Source of the DNA: Rhizophagus irregularis
Taxonomy: Eukaryota; Glomeromycota; Glomeromycetes; Glomerales; Glomeraceae
Direction: 5' to 3'
Assembly (NCBI RefSeq): GCF_026210795.1
Contig: NC_089439.1
Span: 3,782,001 to 3,846,000 of the forward strand
DNA: 64,000 bases
Under the pieces are notes generated by a model. That model had not been told where the DNA came from. It searched no databases and saw nothing but the letters and a program-made list of their open reading frames with translations. Below, piece after piece: positions 1 to 64,000 of the stretch; position 1 is the first letter of the stretch, and each line of letters opens with the position of its first letter. The position numbers and the translations under genes are program-made.

Positions 1-41
1 AAAAAAAAAAAATTATTTACCATTTTCTCTCCAATTCATAG

Positions 42-788
42 GTTAATTATTTATCTCAATTTCTTTTAACGAATTTGTTATTGGACACTTTGAAGAAATC
101 TGCATCACCTGAATTCCCTTGTAAAATTATTAATACCAATTCAAAAGAACACAGATTAGGTACGATTGATTTTGAAAATTTCAGTGGCCATAAATCTGCT
201 TGTCATATTTATGTGAACACCAAATTAATGGTAAGTAATTTCAAAAATTGATTTATTTTTTTCAATATTGAATTTATAATAACATGTGCATTATTTTTAG
301 GGAGTAATTTTTAGTAATGAACTGAATAGAAAATTGAAAGGCACCAGTAAGTTATTCTCTCCGTTATTTTCTCCTCCTCTATTTTTGTTGAGAGCATTTA
401 ACAACATATTATTCCTTAATTAACAGATGTATCGTCACTTGCAATTCATCCGGGGTTGATAAAATCAAAGGTGTCTCATCTGTACAACAAAAATAGAAAA
501 TTTAAAAAGAAATTATTTCATAATTTCTTTATGTTATTTGCTAAGTCACCCGATTATGGTGCTTTACAGATTTTAATTCCAACTTTTTCAATAAGTAAAC
601 GTAACTTAGGTTATAGTTATTATGAAAATTGTAAAGAAGTTAAACCAAGTGATAAAGCACTAAATGAAGCTTTAGCAAAAAAACTTTGGGATTATTCTGA
701 TAAATTACTAAAATCTAAAGTATCTTATTGTTCATCTTATTCCTCATTTTCTTCTTCTTTTAGATCCTTAAGATCTTTAAAAAGATAA
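42..788 (+). CDS. Short-chain dehydrogenase/reductase, 3' part
   Basis: C-terminal half of an SDR oxidoreductase of the retinol dehydrogenase/WWOX-like type; its upstream exons lie outside the window. I read exons 42-230, 301-346 and 427-788, with gt...ag introns 231-300 and 347-426. The first exon begins VNYLSQFLLT, matching the family's VNHLGHFLLT helix. It also holds the catalytic motif YVNTK, of the YxxxK form. The second exon reads GVIFSNELNRKLKGT and the third has HPGLIKSK, the usual post-catalytic HPG turn. The tail is Ser-rich and ends SLRSLKR. NAD(P)-dependent reduction or oxidation of a lipid or carbonyl substrate is expected from the family. The actual substrate cannot be told, because the Rossmann glycine motif and substrate loop are largely outside or divergent. 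Confidence 0.85.
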
Positions 789-917
789 AAAAAAATTAGA
801 AAAAAAAGTAAATAGAACAAATATTGTAATTTATAGACACACATTATACATGTTAAAGATTTATTATTTAATATAATCTATTTAATTCAATAAAATTTGG
901 CATTTTTTCATCATTTT

Positions 918-1110
918 TTTGGCGTAGTCTTTCTTGGTGCAGAGTGCGGACTTTCCTGTAAAAAATGTAACGAAAATCCACGTGATTTTTTTCAGTAGAA
1001 ATTGAAAAATCCTGTTCTAATTCCAGATGAATGTCGCAATGTTGGCCATTTTGGAGTAGTCCTTGGCGCAGTCTCGCAGTCTCTTAGCGCAGTCTTGGCG
1101 CAGTAAAATG
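918..1110. repeat. Clustered GCGCAGTC-type short repeats
   Basis: A GC-richer patch in AT-rich DNA with at least five variants of the word TTGGCGCAGT or TCGCAGTCT, densest at 1045-1105. No coding sense was found. It may be the edge of a mobile repeat; there is no other evidence for its role. Confidence 0.4.
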
Positions 1111-1129
1111 TAAAAATCGAATCACATGA

Positions 1130-2163
1130 GCGACGATCAAAATTACTGTACGTCACCAACAGACTCGTCCCTTTCTTCTTTAGATATTGGTTTTGCTATT
1201 CTCATTTTGGCATTACAAAACAAAATACAAATAATTCGACCCTTATTATCCCGTTCCACTTTGACATCCTCAATTTGGTTTCCACATAATTGTTTTGTAA
1301 TGTGCTTGTAGGCGACATATAATCAACGAAATAAATTTTCAGTGTATCCGAATCTTCATAATAAATAGGATTAAGTGTAAGAGGCGGTTTTCCATCTATT
1401 ATCTCTCTCACATCGAACATATGACACTGTAGTGTCATCTATGTCAATTGAAACTATCTTTTCATCACGGGTATAAGATCAGGGGTCGTTTTTGCAAAAT
1501 AAATTGCAAAATTATCGGTATCCTCATAATATCTGAAAACTATATCAGGCCTTATTGTGGAGTCAAACCGGTATGCATCATCAGTACATAAAAATCATGA
1601 ACCTTAAATATACAACAAAATTCAAATAGCTATTTACCAATCCGTAAAGTTTTCGAGGCTGAATTTATGTTCTTGGTTAAGTTTGCCTGTTTTCTAAGCT
1701 GAAAATTATAAAAGTTAGAACAAGCATGCAAAAAAAATAAATATGAAGAAATCCCAAATTAGATGATTAAGAGTCTCAGCAAAGACTACTCAACACGTGT
1801 TTGTATTTCTGAACGGCCTGATAACATTATGTGGTGCGGAAGTGCTATCCTCTTCAAAACTGATTTCAAAAAACATTTTATTCCAATATTGTCTTGTCGA
1901 ACCAAGTATATCGTCCAGGGATTAGTTCTTGGATTTATAACTACATGAACTAGTAGTTTGTCGTTATATGATAATTTCTGTTGGGTAATTATTCTCTCAG
2001 TCTCAGGATAAAAATTATTCTGACACCGTTGTGCACTAGAATCACGATTTTTTATATGCGATCAAAACTCTTTTGACACTTTTTATTTTTTTGCCAAATA
2101 AATTCTAAGTATGACTCTTCGAGAGCTGAGGACCACTTTTTAAAATCAAAAGATCGATCCATA
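1130..2163 (-). pseudogene. Decayed unrecognised gene with a repeated YYED motif
   Basis: Several minus-strand open stretches with protein-like composition line up in order. One starts MDRSFDFKKWSSALEESY near 2163. A second, at about 2030-1770, contains INPRTNPWTIYLVRQDN. Two last ones near 1560 and 1370 share a motif: YYEDTDNFAIYF and YYEDSDTLKIYF. The repeated YYED(T/S)D...IYF core is loosely like the first strand of DUF2283-type small domains, which is only a resemblance. The pieces lie in different frames, so the gene is broken. It is flanked by the SDR gene on the left and by repeats on the right. Confidence 0.4.
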
Positions 2164-2356
2164 GTTAAAATGAATACCCAAGAAGTTTCTTCTTTATAGG
2201 TGTAATCATGTGATAATTTCCAAACTGAAAAGTGAAATAATGAATATGATGTTTTTTTGTTTGGACAATGGCATATTCTGGTTCATGATTTGTCAATGTA
2301 CAGTATATATAGAAAAAGTTATATCATCGTGACACGTAACTATTACAAATCAAAAT

Positions 2357-2512
2357 ATGAGTAATGATAGCCAGATTAATTTTGCCGGGTTACATAGTTA
2401 CATATCAAATAACAATTCTCAGAAAGCTTTCAAAGAAGGTTATGATGAACTCATAGATAGTTCATCTGATTCGTCCGATGAAAGTGATTCTTCCGATGAA
2501 AGCGTTATATGA
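2357..2512 (+). CDS. Possible 51-residue acidic/Ser-rich protein
   Basis: An ATG in a good context (AAAATATGAG) opens 51 codons ending TGA. The C-terminal part is a run of Ser, Asp and Glu (SSSDSSDESDSSDES). It could be a tiny protein, the first exon of a longer gene, or chance. A TATA-like stretch (GTATATATAG) lies about 60 bp upstream. No family was recognised. Confidence 0.25.
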   Translation: MSNDSQINFAGLHSYISNNNSQKAFKEGYDELIDSSSDSSDESDSSDESVI

Positions 2513-2569
2513 AAAATATGCCGCCAGGCTCGGAGCTCTAGAATCTGACCTGCGGCCACAAGTCACCCG

Positions 2570-2860
2570 CGGTGTTGGCTTTGTTTGTGCGACAGAATAC
2601 ATGCCCACTTTTTTTTCACACCCGAACATCTAGTATAGAACTTATAACTGACTTTTTCCAAAATTGACCCAATTTGCTCTTTTTTTATTTTTCGTTTTTT
2701 TGCAATTATCTCAGCATCTAGTGATCCGACTTGGATAAACTTTTTTTTATTTGAAATCGGAGCAACTAGATACTGAGAAAATTGCAAAAAAAACTGATTT
2801 TAATTTTTTATAAAGGTTTCAATTAGACCTCAAAATCACCGATATGAGTTGATTTAGAGA
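2570..2860. repeat. Short inverted-repeat element
   Basis: The arms at about 2695-2721 and 2765-2791 are inverted copies (core TTGCAATTATCTCAGCATCT against AGATACTGAGAAAATTGCAA). They are surrounded by poly-T/A tracts. This looks like a small foldback or MITE-like repeat next to the outer end of the large inverted repeat. Confidence 0.4.
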
Positions 2861-3864
2861 TGTCCGGGGTCCTGTATATATATTAACCGTACCTCTGAAA
2901 CAGATATAACTACTATATGACAAACAATTTCAATTTCATAACTTTCTTTGTTTACTAATATAAGGTCAAAATTCAACACAAAGATTTATCATTTCTTTAT
3001 TATTTAAAGAAACTAAAAATTATATATAGCTTCAGTTATCGGTCATGTAGATGATAACAGGTGTATCTATTATAAAGTGATCATTAACATACATAGAACA
3101 TATACAATAAAACTTCTGTTGTTTTATTCATAAGCAAGCTTATTTTGGCATTTAAAAATTTTTCTAAGGCAACACTTTTTTTATTTAGAACTTTTTCAAT
3201 AAAGCTTGATTGATATACACAATGGGTATCTTGAAATTTCGGAGGTTTGGCCCCCCATTACGCGAATTTTACTATTAATAGAAACTTATAAAATAATTAG
3301 GGTATTGTTACAAGATATATTTAAATAATAATATCAACGACATCACAATAATATTAATAGATAAATTAATTTTTTTATATAAATATTTATCATCTTTTCT
3401 TTTTCCTTACATCCATTATTTTTCAAAAAATGTGTACACAAAAAATCGTTGCGTTTTTTTCACTTTTAACACCATTTATTTGGTTTACATGGTTAACATA
3501 TGTCGCAATTTTACCAATGTGCGCAATTCTAGGCCGGTTGGTCTGTATGGAGTGTTTATCACGCGCTTTGTCAACTTTTTTCAATTCTTCTGTCACCTTC
3601 TTAACTTTTTCAATTTCCAATTATCTAGGCTTTGCCCTTCGCTTTTTTCGCCATGATTATCGCTAACGTACTTGTACTATTCCGCTTAATAAAAAAAGGT
3701 GTGATATCGATAAATCATAAAATTATGTTATTATTTAACTGATCATACTGATAATCTTCAGTAGCAATCTACAATACAAGCACAGACGATGGGTAAGTAG
3801 TATATTGCGGTAATGTTATTTATTCAACAAAGGATTATTTTTCACTTTTTTATTGTTTTCTTAG

Positions 3865-4312
3865 ATTGTTCACACCTACTAGAGATGCGCTACAAGAAAT
3901 ATTTCCGCGAGCTTCTGGCAAACAAATCGCACGATATGAGAAAATAGTCAGTCAAGCAGATGAATTTGATCCATTCCTGATAATTTCTCCGAATTTAAAC
4001 TGGATAAACCAGTATGGAGAACAAGCTTATCACCTCGTGATGGATTGTTTCGCAACAGAAGGGCTTCAGAATGCCCGTAGGGATGAAAACTCACGATGCG
4101 TTTTCCATTTTCGAAACGGTCGTGAGCTTACTGACGTGCGTAATGCCATTCGCCAAAGACTCATTAATACTTTTTACATCCCTCCCGCCCTTCAAGCTTC
4201 TCATCCTCATGGCCAAGCTGTCCCCGTTGGATCCGCGTGGATATTGACAAAGGTGGGAGTACGAGAAAGTGATTTTTGGGAAGATGATACTTTTTTTCAT
4301 GTTCATCAATGA
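3865..4312 (+). CDS. Unrecognised conserved protein, left-arm copy
   Basis: An open frame of about 148 codons with protein-like composition, richer in G+C than its surroundings. It includes TRDALQEIFPRAS, NWINQYGEQAYHLVMD, RRDENSRCVFHFRNGREL and HPHGQAVPVGSAWILTKVG, and ends HVHQ. There is no ATG near its N-terminus. A consensus intron (gtaagtag at 3793, ttcttag ending at 3864) lies just upstream, so this is probably a downstream exon. The same splice signals occur in the right-arm copy. No family was recognised. Most differences between the two copies change the amino acid, so I see no clear sign of purifying selection, although both copies remain open. Confidence 0.5.
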
Positions 4313-4678
4313 TACTATTAGAAGTCTATTCAAGCGATTAGTCAGTTTGTTTAAATATTGCAGTTGAGATTGAACAATATTTGATGTCATTAAAATATTT
4401 CCAATGTTTTAAAAAATGATGCATGTACCATTCATTTATATAAAGGCTAAAAAATAAAAGCGAGGAATATTAGAAAACTTTTTAATACAATCCTTATGAT
4501 GTGATACGGAAAAATAATGGTCAATTTGGTCACAGGCGCAGTAAATTAAAAGATTTAGCCTGATATATCATTTCATTAACACTACTAGCACTAAAAAACA
4601 CTATTTTCGGTAACAATTGACAATACTGGAGTACGATCTAAATTTAAATCGTATTTACCATCTATCTCAATGCGTTTT

Positions 4679-4990
4679 TTAACCAAAACTCATCAGTGAA
4701 TGTAAGTTGGTAATATTGATCGAATGAATCAACCAAATTCTGAAAAATTGTCTTGCCCTCTCCTTTCGTTTTCGAAGAATAGCCTCTTTCATTTGATCTT
4801 GCTCAGGAATATGCTCTCCAATTTTATCGTTAACTAAGGCATTAAAGCCTAGTTTTATTAAAATGATCAAACTATAATATATACAGTATCCTTTTCCAAA
4901 TCGACAATAATTTTTATGCACTAAATATAACCATTTAGAAAATCGAGACTTCCCCGAGTACATGACGAAGTTTCTATACAATGAATACAT
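4679..4990 (-). pseudogene. Unrecognised Lys/Arg-rich coding remnant, left-arm copy
   Basis: Contains FNALVNDKIGEHIPEQDQMK and RKRKERARQFF, a basic amphipathic stretch, preceded by FSKWLYLVHKNYC. The right arm holds the same protein in a longer frame. The two copies agree in the core but diverge at their C-termini. The left version is shorter and probably decayed. Function unknown. Confidence 0.35.
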
Positions 4991-5149
4991 GTAGTCGTCG
5001 CTCCCGTTTCTATGCTAATAATATACATGATAATTTTTTCGAGCGATATGACTTTTTCTCTCAGGAGATTATCCGCACATGCATCTTGATGCTTAATGTA
5101 ATTTATCGCCTTGCTAGTTTCGAGCTGTAGTGACTATCCCATACAGTAA

Positions 5150-6250
5150 TCAGAATAACCGTCATCTTCCCGCTTTTGTTTTCTCTTGACAAACCGACTA
5201 CGTTTCGCTATGGTTTATCTTCAGCGACACAAATAAGGTTTCAGCTTCCTGGAACGAAACTATGATATGAGTATATTATTCTCGTTGCGAAGTCAACCCA
5301 TCCCGTGCTTTCATCACCAAATACTTCGTATTCAGACCTCATGATGAGTTCTTTCCCTGTAGTATCTCTTGTAATATTTATCGCAGTATAAAGAATTGTC
5401 ACGACGTATGATAAATGATGGTAGATATTGGAAGGTCATAATCCTTGACTGCACACCGCGAAAGCAACGTGCGAAGGTTTATGAGGGCTGACCGGACGGC
5501 TTTAAAGGGTTGCAAATAGATGACTGGGGCCCATCATACGAGAACCCACCCCAAGGTTATATCTTTGAAAGTGGAGCCTTTGTTAAGGTATCTGAATATA
5601 AATCATCAGGTTCAAATTCACTGTCTTGAAGATATAGTAGTTGGTCTTCTAAGTGCTCTGGAGTCACTCTTGCAAAGGATCTGATGGTCATAATAGAGAA
5701 TATAGATGGTGGTGAAGGATACCATGATATATGTAGTTTAGGACACAATTGACATAATTAATTTTTAAATTGAAAATTTTAAATTGAATTGAAAAATTGA
5801 ATAATATTGAATTGAAACTCATTGCATGAATTCCAAACTATTTCACATCCAAAGACCCATAATTTTTTAACGACTAAAATTTCCACTCAAACTCTTTTAT
5901 GAGGAGAACGGGCGCTTCGGCTTTTCTTTGAGGACCTAAACCTCTTTTGCAAGTTTCATGGCTGGTCCCAATTCCAACCCAGCTTGAATAAAATCATCCT
6001 TTCTCATATTGGCCATCGATTTTTTCGCTTGCGAAGTATTCCCAAGTCATCGTCAAGCTTGAGGTTCTGCTCTTTCAAAAATCGATAAGGGTCTCTGTAT
6101 CCCAGTTCTCAACCGTTGAGGTAGACAAAACGCTTTTTTAGGGATATTTGGCTCGGATAAAAAATGTGTTACGTTCGGAGTGATTGACCGAAAAAATATT
6201 TCTGGAAAAGCGGGCGTTAATATACGATTTTATGTCGCACAGACATCGCG
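5150..6250 (-). pseudogene. Decayed SAM/Crinkler-like gene, left-arm copy
   Basis: The reverse strand carries fragments of the multi-gene fungal family that joins a SAM-like helical domain to a Crinkler-type region. The left arm shows EYEVFGDESTGWVDFA, matching the EESTGRVDYAIK-like block I know from Rhizophagus proteins, and a KLDDDDLG-type SAM helix further in. It is broken in several places and treated here as a fossil. Confidence 0.45.
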
Positions 6251-6275
6251 TAATCACGTGACATTATCAACAAAA

Positions 6276-8639
6276 TGATAATAATTTGGAAATAATTGAA
6301 AAATATATTGATTTAGGAATTATTAAGAAATTTAAAGTTACAGATTATGATGATTTAGAATATATTTTATTTAATTTTGTAGCTCTAGGAAACTTGCCTT
6401 AGATTATTCAATTTACTTGACTCCTGCCAAATGTAACTCTTTGCGTAGCTTTATCGATTGTAAGACTATGAAGTTGTCCACAAGGAATAATAAGACAGTT
6501 GAGAGTAATATCGGACATCTTGCTTTCCTGAATGCATGGCCCTTAGTGAGAAATTATTCGCATGAAATCATAACTTCTTACATATACGCACCTTATTTTT
6601 TCGCGGGAAGGTTGGCTGAACTTCTACCAGTCCCCTCACGCTTTATATACTGGAGCTCGCTGAATAAAGACCGAACGCCGAAGATAAGGAAGATGTTTTA
6701 TCGTTATCATATGATGCCAAGAAACCTTTGAAGGTACATGAAATCGGGAATTTTGATTCCTTTTAGTTTAGCGATCTTTCTCGCAAGACTCAAAGTAGCT
6801 TTACGACTGAAGATCTCGGAAATTATGAAGTCCCGAGCCCTTCATAACATACAGTTTTAAGCTAATATTGACTTATAGGGTAGGTCCTGCAAGAAAGCAT
6901 TTCAATTCCTCTCGTTTGTATGAGAAAAAAGGTAGAGGTGGCAGTTAGCGTATTCGATTTTTTTCTGTCGCACAAGGCACAAGCACAGCCAACTCGCATA
7001 ACTCGTGGCTGCAAGTCTAATCAATATCTAGATCGGACCAATTGTTCTGCTAGAGATAGCTCAACGCTCTTTAAGCAATAGCATTTATGTGGCCAGATAA
7101 TTGTTTCAATCGGAACAAACAATATGTAAAATAACCAAACTGATTGTCTTCCATCTCGATTTACCTTCGGGATAGGAATTAGTTAATTTACTTTTTTAAA
7201 TGTATTGACCATACAATTTTAATAAAAAATTGTTAATTAAGCATCTTTATTGATAAAAAATATATGGTATAAATACAAAGATCTAGATATCCAGGGTTTT
7301 GATAAAATTATCAACTATTACATGATCAAAATGTTCAGCGTAATTCTTTCCTTATGATCCGATCAAGATCTGCTATCATATATTTCAGGGCATTGTTTTT
7401 GAAGGTGATATCCTTTATATCTGGAAGTACCCATCTATGATACAACTTATTGTGTGTTCCAGAAGTGAAGATACAGTATCCTTTGGTTTGTGCAAATTTG
7501 ATATATAATTCATAAGTAACAACAATGCTTAGATACCGCTATAAACACTGGTCTTTTATCTCTTTTGTCTATAATATCGGTCAATATGTTCATTTCCACA
7601 TGTAAATATAAGTGTTGTTCAATTTTTTCGTTGTCCAATTGTGGATTGTCGTTACATCTGTCCTATATATCTCCTTTAATTTTTCCAATGTATCATGGTC
7701 ATTCAAACACCTTTTCTTGAATTTTTTATACTCTCTGGTAACACGAACAAACTTTCGAATAACACTCTCCCATGAAAAAACGGGTTGACGAGGAACCTTA
7801 ACGGGCTTCAACATAACCACATCCATATTAGAAAATTGGTTTTTGTACTTTTCATTACAGGCGCATGCTGTGGTATCGACCAAAGCTGAATAGTAAGATC
7901 CTACCTTTTTGAGATGTCTTCGGAATTGCAGGATTATTTTTGACTATTTTATAATACCTACCACAAATGCTAGACATGGTGTAACCACGTACTTCAATTA
8001 CATCCGCAAATTCTGTGAAAGATAAAATATGTTGATTTTAGTTATATAATCCTTAAGTTTTTTAAGTCTAGATTCGAACTTAGTAGAACAGTATCTCATT
8101 ATAGTTCCGAATAAATCCCCCACATCACTTCTTAGAAATGCCGTATTCAACGGTATGGGAGCATCTTTAGATATATTTATAAAATATTCCTTGATTTTGT
8201 TGATATATTCAACATCGTGTTTGTCCAAATTCCGGTTTTAGAAATATAAACAACACATTTATCGGTACTACTTCTTGTTCTCTTGCAAATATTGTTGCTA
8301 GATGACAAGAAAAACTTTCGTCCACTTCTTCCTCTCTTTCTTTGCTAACGACAAACTTGATACTTCCGGCAACACACACTTTACTATACAATTCTTGCAT
8401 TTTTGCCCAACTTACAAAAAGGAATCAAATTCTTCCGGGAGTATTAAAAATTTCAATTTTAAAATAAAAAAAATATTAATAATAATTTTAAAAGTAATTT
8501 TTTTTTAGCTCCCGACAAGACGCTTATGCAACCGCAGGTCTTGATTTCCTCTTTTTTAATGAGGAACCTCGAGCGGACTATTACCATGTCGTCGTACGTC
8601 CCCTGACAGAATAGATTTCTGTATTAAATAAAGCATTGA
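6276..8639. other. Spacer between the inverted arms
   Basis: About 2.4 kb not shared between the arms. The right half holds a decayed minus-strand gene, listed separately. The left half (6276-7580) has one plus-strand open stretch near 6417-6731 with no convincing family. It also has a GC-richer patch at about 6950-7060 containing TCGCACAAGGCACAAGCACA. Confidence 0.6.
7590..8400 (-). pseudogene. Unrecognised decayed gene in the spacer
   Basis: Collinear minus-strand pieces read as one old gene. They are VCVAGSIKFVVSKEREEEVD near 8370, HDVEYINKIKEYFINISKDA near 8200, EFADVIEVRGYTMSSIC near 7990, then after a plausible 76 bp intron (gtaggt...ttcag) ALVDTTACACNEKYKNQF and CLNDHDTLEKLKEIY, stopping at 7590. 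The pieces change frame, so the gene looks broken. I do not recognise the family. The Cys pair in TTACACNEK may be structural. Confidence 0.4.
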
Positions 8640-8679
8640 TACTGTTCTTGATAATGTCACGTGGATTACGAAATATCTG

Positions 8680-9450
8680 TGCGACATAAAATCGTATATT
8701 AAGTATTAACGCCCGCTTTTCCAGAAATATTTTTTATTTGATCATTCCGAACGTAACACATTTTTTATCCGAGCCAAATATCTCTAAAAAAGCGCTAAGT
8801 CTGCTGAACACGACTCTTACTTGGTTGAGAACTGGGATACAGAGACCCTTATCGTTTTTTTGAAAGAGCAGAACCTCAAGCTCGACGACGATGATTTGGG
8901 AATACTTCGCAAGCAAAAAATCGATGGCCAAGTCTTTCTTGATATGAGAAATTCAAGCTGGAGTTGGAATTGGGATCAGCTATGAAACTTGCAAAGAGGT
9001 TCAGGCCCTCAAAGAAAAGCCGAAGCGCCCGTTCTCCTCATAAAAGAGCTTGAGTGGAAATTTTAGTCAGGTTAAAAAATTATGAATCTTTGGATGTGGA
9101 TAGTTTGAAATTCATGCAATGAGTACGTAGTGACAATTCTTTATACTGCGATAAATATTACAAGAGATTCTACAGGGAAAGAACTCACCATGAGGCCTGA
9201 AAACCCTGAATACGAAGTATTTGGTGATGAAAGCACTGGTTGACTTCGCAATCAAGGTAATGGATGTTTTTTCCGGAATTTTTTTCGAGAATATACTCAT
9301 CCCATACTTTCGTTCCAGGAAGCTGGAACCTTATTTGTGTCGCTGAAGATAAACCATAACGAAACGTAATCGGTTTGTCAAGAGAAAACGAAAGCGGGAA
9401 GATGGCGGTTATTCTGATTATTGTACGAGATAAGTCACTACAGCTCAAGA
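8680..9450 (+). pseudogene. Decayed SAM/Crinkler-like gene, right-arm copy
   Basis: Plus-strand fragments read WDTETLIVFLKEQNLKLDDD, the SAM-like segment, and further on TAINITRDSTGKELTMRPEN followed by EYEVFGDESTG, the block that precedes the effector region. This is the same family as the broken gene at 11.9-14.0 kb in its SAM-plus-Crinkler plan, though clearly a different member. It is broken in several places and treated as a fossil. Confidence 0.5.
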
Positions 9451-9483
9451 CTAGCAAGGCAGTAAATTACATTAAGCATTAAG

Positions 9484-10008
9484 ATGTTTTGGATAAAACT
9501 TCGCGGAATATCGAATGTTGCGAAGTGGCGTAAAAAAGGTGTTGGATACAATAGTGGATTATTAAGAAATAGGGCATGTGCGGATAATCTCTTGAGAGAA
9601 AAAATCATATCGCTCGAAAAAATTATCGTGTATATTATTAGCATAGAAACGGGAGCGACGATTACATGTATTCATTGTATAGAAACTTCGTCATGTACTC
9701 GGGGAAAGTCTCAATTTTCTAAATGCTTATATATAGTGCATAAAAATTATTGTCGAATTATTCTTTTGGAAAAAGATACTGTATATATTATGGTGATCGT
9801 TTTAATAAAACTAGGCTTTAATGCCTTAGTTAACGATAAAATTGGAGAGCATATTCCTGAACAAGATCAAATGAAAGAGGCTATTCTTCGAAAACGAAAG
9901 GAGAGGGCAAGACAATTTTTCAAAATTTTTTTTAGCGGTATTGGTAGTGCTAGTAGTGTTAATGAAATGATATATCAGGCTAAATCTTTTAATTTACTGC
10001 GCCTGTGA
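9484..10008 (+). CDS. Unrecognised protein, right-arm copy (174 codons)
   Basis: Open frame beginning ATGTTTTGGATAAAAC. It contains ADNLLREKIISLEKIIVYI, THCIE-like Cys residues (CIHCIETSSC), FSKCLYIVHKNYC, FNALVNDKIGEHIPEQDQMK and RKRKERARQFFK. The left arm has a shortened version on the opposite strand. A leucine/isoleucine-rich helix precedes the Cys cluster. No family recognised. It may be a chance-preserved frame in a decaying repeat. Confidence 0.35.
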   Translation: MFWIKLRGISNVAKWRKKGVGYNSGLLRNRACADNLLREKIISLEKIIVYIISIETGATITCIHCIETSSCTRGKSQFSKCLYIVHKNYCRIILLEKDTVYIMVIVLIKLGFNALVNDKIGEHIPEQDQMKEAILRKRKERARQFFKIFFSGIGSASSVNEMIYQAKSFNLLRL

Positions 10009-10241
10009 CCATTATTTTTCCGTATCACATCTTAAAAAGTTTTCTAATATTCCTCGCTTTATTTTTTAGCCTTTATACAAATGAAATGGTACATGCATTA
10101 AAATAATATCATTTTTAAAACATTGTAAATATTTTAATGACATCAAATGATATTGTTCAATCACAACTGCAATATTTAAAACAAACTGACTAATCGTTAG
10201 AATAGACTCCTAATAGTATCAGGATTTTGACGTTTCAGGAT

Positions 10242-10698
10242 TTAGAGTGTCAGAAAAAAACTGTCATCTTCCCAAAAATCACTATCTCGTGCCCCCACCT
10301 TTGTCAATATCCACGCGGTTCCGACGGGGACAGTTTGGCCATGAGGATGAGTGGCTTGGAGGGAAGGAGGGATGTAGAAAGCATTAATGAGTCTTTGGCG
10401 TATAGCATCACGCACGTCAACAAGCTCACGACCGTTTCGAAAATGAAAAACGCATCGTGAGTTTTCATCCCTACGGGCATTCTGAAGCCCTTCTGTTGCG
10501 AAACCATCCATCACGAGGTGATAAGCTTGTTCTCCATACTGGTTTATCCAGTTTAAATTCGGAGAAATTATCAGGACTGGATCAAGCTCATCTGCTTGGT
10601 TGACTATTTTCTCATATCGTGCGATTTGTTGGCTAGAAGCTCGCGGAAATATTTCTTGTAGCGCATCTCTAGTAGGTGTGAACAATCTAAGAAACAAT
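10242..10698 (-). CDS. Unrecognised conserved protein, right-arm copy
   Basis: Mirror copy of the left-arm frame. It has TRDALQEIFPRAS, NWINQYGEQAYHLVMD, RRDENSRCVFHFRNGREL and GTAWILTKVG, and ends differently (DDSFFLTL). The same intron acceptor precedes it, so it too is probably a downstream exon. About 19 of 145 residues differ from the left copy, several of them conservative exchanges. No family recognised. Confidence 0.5.
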
Positions 10699-10883
10699 AA
10701 AAAAGTGAAAAATAACCCTTTATTGAATAAATAACATTACCGCAATATACTACTTACCCATCGTCTGTGCTTGTATTGTAGATTGCTATTGAAGATTATC
10801 AGTATGATCAGTTAAATAATAACATAATTTTATGATTTATCGATATCACACCTTTTTTTATTAAGCGGAATAGTACAAGTACG

Positions 10884-11185
10884 TTAGCGATAATCATGGC
10901 GAAAAAAGCGAAGGGCAAAGCCTAGATAATTGGAAATTGAAAAAGTTAGAAGGTGACAGAAGAATTGAAAAAAAGTTAACAAAGCGCGTGAAAACACTCC
11001 ATACAGACCAACCAGCCTAGAATTGCACACATCGGTAAAATTGCGACATATGTTAACCATATAAACCAAGTAAGTGGTGTTAAAAGTGAAAAAAACGCAA
11101 CGATTTTTTGTACACACATGTTAGGAAAAAGAAAAGATGTCAAAGATTTATATAAAAAAATTAATTTATCTATTAATATTTCCAT
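10884..11185 (+). other. Conserved non-assigned block of the arm
   Basis: The arms share a block (left about 3420-3665) that on one strand reads RIAHIGKIATYVNHINQ and VKSEKNATIFC and on the other gives hydrophobic frames. The former composition looks more protein-like. No start, domain or intact frame common to both copies was found. Confidence 0.25.
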
Positions 11186-11932
11186 CAGTGATGTCGTTGA
11201 TATTATTATTTTAATAGTAAAAACTCGCGTAATAAGGGGGCCAAACCACCGAAATTTGCAAGATACCCATTGTGTATAACAATCAAGCTTTAGTTAAATT
11301 GTTTTATTTGCTTTTACCCCTTTTACTATATCACAATGTCAAACTAATTGTCATATGAAAAAGTACTAAATGAAAAAATTGTTGCCTTAGAAAAATGTTT
11401 AAAATGCCAAAATAAGCTTAAAGCAGCTTGCTAAAGAATAAAACAACATATATGAGATAATTAGTTTTATTGTGTAAGCACTGGACATTTTTCAGTTTTT
11501 CACGTATGTTATTGATCACTTTATAATAGCGATACACAAATTTTGGTCACTTTATAATTAGTTATATACAAAATTTTATTATAAAATAATCAATAAGATA
11601 CACAAAAAAGGTCTCGATAACTTTACTATCCACAACATGACCGATAACAATTACTATATCATTGAAGCTATATATAACGTTTTAGTTTCTTTAAATAATA
11701 AAAAATGAGTTTTATGGAGAAAATAATAATTGTATTGAATTTTGACCTAAACAAAATTGAAATTGTTCGTCATAGAGTAGTCATATCTGTTTCAAAGGTA
11801 TGGATATTTAAGACTGTCAGTTGCGTAACTGATCAACTGATGAGTCAGAACAATCTGTGCGATAATCGATTTCTGGAATCTGGATATCCCCCAAAATTTT
11901 TTCTCCATTCCTGTTACACTTTTCATACTTTC

Positions 11933-14012
11933 ATGTCGTCTAACGTTGCAGCTGGCTTAATTACGGTTGACGAATTAAAGAAATTTAATAGTGAACAACT
12001 TAACGAATATTTGAATAGGAGACTGAAGGATACTAATAATATTAATAAACACGCAAATACTATCACAGTAAAACATGAAGTTAAGGGTTCAAATTTTCTT
12101 GATCTGACGCGAGATGATCTTTTGAGTATTAAAATACCTCCTGGAACAGTTAAAGATATTGAAAAGGTGATTAATGAAATTAAAGGAGGTAAGTGAATTT
12201 CATTTTCGCTCACACCGTGTCATATTCGCCAATAATACCGAATACTTACTTATCTTTCCTGCTTCTTATCGTCAAACCCGCCCAAAAAACACATTCGCGT
12301 TATCGTAGTGCAACTTGTTGCTGGTAAGTGTGTCGTAATAAAATTAGTCAATGCGAATGAACGCGTCCTGGCTTGATTTTTGATAGCCATTTTTTTCATT
12401 CTCGTCTGCGTGGTGTCATGCCTAATATTTTACGCTGATTTTTTTTATTCGCTTCTATGTACCCCATATTTATTCATTTTATTATACAGAGCCTCCTCAA
12501 AACGCGTAAAAACAGATCAGGATGAAATAGATTATGAATCTCTAAATAAATTTTGGCAAGCTATAAAGAAGGCATCTTGTGATAAATTTCTTAAACTATC
12601 TAAAGATACTCGATTTTTGGGAAAAAGAAATGGATCTTCCACTCTATTGATTCGTAAATGTTATCGCGATCTGACGCCTGTTGTCTTTGACACTAAAATA
12701 GACAAACTGCGCATAACCGGAAATCCGGGTATTGGAAAAACCTACTTCGGATATTATTTACTTTATTTACTTGCACTACAAGATGCAACTATTGTATATG
12801 ATAACTTTAATGAAACTAGACCGATTATCTTTGAAGGAGGAAAAGCCCTTGTTAGTGACATAAATGGTATATAGAGATACCTGAGAAGATTGGATGTCTG
12901 GTATATTGTAGATGGCAAGGAACCAAAAGAAGTTAATGCTAAAACAATTCTAATTTGTTCGCCCAAGAAGGATCACTATTGGAATTTTGCAAAGTATGAT
13001 GGAGTAGTTACAGTACGGTTTATGCCAACATGGAGTTTGCAAGAGATCACTAAGTGCAGGTCAGAACTCTATGACAATATCGTATCCTTGGATTTAGCTA
13101 AGCGTCTGTTCAACAGGTGGGGGGTATCCCTCGGTTTGTACTGCAAAGGGCTAATGATTCAACTTATCAAGATATGCTTGATAAGGCAATTACAGGGTGC
13201 ACTATGGATATTTTTGATTATGTTGGCGAACTCGATGCAGGTGACAAAATTAGTCACATGCTCGTCCATATCTGCGTGAACCTCCCAGCTGGTGACGATG
13301 ATGATGATGACAACAACGACGACGATGATGGTTATGACAAAAGAGAGAATATAAGTAGTTCTTCTGGTTCACAAATTCAGCTAGATAAAAATGATAAAGA
13401 AGCCTATACAGAGACAATTGTAAAATTTGCATCTAAATATGTGAGGAGACAGGTGACTGTGCAATATGAAGCACGTATAAGAGAAAGACTTCTTGAAAAA
13501 ACTAAAGCGGGCACAGGTAATCCACTCCTGGGTATCGTATATGAGTATATGGCTCACAAGATATTGCGTAATGGAGGAAATTTTGATGTTCGTCCTTTAG
13601 ATTAGTATAATAAGAAAGATTATAATGATCCAAATGCAAAGAGTTGATTTACCTAAACAAGACAATGCAATAATTTTTACTAAAAAAAGGACTTATTTGA
13701 TCGAGAACGGAAAATATTGTCAACCGTTGGAAAAGAATTTTCCATCATGTGATTCAATTATTGCCCCTAATAGGATCTTTCACTCTTGCAAAACATAATC
13801 TCATTAAGATGAGTGGTTTGAAAATTCTTTATAACAAACTGGGTGACAAGTCAGCAGATCATCTTATCTACCATTATTTTGTTGTACCGGAACATCTATA
13901 TGACGATTATCAAGTGCAAAAAATCGTTACCTCTGATAGTAATGAAGCTAATACCATACCAGATTGGATTAATACCCGCATTTTCCAATATGTTTTGAAA
14001 ATTAAGCTGTGA
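11933..14012 (+). pseudogene. Broken Crinkler-like (CRN) NTPase/nuclease gene
   Basis: Member of the large Rhizophagus Crinkler-like family, in which an N-terminal SAM-like helical domain precedes a P-loop NTPase and a C-terminal restriction-like nuclease fold. The likely start is MSSNVAAGLITVDELKKF at 11933. The SAM-like part ends KVINEIKGG before a canonical intron (12189-12491). Then come the Walker A segment ITGNPGIGKTYFGYYLLYLL near 12715, WYIVDGKEPKE near 12900, an Asp-rich linker near 13300, the block GNPLLGIVYEYMAHKILRNG near 13520, and the family's end NTRIFQYVLKIKL near 14010. It is broken in about three or four places and is treated as a fossil. Related proteins act in conflict or as effectors, and nothing is known for this copy. 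Confidence 0.8.
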
Positions 14013-14889
14013 AGAACGTGTTTGAGAATTTGGGGATTTACTGTGTAATACATTAATATTAAGGGTTTGTAATTAGGCTAAATAGATATCATAGGTACAT
14101 TTTACATAATTATAATTAGTAAAGCATTTTTTATTTACTATTTTGCATGAAAACATTATCTTACATATTTCATAAATTCATTACTTTCATTACTTGTATC
14201 ATTGAACTTTTTCTTAGCTACATACTGCACGTAACGATATAGGGTAACCGTGACGGCCTCGTAGTTTAGCATTTTTTACGTCATACAAATAAAGTTTATG
14301 ATTTGCCGTTTGAATGGCATTTTCGCAAAAATTTTTTCTTGGCAAAGTGATCGGCGTGAACAATTGCTCATGCACACGTGATTTGCGCAATTTTGGACAC
14401 GGTGTCCACCCGTGTATTCTCAAACGTATATTAGTGAACTTTTATTTTAAAGTGTAGATTATCCCGAATGTACTGCGCCGTTTCTTCTGCGCAATTTTGA
14501 TGAGCCCGGACTCTAACATCAGATATTCATATACATAGCTAAATTTAACCTGACGCTGATCCCCATGCTTACATCAGATAAATCTAACTTTTAACAGATT
14601 ATCTAAAAACGCGTGATATTTTTGATAACTACAATAACTATTGATTAATCATTGACACGTTTTGTAAATAATTATGTAATATAATACCAACGCCAACTTT
14701 CAATGTGATCGGATCTAATTTAACCAAATCAAAAAACACCTGAAGTTCTTTTGAACAATCGAATAAAAATGAATCTGATATTTTATTATAATATACTTGA
14801 TATAAATCAGGACCCAGAAATATATATATAGGCGAAAAATTTTTTTACTATGAGCTGTACGCAGAGACTTTTTATATGAGTAGTACGCA
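14013..14889. other. Intergenic, no gene seen
   Basis: AT-rich DNA with a somewhat GC-richer part at 14220-14540. Short frames there have no family resemblance. No repeat was resolved. Confidence 0.5.
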
Positions 14890-14892
14890 TAA

Positions 14893-15102
14893 GGGGATGG
14901 CCAGAAATGACGTCATTTCCTAAGGGGAGGGGGTTAAGACCATGATGATGTTACACACCTTCCATTTTTAGACACTTGTAGTTAATATAATTCTAGTCAG
15001 AATTGTGTTTTAATTTTACATTTCCTAAAATGAATGATGACATAGGGAGGGGTGGGGGTCAAAAATCCTAAAATTTAAATTACATCATTTCTGGCCATCC
15101 CC
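14893..15102. mobile_element. 210 bp MITE, PIF/Harbinger-like
   Basis: Terminal inverted repeats start GGGGATGGCCAGAAATGA and end TCATTTCTGGCCATCCCC. They are flanked on both sides by TAA (14890-14892 and 15103-15105), the 3 bp TWA duplication typical of PIF/Harbinger insertions. It is internally non-coding with G-rich tracts. Both ends are complete, so the insertion looks fairly young. Any autonomous partner is not in the window. Confidence 0.75.
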
Positions 15103-15345
15103 TAATTGACACCTTATATTGAAAATCCTACAAAAATACACAAATAAAATTTCAGACATTAAGTTATTAATTATTTTATCATGGCTTCTATATTATTTAT
15201 AAAACCAAATACTAATGTGAAAAAATAGAATTTACCATTTTTTTAATAATATTTTCACTTTTTAACCCTTAGAAATTTCTTTCAATTAATACTAAATATT
15301 ACAATGCGGTTAATTAAATAAGTACATACAGTAAATATATTATAT

Positions 15346-16707
15346 ATGGATTAATTTTATATTCACCAGTGGTTAATTTAAAATTAATTCACCAGGGGTG
15401 AATTTACCTCTGGTGAAATTCACCAGTAATATGATAATTTTAGTTTTATATTAATTTTGTTTGTATTACGTTTTACAATTTCATACACGTAAATAAAAAT
15501 TTTTTTATGAATTTTTTTAAACTGTAACTTTTTTTTCCAAACATACTATTAAACCCATACAACTCAATTTCATAAATTAGAAATGAAATTTATAGAGAAA
15601 TTTGTGTTTTTATAACACTACTAACTGTTTAACTCCTAAAGTTTTATATTTTTTATTTAATAACTTTAGAGTGTAATTTCACTACTTAAGTCAAATGAAA
15701 TCAATTTTTTTTATTAATTAAAAGTTGTTCAACAGAGCCAAAACTACTTGTATATTATTTTTTATAAGTGTAGGTATAATACATATAAAGAAACCCATAT
15801 TTTTCATAATGGTACTAACTTTCAAAATTATTTTTTCATTTATTAACTTCAGAGCGTAATTTTACTACTTTAGCCAAATGAAACCGACTTTCTAAATTAA
15901 TTGAAAATTGTTCAGCAAGGTCGAAACTACGTGTATATTAATTTTCATGGGTGTAGGTATAATATATATGGAGAAACCAACATTTTTCATAATGGTACTA
16001 ACTTTCGAATTTTTCTTTTTTTTGTTTACTAACTTTAGAGCGTAATTTCATCACTTTAGTCAAATAAAATCGACTTTCTAAATTAATTGAAAATTGTTCA
16101 GCAAGGTCGAAACTACTTTTATATTAATTTTCATGGGTGTAGGTATAATACATATGGAGAAATCTACATTTTTCATAACGGTACTAACTTTTGAAATTTT
16201 TTTTTTGTTTATTAACTTCCGCGCGTAATTTCACCACTTTAGTCAAATGAAATCGACTTACTAAATTAATTGAAAATTGTTCAGCAAGGTCGAAACTACT
16301 TGTATATTAATTTTCATGGGTGTAGGTATAATACATATGGAGAAATCTACATTTTTCATCATGGTACTAACTTTCGAATTTTTCTTTTTTCCATTTACTA
16401 ACTTTAGAGTGTAATTTCACCACTTTAGTCAAATGAAATTTACTTCCTTTATTAATTGAAAGTTGTTTAGCAGTATAAAATCTACTTAATACTTATAGGA
16501 TTTATCCATTTTTTATAATAATACTAAATTATAAATTATTGTATAATATATTATTATATTTAAACTATATATTTTATATAAATATTTTTATTAATAAAAT
16601 TATTATTTTTTTCAAAACAAAACAATTTAAATTTTAATAAATTATGTAATATAGGTGAACTTTACCTTGGGTGAATTTCACCACTGGTGAGCGTTAAAAT
16701 GATCCAT
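15346..16707. mobile_element. 1.36 kb TIR element carrying a satellite array
   Basis: Imperfect terminal inverted repeats: left ATGGATTAATTTTATATTCA then CCAGTGG, right CCACTGGTGAGCGTTAAAAT then GATCCAT. Further inverted TTCACCAGGGGTGAA-type motifs lie just inside both ends. Flanks are TA-rich (TATAT on both sides), so a TA or TATAT duplication cannot be told apart. The middle is an array of about five 184 bp units. No open frame, so it is non-autonomous. Confidence 0.6.
15580..16500. repeat. 184 bp tandem repeat, about five units
   Basis: The word GTGTAGGTATAAT recurs at about 15768, 15951, 16137 and 16320, giving spacings of 183-186 bp. Each unit also contains TTGTTCAGCAAGGTCGAAAC and a TTCATAATGGTACTAACTTT block. 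The outer units are the more diverged, as in an array homogenised at its centre. It lies wholly inside the TIR element. Confidence 0.85.
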
Positions 16708-17046
16708 TATATATATATAAGATTAGTCAAATTTAGGCCAAAAATACGCAAACTAATTTTTTACATATAAAAATTTTGATAAAAAATATGCAATCTTGAT
16801 GACCTAACTATAGATAAAAAATTCTAAAATTGTACGCAAATCAAAACTTTACTCTGTCTAATTCTACTATGATGGCGATGCATCTGTGTACCCTACCCTG
16901 TATATATATTTTTAGGTCCTTATAAATTGCTAAAAACACTATAAATTTATAAATCAGTAAAATTATTATAAAGTATTAAAAACACTATAATTTGCTATCT
17001 TATTGTTTAAATGCTTAGCTAAAAGCGCTGTACATAAATATGGATT

Positions 17047-17800
17047 TTGATAATAGGGCTTACTCCAGTTAGTCTTAGTAATGTAAACTTTGTAAAATAT
17101 CACAGAATAAGTGATGCAATATGCCTTTTATCAAAAAGACATGATCATGAAACACCAGAAATGTGGTGTTCTTATATTCATGATCCATTTAGGAAAATAC
17201 TAAAAGAGAACAGAATCTTTTCTAAGAATGGATATATTAGAATGTATGGAAAGTTATATGAAAGTGATAGTAAAGTTCACAATTTTCCAATAAGTTATAT
17301 ATACTATAGTTTATGTGACTCCTTAATTTTCATACCTGAAAATGGTTTTAGTGCTTATTTCTATTGAGATAACCACTTTAAGAGCTGTATTAATGGAGAT
17401 ACTATTTCAAAGGAACATGCAAGAAGAAAAGAAATTCTCCAATCTATTGATAGAAGGGAATTTATAATCTGGTAATATAAACAATACATATTATAAGAAG
17501 AGGTTTAAATGAAATATCTCCAACTGGAGCTTTTATCCCAATCTACTCCACACTCAGAAAAGAATAGTTGGCATTAGTATCATATTATCATGATGTGAAT
17601 TTAACAGTTAGCTATGAAATTTATGCACAATCTAAAGCAACCATAGTAAAAAATATTATGTTAAGTGCTCCAAATTTTGAGTCAACTTGTATTTCACCTG
17701 CCAGATAAAAAATGATTTCACCAACTTCTTATCAATTATTGGGATTTACTAAAGTAAACATCATAAGCGAAATATTTATTTTATTTTGGTATGCAGAACA
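17047..17800 (+). pseudogene. Decayed unrecognised coding remnant
   Basis: An open stretch to 17367 reads CSYIHDPFRKILKENRIF and HNFPISYIYYSLCDSLIF. Downstream pieces in other frames include ISPTGAFIPIYSTLRKE and NIMLSAPNFESTCISPA. Composition is protein-like but the family is unknown. The piece is broken and flanked by AT-rich DNA. It could be an old mobile or viral gene, so no finer description is given. Confidence 0.3.
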
Positions 17801-18053
17801 AAATAATTTACTATATCTATAAACCATCTTAATCAGCTTACATTAAGATTGAGAAATAAAACAAAAATCACAATTGTTTAACTAAATGATTCTGAAAAAT
17901 AGACTATTGCTTTTAATTGAAGATTAATATCATTTAGCTAAACATAATTTATCAGTTATTATATAATTTGTTTTTTTTTGCACTATATAATCTGTATGTA
18001 TGATTACCTAGTGAAATTGTAAAATGTATTATCTATAGGTAAAGATGGGTCCT

Positions 18054-18103
18054 CAATTGATTTCCAAAATCTGCAATATTGTGGGTTTTGGAAATCAATT
18101 GTG
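18054..18103. repeat. Hairpin with 16 bp perfect arms
   Basis: CAATTGATTTCCAAAA and TTTTGGAAATCAATTG are exact reverse complements separated by about 15 bp. It immediately precedes the CAAATAATCTGC repeat cluster and may be a terminal structure of the element to its right. Confidence 0.6.
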
Positions 18104-18109
18104 CTTAGT

Positions 18110-18320
18110 AATCTGCGAATTTACAAATAATTCACAAATCCGCAAATAATCTGTGAACCCGCAAATAATCTGCAAATCCGCAAATAATTTATAGTACTGC
18201 AAATAATCTGCAAATCCGCAAATAATTTATAGTATCACAAATAATCTGCAAACCTGCAAACCCGCAAATAATCCGCAAATTCACAAATAATTTACATTAT
18301 CGCAAATTTGCAAATAAGTA
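18110..18320. repeat. Short tandem repeats CAAATAATCTGCAAATCCG
   Basis: About ten degenerate copies of a 10-20 bp word built from GCAAATAATC and GCAAATCC. They are non-coding. They resemble the subterminal repeat clusters where some transposases bind, but this is inference. Confidence 0.6.
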
Positions 18321-18520
18321 GACAAAATTGTTCACTTTTTAGTATATAAATAAATTTGGTTATATTTAATTGCGAAGATTAAATTAACATGATTCATGAG
18401 TTTACAAAATGGACAAAATTGTCCACTTTTTATTATTTATCGAGTAGAGGATTATCATTATTTTTTATTGTTTATATTTTATTAGTAATTACAAAATAAA
18501 ATTATTTTTATTACAATTTA
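18321..18520. repeat. Left long direct repeat flanking the recombinase gene
   Basis: About 200 bp nearly identical to 20661-20865 (offset 2340 bp), including AGTATATAAATAAATTTGGT and GATTCATGAGTTTACAAAAT. It contains the inverted motif GGACAA-AA-TTGTCC at 18411-18424. Confidence 0.85.
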
Positions 18521-18672
18521 TATATTATTGTATAGGGGAGGAGCAATATCACTTATTTTAGTATAGGTCAATATATGATTGGTTTTAATTTTGCCACGTC
18601 AGTGGCAAAATTAGTAACCAATCATACATTGACCTATAAAATAAGTGATGTTGCCCCCTGTACAATAATATT
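18521..18672. mobile_element. Foldback MITE of about 150 bp
   Basis: Two arms of about 70 bp are inverted copies around a GCCACGTCAGTGGC centre: TATAGGGG...CACTTATTTTAGTATAGGTC against GACCTATAAAATAAGTGATG...CCCCTGTA. TATTATTG/CAATAATA at the outer edges extends the symmetry. It sits at the distal end of the left direct repeat. No coding capacity. Confidence 0.7.
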
Positions 18673-18819
18673 ATTATCGTTTGGAACTGACCATAACAGA
18701 TAACATTTAAAAACTTAAAAAAGTTTATTTAAAAGTTTAATTTTTTACTGTTTATATTGAAAAAATGATTTACAAATTGTGCTTTTTTCTCTTACTGACT
18801 CTTTAGTATTTTTATAATA

Positions 18820-20416
18820 ATGCCACCACAAAAATCTCAAAATAAAAGTAAAAAAGTAATATTTATTTGTATTCATTCAGTTAATATTTTATTTTGTTTT
18901 TTTTTTTGCATTTTATTAAAGATTTTTTTTTAGAATAAAAAAACTTTCACATATGTGGCCCCTACTGAAGAAGAAATAAAAAGTATGCAAACAGCAGCTC
19001 GTGGCAAAGCTACACATAATTCTACAAGTACTTGGATTAATGCACTTGAAACTTTTCGTAAGGATATTGGATTACCTGGAAAAATAGATGATGTGAATTC
19101 TAAAGAAGAGTTAGAGCGTCAACTTGTTTTATTTTTTGTTTCATGTAAGCAGCAAAATGGAGCTGAATATTCAGTACAATCAATAAAATCAGCAAGATTT
19201 GCTATTGCACGACATATCAACACATATTCTAAAATTCGTCCACAAGAAATTACAAATAAAAATATATATTCTGAATTATATAACGCAATTACTGGCAAGA
19301 TTAAACTTTTAACTGATCAGGGATTAGGTGAAATACATGGTGCAGATGCTTTTACTCAAGATGAGATTAGGAAAATTATTAATCATCCCACAATGCAACC
19401 AGATTCACCAAAAGGACTTATACGACGCATATTTTGGCATAATGCTTTTGAATTAGCTCTTCGAGGTGGAGAGCATTATAATCTAAAAATACAACAATTT
19501 AAAAAAAGAAAGGATGGTGGTATTGACGTTACATTTTATAGATCTAAGTGTAATCAGAGATCTTTAAGTGAATCTAATTCTAAAGCTGAAGTAATTTCAA
19601 TACCTGCTGATAATGCTGTTATTCAAGATTATGAGCTTTATTTTAGTAAAAGACCACCAATTTGTGAAGATGCATTTTACTTGCAACCTTGCAACAATAA
19701 TGAAGGTAATTATTTATTATATAGTAATTTATTATTTTTTTTTACCTTTTTTTTAATTTCAAATAGTTGAGTTTACGGGTTATTGGTTCAAATCTGCTCA
19801 AATGGGAGAAAAATCGGTAAAAGGACTTATGAAAGAAATTGCAACAATAACTGAAATCGATTGTGATAAAAGAAAGTTCACAAATCATAGTGGACGAAAA
19901 ACCTTTATTCAAATTTCAAAAAGTGAAGGAATTAGATATAATGATGTTATGTCTGTGTCACGGCATAAAAATCCTCACTCTTTGGCTTATTATGAACGTC
20001 CTAAGTCTATATTGCAGCAAAATACATTATCGCAAATTAATTCTTTAATTTATAATGGTAAGAAAAGAATTGCACCTGTGGTTTTAATGTAAAAGTAATA
20101 TACAATATATTTATTATTTTTCTTTTCATTAGATACATTATTGTCAAATGACAAAACTGCAAATTCTTTTTCTTCAGCCTTAGAAATTTTTAATGGTAAG
20201 ATTTAACTTATGAACTAATAATTCTTATGGTATAAAAAATTTAATTTTTTTTTAGAATCACGGTCACCACTTCAGCAGCTCAACTCAAACGATTTAAACG
20301 AATTAAATGATGATCAACAAAATCAAGAAATTAACGGAAATGATGAGACCATTAAAAAAATTCTCCATGGGAATGTTTTTCAGAATTGTAATATTACATT
20401 CAATGTGAATAAATGA
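18820..20416 (+). CDS. Crypton-like/DUF3504 tyrosine recombinase
   Basis: Five exons (18820-18855, 18934-19705, 19767-20057, 20133-20195, 20256-20416) give exactly 440 codons plus stop, with gt...ag at each boundary. Exon 1 reads MPPQKSQNKSKK. The SAM-like N-terminal core-binding region spans about residues 20-130. The catalytic domain shows FELALRGGEHYNL with the first Arg, NHSGRKTFIQIS with HxxR, and SRHKNPHSLAYYERP with the final His and Tyr, so the R...HxxR...H...Y set looks complete. The C-terminus ends HGNVFQNCNITFNVNK, a tail I associate with this fungal family. It should cut and rejoin DNA through a 3'-phosphotyrosine. It lies between 200 bp direct repeats. It may be a mobile Crypton-type element or a domesticated gene. 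Confidence 0.85.
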
Positions 20417-20585
20417 TTTTTATACGAATTTTATTATATGTACACTTATAAATAGCTTATTTTAATAATATAAAGTATAAATAATAGCTTATATAAAGTA
20501 TAAATGGTTTATTATGATATTATAAAGTATAAATAAAATATCTAAAAATATAGTATGTTATGATCATATGTACCCGAACGATAAT

Positions 20586-20873
20586 TAATATTACTAAACA
20601 AATTTGGTTATATTTAATTGTAAAGATTAAATTGACATGATTTATGAGTTTTACAAAATGGATAAAATTGTCCACTTTTTAGTATATAAATAAATTTGGT
20701 TATATTTAATTGTGAAGATTAAATTAACATGATTCATGAGTTTACAAAATGGACAAAATTGTCCACTTTTTATTATTTATCAAGTAGAGGATCATCATTA
20801 TTTTTATTATTTATATTTTATTAGTAATTACAAAATAAAATTGTTTTTATTACAATTTAATATTACTAAACAA
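20586..20873. repeat. Right direct repeats (one partial and one full unit)
   Basis: The full copy at 20661-20865 matches 18321-18520. A partial extra unit (about 20600-20690) precedes it with a period of about 91 bp. TTAATATTACTAAACAA occurs at both edges (about 20586 and 20857), bracketing the block. GGACAAAATTGTCC recurs at 20751-20764. The block directly adjoins the stop codon of the hAT transposase gene. Confidence 0.75.
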
Positions 20874-21019
20874 TCTCTTCTGGATTCCAGTCGTCGTCAT
20901 TTTCACTATCATATTTATTATTAAATATGAATGGAATCTCAGAAGATTCAATATACACCCACAGTCCTAAATCTATCACTTGTTCGATATTTAACATCTT
21001 TCTTTTTGTATATTAGGTG

Positions 21020-22423
21020 TAAGGTTGCCTGCCGAAACTCATTTGGCCTGGTGCCAAAAGCTGAAACTCTTTTATTAGTGCCGAAACTGCTGAAACGCAA
21101 AAACACCAAAACGCTGAAACCTGCCAAAATGCTGAAACTGCCGAAACTATTTGCAAGTTTCAGCATAGTTTCGGCATAGCTAATACTAACATCTTGATAT
21201 AGTTTCGGCATAATTTCAGCATTCTATAATAATTTTTTTTTCATTAATTTAATTCCAATATATATATACGTAATTAAATATTTTATTATATTATTTATTT
21301 TATTGTAATAAACCAATTTTTATAAACAATGGTATACTATAAGAAACACACTCGTTTCTTTGAAGCAATTAAATAAAACTTTCCATATAAAAAAGTCCGG
21401 TAAAAAAAACAAAAAAAATAGAAGGAACGTTATAACGTTTCTTCAATATATTAAAAAAAAGATTCCTTCCCCCTTCCTTAAGCTTACATACCAAGTATCC
21501 CAAGTTCAGGTTCTTCAAGTTCCTAGGAGTCCGGTAAACTAAAAAAAACAGAAAAAAGAAATGTTAGTACATTTCTTTAACACAATTAAACACAGTACCC
21601 CATATACTTACCAAAGACCGGTTCTTCCAAGTTCCTAGGAGTCCGGTAACCTAAAAAAACAGAAAAAAGAAACGTTAGTACGTTTCTTTAACACAATTAA
21701 ACACAGTACCCCATATACTTACCAAAGACCGGTTCTTCCAAGTTTCTGGGAGTCCGGTATCCTAAAAAAACAGAAAAAGAAACGTTAGTACGTTTCTTTA
21801 ACACAATTAAACATAGTACCCCATATACTTACCAAAGACCGGTTCTTCCAAGTTCCTAGGAGTCCGGTAACCTAAAAAAACAGAAAAAAGAAACGTTAAT
21901 ACGTTTCTTTAACACAATTTAAATACAGTACCTTATATACTTACCAAAGTCCGGGTTCTTTCAAGTTCCTAGGAGTCCGGTATCCTAAAAAACAAGAAAA
22001 TAGAAACGTTTGTACGTTTCTTTAATACAATTTAAGAAAAAAATTAAAAAAAATTAACGTTAGTAAAATATACTAACGTTAAAATAAAGGGTGGGTGGGC
22101 GATCATAAAATTCAACGTTAAATTATCTTTTTAACGTTAAAAAGTTTTTTTTAAAAAAAAAATAACGATAACGGTTTAAAAAACTGTTTTAGATTATCAA
22201 TGATCAGTTAAAAAACTGATCAGAGCTTAACTGAATTAAGAAATGCCGAAACTATATATATATCATATGATATACTGTGCCGAAACGCTGAAACAGTTTC
22301 AGCAGTTTCAGCAGTTTCAGCATTTCGGTATTTCAGCATTTTCAGTTGCTTGCCAAAACCTAGTTTCAGCAGTTTCAGCAGTTTCAGCATGCCAAAACTC
22401 CCTAGTTTTGGCAAGCAACCTTA
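21020..22423. mobile_element. 1.4 kb non-autonomous hAT element with 8 bp TSD
   Basis: Terminal inverted repeats TAAGGTTGCCTGCC and GGCAAGCAACCTTA match at 13 of 14 positions. They are flanked by the exact 8 bp duplication ATTAGGTG (21012-21019 and 22424-22431), diagnostic of hAT. Subterminal arrays of GCTGAAAC/GCCGAAAC (left 21030-21225) and GTTTCAGC (right 22280-22390) lie inverted near the two ends, like transposase-binding repeats. The interior holds a 111 bp satellite and AACGTTA palindromes. No coding capacity. It interrupts the transposase gene above. Confidence 0.9.
21390..22025. repeat. 111 bp tandem repeat, about six units
   Basis: GTCCGGTA recurs with a spacing of 110-113 bp (CCGG at 21531, 21643, 21754, 21864, 21977) with an older copy near 21395. 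Each unit contains AAACGTTAGTACGTTTCTTT, a small hairpin, and CTTACCAAAGACCGGTTCTT. It is confined to the non-autonomous hAT. Confidence 0.9.
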
Positions 22424-24610
22424 ATTAGGTGGTTCTTCATATTCCTTCTCTTCATCTTCATTCTCATTTAATATGTTTCCCTCTTCAAATAAATTATCTA
22501 TCATTTTTTGAACATCGTTATTTGATATACTATTTCCAATGTGATTCAAGGATCTTTTACTATTTGAAAGTGAATGAATATTATGAGTATAAATTTTGGA
22601 CATACATTCGATGGTTTGCACATTTAAATTTGTTCTTCTTTTACCAAACATCCATCCAAGGGCTGAATAAAGGTATTCGCAGCTGGCTGAATGTGGTGTT
22701 ATTGAAAAAACAATTTTTGCAAGATGAGATAATAAGCTGCGTCCATCAATTATTAAGTTCCACCACTGAAAAGGCCCATCATTATTTGAATATGGTACGC
22801 TATAAGAGTTATCTTAGTCCAAATACTTGTGAAGCTGTGCCTTAAGTTCTAAACCAGAAGTTTTCTTATGACCCAAATTCTTCCAAATATTAAGCGCAGT
22901 TTTTTGGATACGTTCAAATTGAATATTGTGGATACCCGCTCCTACAATATTTATAAAGAATAAATTATTTATCTTATTTAATTATTTTTTCTTATATTAG
23001 TAATACCTTTATATTGCGGATGGAGAAAGAAAGCCAATAAGTAAATATCTTCGTCAAATTCTTTGTATCTATTAAAGAAATTTGATTACTTACTTCAGTT
23101 ATTTAGTTTTTTATTAAACTAAAATTATTTTGAATATTACCTCTCATTGAAGGTTTTAATACAAGAATTCTTTAATAAGCGGTAATCATTCATTGGCATT
23201 TGTTTAAAAAAGGTTGCAATTCTAAGGAGATAAAGGTAACAATCTGCCAATGTAGTATACGTTCTTTCAAGCATAAGAATTGCCTCTTTTATCGGTTTAA
23301 GAATATCTGATATTACGCAAACATTGTCAAAAAACCCTTAAATTTTGTGTTCGTGATTTTTCAGAACCTAATTTAAATAAAATTAAATTTTTTTTTTTAA
23401 AAAAAAAATAATTCATCTTATTAACATACGTGCTGTAAAGCATCTTTTAATCTCCACACAGAATATACACATTCATAGACAGTCGTCCATCTTGTTTTTA
23501 CGTAAGTTTTCAGCCCTCTGCCTTCAATATTTTTACTTTTGATTGCTTTATTGAGCCATGATGATTCAAGAGTAGAATTTTTAAAATATTTTGTGAGAAT
23601 GTTTGCACATCTCACTATATATTTAACTTCATCTATTTTTACAATAGACATACTTATCAGATTTACGCAATACATGATACATCGCACATTAATGATATTT
23701 GGGTAATTGTTGGTAATTATCTTACATGCTGCTGCAACATTCGAGCTATTATCTGACACAATAGCAACAAACTTTTTGGCTCGCACTTTATTGATAACTT
23801 TCTTAATAACGTTAGATAAATGCTTTCCTGTATGGCGAATATTTGAAAGATCCTCAAGACTTAAAAGATATTCTTTCCTTGACCCAGTCATTACCATGAA
23901 TGCTCAAAAGCTATTCCCGTGTCAATCGATCTAACCATCTATCGCTAATGAATATAAATACATATTAAAACTGTCAATATTTTACAAAAATTTCTTCATT
24001 TTAATTTAAATTAAAAAATCTTACCAATAGTAAAGTTATTGTTAGCACTTAATTCATTCATAATGCGTATATTTACGCGAGATGTTTCAGATTCTAATAA
24101 AGTACCACTCAAAACTTGCCTTGAGAAAGGATCATATCCTAGTTGTAAAGTTTTGATCAAATCGATAAACCAAGGATTTTCAATTATACTAAAAGGAATA
24201 TTGCACATCACGAAAGCTTTTGTTATGGAACGATTTATTTTATCACAATAACCTTTTTCTAATTCTTTATTCTTGTAAAAAGATCGGATAGATGTTTGGT
24301 CATCATTGAGCCTTTGTTTTTTAGTTGTTAATTCTGAGTCGCTTTCATTTTCTTCTTCGTTCTCTGCTATTTCATTACCTACAATTTTTGCGAACTGTAA
24401 TGACACTTCTTGTGGACATTTTCGGCAATGATTTGCTAAGTGCTCACGTAAAATGTGAGGTTTCCTATCCTTCCAATAAAAGTTACAATAGCTACATGTC
24501 TCAGCGTAGTGCTCTCTTGTCCTCTATACTCCTTTTATAATATGTCCATTCCACACCTCTGTAAAACAACGTCCTTTTCTTGGATTTTCTGAAGGTTCTG
24601 AACTTGTCAT

Positions 24611-27600
24611 TTTATCAAAGAAAAATTAGGAACCTAAAATATTAAAAATAAACGACTAACGAAAAATGAAATAATGAAAATAAGCGCAAAATATTTCGTC
24701 AACAACAATTCAGTTTTAAATTCAGGAGTATTCAGGGATATTGAGTTACGTACTTACATAGTTACATTTTGAGAATATTAATGCATTTTGGTTAACCAGA
24801 AAAAGTAAGTTAAAGTATTTTCAAAAAAAAAAAATAGATAAAGTTTGAACTTTGAAAATACGTATCTACACCCACCTGCCAAAAGTATCTGGCACTTCTA
24901 AAAAATGACCATTAAATCACATTATTTTGACATCCAGTGATCAGAATTTAATGATTTATGATTCATTGAATTCGTCTAATCGAGACGCATCTAACTGCAG
25001 TATTTTCAAGTCTGTAAATTCAATAGATCAGAAGTTATTGTTGAATGTCTAAAAATAGTAAAATGCAAATAACTTTTGATCCATCAATCCTAGAGACATG
25101 AAAATAATAGATACAATGTACCTTAACAAGACAAATCTAATGAGTCATATTTCATCTTACTAGGTTTAATAGGGAAGAAAATGTTATGAAATTTGTATTT
25201 GCTAAATTTTTAAAGATGAAAAATGAATTACTTCATAAAGTTAAATCACATTATTTCAATAACCAGTGATCAGAATTTAATTATTTATGATTCAATGAAT
25301 TCATATTATCAAGATGCATCTAATTGCAGTATTTTTATGTCTCTAAATTGGATGGATCAGATGTTATTCTCAACAGTAAAATGCAAATAATTCATTATTA
25401 TTTAACAAAAATATAATCAATTTTTATACACTTTAGTTTAATTACTTGAAATAAGTAAGTTTGAGTTGACATTACTTGACATCCAACTTGTCTGAATCAC
25501 TTTAAACTTTCTGATATTTGTGTTAAACTAGTGTATATTAAATCTTTTTTTCTTCAATAGAAAAGACCTATTCTTAACAAAAAAGACCAAGTATTTGTGT
25601 AAGCCATAGCATCGATTCAGAGGGAGTTTTGTTAAGAGCTTATAAATCATAATTCAACCAAGAACCAAGAAATCGATTGTTACACTAACCTGTGAAAATC
25701 ATAAAGTTAAAACGCTAAAAGTATAAGAAATTAGTAAGAAAATATTGATATAAAATTTATAATTTATAATTTTTTTTTAAAAAAAAATAAAAAAATTAAT
25801 ATTTTTCCGTTGAACTTCTCTAAATATAACTGTAACTAATACCTGTTATAATGTATAACATGAAAATGGATTAAAAGTATCGGTAAAACACCGATATTTA
25901 TATATATATTTCTTGAAAATTTTAGACAGTACGTATATCATAAGAAAGGTTTTTTTGGGTTTAAACTGGATTATAAATAGGGCATTTTAGGGAATTTTAT
26001 GGCATTTTCTAATAATAAAAAGATGAAACCCTAAATATCGTATCATTTTTAAAATATAAGGATAAGTTGTTTGAGGGAACATTGATCCGTTGATACGAAC
26101 AAAACATAATGTATGCAAGATATATTAAAATAACTTAATTTTACGTAACAGTGCTTCATATTTCTTTAGTAAACCGTTGATATAATTAAGAAAATATGGA
26201 AAATCATAATAAAAATTTCATTATATATTATATTAATTTTATAACAAAGTAAATAACAAAGTGTATATCCGCGGTTTCAAAAAATATCCGTGTAAATCAT
26301 AACTAAAAGTAAAAAAAGTTACACATTTTATTTGTGTTTGTTAAAAATATAATAAAGCGCACACGGTAACTCAAAAGAAAAAGAAAAATAACCGAGGAAT
26401 TAACCATAAGAATTCCATGATACAATTGTACGGGGTGAAATTGCCATATATAGATTAGAAAGGGGCAGATCATGTGAGGTTAAAAATAAAAGAGAAAATG
26501 ATTTAGTTAAAAAAGAACTAGAGAAAACCACTTTTCCTAAAAATAATAAAGGATAATATATTATTTAATCACCAAATTAATATTAAGGAGATTACGCCTT
26601 TCATCAATTTCATTTCATTTGATAAAAGAAAAATATAGAATCTTACTAAACTTAATTTAGCTTAAAATAGTAGTTAAAATAAGTTTAAATAAATTCTAAA
26701 TTCTTTTTAAAGTAGGTCATATCTAATAGAAATTCTCATTCATGAATCGATTTTAAAAATATAAAGTTTGGCGTGAAAGGAAGTTCCCAGTTTTCTAGAT
26801 TTTATAGATCAAATTATTTTAATCGATTATCATTTTGGATCATGATAAAATTGGAATTCGAATGCTATCTAAAGAAAAGAATAGTGAACTGTATATATGA
26901 ATTACTATTATTATTATTATTATCGGATATCCCGATTGTTTCGAGAAACCCCTTGAAGAAATCGAAAAAAAATAATCAGGAATAATTTGATTGAATCAAT
27001 CAATCAATACAAGTACAAACATCTAAAAATAACAAATTCGTTTAATTAAACTTTATATTTAATAATTTGATCAAGCGAAAGAAGGAAGGAGATTATAATT
27101 AAGGTAATATAACGTTACAGATTTTTGATTTTATGATGCAATATTTATAATTTTTATAATTATTAATTAATTATTTCAATCTTGAAAGTTGAAACAAAAG
27201 AAAACTAAAATTAAAATTCTCTGCACATTTATAAATTATAATTATGATGACTATGAATCCTTTGATTTAATAATAATAAAAAAAAATTTTTTTTTTTATT
27301 TTTATTCAAAAAATAAGAGATGCCTGAATAAAAGGAAAAAAGGATAATCATCAATTAAAATAATAGAATTAATATGGAAGGATCTTCGAAAATCGATTAC
27401 ACTAGAATTATCCAAAGTTAATAATAATAAAAAAAACCTGTTTAAGTAGTTGTTTAAATAATAATAAGCGAGATTTTTCCATGGAGATTCTTTTAATGAA
27501 TTTCTTCTCCGATTTATTATGACCTTTTTGAAATTGTTATTTTAATAAATATTATATTATGAGGGTAAATAATATAATTATATAAAAACTCCTCAAAACA

Positions 27601-28061
27601 ATTCCCCGCAGTCCGCACAGTAATTATATGATGGTAAATGATACCATATATCTTTTTTTAGAATTAAGTTGTTGAAACGTTTTAAGCCAAAAATATTTTC
27701 GTACTTGTGTTTATCCTTCCATATAGGGATATTAATATAAATTAACCCATCCGCCACATTTTTCTATGAACAATGTTTGCTATTTTTAAACATTTATTTG
27801 TAATATGTTAGTTTATAATGTAAATATTTATGTAGATCAAGTAAGTTTATATTAAATTTTTAAAATTGGAATTTATATTGATATTATGAGCATATTTTTC
27901 TTATAAATACCCAATCCTCATTTATCAAATTTGATTAACAAAAAAAAAATATTTTTTTTCGTAAACAAATAAAATTTGTAACGCGAGTCTTTTTTACATA
28001 AAAAAAAAAAAATTCAAAAACTTTTTTAATTTTTTCTTAAAGCAAATTAAAATTAGCAAAA
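24611..28061. other. AT-rich intergenic region
   Basis: No convincing gene. It holds two diverged copies of a 165 bp sequence (listed below), homopolymer runs and a TCAATCAATCAATCAAT run near 26990. The last kilobase should contain the promoter of the gene at 28062. Confidence 0.6.
24905..25400. repeat. Dispersed direct repeat, two copies
   Basis: About 24910-25080 and 25240-25395 share AAATCACATTATTT, CAGTGATCAGAATTTAAT, GATGCATCTAA and AGTAAAATGCAAATAA in the same order, spaced about 335 bp apart. It may be the remains of a tandem array or of a mobile sequence. Non-coding. Confidence 0.65.
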
Positions 28062-28574
28062 ATGAACTCAGCAATGATGACAACTTCTAAATCATCTTCT
28101 AAATCATCTTCTTATAATGAACCTTCTTTCTTACGCTCCAGAGCTTCTTCGTTATCTGTTAATAACTCAGAATCTCAAATCTTTTCTCAACAATATAACC
28201 CAAGAATTCTTTTATCTGCATCCTTTAATTACTTTGAAGAAGAAGAACTTGGTGCCCCAATTAATATTTATCATGAAAATAGAGGTCATTTAGAAGAAGA
28301 TAAAAAAGCAAGAACCGAATTAGATACTGATATCTTAAATAATGATTTATATTGTCCCGTACAACAACAAGAAACAGAAACCTCAACTTCAAGAGGTTTA
28401 AATATTGGAAAATTCACTTCTTTCCTTCCACGATTTTCTTTCTCTAATAATAATAATTATGGCGGAGTAATGGATTCCACTTCCACTAATATCGATTCTT
28501 GGGGTTATCATCATAATGATATGTTTAATACTAATAACATGTTTGATAGTATTAATGGTGTCGTTTGCAAATAA
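28062..28574 (+). CDS. Ser/Asn-rich hypothetical protein, 170 aa
   Basis: Single-exon frame from an ATG in a good context (CAAAAATGAAC) to TAA. The N-terminus is Ser/Lys-rich (SKSSSKSSSYNEPSFLR), followed by NPRILLSASFNYFEEEELGA, a charged central part and an Asn-rich C-terminus with GYHHNDMFNTNNMF, ending NGVVCK. No signal peptide or membrane span is evident. The AT-rich surroundings make a 170-codon frame unlikely by chance. The composition suggests a largely disordered protein. No family recognised. It stands alone, with over 3 kb of non-coding DNA on each side. Confidence 0.65.
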   Translation: MNSAMMTTSKSSSKSSSYNEPSFLRSRASSLSVNNSESQIFSQQYNPRILLSASFNYFEEEELGAPINIYHENRGHLEEDKKARTELDTDILNNDLYCPVQQQETETSTSRGLNIGKFTSFLPRFSFSNNNNYGGVMDSTSTNIDSWGYHHNDMFNTNNMFDSINGVVCK

Positions 28575-31500
28575 TTTTTTTTAATATTCATATATTATAA
28601 TACTTTTTTTTAAGTTTTATTCTCTTTTTTATCGATTTAGTTTATTTACTTATTATTATTATTATTATTATTTTCTTATTTTCTTATTTTCTTTTTTGAT
28701 ATAAAAATTTTTTCTCTTGGACTTAGAATTTATTAACATTTATATAGAAGCATTACAAACACAAACATTTTTTTCGCATCGCATCGCATCGTATTTGGCA
28801 TAAAATTTTGGCAAAATCTGAATATTTTTACAATTATTATAATTTTTCTTTTTTTTTTTAACGATTAGACCATTTTCTTTTTTATCTTCGACGTTTATAA
28901 TTTTTTTTTATCGCATTTTTTTTAGACTTTTTTACATTACACATTTTATCGCATATTTTCGCATTTGCTAGCAAAAAAAAAACCAACAAAAAAAAAATAT
29001 TTTTTTGTAAATATATGATTAAAACAACATCTAAGCTTTTTTTATTTTTATGTACATAAAAATTAAATAAAAAAAAACATTTTAAGAAAAAAAAAACCCT
29101 AAATTGATACGTTTATAATTTAATTGTCGTGCATGTATGTAAAATTGTAAATTACTAACCTAAATTAAAAAAATGACCTTTTCTTAATCAGACATTAGAT
29201 TCCTTAATAAAGAAACCAATTTATATAAAAATTACAAATGAGAAATTTTTAAGTTAAATTGTCAATCAAATTCATAAATAGATAAATCGAACGAATTTTA
29301 TGATAAGAAAGATCTTTTTACGAACAAATTCACACACGAAAAAAAAAAATAATAACAATTTTCTCAATAAAAATTTTCCCGTGGGGATAAGAACAAATTT
29401 AGTTTGATCCGTTATCATTATTATAATTATTATGGTTTACTGTGGTATAATTGTTTGTAACAATCATGATATCATTAAAGTTTAACGGGTTTTATCGTAT
29501 TAATAATAAAAGAAAAAAAACTGAGAGATGAAAAAAAAAATCCGATCTTTTTTTTTTTTTATGAAATCTGGCATTTGCCACATGAAAAAGATTATTTTTT
29601 TTTTGTTTTTTTTAAAGTTTTATTTATTATATATTTTAGTCAATCGGGCTACAAACGATCAGCCATAAAATTCATAAAACATATAAATCCATGAAATATT
29701 ATTATTTATGCATAAACCAACCGAATTCATCTGCGTACTCCTCAAAAGTGATCTATTGTAATAATTATAATACTAATTTTGGATTATTCAAAAGGCGTAA
29801 TAGAGTGCCAAAAAAAGAGAACATATACTTAGTGTAAACGTATTTCTTAATTTATATATTTTATATGATAAAATAATTTTAGTATTTCTAAAAGAAAGAA
29901 ATTGTTTATATTGTTTATGAATAATTTCTATCAAGGAAATCTATTAAAGTCTCCCCCCCAACGTTCTCTTTATTTAGAATATAATAGATTTAGAAAAAAA
30001 ACTTGCTCTATGACAGGTTGAACGATTTAATACCCCATGTATGCAAGGTTATGTAATTAAAATCTTCTTGCATCCTCTACCCAACCATTTATATATGTCA
30101 TCTCCCGCCAAAAAAAAAACCTGTTGAATTATTGACAAAATGCTTCTTGAAGATGCTTAATGCACAGATATTTATCAATATAAACTTTTGGTATTCATTC
30201 AACTTATTATTTATTTATATACATGTATATATGTTTTTAATATGTGTGTACATATGAAATATGAAATTATTTTTTGCAAGTTCATATGATATAAATAAAT
30301 AAAGTTCTTGTCATAATTAAAAAAATATTTATCCTTTTTTTTTTAGTTTTTTTTTTAGTTTTTTTTTCATAGATAATAAACCAATTAATTTATTCTCTGT
30401 AAATTATAAATAATTAATTTTTTATTACTTCCGAATAACTCCGATCATGATGATCTCCGATACTCCGAAAATATTTTATTTTCAGGGATTTATAAAATAA
30501 ATATTACGAAAAAAAACCCTTTTTTTTGTGATCAAAGTAACCATTCTTTTTTTATTTTAAAGTCATGTGATGAAAAAAAAGTCACGTAAATGTCGCAGTT
30601 ATAAATTTATTATTCTTAAAGTATGCATATTTGTATTCTTAAAGAAAATGAACAAGAAAAATTACGGGATTGTATCACTTTTTGTTACTAGTGATAAAAC
30701 GTTCACATGCCAATGATGCGTATATTTTTATAAAAACTCTTTTTTTTTTTAAAAAAAAAAATTTTCATTATACAAATAAAGAACTTTATTTTGTCTAGAC
30801 CACTTTCATTCTTTTTTACATCAAAGAATTAAAAATGGAATATTCTAATTACTTAAAAAATAAATTCATTTAGAAATGATTTCAACGTATAAAAATTATA
30901 GATTTATAGTATTAAAAATTGAAACGGATATTAATATAATTTTCGTACTACGAATGCAGTCAATTGAAATTGCTTTTTTAATCTTGTTTGAATGTAATTT
31001 AATTTCGTAATTAATTAATTTAATAAATTCATTGAATTTTGTTTTAATATGTTATATATACGCGTTTTCTTTTTTTTCCCCTGTGGACACACACACACAA
31101 ATATACAATCGGGGGTGGCCCGGTGTGGCTGGTTGTGGCTGGCACATCCTTCTTTTTTGGTCTGATAGAATAATCTCTTTGCAGATAGGATTTTTACACA
31201 TCCGGAGTTTTTTTAGCGGATAATATTATATATGTGACATCAGTATTTATGCAAGTATTGTGTATTGGAAGCTTCTAAAAAACTGAACCGGAAGCAGTGT
31301 ATTGGAATTGGAAAAGTTAGAAGATTCCATTATCTTCTAATCTTCGTATTTGATGCCAGTTTAAGTTATCAAAATCGGAGTGTTAATCTATCAATTTATT
31401 ATGTATGGTTTCAATGATCAATTGTAAGGGTCTTGTTTCAATTATTATATTTTATAGGAGAAAGTGATATTTATAGTATTGTCAATTAATTGACATTTGA

Positions 31501-33650
31501 AAAAAAAAAAGAGATGAAAATCTATAAATAAAGATCAATATGTTGTTTGCCGTAATACAATAGTATTACAATTTACAATATCTTTTTTTAAGATATAGAC
31601 TCGACTGGTCAATTTACAATATCTCATACATATATGTAATACAATAGTAATACCCAATTAAAATCACGTGCTACTAAGTACTAACTATATGAAAGATAAA
31701 AATAGAAAATTGTGTCAAGCCACATTCTTATTCCAGTTATATTTTACCTTTATTGGAATGATTATACAAAGTGTGCGAAACCAAAAAACTAAAAAAAGAT
31801 AATTATGCAAACTTTTAAGTATTGTTTTGATTTACACCTTTCAATACTGGATTTTACTATTTTAGGAAGAATTCCGCACGGTCATAATTTAGCCGGTTAA
31901 ATATCCCGGATCTGTCCCTCACGGTCAAAATTTAACCGTTTAATATCCCGGATATATATACTATTGTATATATTGATTGCTTATTCAGAAAAGAAGGCTT
32001 AAACTTTTTTATAACTGGGAATTCTCAAATACGGAAAACTCAATTCTCGGTTAAGTTTGTTTTTTGTAAAATTTGTATGAAATTTTTTTGGTGTAACTAA
32101 AATATTATTGTGAGAAAATTTCTCTCATTTTAAGCCATTTTTTCATCTGAAAATTGCTTTCAAATACATCAAATACATGTAAACATCCGAAAACTTAAAT
32201 AATATTTTTTTTTCATAGCATGTATTTTTTTTTTCTTTTTTTCAGGAAAAAATTCAAGAAATGCGGGGAAAAAAAAGGTATTATACATAATATATATAAA
32301 TTTGTATTAGTTAAATATTAATAAGCAAATTTCTTTGACCAGTTATTAAACTGGCGAATCATCGATTAAATAAGCAAGGAATTATAGGAATAAACTGTAA
32401 GGAATTATATGAATTAAATATTGACTTAGAAAAACTGACTGTTTGAAGTAATATGTATATATTCGTATTTCATATATAGAACTATTAATAGACAATTAAT
32501 AAAAAATATGAAATCATATGATATTTTTAAAAATTGTATCCCTGTGTTATAATGTTGGCTAAAATTAAAGATTTGTTTTTTAAGGCATTAAACATAGTAT
32601 TGATTGTTATGTTCCCGTGATTTCTAACTTTGGAGTAAAAATGAAAGACCAAAAAATATGTGTAAATAGAATTTGATTAATTAGCGTAGTCCTACTTTTT
32701 CAAATAGTTTCGACCGAAGAGTGAGGTCCTGTATGATGGTGTTGGGTCCGGTATGGGATGAATACCTGTGATTTGTACTCATATATTAGTTATTTCGTAC
32801 GCAAGTACCATCTGCTTTTATTTGTAACAAACTCAGTTTATTACTCTTTAGAAATAAAATAAATAAATAAATAAGAATATGTGTAAATAGTAATTCTGTA
32901 ATATTTATTGTATATTAAATAATGAATAAAAAGTGCAAATGATCTTTTTGATGACTCTAAAGGAACTATAATTGACGATTTTTTATTTCAAGTTATTAAC
33001 GAAGTTATATTTTAGCATACAGTTAAAACTCGGATATATAATACACCGACACTGAATTTTATCGATGTAAAACTATATAATAGTCTAATAGCGGCACGTA
33101 GTGCCGCATTAGACTATTATTTGGTTTAAATCATTCAATAATAATATTATCGGTTTGACGGGACCGTTTCATGCAATTTTTATAATAAACTCCCGTTACT
33201 ATCCAATAATTTTATCATTATGCTAATACATAGTAATATGAGATAACCGATCAAAATAACAATTATCTGTTGTGTAAAATCTTGAAACTGATGTCGGTGT
33301 CGAGGTCAGACTATATAACAATATACTGTAAAAAGTAATCCAATCTTTCCTACAGTAGCAGTCTTCTCTTTCTTAAATCGAAATGAATATTTAGTTCTTC
33401 TATAAAGAGAACTTTTTAATTCTGTACCCGCTCTAACTTTGGAGTTGGTGGTTGTTAGATGGTATATTCATATTCATCATCACCAATATGTGATTTTATT
33501 TGAGATTGAATGCTATACTAATTTATTTAAACGATGAAAGCAGTTGGTAAAAAAAAAAAAATTATTTTTAGAGTGAGATATAGTACAAGTTGTTTAGAGA
33601 AAATCAAGGAAAAAAGTTATAAAATTTTATTGTTAAAAATTCATGTTTTG
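28575..33650. other. 5 kb AT-rich intergenic region
   Basis: No gene supported. It contains an ATT microsatellite (28645-28675), CGCAT repeats near 28778, many A/T homopolymers, an isolated G-rich patch at 31105-31150 (GGGGGTGGCCCGGTGTGGCT) and GTCCGGTATGGGATG near 32745. A short hydrophobic frame at 31032-31223 spans the G-rich patch and is not convincing. Confidence 0.6.
33077..33120. repeat. Hairpin with GCGGCAC-GTA-GTGCCGC core
   Basis: Arms of about 20 bp (TAATAGTCTAATAGCGGCAC against GTGCCGCATTAGACTATTA) with one bulged base and a 3-base loop. The core is far more GC-rich than the surroundings. A looser inverted pair ACACCGACA/TGTCGGTGT brackets it at about 33043 and 33293, suggesting a small degraded foldback element. 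Confidence 0.6.
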
Positions 33651-33656
33651 TTATCA

Positions 33657-33669
33657 GAACATTCTGGAA
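33657..33669 (+). promoter_or_regulatory. Heat-shock element upstream of GRP94
   Basis: GAACATTCTGGAA fits nGAAnnTTCnnGAAn exactly, the three-unit binding site of heat-shock factor. It lies about 300 bp before the GRP94 ATG and 190 bp before its TATA box. A CCACG core, as in unfolded-protein-response elements, is at about 33722 but lacks a full ERSE context. Confidence 0.5.
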
Positions 33670-33859
33670 ATTATCTTAATTATCTTTGTGCGAAACGGTA
33701 ACACCACAAAATTTTAAATGCCACGTTTTAACATCTCCTGTTTCATTGAACTGATTGAATGTAATCAAAAATAATCTAACCAATCAGATAAAGACACTTG
33801 GAAATTCATATCCAATCATTTGTTTACACATTACAATAAACAATTTCAAATCAAAACAT

Positions 33860-33867
33860 TATATAAA
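33860..33867 (+). promoter_or_regulatory. TATA box of GRP94
   Basis: TATATAAA about 100 bp upstream of the start codon and correctly oriented. The region between is A/T-rich with short C/T tracts where transcription may begin. Confidence 0.45.
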
Positions 33868-33966
33868 GCAATAAAATTTTTCATTTCGAAATATTAGATA
33901 ACGGAATCAATTAATCAATCCTTTAATTCATCCTCATCCTAAGTTCAATTTTAAATTCTTTTTAAT

Positions 33967-36956
33967 ATGAAGAAGTTTAAATTTTGGCTTCTTTTAATAT
34001 GTCTTATTAGTTTATTCTTATTCTCACATAATAATGTTGTTATAGCCGAAGAAAGTGGTGAACAACAAGAAGAAGACTCAATAAAACAAGCCGTTAATGA
34101 AACTTCTGAAACTCCTAAATTTATTGTTCAAGGTGATGATAATAGTTATGGTTTTACCGAAGAAGAAACTGAAAAAATTAAAGTTACTGGAGAAAAATTT
34201 GAATTTCAGGTAGATAATTATATATTTATATTTTATCGGTGATCGTACTTTTAATTAATAAAATTTTTCATCGGTGATCAAATTAATTGATCAAATTAAT
34301 TAATCAAATTATTTTAATTATTTTTATAGACTGAAGTTAGTCGATTGATGAAACTTATCATCAATTCATTATATAAGACACGTGAAATTTTCCTAAGAGA
34401 ACTTATTTCCAATGGTAAAAATAATTTATTTTATTCATTTTATTCACAATTTTTTTTTATTTTATCAACTATAATCTTTCTAAAATTCTTTCTTTTTTTT
34501 TTATTTACTTTTTTATTTTAATTTAGCTTCTGATGCTATTGATAAGATAAGATTCTTATCACTTACAGATCCAAATGCATTAGAAGGTGCTTCAACTTTA
34601 AACATAACAATTTGGGCTGATAAACAAAATAAAATTTTAACAATTGCAGATAGTGGTATAGGAATGACCAAGAAACAACTTATAGAAAATCTTGGTACAA
34701 TAGCAAAATCAGGAACATCAGAATTTTTAAATGCTTTTGAAGAAAATAAAGCTGATATGAATTTAATAGGACAATTTGGTGTAGGATTTTATTCTGTATT
34801 TTTAGTTGCTGATAAAGTAATTGTTACAACAAAAAATAATAATGAAGATAAACAATATATTTGGGAATCAACAGCTGTTAATGATTTTACTATAGCTGAA
34901 GATCCTAGAGGAAATACATTAGGTCGTGGTACTCAAATAAAATTATTTCTCAAAGATGACGCTCTTGAATTTCTTGAGGATAGTACTTTACGTGGTCTTA
35001 TCTTGAAATATTCTGAATTTATTAATTTTCCAATTTGGTTATGGACAACACAATCTCAAGTTGTTGAGTATAAAGAATTAGATGATGATGCAGATAAAAA
35101 TAAAGAATCTACTGATGACAAGAAAGAAAATGATGATTTAGATCAACCTGAAGTTGAAGATGCTGACAAACCTGAAGAGAAAAAAGAAAGGAAAACTAAA
35201 ACTATTGAAGTACCAGGATGGGAACTTATGAACACTCAAAAACCTCTTTGGACTCGTGATCCAAAGAACATTACTGATTTCGAATATGAGAAGTTCTATA
35301 TGTCATTCGCGAAAGATAGTAATTTACCTCTCGCTTGGACTCATTTTAAGGTGTGTAATAAATTTTATAAACCATCTGTTCACCAAACAATAAAAATTAA
35401 AACTTTTTTATTAATAAAAAAACTTTTAATTTTGTAGGCTGAAGGAGAAGTTGAATTTAAGTCTATCGTGTATATTCCAGGCAAAGCTCCAGAAGGTCTT
35501 TACCAAAAAGTTCAAGATTTCTCTCGTAATGTGAAATTATTCGTAAAACGCGTATTTATCACCGATGAATTCCTTGATTTCGTTCCAAAATATTTGGCGT
35601 TCATTCGCGCCATTATCGACGCCGATGATTTACCTTTGAACGTGTCACGTGAAACCCTTCAACAACATAGAACTCTTCAATTAATTAAGAAACGTGTCAT
35701 TAAAAAAGCTTTAGATTTAATTACAGATTTATCAAAGGATGAAGAAAAATTCACAACCTTCTTGAGTGAATTTGGTACGAGCTTGAAAATTGGAGCTATT
35801 GAAGACAATAAAAATCGTAAAAAGATAGCACAAGTATTAAGATTCCCAAGTTCATATGAAGGATCAAATTCAACCACACTTGATGATTATATTAGTAGAA
35901 TGAAAAAAGGACAAGATAGCATGTACTTTATCACCGGAGCTTCTGTCGAAGAAGTTCAAAACTCTCCTTTTGTTGAAGGATTAGTTGCAAGAGGTTATGA
36001 AGTTTTATATATGGTTGAACCTATTGATGAAATGTTGGTTCAACATATGCCCGGTCATGGTGGTAAAATGTTCAAAAATGTTGCCAAAGGTGAATTCAAA
36101 TTTGGAGATGATGATTTGGCTGAACTTGAACAATTGAAAACTAAATTCACCAAGTTGATTGATGAAATGCAATCTACTCTTAGCGATCAAGTTGAAAAAA
36201 GTAAGAAAAATTTTCCTATTTTATTTTTTATTTTATTTTTTTATCCATCTTACCACGTTATATTTATTTTTTGTTTACTCTTTGTAGTTCAAGTTTCTGC
36301 ACGTCTTACGACATCACCTTGTGCTGTTGTCGCTACCGATTGGGGTTGGACTGGACACATGGAAAAGATTATGGCCGGTAATGAATTTGAACTTTATTTT
36401 AAAATTGTTTAACTGGACTGATTTATACTTTATGTGTGCATCATTATTAATTAATAAAAAACTTTGGTTACTTGTTTATAAAAATAGCTCAACCTTTCAA
36501 ACAAGAAAATCCTTTATTAAAAGAGTTTTATGCTAAACAAAAGAAAATTCTTGAAATTAATCCTAATCATCCATTAATTATTGGATTATTGGATAAAGCT
36601 GAAAATGAGTCCTTTGATGCAAATACTAGAGAGATGGTTCGTGTATTATATGAAACTACATTAATTCGATCTGGATATTCACTTAAAGATAATTTAAAGT
36701 AAGTATTTTTTTTTTTAATGTGAATTTAAAATTTAAACTAATTATAATAATTTTATATAGATATGCCGCACGTGTTGAAAAAATTATTCGATCAAATTTG
36801 GGAGTTGACCTTAACGCGGAAGCTGAGGTTAATGTTACACCTGCGGAAGAAGCTGACAAAGATGAAAATAAAGGAAAAACTGAAACCACGGATTTATTTG
36901 AAGAACAAGATGAAGAAGAATCTGACCCTACTAAACCTTCTAGAGATGAATTATAA
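33967..36956 (+). CDS. HSP90B1: Endoplasmin/GRP94, ER Hsp90
   Basis: Seven exons (33967-34209, 34330-34414, 34527-35350, 35438-36200, 36288-36377, 36488-36698, 36761-36956) total 2412 bases, giving 803 residues. A signal peptide is visible ([17 protein letters not shown], about residues 4-20). The GHKL ATPase N-domain has [30 protein letters not shown] and GQFGVGFYS. An acidic linker (about 35085-35200) precedes the middle domain with VPGWELMN and [15 protein letters not shown], which carries the catalytic-arm Arg. The dimerization domain begins near [15 protein letters not shown], and the chain ends SRDEL, an ER-retrieval signal. The ATP-driven chaperone should act in the ER lumen on secretory and membrane proteins. 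A heat-shock element lies upstream. Yeasts lack this gene, so its retention fits an early-diverging fungal lineage. Confidence 0.97.
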
Positions 36957-37987
36957 ACATTATAACTTTTTAAATATATATATATATAGTATAATGCATT
37001 TTGTAGATTATAATAATTTAACGAAATTTAATTTAACGAAATAAAAAAAAAAAAAATAAACATAAATAAATTAATTTTTGAAGTTCTCGAATATCTCTCA
37101 ATTTTTATAAGATTTGAACCTTTTTTTGAAATGTTGTTTGTTGACTTGCTGTCTAAGAAAACTTTTCATAAATTTTACATTACGTTAATCATTAATGCTA
37201 TCAAACGTGTAAAGTTAATCGTCGGTCGTCCTTTATCTGTTATATACGTATAAATGAAAGCATAAAAAAAAAAGACGAATTATGTTATAAAACTTGTATT
37301 AATCTCCTTTTAAATTGGACTGTTTGAACTTAATAATTTACTTCAAAATAATAAAAAAACTCTCACAAAAAGATCAATTCGGTATACTACAAATATTTTA
37401 AAAAATGAATTTTTTATCTTTTAACTCGACCAGCACTATAAAATTGCTTAAATTCGTGATGCAAATTCAGTGGTGATACAAATAAATCAATCCCATAATT
37501 TTCTGAAAATTTAAATTTTAGGGTTATATAAACTTGCACATACAGGTACATATGTCGGTCAATTTGGCAGTTGACTGTAGCTCTGCTTCTGGAGGACAGG
37601 GTGGTGGAATAATCCTCATTTGGATCCACAATCCCTGGCGCCGCACGTTGATGGTAGTGTCTCATTTGAACTTAGTGTGAACATTCTGGCTTATTTGTAA
37701 ATTTGGGCTAGGAGGTTCTTAAATAGCGGGGAATTGCCCGAGGCTGGAAACAGAGCAGGGAAAACTCGCAGCACCCAGTGGCAGTGAGATTGCACACTTG
37801 AGTGATTGGTTGTCAGGATTGCCGAGTGAGATGGTTGGACTGCTATCCGACTAAATATATATTTTTTTTTATCCTTTATGATAAATCGTGTGACACATGA
37901 CATGATAATCAATAAAATTTTAGACGCGTTACTTTTTTTTACTCTAATTATCTCTCAACGTTCTCTCTCAAAATAATTTTAATAATC
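36957..37987. other. Spacer between GRP94 and the MutL gene
   Basis: The first 400 bp are AT-rich. From about 37540 to 37860 there is a GC-richer, non-coding patch. Open frames in it are short and unconvincing. Its right end holds the tRNA-Ser-like sequence listed next. The patch may be a SINE-like or ncRNA-derived repeat. Confidence 0.5.
37812..37851 (+). ncRNA. tRNA-Ser(GCT)-like 5' half
   Basis: GTCAGGATTGCCGAGTG resembles the acceptor and D-arm start of serine/leucine tRNAs, including the A-box. It is followed by TTGGACTGCTATCCGAC, close to the anticodon arm of tRNA-Ser(GCT) (TTGGA-CTGCTAA-TCCAA), with one loop base missing. No variable arm, T arm or B-box follows, so it is at best a relic or a tRNA-derived repeat end. 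Confidence 0.35.
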
Positions 37988-40900
37988 ATGATTCGTCCAT
38001 TAGATGATACTACTGTAAGACGAATTTCAAGTGGTCAAGTTATCACTAAAGTAGAAGATGTAGTTAAAGAACTGGTCGAGTAAATATACGATTTTACACG
38101 TATAACATTTTCAACTTTTTTTTTTCACATTAAAATATAAAGTAAAAAAACGGTTCTTTTTTCTTTATTAAAAAAATAATAATAATAAAAAAGGAATTCT
38201 ATCGATGCAGAATCAACTTCTATCGAAGTTAAATTAGTTGGTGACGGATTAACTTCCATTACCGTAAGTATTATTATTTTTTACAATAATTCACGTTTAG
38301 ATATTAAAGTAGAAATTTTAAATTTCTTTTTAAAGGTTAAGGATAATGGTGTAGGAATTCAGGAATGTGATAGACCAGCTATGGCAATGAGATATCATAC
38401 TTCAAAACTTTATAAATTTGAAGATTTAAACATTGTGGAAACTTATGGTTTTCGAGGTAAAGAATAAATAGTAAATTGTTAAATCATTTTCATAATATGA
38501 TTGATTAATCTATTTTATCTTTCTTTTTTTTTTAAAAAAAAAAAAGGTGAGGCTCTTAATTCAATTTGTGCTGTGACAGAATCGACACAAATAATTACAA
38601 AAACTGAAAATGATCCTGTTGCAACTCTTTACACACTTGATCGTTCTGGAAAGATATTGGAGTAAGCAACATCACATTTTTTTTTCGAAAAGTAATACGT
38701 TAAATTGGGTTAATATATTAAATTTTAATTTATATTGAAAGTGAAAAATCAATGGGATCAAGTCCGGGAACAACAGTTATAGCCGTAAAACTATTCTCAA
38801 ATATTCCAGTTAGAAGACAAGTAGCACAAAAAAGTACTTCAACAGGAAAAAATGTTCAAAATATTTTAATAACTTATGCATTAGCGCATCCACATATAAG
38901 ATTTTCTTTAAAACAAACTTATGAAAATAATTCAAAAATAAAATTTAAAGAGGGTGATTGGATACAACCTGCTATGAAAAATACGATGGATGCTATAATA
39001 AAACTTTTCGGTAGTGAATTAGCTAATGATGTTCAATTTTGTGTATGGAGTTCAGATGCCGAATTAATTGGAACCTCTGAAAATGGGAATGTTGATGATG
39101 ATAATAATAGTAATAATCTTAATAATACTCAACAATTCATTATTACCCTTGAAGCTGTTTTGCCAAATCCTGATGCTGACCCATACATAATTTTCAAAAA
39201 TGGGAAAACTTTTATTTATGTAAATAATCGACCCGTGACAACAAATAGAGGAGAAACAAAAAGCCTTGTATCAATGGTAAAATCCGTTTACAATGAAATT
39301 GCACGTCAGAATGGATGGAAAGGTAACATCGTAATAGTAATGTTGGATTTATGATCATCTCCATTTATACTAATGAATATTTCCATATATTTATTATGAT
39401 GTAGGAAACCCGAAGACACCATTTATGTTGATTAACATTAAATTACCAACTTGGGCTTATGATAGTACGTTGTAATCAATTACAACAACGTATTGTTAAA
39501 CATTAAGAATAACACTTATCAAAGTGATTATTATATTATAGTTAATGTTGAACCGAGCAAGAACGTTGCGCTCTTTCATTATGGAGAACGTTTAGTGGAA
39601 ACTGTTAGTAACTTGTTGGAAATGATTTATAATCCAAGTAATCAACAAAAAGAACAAAATACAAGCATTGCTAAAGATGTTGATCAACCTGTTGAATCGG
39701 TTATTGATGACGATGAGATGAATGAGTAATTAATACCATTAATACTGATTTAGTAAAATTTAATTTATATATAATTAATACTTGGTATTTCTTTTTTTAA
39801 GCAACGAAAATGTTCATGTTGAAGAAATAACCGTAGATCAATTAGAGAGAATTCTAACAAAAACATCCGATAATCTAATCAAAGATGATCACACTATACC
39901 GTCAGAATTATACGTGCAAACGGATAATTTACCTGAAAATGATGATCAATTGTTATATTCACCTTCTCATTCTGAATCTTCATATAGAAATTGTCAACGC
40001 GCGTCTGGAACACCACCACCAATTCACGATCATGAAGCTGCAGAGACATTAATTATGATTTCAGGTGTTCAGAGTACGGAAAAGCCAACAAGTAAAGATA
40101 TGAGGCAATATATGAGACAAGAAATTCATCCAGTTAGAGACGATAAAGTCAAACAAAGAATGAATGATCATGAATTTAGAAAAAGAAATAATGTCACGAA
40201 GAAAAACGATCATAAAAGCTCGAATACTAAAGATGGAAGTATTGATAACTGGTTAAGGAATTGTCAAACACAAGATGTTGACATTTCGCATACTCCGCCT
40301 TATGATGAGCCGCAAACAATTAATCCCGAGGATGATGATGAGCAAGGAAATAATTTTACTCGGTCGCCACCTCGCAATCCACACATTTACACGGAGTTAT
40401 CATCTTACAATAATCTTAATTCTGGAGATTCGAGAGATCCATCTCGTAATGTAACAAGAGATACTTATAATAACGAGTTATTGCCCCAAAATAATAGGAA
40501 ATCCGGAGATCTTTTATTAACACCTCCGAGTAGTAAATCTATTGTACGAGATATTGCGCTACAACCTACTACCCATACAAACAATTTATATGAACGTCCG
40601 CATGGTAACGTTGCAAATTCTAGAAATGATCAAGGAACACAATTAGAGATTGACTCTGATGATCCTTTTGTGGATGATGCAACGGCTAAAAGAGTCAGTA
40701 ATGACATCGTCAATGATGATACTGCAGAGCCTATACATAAACGTCCAAGAATTGATAACATGAATGATAATATGGGAATTGTTTTTGCTCCTGAGACATC
40801 TGAAAACGATGTAATCGAATTTGAAGGTCATGATTCTACGATATTATTACACGAAAATGATAACATTTTGCAATCAGAATCTGAAGTTGATATTAACTCT

Positions 40901-42249
40901 AATCAGTTGAATAATGAAAATAATGGTCAATCACAAAGGAAAGAGATGGGGGTTCGAACTATTGCAATAGGACAACCTACAATTGATGATTTACTTAAAT
41001 CCGGTGCTATAAAAATTTCACAGGATACAAATAATAAAAATATGGCCACGAATGTAAATGCTCAGTTACAACAACTTAAGAAAAAATCAGCAAATGATAA
41101 TCGCCTTACAAGTTCATTGACTGATGTTCTTAATCAGGAATTAAAATTGAAGTTTAATAAATTAAAGGTCATGGAAAGAAATAAAACTACTTTTTGCAAT
41201 CAAATTGGATATTCTTTATCTTGCTTCAATAAATTGGATTATGGGATGTGGACGGTAACAAGAAAATTTAACGAAAATTTTATGGATATTTTAATGGTGC
41301 ACGGAGAAAGGTATGAATCACTATTTGCAAAATCTTTTTATTTTTAAATGCTCTATTTTAACTTATAAACTATTAATTACTTTATTGAGATAGAATACGC
41401 GAATTAGTCACCTTAGAAACATTGGTAACTTCCACGGAATTAAATCCAACTAGAAAATTGCTTAATCCTATTGATGTGACCATCGAGTAAGTTTTTTTTG
41501 AGAATCGTTTGGTTCATTATAACATCTTTAATTTTTCGTGTTTTATTTTTTTCTTTTAATTTGTGATTTTTAAACAAAAAGGCAACTCGGATCTGTTCAA
41601 GTAATTGAATGTTTAAAGCGCCTTACATTCGATCAAATACCAGATGAAAGTGGTGCAGGTATTTGGTGGAATATGGTCACACAAAAATGTCTTACATCAA
41701 ACGGCATCAAAGTTAGGTGGCGTGAAGATAGTAAGTATAGTAAGTTCAGACGTAAATTTTTTTTTCTGGATATACAGTCGCCAATTCACTTTATTTAATA
41801 CTATAGATAACAGCAAGATATACATACAGCTTACGCATATATCACCACTTGTTCAATTTGCCACCGCAGTTGAATATTTCGTACACTTAATGAAACATCT
41901 TTGTTGTTTGAATGCGGATAATGACAAAGATATACCTTTTGTAAATACAAGAGCGCGACTTACTATGCAAATACTTGCAAGAGAAGCAAGACAAATGGTT
42001 AAACATGAAGATTGGACAATTAATAAACGGGATGATGAAATGAAACAAAGAGTAAAAGATGCTACTGCTCATTTAATGCATAGAATTAAAGATTTCGGAT
42101 GTAATTCTCCTGATAGGCAAGATGATGAAATTGATGAACTAACACCTTTTGCTATGGTACAAAAGAAGAATGATGAGGAGGTTTGGTATAATGGCGAGAT
42201 GGTTGTGAAAGTATTATGGAAAAATATCGAAGAAGTAAATTCACAGTAA
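37988..42249 (+). CDS. PMS1: MutL homologue of the PMS1/MLH2 type
   Basis: Eleven exons (37988-38079, 38194-38263, 38336-38456, 38547-38661, 38742-39322, 39405-39464, 39542-39725, 39802-41310, 41394-41486, 41582-41730, 41807-42249) total 3417 bases, giving 1138 residues. GHKL motifs are in order: VKELVENSIDA, DNGVGI, YGFRGEAL and GTTV. The MutL transducer follows with YVNNRPVT and AYDINVEPSKN. MAMRYHTSKL resembles human PMS1 (yeast Mlh2) more than PMS2. Exon 8 encodes a long, disordered Asn/Asp-rich linker and a conserved-looking FNKLDYGMWTV segment. The C-terminus has QLGSVQVIECLKRLTFDQIP, and no DQHAxxE endonuclease motif was seen. It probably dimerises with MLH1 in mismatch repair or meiotic recombination. 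PMS1 is used here in the human naming sense. Confidence 0.9.
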
Positions 42250-42414
42250 TTTTATTTCAATATATAGATAAACAACGAGGGATCAAAGTAATGAACTTTA
42301 ATTGAATATAGGAATAATAAATGCTAATATAATAACAAACTATTAAGTTTTATTTAATTCGTCATTTTTACATATTATATTATTTGTTATACTTTTTTTA
42401 AAAAATTGATTAAA

Positions 42415-42878
42415 TTAATTATGTCTAAAGAATTTCATTCCCAACCAATTAAAAAATACTGCATATATTGTTACCGGTAATGTAAGTGGAACTAAAAGAC
42501 AATAATATTCATCCTTTTTGATCCAATCGAGCGTCTATATTAAATAAACAAAATCAATAAATAATTTTTAAAAACCAAGTAAAAATGAGTAGGAATCAAA
42601 CTAACTTAATTTACCTTATTTCCGGTTTCTGGAACAAATTTACTAACAACAATAGCATACATACTAAATACAAAAATAAAATAAGCAGCAAATAAAAGAA
42701 ACCAACCCCATAATGCAGTAGTATCAGGTTCAAGTTGAGAAATACGTCTAGTTGATTTTCTAGTGTAAGTAGGTGTATGAAATTGTCCCTCTATATTATG
42801 CTCATGTGAAATAGTAGTATTATCTTGAAAGGAAAGTTGAGAAGAAGAAGTGGCAGTGGATTTAGAGTTATTTGACAT
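42415..42878 (-). CDS. PIGY: PIG-Y/Eri1, GPI-GlcNAc transferase subunit
   Basis: Two exons: 42878-42615 and 42534-42415, with an 80 bp gt...ag intron; 127 residues. The N-terminus is Ser/Thr-rich and cytosolic-looking. The first membrane span is WGWFLLFAAYFIFVFSMYAI and the second LLVPLTLPVTIYAVFFNWLG. The C-terminus GMKFFRHN matches the PIG-Y ending GIKLFRHN, which is the basis of the call. It should be a small subunit of the ER complex that adds GlcNAc to phosphatidylinositol in GPI-anchor synthesis. I chose the ATG at 42878 (AAAATGTCAAAT). An in-frame ATG 45 bp upstream would add 15 residues. The gene converges on the MutL gene with only 165 bp between stop codons. Confidence 0.8.
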
Positions 42879-42923
42879 TTTAATGAATGAATATTCACTA
42901 ATGATGTAATTTTTGAGTTTCAT

Positions 42924-43405
42924 AAAAATATGCAGATTTATTTGTACTACTTAATACACAATAAATTACCTGATTTCATGAATTTTACTTCTTATTACTC
43001 TTTCTTAATTATTCATTCCTATTATGATACTCCTCCTTAATCTATCATTTAATCCCCATTACATATGATTTACTATTACTCGTTATTATTAAAGCATATT
43101 CTTTATTGCTTATTTTTCGCTCTTTTATAAATCGCCATAAAATGAACGTTAAAGATTCAAATGTACGAGCATTGAATTGTACATTACTAAGTAAATTTTG
43201 ATGACAGCACTTTATAAAATTTGGTTCCGCCGATCTTTTTTTTTATGCGAGTTTTAACGCAACATTTCAAGTTTTCACTAGAAACATTTAGTACCCTAAA
43301 AAAATATAAAATGGCGAATAATGAATGCCCTTCCCCATTCTTTCCGTTTTCTTTTTTTCGGATAACCTTGTTTGTTATCAACTATACCTACTAGTTAAGT
43401 AAAAG
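42924..43405. other. Divergent intergenic region
   Basis: The 480 bp between the starts of PIGY (minus) and the astacin-like gene (plus) should hold both promoters. It is AT-rich with no clear TATA box or operator. A short minus frame at 43187-43381 is not convincing. Confidence 0.5.
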
Positions 43406-44388
43406 ATGGGTGAATTGAATTCAGACGTCTACATTAGAGATCCCCATATGCTATGGCAGAATGGAATCATACCTTATGAATTTAATAATAAAGTCATTAA
43501 TAATCTTCGACAATATGTTGAAATTGCAATGAAAGAAATTAGCAAAGTTAGCTCGATAAGATTTGTGAAGAGAACGGATCAACTTCACTTTATAGAAATT
43601 GTTGATAAAGGTGACTACTGAAGTTCTGTTGGTTTGTATATTTTACCTCTTTTTACTTGTATCTTAATTATATCTTAATATTAACGATAATAACTATGTT
43701 TCTTTTGCCCTTTTGCCTTTTATTTGACTAATGATAGGAAAACAAGGAGGAAAACAGGTAATTACTAAGCATATTTTGTCTTAATTCCCAATCGTTATCT
43801 CACTCTTCTTTCATTTCGTAGGAATTATCAGTTACCACAGGTTGGCAAAATCCAGTTGGTTCTGCTATACACAAATTACTCCATTCTTGTGGAATGTTCC
43901 ATGAAGTAATTATAATGAATATTTAAAAAAGTATTGTAGTTAAATTATTAGTACTAGTTCATTTTATAAATGTACATACATTATTTTTTATTAGCATTCC
44001 TGTCCTGTCAGAGACAAGTATGTGGTTGTTCGCCGAAACGGAGATTGCAACTATAAAAAACTTAAGTCATCTAACGTTAAGCGTTATTCTAAATATGACT
44101 TTGAGTCGATAATGCATTATCCTTTGACTTTATGCATGGATGTGAAGCCAGGAGTAAAAAAACCAAATTCTAAAATCGGTTTTTATTTCTACTTCTGTCT
44201 TTCCACTCACAGGTCAACGTGTAAAATTAAGCAAGGGTGATATAAAAGCAATCAATAAGCTTTATCCTAGCTGGTCATGCCTTCCCACACAAGATAACCA
44301 GAGAGGGAGGAGAGGGAAGACAAACACTTCAGAAAAAAGTTTTTACCGTGCGATGCAGAAAGGAGATCAAAAGAAAAAAAAAGAATAA
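43406..44388 (+). CDS. Astacin-like (M12A) protein lacking the catalytic Glu
   Basis: Five exons (43406-43610, 43738-43757, 43822-43905, 43995-44178, 44213-44388) total 669 bases, giving 222 residues. Exon 2 is only 20 bp and the last intron only 34 bp. LWQNGIIPYEF and SIRFVKRTDQLHFIEI are the astacin start. The zinc site reads HKLLHSCGMFHEH where active enzymes have HExxHxxGxxHE, so the three His ligands remain but the catalytic Glu is Lys. The Met-turn is SIMHYPL, and GQRVKLSKGDIKAINKLYP closes the domain. A basic tail follows. No signal peptide lies before the mature start, so an upstream exon may be missing. It is probably a non-proteolytic relative or an early pseudogene. Confidence 0.75.
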
Positions 44389-44987
44389 TTTCGATTAAAG
44401 GTAACCTTAATTTACAATTCGATTCTGTTAAGTTTTCATTTAGATTACTATTAATCCGATTTTTTATTATTACAGTAATTGTAATATTTCATATATAAGT
44501 GTTATCACAGAATTATTACAATCTATCACCATATACTGTTATAGTTATATATATAGATTTATTGTATATAGTTCTAATCTCTAAAATAAATTCACAATAG
44601 AAGACATTATGATTAATTTATGCCAAATTAATATTATAGCACTAGAAAACGTAGTGATAGTTTATTTCTCAAAAATAGCTAAAGATCCTATATATTATAC
44701 ACATCCATTTGAAGGTATTACAAACATTTTGTGATAAAAGTTTGTGTGTACAATATTGTTATGCGCAATAACTAAATATGCAAATAATATGGAGGAATTA
44801 TATTATAGTAGTGTTTAATGGGTTTAACTTACATATCCTATTTTTAATATAAAATAATTCCAATATTAATAAAATGAATCCAACATTAATATTAATCAAA
44901 CTATTATTAAAAATATATATTATTATTATTAGTAATAACAAAATTCTGCTTTTGGTAATTAGCATATAACTTTTCTGGCACAACAAT
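44389..44987. other. AT-rich intergenic region, no gene seen
   Basis: Only short A/T-rich frames and TATATA tracts; nothing assignable. Confidence 0.5.
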
Positions 44988-46353
44988 TTAAAAAGTGATT
45001 TCTTGATTTCTTACTAATTTTTCATAAAGCAAGTTCAGGCCAACCACCTTAATAGTATGATTTGTAGCAATAGTAATCCGAAAAAGCTTATTGGATGCAA
45101 CAATTGCATCAATTAAAGGAAAAGTTTTACTATCTAGTTGATAGTATTTACCATTTTCAATCAATGCAATATCAAGAAACTTGAGTATCTTATTCTGCTT
45201 ATTAAAATCTTCATGTAATAGAAAGATTTCAATCACTACCAGTTCTAGAAACAAACACAAAAAGATCCCCCTTTTTGAAATATCTGGTGAACAACCAGCT
45301 CAAAATAGCAACCAAAGTATGCATTATTAATACTTTCTTCACTTGCTTTGCATGCTTCTACTTCCACCTGTAATCATCTTATTATTAAACTTTTGAGCCT
45401 CTTATATATAATTTCTCCTACATAGTCAGATGTAAATTTTATAATTATTTTTGTATAGTATTCTTCAGAAATATATTCAACCTCGCTTTCATTTACAGTG
45501 CTTTCTTACTTTTCAAAACATTATCCTCCAGAATGTGTGTCCACATATGAACAAGTATATGACTCATGTTCTTCCTGCTATTACTTTGAATATTACTATT
45601 TGAAGTATCCTATAAAATATACCAAGGACTTTCTCCCCATTTCATATACAACTGACTAACCATATCTTTATTAAGATTATCAAAAAGCTTTTATTATTTA
45701 CAGTAATCAATTTCTTCTAAAAACTATACTGGTATGATTCATATGTTTACTGAGTTACCCTTATCAAAATCATGATAGTAACCCTTTATACTTTTCATCA
45801 AAATAACAAAATACTAATAAATTTATTTTGACAGATGTAATATATTTTGACAGACATAATTAATTCATAATAATTTTATAATAAATAATAAATTGGTCCG
45901 TTTACTGAAATATGATGTAATTAATTAGTAGAGAAATATATTGGTAAAGAAATAAGAATTGTCTTAACAACAGAAGCATTATTTGGTTTTTTTCCATCAA
46001 CAATACTATATATTAAATATTAGGTAATTTCTTATAGTTTTATACTTGAGAAACTTATTAAAATAGAAACTCTTACCTTCTTTAAAAAGGATAACATTAT
46101 TTTTTATAATATGGAGATTATATACAATCATTGCATTTTTTATCAGATAATTATAAAGTAAGTAATAACTGAAAAATGTTTTTCTGATTTCAAGATTACC
46201 CAAGATACGTAATTTTTTTATTTCATATTTTAAAATGGTTTTAAACAGATTTTTGTAATAATTATAAATAAACAGTTTTAATAATTGATTATTTAATCCA
46301 AAAAATTTGGTATCTTCAATTTGGCCAACTTTTAAAATCACTTGTTTTTGCAT
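44988..46353 (-). pseudogene. Decayed Crinkler-like NTPase gene
   Basis: Minus-strand pieces mirror the gene at 11.9-14.0 kb. LRILGNLEIRKTFFSYYLLY near 46200 corresponds to its LRITGNPGIGKTYFGYYLLY, with the P-loop already altered. IENGKYYQLDSKTFPLIDAI and TIKVVGLNLLYEKL near 45150-45050 correspond to its IENGKYCQPLEKNFPSCDSI and ILYNKL parts. It is much older than the other copy, broken many times and AT-shifted. Fossil. Confidence 0.65.
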
Positions 46354-46600
46354 TAAATTCCATATCTTTTAAAGTTTATATGTAATAAAAATAAATAAAT
46401 TAAATTATAACAGCAAAAAAATCAGTATAAGTATTAAAAGCTAAGTCAAATACTGTTTACTCATGTTAACTAAAATTATTACAATTCACTTACCAGCAAC
46501 AGGTTCTATGACAGTGCAAATGTATTTTTTGAACAAATTTAATAATAAAAAATAGGTAAAAAAAGCACAAAATTAGTACTAAGTCATAATATATATATAT

Positions 46601-46738
46601 TATGATCTAGTTGCATTAAATTGTTATCTAGTTATGATTAAATTGTTATCTAGTTATGATTAAATTGTTATCTAGTTATGATTAAATTGTTATCTAGTTA
46701 TAATTAAATTGTTATCTGGTTATGATTAAATTGTTACC
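46601..46738. repeat. 22 bp tandem repeat, about six units
   Basis: Unit TTGTTATCTAGTTATGATTA plus AA, nearly perfect in the middle copies and degenerate at both ends. It sits in an A/T-rich gene-poor stretch. Confidence 0.9.
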
Positions 46739-48428
46739 TATTTGCTTGTTTTCATATTTTATGGTTTTTTTATTGCTTTATTGCTATCCACTTAATTTTA
46801 TTGCTCTATAGCTTTTTTATTACTTTATAGATATTTACTTGATTTTATTACTTTGTTCTCTTTTTATTTCCTTCTAGCTAACTACTTATTTTTATTACTC
46901 TACGGTTTTTTTGTAACCAAATTGCTTGGCCAATATTGATTGCTAAAATCATGTTGAAATTATTTAGGATTTGGATGGTATGTATATAACTATATTTCTT
47001 TAACTTAAATCTATAATCTAAGTTTACTAATATAATTAACTATATCTCTATAATTTAAATATACCAATATAATCTAATTATACTTCTATAACCTAAGTAT
47101 ACCAATATAATCTAACCATATTTCTATAATTTAGGTAAACTGGTTTAATATAATTATATTAGATCAGATAGTTTTAATCAAATTCACTATAAATTTTAAT
47201 ATAAAACTGATTATATTTTGAAGTTTTTAATATTAATTAGCAGAATAATTTCTTTGGAGTTAACTAATAATTTATATATAGTTATTATAGTATTAATATA
47301 TTCTACTTTTTTTAAAAAATTATTTTATATATTGCTTTATTTTTGTTATTATATTAAAAATAAAAAGTAAAGATATAACAATTTATACAGAATACTGTAA
47401 AAGTAATAATTATACAAAAAATTTTTTATTATATAAATAATTTTTTTTATTAAATAATTTGATTGTTTTTATATTTTATATATTAATAATTATTTATATT
47501 TTTAAAAAGTTTTTTTTTGGATTTTTAAATTTAAAATTTAAATAATATTTTTTATTATTTTTGAAATATTATTTATTATTTTTATTTAAAAATACTTTTT
47601 TAAACCTAAAATTTATTTTTTAAATATTGGAGTAATTGGATTTCAAAAATTATAAGTTAAAAGTAAAAATTATTTTATTATTATAGAAATATTACTAATA
47701 TTTTTTTTTAGTCTTTTGAAAATAATTAAAGAATAATAAGGAATTATTTATTATAAAAAAAAATATTAGTAAAATAGTAGTAAAATATTATTTAATAGAA
47801 AATCTGAAATCTTAAATAAAATTTGCTTCTATGATTGGTAAAGATGATATCACAATTAGACTTTACTAATTACAATTTATAATCTGTAACTTGCAAAAAC
47901 AGTTAAGCTTTCAACTTTAATGATTAAATTTTAACTTAGTAAATATATTGTACTTTATTTGTTAAAAAAAATCAATTTACAAAATAAAAAAAAAGCCTCA
48001 AATTTGAAATTTAGAATTTGAAAGTCATGTGATTTATATTACTCTTTACTAATACATGTATGATAAAAAATAAATGTAAATCAATGTATTTATTTTTTTT
48101 TTTTGTCGCTGCAGCACATTTATTAGTTTATTAAAATAAAATTCACGTCAATACATATATGAATAATACAATATAAATTTAAACTAATTTGATAATTAAT
48201 AAACCACTCGTCATCATATAAAAGGACCTCACGTATGTACTGTCAGGTGAATTTGGGACTATGAGAGTAAGTCCAATGTGAAATTATCCTTTCTTAGAGG
48301 GGATGCCTCTTCTCTCAATCTCAGTCTTAAGAAAATTCAGCAAAACCTACTATGATATAAATGGAAAAAAAAAGGATTTTAAAACAAAAATTCAGGATAA
48401 AAAAAAGGGTTAATAAAATGTAGATTAG
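46739..48428. other. AT-rich region with degenerate short repeats
   Basis: 46740-46920 repeats TTTTTATTGCTTTATTGCTA-like words. 46985-47160 has three or four imperfect units of about 50 bp built on CTATAATCTAAGTATACCAATATAATC. 47.2-48.0 kb is almost pure A/T. A slightly richer patch at 48200-48340 (CACGTATGTACTGTCAGGTG) has no recognised gene. Confidence 0.55.
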
Positions 48429-48719
48429 ATGGCGAGTATACCAATATTCCAAAACTCCTATTTGGCTCAGTCCTCCCGTCAGTTAGCTAGTGATCTTAGC
48501 AATGCCTTAATTTCAGCTAAAATTAATAATTTGTTGTTGCCATTGAAGCCTTTATTATTTGAAGTAGATTACTTCTTTTTTTCCGAAGACTTTCCTTTCT
48601 ATTTCTGTCTATCTATGTCTTTCTGCAAAATATTCAGAATCTTGTCTTGGTTCTGCTTCTGACTAGAATCCGTCTTTTTTGGTAGCTTATTTCTAGGCTG
48701 ATTCAAGATAGGCGAAAAA

Positions 48720-49951
48720 TATCAAGTCCAAACATCTTTAAATTCTTCAAAGTTGAAATCTATATTAAGTGCTTTATCCAGGCTAGCCCAAGTGTCGAAA
48801 TACACAATTAACTTCCTATGCCCACGGTCTTGAATAATCCTAAAAGCTAAAGCACCATCTAGTTGTGATAGCATCGATTGGGTTGGATTTTCCGCGTTAT
48901 ATACTATATTGTTAGTAACAGTTTTAGGAATATCTATAACTACAACCTGAAATCTCTTACATTCTTTACGCTGCTTCAGAGTCCAGAACGCAGGAAACCA
49001 TTGTACAGGCATTTCTCCAAACGGAGCTGTCCAAACTTCATTATTCCAATTCGTCAAAGCCCACTTGTTGAAGTCAATAGATATGGTCATAGTCGAATAC
49101 TTCTTTTGCATCTTTACTTTGAACGCAATTACCTGACTCCATTTCTCTAGATTCGTAAGAATATCAAGTTGCGGCATGGTGGAGGGATATCATAAATAAC
49201 TATCTTGTGAACGTTAACCTTATCTTCTGGTGTATATCTGGTCATAACAGTTGAAATCATTTTCTCCAGTGTAAGCTTGGACTTCTTAGTCTTCTGCTGC
49301 TGTGATTTAATGTTAGTACTACCCTTCTTAGAAGTAGATTAGGTGATCCGTTGATCTGTTTATCTTCAGGGAAAAGTGACGTAGGCTGGGAATCGTCAGA
49401 ACCAGAACCTTTTGCAATATCGGCATATATCACGCACTTCTTTCCTCTTGAGGTATACGGCTGAGCTTGTACATTAAGTTTGTTTATGTCACAGGGAATA
49501 CAACCAGTGATTGGTGTTTAGGCTCTTCAATAATTTGCATTTCCATTGGAGTGAAATCCAGTATTCCTAGAACTCTATTGGGTGTATTTATTATTGTTTG
49601 CATCTCACGTGATATCTTTTCTTTTTTTCCCATATAATTCTTTGCCGTCTCATAAATAGAGAAGACATGTATACGTGTCTTTGAAATTAATAGCAAAGAA
49701 AAAAAAAGTGTTGAAGCTATCTTTGGGTATACCCAATTCATAGAACTCGTCAGAATATGTAGTTTGTAGTCCTTTCAAACGCTTATATATAGCAGGTTCG
49801 AAGTCTGTAGCAGTTTGATAAATGCCAGTTACGCTAGTTATCCTAAGAACTTGCAACGTTTATTCTAGTAAGGAAGCGAACATCTCTTTGTTGAGTAGCT
49901 TGAAAAAGTTCCCAAGTTCTTCTAAAGTAAAGTTGTTAGTGAAGGAAGCCA
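48720..49951 (-). pseudogene. Decayed retroelement-like ORF1/Gag-type gene (tentative)
   Basis: Minus-strand pieces in order: MASFTNNFTLEELGNFFKLL near 49950, YKRLKGLQTTYSDEFYELGI near 49780, FTPMEMQIIEEPKHQSLVVF near 49510, a Ser/Gln-rich linker near 49400, then EKWSQVIAFKVKMQKKYSTM and MPVQWFPAFWTLKQRKECKR near 49100-48980. The last part resembles RNA-binding ORF1/Gag-like proteins that recur in Rhizophagus; the exact family is uncertain. It is broken in several places and treated as a fossil. Confidence 0.4.
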
Positions 49952-50328
49952 TTTTTTATAATAAGTTTTTCAAAAATATTATTGCTGAAATTTCGTTAAA
50001 AAATGGTCTATGCGATCGGTGGAAAGAGTTCTAAGTTTTTTTTCCAATGTATTTATTAATAATTTAATATCTACAGTCTAACCTCGATATACTGATAGTT
50101 TATATACTGATAATTGACATATACTGATAAATTTCCCTTGTCCCGTTTCACAATTAATAAAAAAACCTCACTATACTGATATTACATATTGTTTCACAAT
50201 GTAATATATACCGATGCAATTTCTTTGTCCCTTAATAAGTGATATATAGTACTATATACCGATATTTCAAGTTACACCAGTATATATACTAGCTTTTTTT
50301 GTTTTAACACATCATGTTTTAACTAGTA

Positions 50329-52248
50329 ATGATATCTCAACAACAAAGAAAAAGGAAGTCTGTTCAAGATACCTTCCAACCAAATAAAAGAGTTGTATTG
50401 ACATATGCACAAAAGCGTCAACTCTGTTTAGATTCTCAGAAAACGCCACACCTTACTCAAGAGGAACTTGCTGTTTTATATAAAGTTAAGCAAAATACTG
50501 TTTCGGATATTTTTAAAAAAAAAGAAAAGTGGTTACTTGTAAACCCAGACTCTGAAGACGCAAATAAACAGAAGGAGAGGCCTGTTTATTTTCCTCAAGT
50601 AGAAGAAGCCCTTTCATTATGGGTAATAAATACACTTGCTGCAGAACTTACCATTAATACTGATATTTTACATGAAAAGGCCAAATATTTTGCACAGCAA
50701 TTTGAAATCAATAAATTTTCATTTTCTAATGGATGGATTGACAAATTCAAAAGACGGCATAATTTAAAGGAATATATTAAGTGGGATGAAGCCAAAAGTG
50801 CGCCATTAGAAACCTTAGATGAAGAAAGAAATATTTTACGCGAAATTATTAAAGATTATGACTTAAATGATGATGAAACAGGTAAGATTGTTTTTTCCAA
50901 TAAAGCTCCTATTTTTTATTTTTAAGATTCGTTTATTTTAGGATTGTATTGGGATCTTGAACCATCAAAAACATTAGCACAAGAGCCTCTTTCAGGAAAA
51001 AAGAAATCTAAAAAGCGGGTTACTCTACTTTTTATGTTATACATGCCATCCAAATTATTTTGGGCTGCCATAATTATAAGTAAAATTCCAAATTCAATTA
51101 TGACATCCCAAATTATTTTGGCACTTTACATAGTAAATTATATATAAACTGAATGAATTACAGCATCCCAAATTATAATTATGGCATCCCAAAATAATTT
51201 GGGCAGTATGTATATCTTATGTGCAATGCTACCGGTACTGAAAAATTAAAACCATTATTTATCCATAAATACCAGAATCCACGAGCATTGAATGAGGAAA
51301 AAAAAGAAGAATTACCAGTAAACTATTACTGGAATTCAACTGCACAGATGCAAGTTAGTATTGTATTTGGAACGATTATCTTAAAAAATTGGACAGGCAA
51401 ATTAGATTACAAAATCGCAATATCTTTTACTTGTTGACAATGCTTCCGTACACATTATAAATGAAGATGTTAATTTAACAAATGTGGTTGTTCATTTTTT
51501 GCCACCAAATACTACATCTCATTTACAGCCATGCGATGCAGGGATCATTAATTCCTTTAAAGTTAGTGATTTTTATTATTAATTTGCAATAGTAATTTTC
51601 TTATGAAGTCTAATTTAATTTATGGTAAACTCTCAATAATTTAGGCACAGTACCGGAAATTACTTATTAGAAATAGAATTGAAGCATATGAAATTTCACA
51701 AGAACTTAACAAAGAGCCTACTCCCATAAATATTCATGATTCAATTGATTTCAGCGTGAATGCTTGGAATTCTGTAAGTCAACAAACCATTAATAATTGT
51801 TGGAAACATACAGGAATTCTACCAATAAATGAAATGGACGAAATTGATGAAATTGAAGATCAAGCATTACATGATGAAATGGAATTACAAGATTTAATTA
51901 ACGAACTACCATTTGATAATTTTATGGATGCAGATGAATTTCTTCATATTGAATGATTGTTTGAAAAGTAATGAAGGGTTAACCGATGATGAAATTGTGT
52001 CTATGATAAAGTCAAATAATAATAATGAACTAGAAATGGATCCAGATGAAGAGCCTCCAGTAGTAATTCCCAAAACAAAAGCTTTAGGTTATTTGGATGA
52101 TCTTGTTTTATTTTTTAAACATTCATCGGATGTTTGTATTAACCCAAATGAATTAAGTGTATTGCAGAAGTTAAGGCATCAAGTATTAAAATTACATGTT
52201 AATAACTTAAAGCAAACTACGTTAGATAATTTTGTTCAAATCCTTTAA
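50329..52248 (+). pseudogene. Pogo/Tigger transposase (CENP-B-like HTH, DDE), broken
   Basis: Exon 1 (50329-50881) encodes a psq-type HTH (YAQKRQLCLDSQKTPHLTQE) and a CENP-B/Tc5-type HTH (WVINTLAAELTINTDILHEK, FSNGWIDKFKRRHNL). A 60 bp intron leads to the DDE domain: DETGLYWDLEPSKTLA with the first Asp, LLVDNASVH near 51430 with the second, and LQPCDAGIINSF near 51530 with the third. A second intron (about 51560-51643) precedes QYRKLLIRNRIEAY. The C-terminus ends KQTTLDNFVQIL. The gene is interrupted by a 165 bp MITE and changes frame near 51.4 and 51.95 kb, so it is not functional as it stands. The family relative gave rise to CENP-B. Confidence 0.85.
51042..51206. mobile_element. 165 bp MITE inside the pogo transposase
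   Basis: Terminal inverted repeats CATGCCATCCAAATTATTTT and AAAATAATTTGGGCAG lie between TA dinucleotides. The motif CATCCCAAATTAT recurs internally three more times. TA flanks and short size suggest a Tc1/mariner-type MITE that inserted after the host element. Confidence 0.75.
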
Positions 52249-52527
52249 TATAGTTTTTATATAATATACACTAATATGTTAATATAATAAATATAAATAA
52301 TATATCGATATTTTTTCAAAATATTTTATTAGAATTTGACTTAAATGAAATTACTTTATTAAATAATTTAAAATACATTGTAATTTTATACAAAATTTTA
52401 TATACCGATATTAATCTACATTTTATTATTAATATTGGTATATAAATTTTCATAATGTACTAATATTTTGATATACCGATATTTTTTTCCAAAAACATCT
52501 ATATCGGTATATAGAGGTTTGACTGTA

Positions 52528-52989
52528 TTTTATTAATATAAAAATTATAAATTTCATAAATTTTATATAGTCTCAAATCTCAATTTTATTAATTTTATTG
52601 ATTTCATAGTAAATTGGGTACTATTTTAAGCTAATTTGTTAAATACCAATTTATATTTATATAAAAAACTATCTAATTATTTGATTTAACATTTGAATTT
52701 TATATTTCATAAATTTTGTCATATCTATTAATTGTTGATTATAGAGGTTCTGAACTGTACTTCTTTTATTCAAGCCAGCTTAAGTTTGGCTTGGCTTAGA
52801 TGAAATTTTTATGAACTTGAGTCAGAATTTTTATGGCTTGCTCATTCTGGTTCAGGCGCAAGTATTTATTTTTTTAAGTTTAGTATTCTATATGAACAAC
52901 ATAATAATGCTATTCTTAAATAAATAAATAAATTAAAATTTATTTATATTTTATATTCAGATATAATAAGCAAATTAACTTTATTGAAA
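52528..52989. other. Intergenic, degenerate palindromic words
   Basis: AT-rich. An AAGCCAGCTTAAGTTTGGCTTGGCTT patch near 52773 has AAGCC/GGCTT repeats of both orientations. No gene. Confidence 0.45.
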
Positions 52990-53745
52990 TTAATTATTTT
53001 TTTTTAATAGTTTTTTTGCTGCATTTAATGTTAGTTGACTCATTGGAGTTAACATTACTTTTGACTCTGCTGGAGGATTAGTTAAATCACTATTAAGACC
53101 AAAATTTGGTCGTCGGTATAAATATCTGTAATCAACAAGTGAACGAACTGCTTTATAACCAATTTCTTTTATCAAATCATCTTCAAGAATAAATCCTTGA
53201 TCTTCTGCTTCTACTAAAGCTTTCATAGCTGTAATAAAATGGGATTTTTCCCAATAAACAGGAATATTATCATACTTCGCATGAGATTCAGGATTCAAAT
53301 CCTGTCTCATCCTTATTATAAATTCTTGATCGTAAAACCAATCCACTGTAAATAACATATCGGATGTTTTAATATTTTGATTATTAAATCCATATTCCAT
53401 AGTACTAAAAAATTTAATACGTACCAAACCTACCAGTACTATGATCACGAACATATTTGGAAATGAGAGACATGCGTGTACTAGTAAAGCTGCGTCGTAC
53501 ATCATCAAAATAGGGTTTAAGTACCGGACAATCTATTTATTAATAATGTAATATTATTACTTATTTTAGTATTCATTGTTCCAAATATTTTATCTAGGTA
53601 AATATTAAAGATTAAAAAAAAAATAACATAGTATTCAAGTACATGATTTCCAAAAAATTGGTTAGCTTCTTCTATACTTAAATCTCCAACAACATGTGGC
53701 GTTAAACGCATAGCAAAGCTGTTTGGAATAAATAGATATGTTAAA
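52990..53745 (-). pseudogene. P-loop ATPase (ATPase_2/AAA-type) C-terminal remnant
   Basis: An open frame to 52990 reads KYDNIPVYWEKSHFITAMKA, FILEDDLIKEIGYKAVRSLV and RPNFGLNSDLTNPPAESKVM, ending AAKKLLKKNN. Upstream, MRLTPHVVGDLSIEEANQFF near 53700 looks like the segment that follows the nucleotide-binding core in archaeal-type ATPase_2 families expanded in Rhizophagus. No Walker A lies in the window on this strand, and the two parts are separated by non-matching sequence. It is therefore a truncated relic or an internally deleted gene. The assignment is from memory of the family. Confidence 0.45.
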
Positions 53746-53784
53746 AAAGCATGCTACATTACACATTTACTGGTACTACGTATA

Positions 53785-53882
53785 GTAGATTATGTCCTCA
53801 GTTTTAATTGTCTGTACTGGTCCATACTATATATATATAGTATGGACCAGTACGGACAATTAAAACTGAGGACATAATCTAC
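53785..53882. repeat. 98 bp near-perfect palindrome
   Basis: Two 49 bp arms with a single mismatch and no spacer, centred on ACTATATATATATAGT. The arms run GTAGATTATGTCCTCAGTTT...GGTCCATACT. It could form a cruciform or a long RNA hairpin. It may be the smallest foldback MITE or a product of an inverted duplication. Confidence 0.95.
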
Positions 53883-54116
53883 TTGCTCTAGACTATAATG
53901 TACTTACTAGACTAATAACTGTTCCATGTCACCTGTTTTCCTATTAGATTTTCTTTTTATTAGCTGTTTTTTTATTACATTTTTCACTGATTTTATCGTT
54001 CCAATTGTGATAAGTCCTAATCTAGATTATGGGGCATATGTAGACTACATTTTGTACCAAACTGTCCCTGTTTTATATTGGTGTTATTACCTTTCTACAT
54101 CTGTTTGGTGGTTAGT

Positions 54117-54310
54117 TTTGATATCGAGAGGATGCTGATATTTTAGATTGCCAGGCCTTTACATCCTGAATTTGGGTATTGAAAGGGGTGCTGATTCTTT
54201 GGATGCCAAGACCTTTGGTGACTGATTTGGGCATTGAGAGAGTTGCCGATATTTTGGTTGCTAAGGTCTTGCATCTCTAATTTTGATATCGAAGGCAATG
54301 GGCACTTCCG
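54117..54310. repeat. Degenerate 55-59 bp tandem repeat, three units
   Basis: Each unit has GCTGATATTTTAGATTGCCA-like, CCAAGACCTTTG-like and ATTTGGGTATTGAAAG-like words in order. No coding sense. Confidence 0.6.
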
Positions 54311-54439
54311 AAGTCCAATCATGGTTTAAACTGGGGTCGAGGCAGTGTGTATGCTATTTTTTCTGAACGTCCCTAATGTCTCTAGTAAAAGTAAAGTTAT
54401 AGGAAAAAATATCGAATCCATCCTGTATGTATGCCGTCA

Positions 54440-54870
54440 CCAAGAAAATTTGTTAGTGACACTCTTAGTGACGCTCTTAGTGACACCCTTGTATGCTTTT
54501 TTTTGGAGTTTGGAGATGCTCGGTTGTCTTCCTTTATATTTGTCACTATGTCACTAAGAGTCACTAAGAAAAAGTAAAGTTCTAGGGAAAAATCAATTTT
54601 TTTCTATGGTATATCTATCAGTATGGTATATCTATCGGTATGCTATATATATGTTATATATATGCTATATTTTTACTATACCCATAGATAAAAAAATAAA
54701 AAGTAAAGAAGTTTGATTTTTTTTAGTGACTCTTAGTGACATGGTGACACCCATCTAGAAACCGTCTGAGAGTTCTAAAAATCTGAAATAGCTATAAAGT
54801 TTGTTACCAAAAGCGTTACCAAGGGCGTCACCAAGATTTTCTCAGTGACAGTGACATCTTTTTTCTAGTG
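54440..54870. repeat. Cluster of TTAGTGAC/GTCACTAAG words
   Basis: CTTAGTGAC occurs several times in both orientations (AGTGACACTCTTAGTGACGC, GTCACTAAGAGTCACTAAG, ACCAAGGGCGTCACCAAG). It lies just outside the first gene of the polymerase element and may be its subterminal region. This is inference only. Confidence 0.5.
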
Positions 54871-54929
54871 ACAAACTGTATTATTTTTGTTTACCTCTAA
54901 ATTACCTACCAATATCTCCGCCGAAGCTA

Positions 54930-55145
54930 TCTTAGCCTGCTTTTTCTGATGGTATTGTTCCTTTTTACGGTGCTTTCTAGCATGTAGATCGCAAAACTCA
55001 TATCCAGAATAAGTTCGTTTACCACATTCAATGCAAGGTATATATAAGGGAGAATTCCGATGTATTTGGCACCCTTTTGGATGGAAGCACCCCGATTACA
55101 AACTTCTCCGGTCCTAAGAATATATGGACATCGATAAAATGTCAT
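54930..55145 (-). pseudogene. Small Cys/His zinc-binding-type protein, broken
   Basis: Minus-strand sequence rich in paired Cys and His: [14 protein letters not shown] at the start, then CIECGKRTYSGYEFCDLHAR and a basic tail KHRKKEQYHQKKQAK. The spacing suggests one or two zinc-binding knuckles. I recall similar small proteins repeated in Rhizophagus. It is divergently placed from the polymerase gene, about 130 bp away. Broken, and described only as part of the fossil. Confidence 0.45.
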
Positions 55146-55270
55146 TTTTTATAACTATGAATAGTTCGATTATGTATCGATTTATATATTTCGGAATTAA
55201 TTTTCATTTTGAACTTTTTTCTCCCGAAGTATATACTTTCTCTCGAACTGTATATTTGTTATATAATATT

Positions 55271-58200
55271 ATGACCGAACATTCCGAGCTTTCAGAGTTC
55301 CTCTCCTCTGACGCCATTGCCCTTTTTCGCCCAGATGCTGAAAAAGATAAAACATCAGGTCAGGTAATCAGATATGGAAGTGAGAATTACTTGTCAGGCC
55401 TCCCAACTCGTGATGAATTTGTTGCGAGAAATGATGGGAGCTCGACTTCAACTCTCAATGACGAAATAGCGAACCATCGAGGTATTCCATTCATGCCGGT
55501 CGACATAGAAGAAGCTAAAGAATATTTTAATCAAATTCCTCATTATATTCTTCGCCTCTATGGGTATCTCGTCAATGGCCAGAAAGCAGTTGTCACCATT
55601 ACCGGTATCAAGGTATTTTTTGATATTCGTGTTCCCAGCAATACAAGTATCCCTAAATTCTGGTCTAAAGTGAAGGGCATCCTTGCTACTGGGAAAAACA
55701 ACGAGGGAAGACCGTAAACATGAATCTAATCCAGATGGAATGTATAAAGGCATATCCTATTCGTGGATACCATACAGAAAAAAAGCCATATCTTCGCATT
55801 GTCACACCTAATAAAGATCTAAGGTTCACCGCTCTCGATATTATCTCAAGTTACAATTCAAAGGTTGATCCCGAATGTAAAATAGAGACAGCTTCAGACG
55901 ATACAGGCACATATTATCGTAAAGTTGCGAGAGAGTATAGAATACCTCTTTCCGGGTGGGAATTAATAAGTGATTATAGATATAATTTCAGTGCACCTTA
56001 TTATGTGAAATCCCAACATTGTCCACATGCATTTTATGTCCACATTGAAAACTTTCGTCCTATAGACAATTTTGAACCATTTTACAAAATATACCCATCT
56101 TCTCTCTTTACCCATGATCGAGCATTAGTCCTAACATGGGATATAGAAACATACGACTTGTGTGGGTCAGGAAACTTCCCAGAAGCTAAAAATGACACAT
56201 CTCAAGTTTTTGCGATCTGTATGACCCTGCATTGGAAAGATGATCCAATCCCCTTAGAGCGGATATGTTTAGTTGATGTAGAAACGGAACCAGACCCGCG
56301 CTGGATTACGATTATATGCGGAAACCAGACTAATATAATAAAGGCGTTCGCTTTATGTTGGAAATCTTTTGCCCCAGACATCGAACTTGGATTTAATGAT
56401 TCAGGATACGATTGGCCTTTCATTGTGGAAAAGGCCACCAAATTAAATGTTCTCGAGTGGATGGTCCAGTGAATGTCGGCAATCCCGCATAAGAAAGCTG
56501 ATGCTGAATCTATCCTCATTTGGAATTATTTTGGCGGAAAAGGGAAGCCACTAACTAATGGTTTCTTCCGAAGGGACCAGTACGTAAAGAAAGAGGACAG
56601 AGGTATCAAAAAAGCGTTAGGACGAGAATCTATCAATATCAAAATCAATCCCTCTTTGACTTTCGAATCCTCCTTTCTTAAACTTCCGGGGTGTGTACTG
56701 ATCGATGTTCGCGCAAGTTTTATGCAACTTCACCCCCGCTCTGAGAAAACATCACTAAAATACTTCTTAGAAAAATATGGTCTCGATGGTAAAGCCGATA
56801 TGCCCATGAGCAAATTATGGAAGTATTATTCAGAAGCGAAAGACAGGGCTTCCGACTCTTCCAAAAAACATATGCATGAAATCGTAAATTATTGTGTTAT
56901 AGATGCTTTACGTTGTCAGAAGCTCATAATCAAATCTAATGTTATAAATGATTACAAAGAGGTGGCCTCAATCGCTCATATATCATTATTCGACTCACAT
57001 TATTATGCTATAGGAACGAAAGTATCCAATCTCTTAGGCACTGAAGCTTGGGCGCAGGACATTCTATACACCACGAAAATTTCCAATCAGAAAGCATCTG
57101 GGAAGTTTCCAGGAGCGTATGTGTTCCCGCCAGAAAAGGGTCTTGAAAATAAGCGCCCTGTCACTGGTTTAGACTTTAGATCCTTGTATCCTAGCATAAT
57201 TATGACTTACAACCTCTCACCCGAGAAGATGGTCTCAACACTTTCGGAAGTAGATAAGTTAAAGAGAGAGAACAAAGTGCTTTACAGTATCGAGTTCAAG
57301 TATGGCGGTAAACCTGTGTGAGCCTGGACCATACGGCATGGAAATAAATCTGATCAGGAAGGTTTATTTACAAAAATATTGAAAAATCTGCTCAATATAC
57401 GGAATGAATTAAAGGCCCAACTTAAAGTTCTCAGAAAGAAAAAGGAATATATGGGGAAAGTTAAAAGTAAAATGGATTCAACTGGCGGATCTTTCCTGGT
57501 AGTGGATGCAATCAAAGATGTTCTATCCTCTGTAAAAAATACTGAGAGGCACGCAGAGATGACCAAGATCCTAAGTCCCTTTATTGTTCCGGAGGAGCGC
57601 TCTGATGGAGCTGATTTATCATATGATGATTTTATGAAAGAATATAGTTCTATTTGTTTTGAATACAATTCTTTAAATTCGAAGCAGAAGGCGATTAAAT
57701 TATATATGAATTCGTTCTATGGTGTGACTGCCCAAAGTGATTCCCTGTTCTATACACTAGCACTTGCTGGAGGTGTTACTTTAGCTGGGCGAGAGAATAT
57801 CAAACTCGTCGCAGAATTCGTGAAAAAGAAGGGCTTTGGGATAAAATACGGGGATACTGATTCCCTATATCTCACTTGCCCAGATTCTTGTTATGAGAAA
57901 TGTGATCTGGCCTATAATGGCGGAAAAGGCACAATTTCGAAACTAGAGTACTGGACTGAAATGGTCACAATTACTATGGGCGTAATGGAGAAATTGCGTA
58001 ATGAAGTAAACAGTTTTCTTAGGCTAAAAACCAGATCGGGTTATCTCGAAATGGCTTATGAAGAAATGCTATTCCCAGTAGTCTTCACTGGGAAGAAAAA
58101 ATATTTCGGCACCAAGCATGAAGATGCAGTAAATTTCAGTCTGGAGGACCCTTTCATAAGAGGAATTGATACTGTAAAACAAGGCAAATCCCAGCTTTTC

Positions 58201-59298
58201 AAAACCATAGGGGATCGGATTATGAATGAAGTTAGGGATATCAACAACGAGCATCCTCTCCATAAAATTGTTGAGGACGTTCTTAGGAACGCTATAATTA
58301 ATACTGAGCAATGGAATTTCGAACAGTTTATAGAGACTGATGCATGGAAACCTGATGTAAATAATATTAGCATCCAACGTTTTATAGGAAGAATGAGAGG
58401 AAAATATGATAGTAAAATTCCGATACCAGGTGAGCGCTTTAGTTATGTAGTAACCCATCCCGATACTACCTTTGATTTACATGGTAGAAAGTTAAAACCA
58501 ACTAAAGGCGAAAAAATGGAATTCGCCGATGTAGCTAAGGAATTGGGAAAGGAACTAGATTTATACCATTATTTCGAAAAAACTATTATTGGCCTCTGTG
58601 CCCGATTTATCATGTATGACAAGAAGTATGAGCCAGAACCCTCAAGTCGAATCATGCGAATCAAAGACCCGGATGAGAAATATAAGCAAATTGATGACTA
58701 CGCTCAAAACAAGGCCAAGTTATGGCTTGAGGGATTCGTAAAAGAAAATATCATAGTCAATGGTGTTACTTCCAAGATGATGGAATCTCGTGGGATTGCT
58801 TATAAGCGTGCTTACAGAACTGCGGTCAAAAAGGCACAAGAAATGTTATATCATAAGATAGGGTACTTATACGAAATATTTCATGGCGAATGGCTTAGCT
58901 ACGAGATTTTTATGGGAAGTAATCCTATTGAGATATTATAGGAGAGATTCATGAAATGCGCTAGGAAACTTACAAAAGATAAAAACCTCTCGGTGGATGG
59001 CGAAATGAAGGAAAAAATATGCTCTGATTTTGCTCGATATCCTAGTGAGCTTGCAAAATGTATTGAAGGGTATAATTTATTCTTTCACAAATTGGTCTAT
59101 CATATGCGTTATAAAGAGCATATATCCATACCAGAAAAAATTGGCCCAGTCTCGTCTATGCAAAAAAATGAGATAATTACTGACTTACCAGCCTTACCTC
59201 ACATATCAGAAATTGAGGCGCTAGATGACATTACTAATTTATGGTATTTCCATCTTGAAGGTGTGGTCGAGCCGGAGGTGTTAAAGCAAAGCATTTAA
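55271..59298 (+). pseudogene. Family B DNA polymerase, viral/Pol-delta-like, broken
   Basis: The stretch spans about 1,300 codons of coding-like sequence. Exonuclease motifs: WDIETYD near 56140 (Exo I), [10 protein letters not shown] near 56392 (Exo II), YCVIDA near 56892 (Exo III). Polymerase motifs: [10 protein letters not shown] at 57172 (motif A), KLYMNSFYG near 57697 (motif B), YGDTDSLYL at 57847 (motif C). The large size, full 3'-5' exonuclease set and DxxSLYPS form look closer to viral or delta-type polymerases than to protein-primed Polinton enzymes. No TPR-type insertion was recognised, but this was not aligned. It would copy the element's DNA if intact. The gene is broken in about four or five places. 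Confidence 0.85.
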
Positions 59299-59586
59299 AT
59301 GAATTATATAGATAGTACTCTTAGCCGAAATTCCCACAATCTGCTAAGAGAACTTATACAATATTATTTATATTTTTTTTTCTCGTGCAATAATACTGGC
59401 TAACTTCAATTCCTATAATCGATCTTCTGACCCTGAACATGAGAGATCCATCCCTCCGATCATACAGCCCGACCTCAGAAATGTCTAGAGATGATCATTA
59501 GTATTTTAATTTGGCAAAACTTCATTAACAATGTTAACGATCAGCCGAAAAATCCACATATTTTAAAGATAAGCTTTATTGGTATA

Positions 59587-59925
59587 ATGGCCGAACTACG
59601 TGACCAAGTTTTCCAGTACATAGGCTTCGAACCCAACAAAATCCATTTCCCGATCACAGAAGATGATAGATGGTTATTTCGCAAAATAATAGCGGATCAG
59701 GAAGGGATGAGAGATATTGTAATGGATGACTATCAATATTTACTACAACACGGTCATAATGGTAAGGGAGGTAACCAGATCCATATTGGATGGTTGTTTG
59801 CATGTACACTGGCCCAAGCTAAAAAGATATTAATAAATCCGCCCAAAGATTTATCAAAAAAAGTATTAGCCTACATCCAAAGAAGATTCAGAGAAGTCCC
59901 GCTTGTGCCAGTACTTATACGGTAG
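59587..59925 (+). CDS. Small element protein, 112 aa, unrecognised
   Basis: The likely start is MAELRDQVFQYIGFEPNKIH. The frame continues through EDDRWLFRKIIADQEGMRDI, GHNGKGGNQIHIGWLFACTL and a C-terminal helix KKVLAYIQRRFREVPLVPVL. An upstream in-frame extension to 59491 is possible but less protein-like. The helical, Trp-bearing composition could suit a small structural or DNA-binding protein. It follows the polymerase on the same strand. No family recognised. Confidence 0.5.
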   Translation: MAELRDQVFQYIGFEPNKIHFPITEDDRWLFRKIIADQEGMRDIVMDDYQYLLQHGHNGKGGNQIHIGWLFACTLAQAKKILINPPKDLSKKVLAYIQRRFREVPLVPVLIR

Positions 59926-60156
59926 TCGATTAGGTATTGAGATAATAAATATCCGGCCTATTTATATATTTTTTGTGTGTGAAGTATCGGTCATTTTTTT
60001 CATTCATACCCTATGGATTCCACCATTTCCTGACCACGAGCCATATAACCACAATCAGTAGTAAGGCAAGCATGGAATATGTTATCATGGGCGACATTAG
60101 AGAACTCGCAACGACAGGAATAGCCGATGCTAGAGGTATTTCTTGGGACAATGGTA

Positions 60157-60918
60157 CTACTTCTGCGCCACCTGATTCCAAAGGAATCCCTCACTCGAAA
60201 TTATTTGGGATGAAGTATTTTTCTTTAACGCTAACTGGTCCTTGAAGGCCCTATTTTCCTCCCTTAATTTTGATCGCGCTGAATACAAAGCATCTATTTC
60301 CCGTTTGAATATATTATTTGACGACTCTATCCCCTTTTCCATACATTCTATTGTATATTCTTTCGAATTACGGTCCTCCTTCGCATGTTCCAATTCAAGC
60401 CTGAGAGATTCTATTTCAGATGAGCTTATTTGGGCCGGCTTCCCTCCCATTGCATCCAAATCATGATATGTGCGCTCTAGATCTATGTCTTCCAACTTAC
60501 CTTCCAATTCACGTATTTTAGTTTTAAGAGAAAGAATCTGGACCTTATCAGCGGACGAAACTTTCTGGGCCAAAGTTGCCCCTCTCTTTAGTGTTTTAAT
60601 ATTTGATTTGAGCAATTTGATTTCGGCAGTATATTTGGCTTCAAGCTTACGTTGACTTTCGGAATGAGACTTCTGTTCAGAAATGAGTTGGGATCTAACT
60701 TTAGTACTGGATGCATTTAACTGGCTAATCTTATTTCCAATATCCTCCTCTCGCTCCGAATACTCTGAATTTTTAGCCAACAACTTTTCACAAAGATCAT
60801 TAATTTCGGCTTTAGAACTAAGAGTGGCATACAATTTTTTTTCGAGCTCTTGCTCATACGCACTACCAAGCCGATGACCTTTATTATTAATATCTTTCAA
60901 GGTATACACATTGGTCAT
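60157..60918 (-). CDS. Coiled-coil element protein, 253 aa
   Basis: Starts MTNVYTLKDINNKGHRLG at an ATG. Nearly the whole chain from about residue 20 to 230 is charged heptad-like helix (LEKKLYATLSSKAEINDLCE, LSLKTKIRELEGKLEDIDLE, IESLRLELEHAKEDRNS), typical of a long coiled coil, with a short C-terminal tail. It may be an oligomerising scaffold or tether. The plus strand opposite 60060-60245 also has a plausible open frame, so the C-terminal boundary is unsure. Only about 190 bp separate its start from the HTH gene on the other strand. Confidence 0.55.
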   Translation of the reverse strand: MTNVYTLKDINNKGHRLGSAYEQELEKKLYATLSSKAEINDLCEKLLAKNSEYSEREEDIGNKISQLNASSTKVRSQLISEQKSHSESQRKLEAKYTAEIKLLKSNIKTLKRGATLAQKVSSADKVQILSLKTKIRELEGKLEDIDLERTYHDLDAMGGKPAQISSSEIESLRLELEHAKEDRNSKEYTIECMEKGIESSNNIFKREIDALYSARSKLREENRAFKDQLALKKNTSSQIISSEGFLWNQVAQK

Positions 60919-60984
60919 AGCCTTTTTTTCGGCTTAGTTGCTAGTATATTAAAAAAACATGCGATTGAAAATTTTTTACTTGGC

Positions 60985-61100
60985 AAATTTTTTAGACCGA
61001 ATATATCGAATACACCGAATACACCGAATCTACCAAAAATATATCGATAATACCGAACAGAAATCAAACGAATACCGAAAAAATATCGAAAATATACCGG
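60985..61100. repeat. Short AATACCGA repeats
   Basis: About ten degenerate copies of AATACACCGA/AATACCGAA in the shared start region of the divergent coiled-coil and HTH genes. This is a microsatellite or a regulatory repeat. Confidence 0.6.
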
Positions 61101-61107
61101 TAATTTT

Positions 61108-61593
61108 TTGAAAGATTTTTTTTTGTCTATTTGTAAAAAATGCTTCGGTATTGCGACCCCCCTATCTGCTGAAGATATCCAGGATATTATTAAAGCTAAA
61201 AATTCAACGAAGCGGGCATCAGAAGTCATGGCTAACAAATACAAAATATCAACACGGCGGGTGTATCAAATTTGGAGAGGAGCTCACCCACCAATAGACC
61301 CTAAAGATATAAAACTACTGTCAGAAGAACCTGGTTCGTATCAGCAAGCAGAACTTGTGGAATGCAATGTTATTTCTGGGAGTAAGGTAAAAAAGAATGG
61401 AGGAAAGAAACCCAAGTCCAAATCCGTTAGAATCTCTGAACCATCTATTACCCAGAATCAGCCAACGGCTACAAGCCCAGAGGGTTCTGAAGGTTTAAAT
61501 ATTAGCAGAGAGGATCTGAATGCATTTTATGAAAAAGAAGCTAAGAGAGATGAAAAAAATAAAGCAGAGGTGAATAGACGTCTAGCCGTGTAG
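61108..61593 (+). CDS. Helix-turn-helix element protein
   Basis: Contains SAEDIQDIIKAKNSTKRASE followed by VMANKYKISTRRVYQIWRG, a clear homeodomain/resolvase-like HTH with the recognition helix STRRVYQIWRG. A Lys/Ser-rich linker (KVKKNGGKKPKSKSVRIS) and an acidic-basic helix (REDLNAFYEKEAKRDEKNKA) follow. There is no good ATG in the first 35 codons, so the start is uncertain. An upstream exon or the ATG at about 61228 are options. It probably binds the element's DNA as a regulator or recombination accessory. Confidence 0.5.
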   Translation: MKDFFLSICKKCFGIATPLSAEDIQDIIKAKNSTKRASEVMANKYKISTRRVYQIWRGAHPPIDPKDIKLLSEEPGSYQQAELVECNVISGSKVKKNGGKKPKSKSVRISEPSITQNQPTATSPEGSEGLNISREDLNAFYEKEAKRDEKNKAEVNRRLAV

Positions 61594-61706
61594 AAGATAT
61601 TTCCCATTTAGTTTATCATAGCGTACTAATAATTTCTCACACAATTCGTTAAGATCCTCTTTAGACTTAAGAGCGCTAAATAACATTTTTTCAAGCTCCT
61701 CATAAC

Positions 61707-62546
61707 TCACTTTTTTTTTAATGCGCCATCCTCACTTAAGTCCTGTGAAATGCAGTCCGGGATCATGGAATCGTCACATTCAGGAGTAATGTTCGCGCAA
61801 TTCACCTCGAGCTTGTTCTTAACCTTATGCATATTAATTGGGATAAAAAATTCCTTACCATTACACTCTAGTCTCAATTCCCGCTTTGATGCAAGTAAAT
61901 CATAATTATATTTATCAAGAAGTGTGTTGGGTAAAATTAGCATCGGCTTAGGATACTTAATTACAGCAAAATCAGCATATATAGTACATCCGGGAGCAAA
62001 ATTTACTGGGACATTTCGGACAGTACCAAGAGATTCTATAGGAATGGTAGCGATGCCTCTAAGGTCATGTTTTTCTTTTGTATCGATTTTCAGCTTTGAT
62101 TGTTCAGATATATCTTCAGACATGATCGGAAAATTAGCACCAGGATCAACTGTACCTGCCAGAATCACTAGACGCTTAATTTTACATTTAACGGTGACAA
62201 CATCTGTGGCGGGTTCTTTTTTCCGAATAAAATTTATCTCCATAGGTCCATCCAAAATATCCTCTTCATCTGAATCTTGAGCTGAGGCAGGTACACACTT
62301 TTTAGCCTGCTGAATTATGTACAGAAGATAATTCTCAAATTCGATCTGAATGATTTTTCGAATAGTTTCTTCTAAAGACACATGCTTACCATGACTATCT
62401 TTATCTGATGAAGCATTATGGGTGGAAGACAAATTATTGTCTTGCTTTACCTTACAAAGCTCAGATTTACTAGAGACTTTAGACTTTGAGGATTTATCGG
62501 GATATCCACGTTGCCCAGCGGGTTCTAAAGGGACCGCGTAATTCAC
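61707..62546 (-). CDS. Retropepsin-like aspartic protease
   Basis: About 280 codons. The N-terminal half is Ser/Lys-rich with a helix (EETIRKIIQIEFENYLLYII). The protease fold shows VKCKIKRLVILAGTVDPGAN, where DPG stands in place of the DTG/DSG of the active-site turn. Next come the flap-like LRGIATIPIESLGTVRNVPV and the second-half strand ADFAVIKYPKPMLILPNTLL. Retropepsins dimerise and process Gag-type polyproteins. The DPG is a non-standard variant, and I cannot say whether it is active. It directly adjoins the Gag-like frame, slightly overlapping it, a layout in which LTR elements often use ribosomal frameshifting. Confidence 0.6.
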   Translation of the reverse strand: MNYAVPLEPAGQRGYPDKSSKSKVSSKSELCKVKQDNNLSSTHNASSDKDSHGKHVSLEETIRKIIQIEFENYLLYIIQQAKKCVPASAQDSDEEDILDGPMEINFIRKKEPATDVVTVKCKIKRLVILAGTVDPGANFPIMSEDISEQSKLKIDTKEKHDLRGIATIPIESLGTVRNVPVNFAPGCTIYADFAVIKYPKPMLILPNTLLDKYNYDLLASKRELRLECNGKEFFIPINMHKVKNKLEVNCANITPECDDSMIPDCISQDLSEDGALKKK

Positions 62547-64000
62547 TTTTTTTTTCCATGAGTTATGTAAACATTCATATCGCGTTTTCCGGGGTCTGAA
62601 CCGGCTGACGAATTATCAGAGTTATAATCATTGTCCTCAGATTTTGATGTATCATCATCAGAAAAAATGGGATCAGACTGTTCATCTACTGTAGCCATAT
62701 GAACTCGACTACTTCTGGATTTGGAATCTTTAGTGAGTTTATCCAATAAGGTTTCGATTTTTCCTAATATTTTTTCTAATCCTCCAAAAGGTAAGGACTC
62801 CGAGCGTTGACGCTGAGATGTTTTGGCACCTCTGGTATTATTTCTATCAAATTTGGCTAAGTGGGCTTCAATTCGTTCTAATCTTTTTTCCAATCCTCCA
62901 TTATTATAGTCTGAGGATTCTGAATACTGATACTGAGCTGATTTGGTATCTTCTCTTATGAGTTTGGTGAGTTTGGCTAAATTAATTTCGATTACTCCTA
63001 ATCTTTTTTCCAATTCTTGGTTAATATGACTATCAAGGATTGAAGCATTATTCGAATTAATTACATTTTCAGGTAGTTGTAAGCGTTGGGCAAGTTTAGA
63101 ATGCACCTGCATTGATTCCGCTAACTGTGCTTCCAAAGAAGCTATTTTGGAATTTAACTTTTCAAAAATAGCGGAGGCTTCATTATTCTGGAGGTGTACT
63201 TGAGCCGGTTGTGCTAGTTGGGCCTGTAGAGAAGCTATTTGGGAATTTAACTTTTCAATCTCAGCTGAAGAATTATTCTGATAATTTTGGTTTCCATTTA
63301 AATTGGAAGCACGCTCCAGCCACATGTCTTTTAGATTTGTAAAAAATGCATTAATACCAGCAGGAGCGACAGCTCGCATCCATGTATAAAGATTACCTGA
63401 TAAGTGGTTCTTAAGAAATCCTATAGTTTATGCATCATTATCTGCTACACTTAATAATAAAGGTCGGATTCTTTTTTCATAAGTATCTGGCGAGTCTGTG
63501 GGTAGAAATTTTTCTTGAGTTAATCTTTGAAGTGCCGACTGCTGACTACCTACTGTTTCTCGTTGATAATGTGATCTCATCCAAGCACGTAAAGTAGCTG
63601 GAGAATTAATATTAGCATTTCCATTATATGGATCTTGGGCAGGAACTGGTAAATATTTTCCTCCCATCTGAGCTTTAAAAATATCACATTTGACAACATC
63701 ATCGAAATCTCCAGCATTTGCATTTTCAAGAACAGTCATATGTCCTTGTGCAAATGATATTGATTGAATAAGTCTATCTAAATAATCATCAGGAGGTTCT
63801 TGGCCTATATAGGGCTTAGTTTTTGCAAGAACCGGTGCAATCATAGTTAATACTGGTAAACGTCTAGCATCTGCCATATTTCCTAATGGGTTATTCTGAA
63901 GCGCCAAAATTTGTCCCTGCAAATTTAAAATATTCTGGTTTCTTTGCCTAATCACTAGCTGGAAAACAAACTTTTCACGTAGCAATCCACCAATGCGGGT
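62543..64000 (-). pseudogene. Gag-like protein with coiled-coil repeats, part
   Basis: Fossil part running to the window edge, where the frame is still open. The first portion holds KPYIGQEPPDDYLDRLIQSI, SPATLRAWMRSHYQRE and a DSPDTYEKRIRPLLL segment, resembling retrotransposon Gag helices. The next portion begins AVAPAGINAFFTNLKDMWLE. It carries two copies of an IEKLNSQIASLQAQLAQ-type heptad block and three of a GLEKRLERIEAHLAK-type block, then a Ser/Asp-rich tail. No CCHC knuckle was seen in the window. About one break. The assignment to Gag rests on helix content and on the neighbouring protease. Confidence 0.5.

Follow-up and report, generated by a model that had tools for sequence, protein, structure and literature searches.

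The window analyzed here, i.e., the whole stretch of 64,000 nucleotides at C11:3782001-3846000 of the Rhizophagus irregularis genome (146.7 Mb, 32 contigs), ends in a block of genes in which a family B DNA polymerase (PolB) stands beside a Gag/retropepsin module, just as the first-pass annotation had described it, with all of the genes reported for it present. The block is also GC-richer than the DNA to its left, as had been claimed (33-42% from 54.0 kb onward vs. 20-31% at 52.0-54.0 kb), and is real as such, although the limits proposed for it, 54930-64000, are not those of the element it belongs to: likeness to other copies in the genome runs from ~54.30 kb to C11:3853091 (71.09 kb in window numbering), at which point a high-copy repeat interrupts the window copy. 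Within these limits, the block makes up the left-hand 16.8 kb of the larger element, referred to below as the PolB-Gag element and decayed in this copy, and its features within the window are the following:

54301..55303, no strand: left terminal inverted repeat (TIR), inner part (inverted pairs around 12 PolB groups)
~54895..55095, minus strand: small Cys/His gene inside the TIR, read from the sequence (same frame at L115:4238-4525, in the right repeat of the copy on C1)
55274..59298, plus strand: asfarvirus-type family B DNA polymerase with an exonuclease domain, broken here (Pfam, PDB 8ywg)
59491..59925, plus strand: small conserved ORF after PolB (at least 32 own-genome matches)
60014..60918, minus strand: coiled-coil gene, probably membrane-anchored at the C-terminus (at least 47 own-genome matches)
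61108..61593, plus strand: small gene, possible HTH (at least 26 own-genome matches; weak match to PHROG 836)
61707..62546, minus strand: retropepsin (AF2 model; Foldseek match to DDI1, 4.4e-7, and to HIV protease)
62543..63427, minus strand: Gag, coiled-coil C-terminal part (CCHC knuckle in some relatives)
63428..64000, minus strand: capsid-like part of Gag, with an interrupting stop in this copy (AF2 model of the relative P0242, PDB comparison; at least 46 own-genome matches)

The N-terminal part of Gag extends past the window (C11:3846001-3846942, L096:1-942). To the left, a comparison with 314 proteins gave no match at E<0.001 for any frame starting before 55 kb. A MITE-like, nearly perfect 100-base palindrome lies just left of the block (53784-53883), an imperfect 209-base palindrome, with GTGAC-rich short repeats around it, is found within the terminal repeat (54541-54749), and a tandem array of a 22-base unit occupies 46593-46765 of the window.

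Pfam recognized the polymerase in three pieces (exo1, 4.2e-14; DNA_pol_B, 1.7e-14 and 5.2e-22), the window copy being broken by one frame change near 55.72 kb and by in-frame stops at 56470, 57319 and 58939. The pieces align in order to PDB 8ywg (residues 100-316, 341-562 and 618-1009, at E 2.7e-28, 6.8e-56 and 3e-93, respectively), a structure listed merely as a DNA polymerase, which we take to be that of African swine fever virus (ASFV); with the longest piece as query, the first unrelated structure came at 4e-9. Its Pfam family is exo1 plus DNA_pol_B (PF00136), not DNA_pol_B_2, and, judged by these matches, the PolB is of the asfarvirus type and not protein-primed. All of its named relatives (120 listed of 268) are from Glomeromycotina. 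No relatives of the PolB piece or of the protease were found in viral_contigs, where a search with alignment A1 matched 46 loci, in short PolB stretches only.

The retropepsin-like ORF is weak in Pfam (0.009, below the cut-off), and its predicted fold (AF2 model) matches DDI1 and HIV-type retropepsins; over a length of 272 residues, the window protease is identical to protein P0311, listed for R. irregularis DAOM 181602=197198. Against Pfam, the Gag proteins gave no Gag family above the cut-off, and Foldseek alone gave no significant match for the Gag model (best 0.18), while in the PDB comparison the AF2 model of the relative P0242 resembles retroelement capsids, a comparison in which helical models may by accident attain a middling Z. 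One match to Gag in viral_contigs (L001) resembles a tailed phage by eye and was set aside as chance. On the minus strand, both the Gag end/protease start (62547-62555) and the protease end/coiled-coil-like start (61711-61719) carry nine consecutive A and then GTGA, the gene that follows being in the -1 frame, which, going by the sequence, may possibly represent a programmed frameshift or a splice donor.

The accessory genes named in the first-pass annotation fared unevenly: the Cys/His frame (~55.0 kb; no Pfam match) and the coiled-coil gene are present, the latter as a frame at 60157-60918 (-) with the anchor in another frame (60014-60190; P0123 matches the anchor frame), whereas the HTH label of 61108-61593 (+) comes from weak matches, the best at 0.0024.

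Several genes come in addition to those that had been annotated. The DNA directly beyond the window (L096, C11:3846001-3856000) completes Gag and also carries an integrase-like gene as well as a packaging ATPase of the A32 type (above the cut-off; Pox_A32 8e-10); the boundary in L096 is located at L096:1-942/993-2660. The integrase-like gene scores 0.0097 for rve, below the curated cut-off, has an endonuclease-like C-terminus (PHROG HNH, 4.4e-13) and shows 22% identity (E 0.001) to the integrase of a cousin element that does pass the rve cut-off. At the right end of the copy on C1, the inverted DNA ends at the equivalent of window position 55303, just within the first PolB codons, and the mirror-image gene there starts with nearly the PolB residues and continues as a primase-like protein (assigned by eye; no Pfam match), after which comes a D5-type helicase frame (DUF5906 2.1e-20). 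The first residues encoded from window position 55274 (PolB) and at L115:3126-4274 (primase-like, opposite end) are near-identical because the inverted repeat extends into both genes. In the Gigaspora protein P0049, a primase-like start is joined to PolB. The middle of the C1 copy (L112, C1:3068001-3078000) holds kinase-like, NB-ARC-like and coiled-coil frames, which may be passengers or later insertions. The integrase, the A32 ATPase and the primase/helicase end, together with the asfarvirus kinship and the Polinton-like nature of the element, go beyond what the first-pass annotation had contained.

The terminal repeats found are inverted, not direct. DNA of window positions 54300-55300 recurs as inverted pairs around 12 PolB groups (40 of the 58 candidates scored), with seven of the pairs spanning 34.4-37.1 kb and five spanning 43-90 kb, all as measured on the inner repeat DNA; the pair on C9 is over-long because of a nested element. 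Window positions 54639-55303 show 92.7% identity to the copy on C1 at its right end, and the two ends of this C1 copy agree at 153 of 154 positions over the compared stretch. The outer left repeat present in other copies is missing from the window copy, no repeats bounding the block were found inside the 64-kb window, and no inverted repeat was found between the left of the window copy and the right of L096, because the window copy breaks off at 71.09 kb. A boundary at 59.3-61.7 kb, which would have split the polymerase from the Gag/protease genes, was not seen.

Whether these genes recur as one unit was assessed by searching the own genome with each protein and joining hits less than 10 kb apart on one contig into groups, with all of the resulting gene counts being lower bounds among the matches listed. 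There are at least 34 PolB groups, 30 of which contain one or more of the seven remaining genes, and, counting the element's own rows (which took in 20 of the 103 rows for the far protease, 22 of the 29 for the far Gag, 27 of the 32 for the ORF, 46 of the 150 for the ATPase and 55 of the 81 for the integrase), all 30 multi-gene groups agree in both order and strand, namely PolB> ORF> <CC HTH> <PR <Gag INT> ATPase>, where CC is the coiled-coil gene, PR the protease and INT the integrase. Among the 34 PolB groups, the companions are at least 23 ORF, 29 CC, 18 HTH, 27 close PR, 11 close Gag, 24 integrase and 23 A32 ATPase genes. When every row is counted, the order is consistent in 27 of the 30 groups at a 10-kb gap and in 29 of 30 at a 6-kb gap; the exceptions on C7 and C9 each involve the ATPase and far protease of a cousin element (beside the C7 copy and nested in the C9 one), and the one on C17 a 38% integrase match on the other side of PolB. 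A far protease row is present in 2 of the 34 PolB groups. Copies are often broken across the genome.

Other Glomeromycotina were compared at the protein level, and there, too, neighboring genes tend to run into each other: PolB is fused to the small ORF in gene models of R. irregularis (P0097) and Gigaspora rosea (P0057), Gag and protease are fused in many models, the protease runs on into the coiled-coil gene in 13 of the 120 listed protease proteins, the P0177 model spans protease, coiled-coil gene and then the antisense of the ORF, and the last exon of the P0246 model matches the antisense of the PolB start. Such fused gene models of other genomes constitute a separate line of evidence for one unit. 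The proposal that these genes would recur with one shared order between common ends is supported by the 30 of 30 groups counted on the element's own genes, 12 groups being bracketed by inverted repeats.

This recurrence bears directly on the most trivial explanation, that of chance neighbors, whereby a decayed LTR retrotransposon would have left its Gag and protease beside a viral PolB relic. The Gag and protease folds are indeed of the retroelement type, and the genome is rich in reverse transcriptase (RT; of 1007 candidates, 150 were scored, each of them exceeding the cut-off). However, one order recurs at many loci, the gene coming after the protease is the coiled-coil one and not RT, and, in agreement with the first-pass annotation, no reverse TRANSCRIPTASE or RNase H was detected at E<0.001 in the 55 frames (of at least 90 aa) scanned in the window copy (as far as 71.1 kb) and in the nested cousin, with none of the 150 scored RT hits falling, by eye, inside the 34 PolB groups; one of them (C3:1684729) does fall within the over-long 82.5-kb bracket on C3. 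An LTR relic lying beside a viral relic is rejected on the recurrent gene order, and we give chance neighborhood next to no credence.

Neither a jelly-roll capsid nor an adenovirus-type protease was found at E<0.001 in these 55 frames or among the scanned frames of L112 and L115 (with ~5 kb at C1:3078001-3083000 lying outside the scan), the search being one by Pfam, which divergent jelly rolls escape. RNA polymerase, capping and major capsid genes were likewise not seen in the stretches read, C1:3078001-3083000 excluded.

The median dN/dS, calculated from eight copies per gene and pairs with dS of at least 0.1 (many of the lower-dS pairs being higher), was 0.13 for PolB (23 of 28 pairs), 0.27 for the protease (20), 0.24 for Gag (21), 0.36 for the coiled-coil gene (27 pairs) and 0.25 for the ORF (7 pairs), which shows PolB, Gag and the protease to be under purifying selection. 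Both the replication and the Gag/protease modules have therefore been kept by selection during the spread of the family, with single copies then decaying. The Gag of the window and that of the copy at C8:3490469 (L064, L065) differ by a dS of 0.00, whereas the proteases of the same two loci (window vs. C8:3491950; L056, L060) differ by a dS of 0.79, and the modules of the element therefore recombine.

What Gag is kept for admits more than one answer. In a Polinton-like transposon, Gag and retropepsin might serve inside the cell, e.g., as a nucleoprotein or a nuclear-import shell, without any DNA-filled particle being formed, which would sit well with no particle being known, with the copies often being broken and with the capsid-loss idea for such Polintons found in excerpts of PMC7805220; nevertheless, an A32 packaging ATPase accompanies at least 23 of the 34 PolB groups, and Gag and protease are under purifying selection, so that we find a purely intracellular role unlikely.

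Two further explanations start from the asfarvirus kinship of the polymerase. In the parts of PMC10640383 bearing on this, Zhao et al. describe a 1.5-Mb asfar-like insertion in R. irregularis 4401 with a GC content of 36.6%, as well as 15-33 PolB-only copies per genome, which they read as traces of repeated giant-virus infections. The PolB-Gag loci might accordingly be fragments of endogenous giant asfarvirus genomes, and their GC content of 36-39% resembles that of the 1.5-Mb region, but the recurrent 34-37 kb inverted-repeat brackets and the single gene order fit a discrete mobile element better, and we regard such fragments as very improbable. The same insertion, along with the PolB being closest to an asfarvirus-type structure, could also speak for a satellite/virophage-like parasite of an asfarvirus-like giant virus that had taken its PolB from this virus and needed a helper for part of its cycle; since the unit carries its own PolB and helicase, we deem this rather improbable.

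A cousin element of 14.4 kb, which sits inside Gag in the copy on C9 (C9:1290702-1305080; L098:~702-10000 and L099:1-5080), offers a close-by comparison. Its inverted repeats are 465 bp long (98%), its target duplication, AAGC, measures 4 bp, and it encodes a D5-type helicase (DUF5906 1.8e-17), DNA_pol_B_2 (PF03175, 2.1e-7) and an A32 ATPase just above the cut-off (3.6e-5); further genes in a related locus (L110) are those for an aspartic protease (5.5e-9), for an integrase of the RVE type with a chromodomain (2.4e-8) and for a DUF5679 zinc ribbon. By its predicted gene content, the nested cousin is a complete Maverick-type element with a protein-primed PolB domain, and a retro-type protease occurs in the related locus; its candidate Gag-like frames are placed by position only. 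At least 68 of the 150 ATPase rows lie no more than 5 kb from a far (cousin-kind) protease row. In a third set of loci (C21:3109666-3111641, C2:47179-49154 and others), Gag is ~45% and the protease ~34% identical, with some adjoining a 38% integrase and no ATPase row nearby.

Polintons/Mavericks are known for a protein-primed PolB, a double jelly-roll capsid, an adenovirus-type protease and a 5-6 bp target site duplication. The PolB-Gag element resembles them in its RVE-type integrase (weak by sequence), A32-type packaging ATPase, own PolB and long TIRs, but its PolB is of the asfarvirus type instead of being protein-primed, its Gag and retropepsin occupy the place of a jelly-roll capsid and an adenovirus-type protease, and its length is 34-37 kb. 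By its polymerase and, in the stretches read, by its capsid, it falls outside the definition of a Polinton. With LTR retrotransposons and retroviruses (Ty1, Ty3, Copia type), it shares a capsid-like Gag fold, a CCHC knuckle (in some relatives), a retropepsin and an RVE-type integrase, whereas it lacks detected RT and RNase H, its terminal repeats are inverted and not direct, and it has a DNA polymerase, a packaging ATPase and genes on both strands; with respect to RT and to the type of its terminal repeats, it does not fit the definition of an LTR element. Likeness to Asfarviridae and the 1.5-Mb asfar-like region extends to the PolB type, the D5-type helicase, the A32-type ATPase and the raised GC content, but not to the size of ~36 kb, the bounding TIRs, the many copies, the integrase, the Gag and the retropepsin, and no capsid, RNA polymerase or capping gene was seen in the element stretches read. 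Ginger DNA transposons are, to our knowledge, cut-and-paste elements without PolB, packaging ATPase or capsid. What likens them to the PolB-Gag element is their being DNA transposons with a Gypsy-type integrase, as stated in the excerpted part of PMC2836005.

In the literature on Gag or Gag-like genes together with Mavericks or Polintons, as far as its excerpts go and with the original Maverick papers outside this scope, we found no report of Gag in Polinton-like elements. Polintons of G. intraradices (R. irregularis) were noted to have no detectable capsid gene in the relevant passage of PMC7805220, which also mentions the idea that such Polintons lost their capsid and live as transposons. 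Selected passages elsewhere count Mavericks among the recently expanded elements of R. irregularis (PMC8647823), add Maverick families to a curated library (PMC11075540) and group the Polinton ATPase with those of viruses having jelly-roll shells (PMC4028283).

Taken together, the PolB-Gag element is, in our opinion, probably a Polinton-like, self-synthesizing, integrating DNA element of ~34-37 kb with long TIRs, in which a retro-type Gag and protease occupy the usual place of the capsid module; the earlier characterization of the locus as a DNA-replicating element with retro-type structural genes is supported by the recurrent order and the inverted brackets. From its gene content, we infer a whole cycle of replication, packaging and insertion: the RVE-type integrase would insert the element into host DNA, where it would be copied by its own asfarvirus-type PolB together with a helicase-primase (the D5-type helicase and the primase-like protein); Gag would assemble a shell for packaging the element DNA, the retropepsin would mature this shell, the A32 ATPase would load dsDNA into it, and the packaged DNA would then be re-inserted by the integrase. 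The particle, its expression and the packaged DNA are predictions. We see roughly even odds for the more far-reaching reading that these elements are an integrating dsDNA virus lineage of Glomeromycotina, with a Gag particle matured by retropepsin and filled by A32, a whole virion module having been exchanged between retroelements and DNA viruses, and an asfarvirus-type PolB with a D5-type helicase having replaced the protein-primed PolB in a second exchange. If true, such a Gag-particle lineage would explain the R. irregularis Polintons without a detectable capsid gene.

Capsid type serves to divide viruses into major groups, and Gag shells are known from reverse-transcribing elements. An element with an A32 motor, integrase and DNA polymerase but with a Gag/retropepsin pair would demonstrate that a swap of the shell module across this divide is possible, and the element described here suggests that shell modules are exchangeable between retroelements and DNA viruses. 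For R. irregularis itself, the findings suggest that many of its scattered asfarvirus-like PolB genes belong to a mobile element and not to repeated giant-virus infections, most of the published 15-33 PolB copies per genome probably being part of the PolB-Gag element, and this element offers a concrete answer to the seeming absence of a capsid gene from the Polintons of this fungus, as noted in the passage of PMC7805220 concerned.
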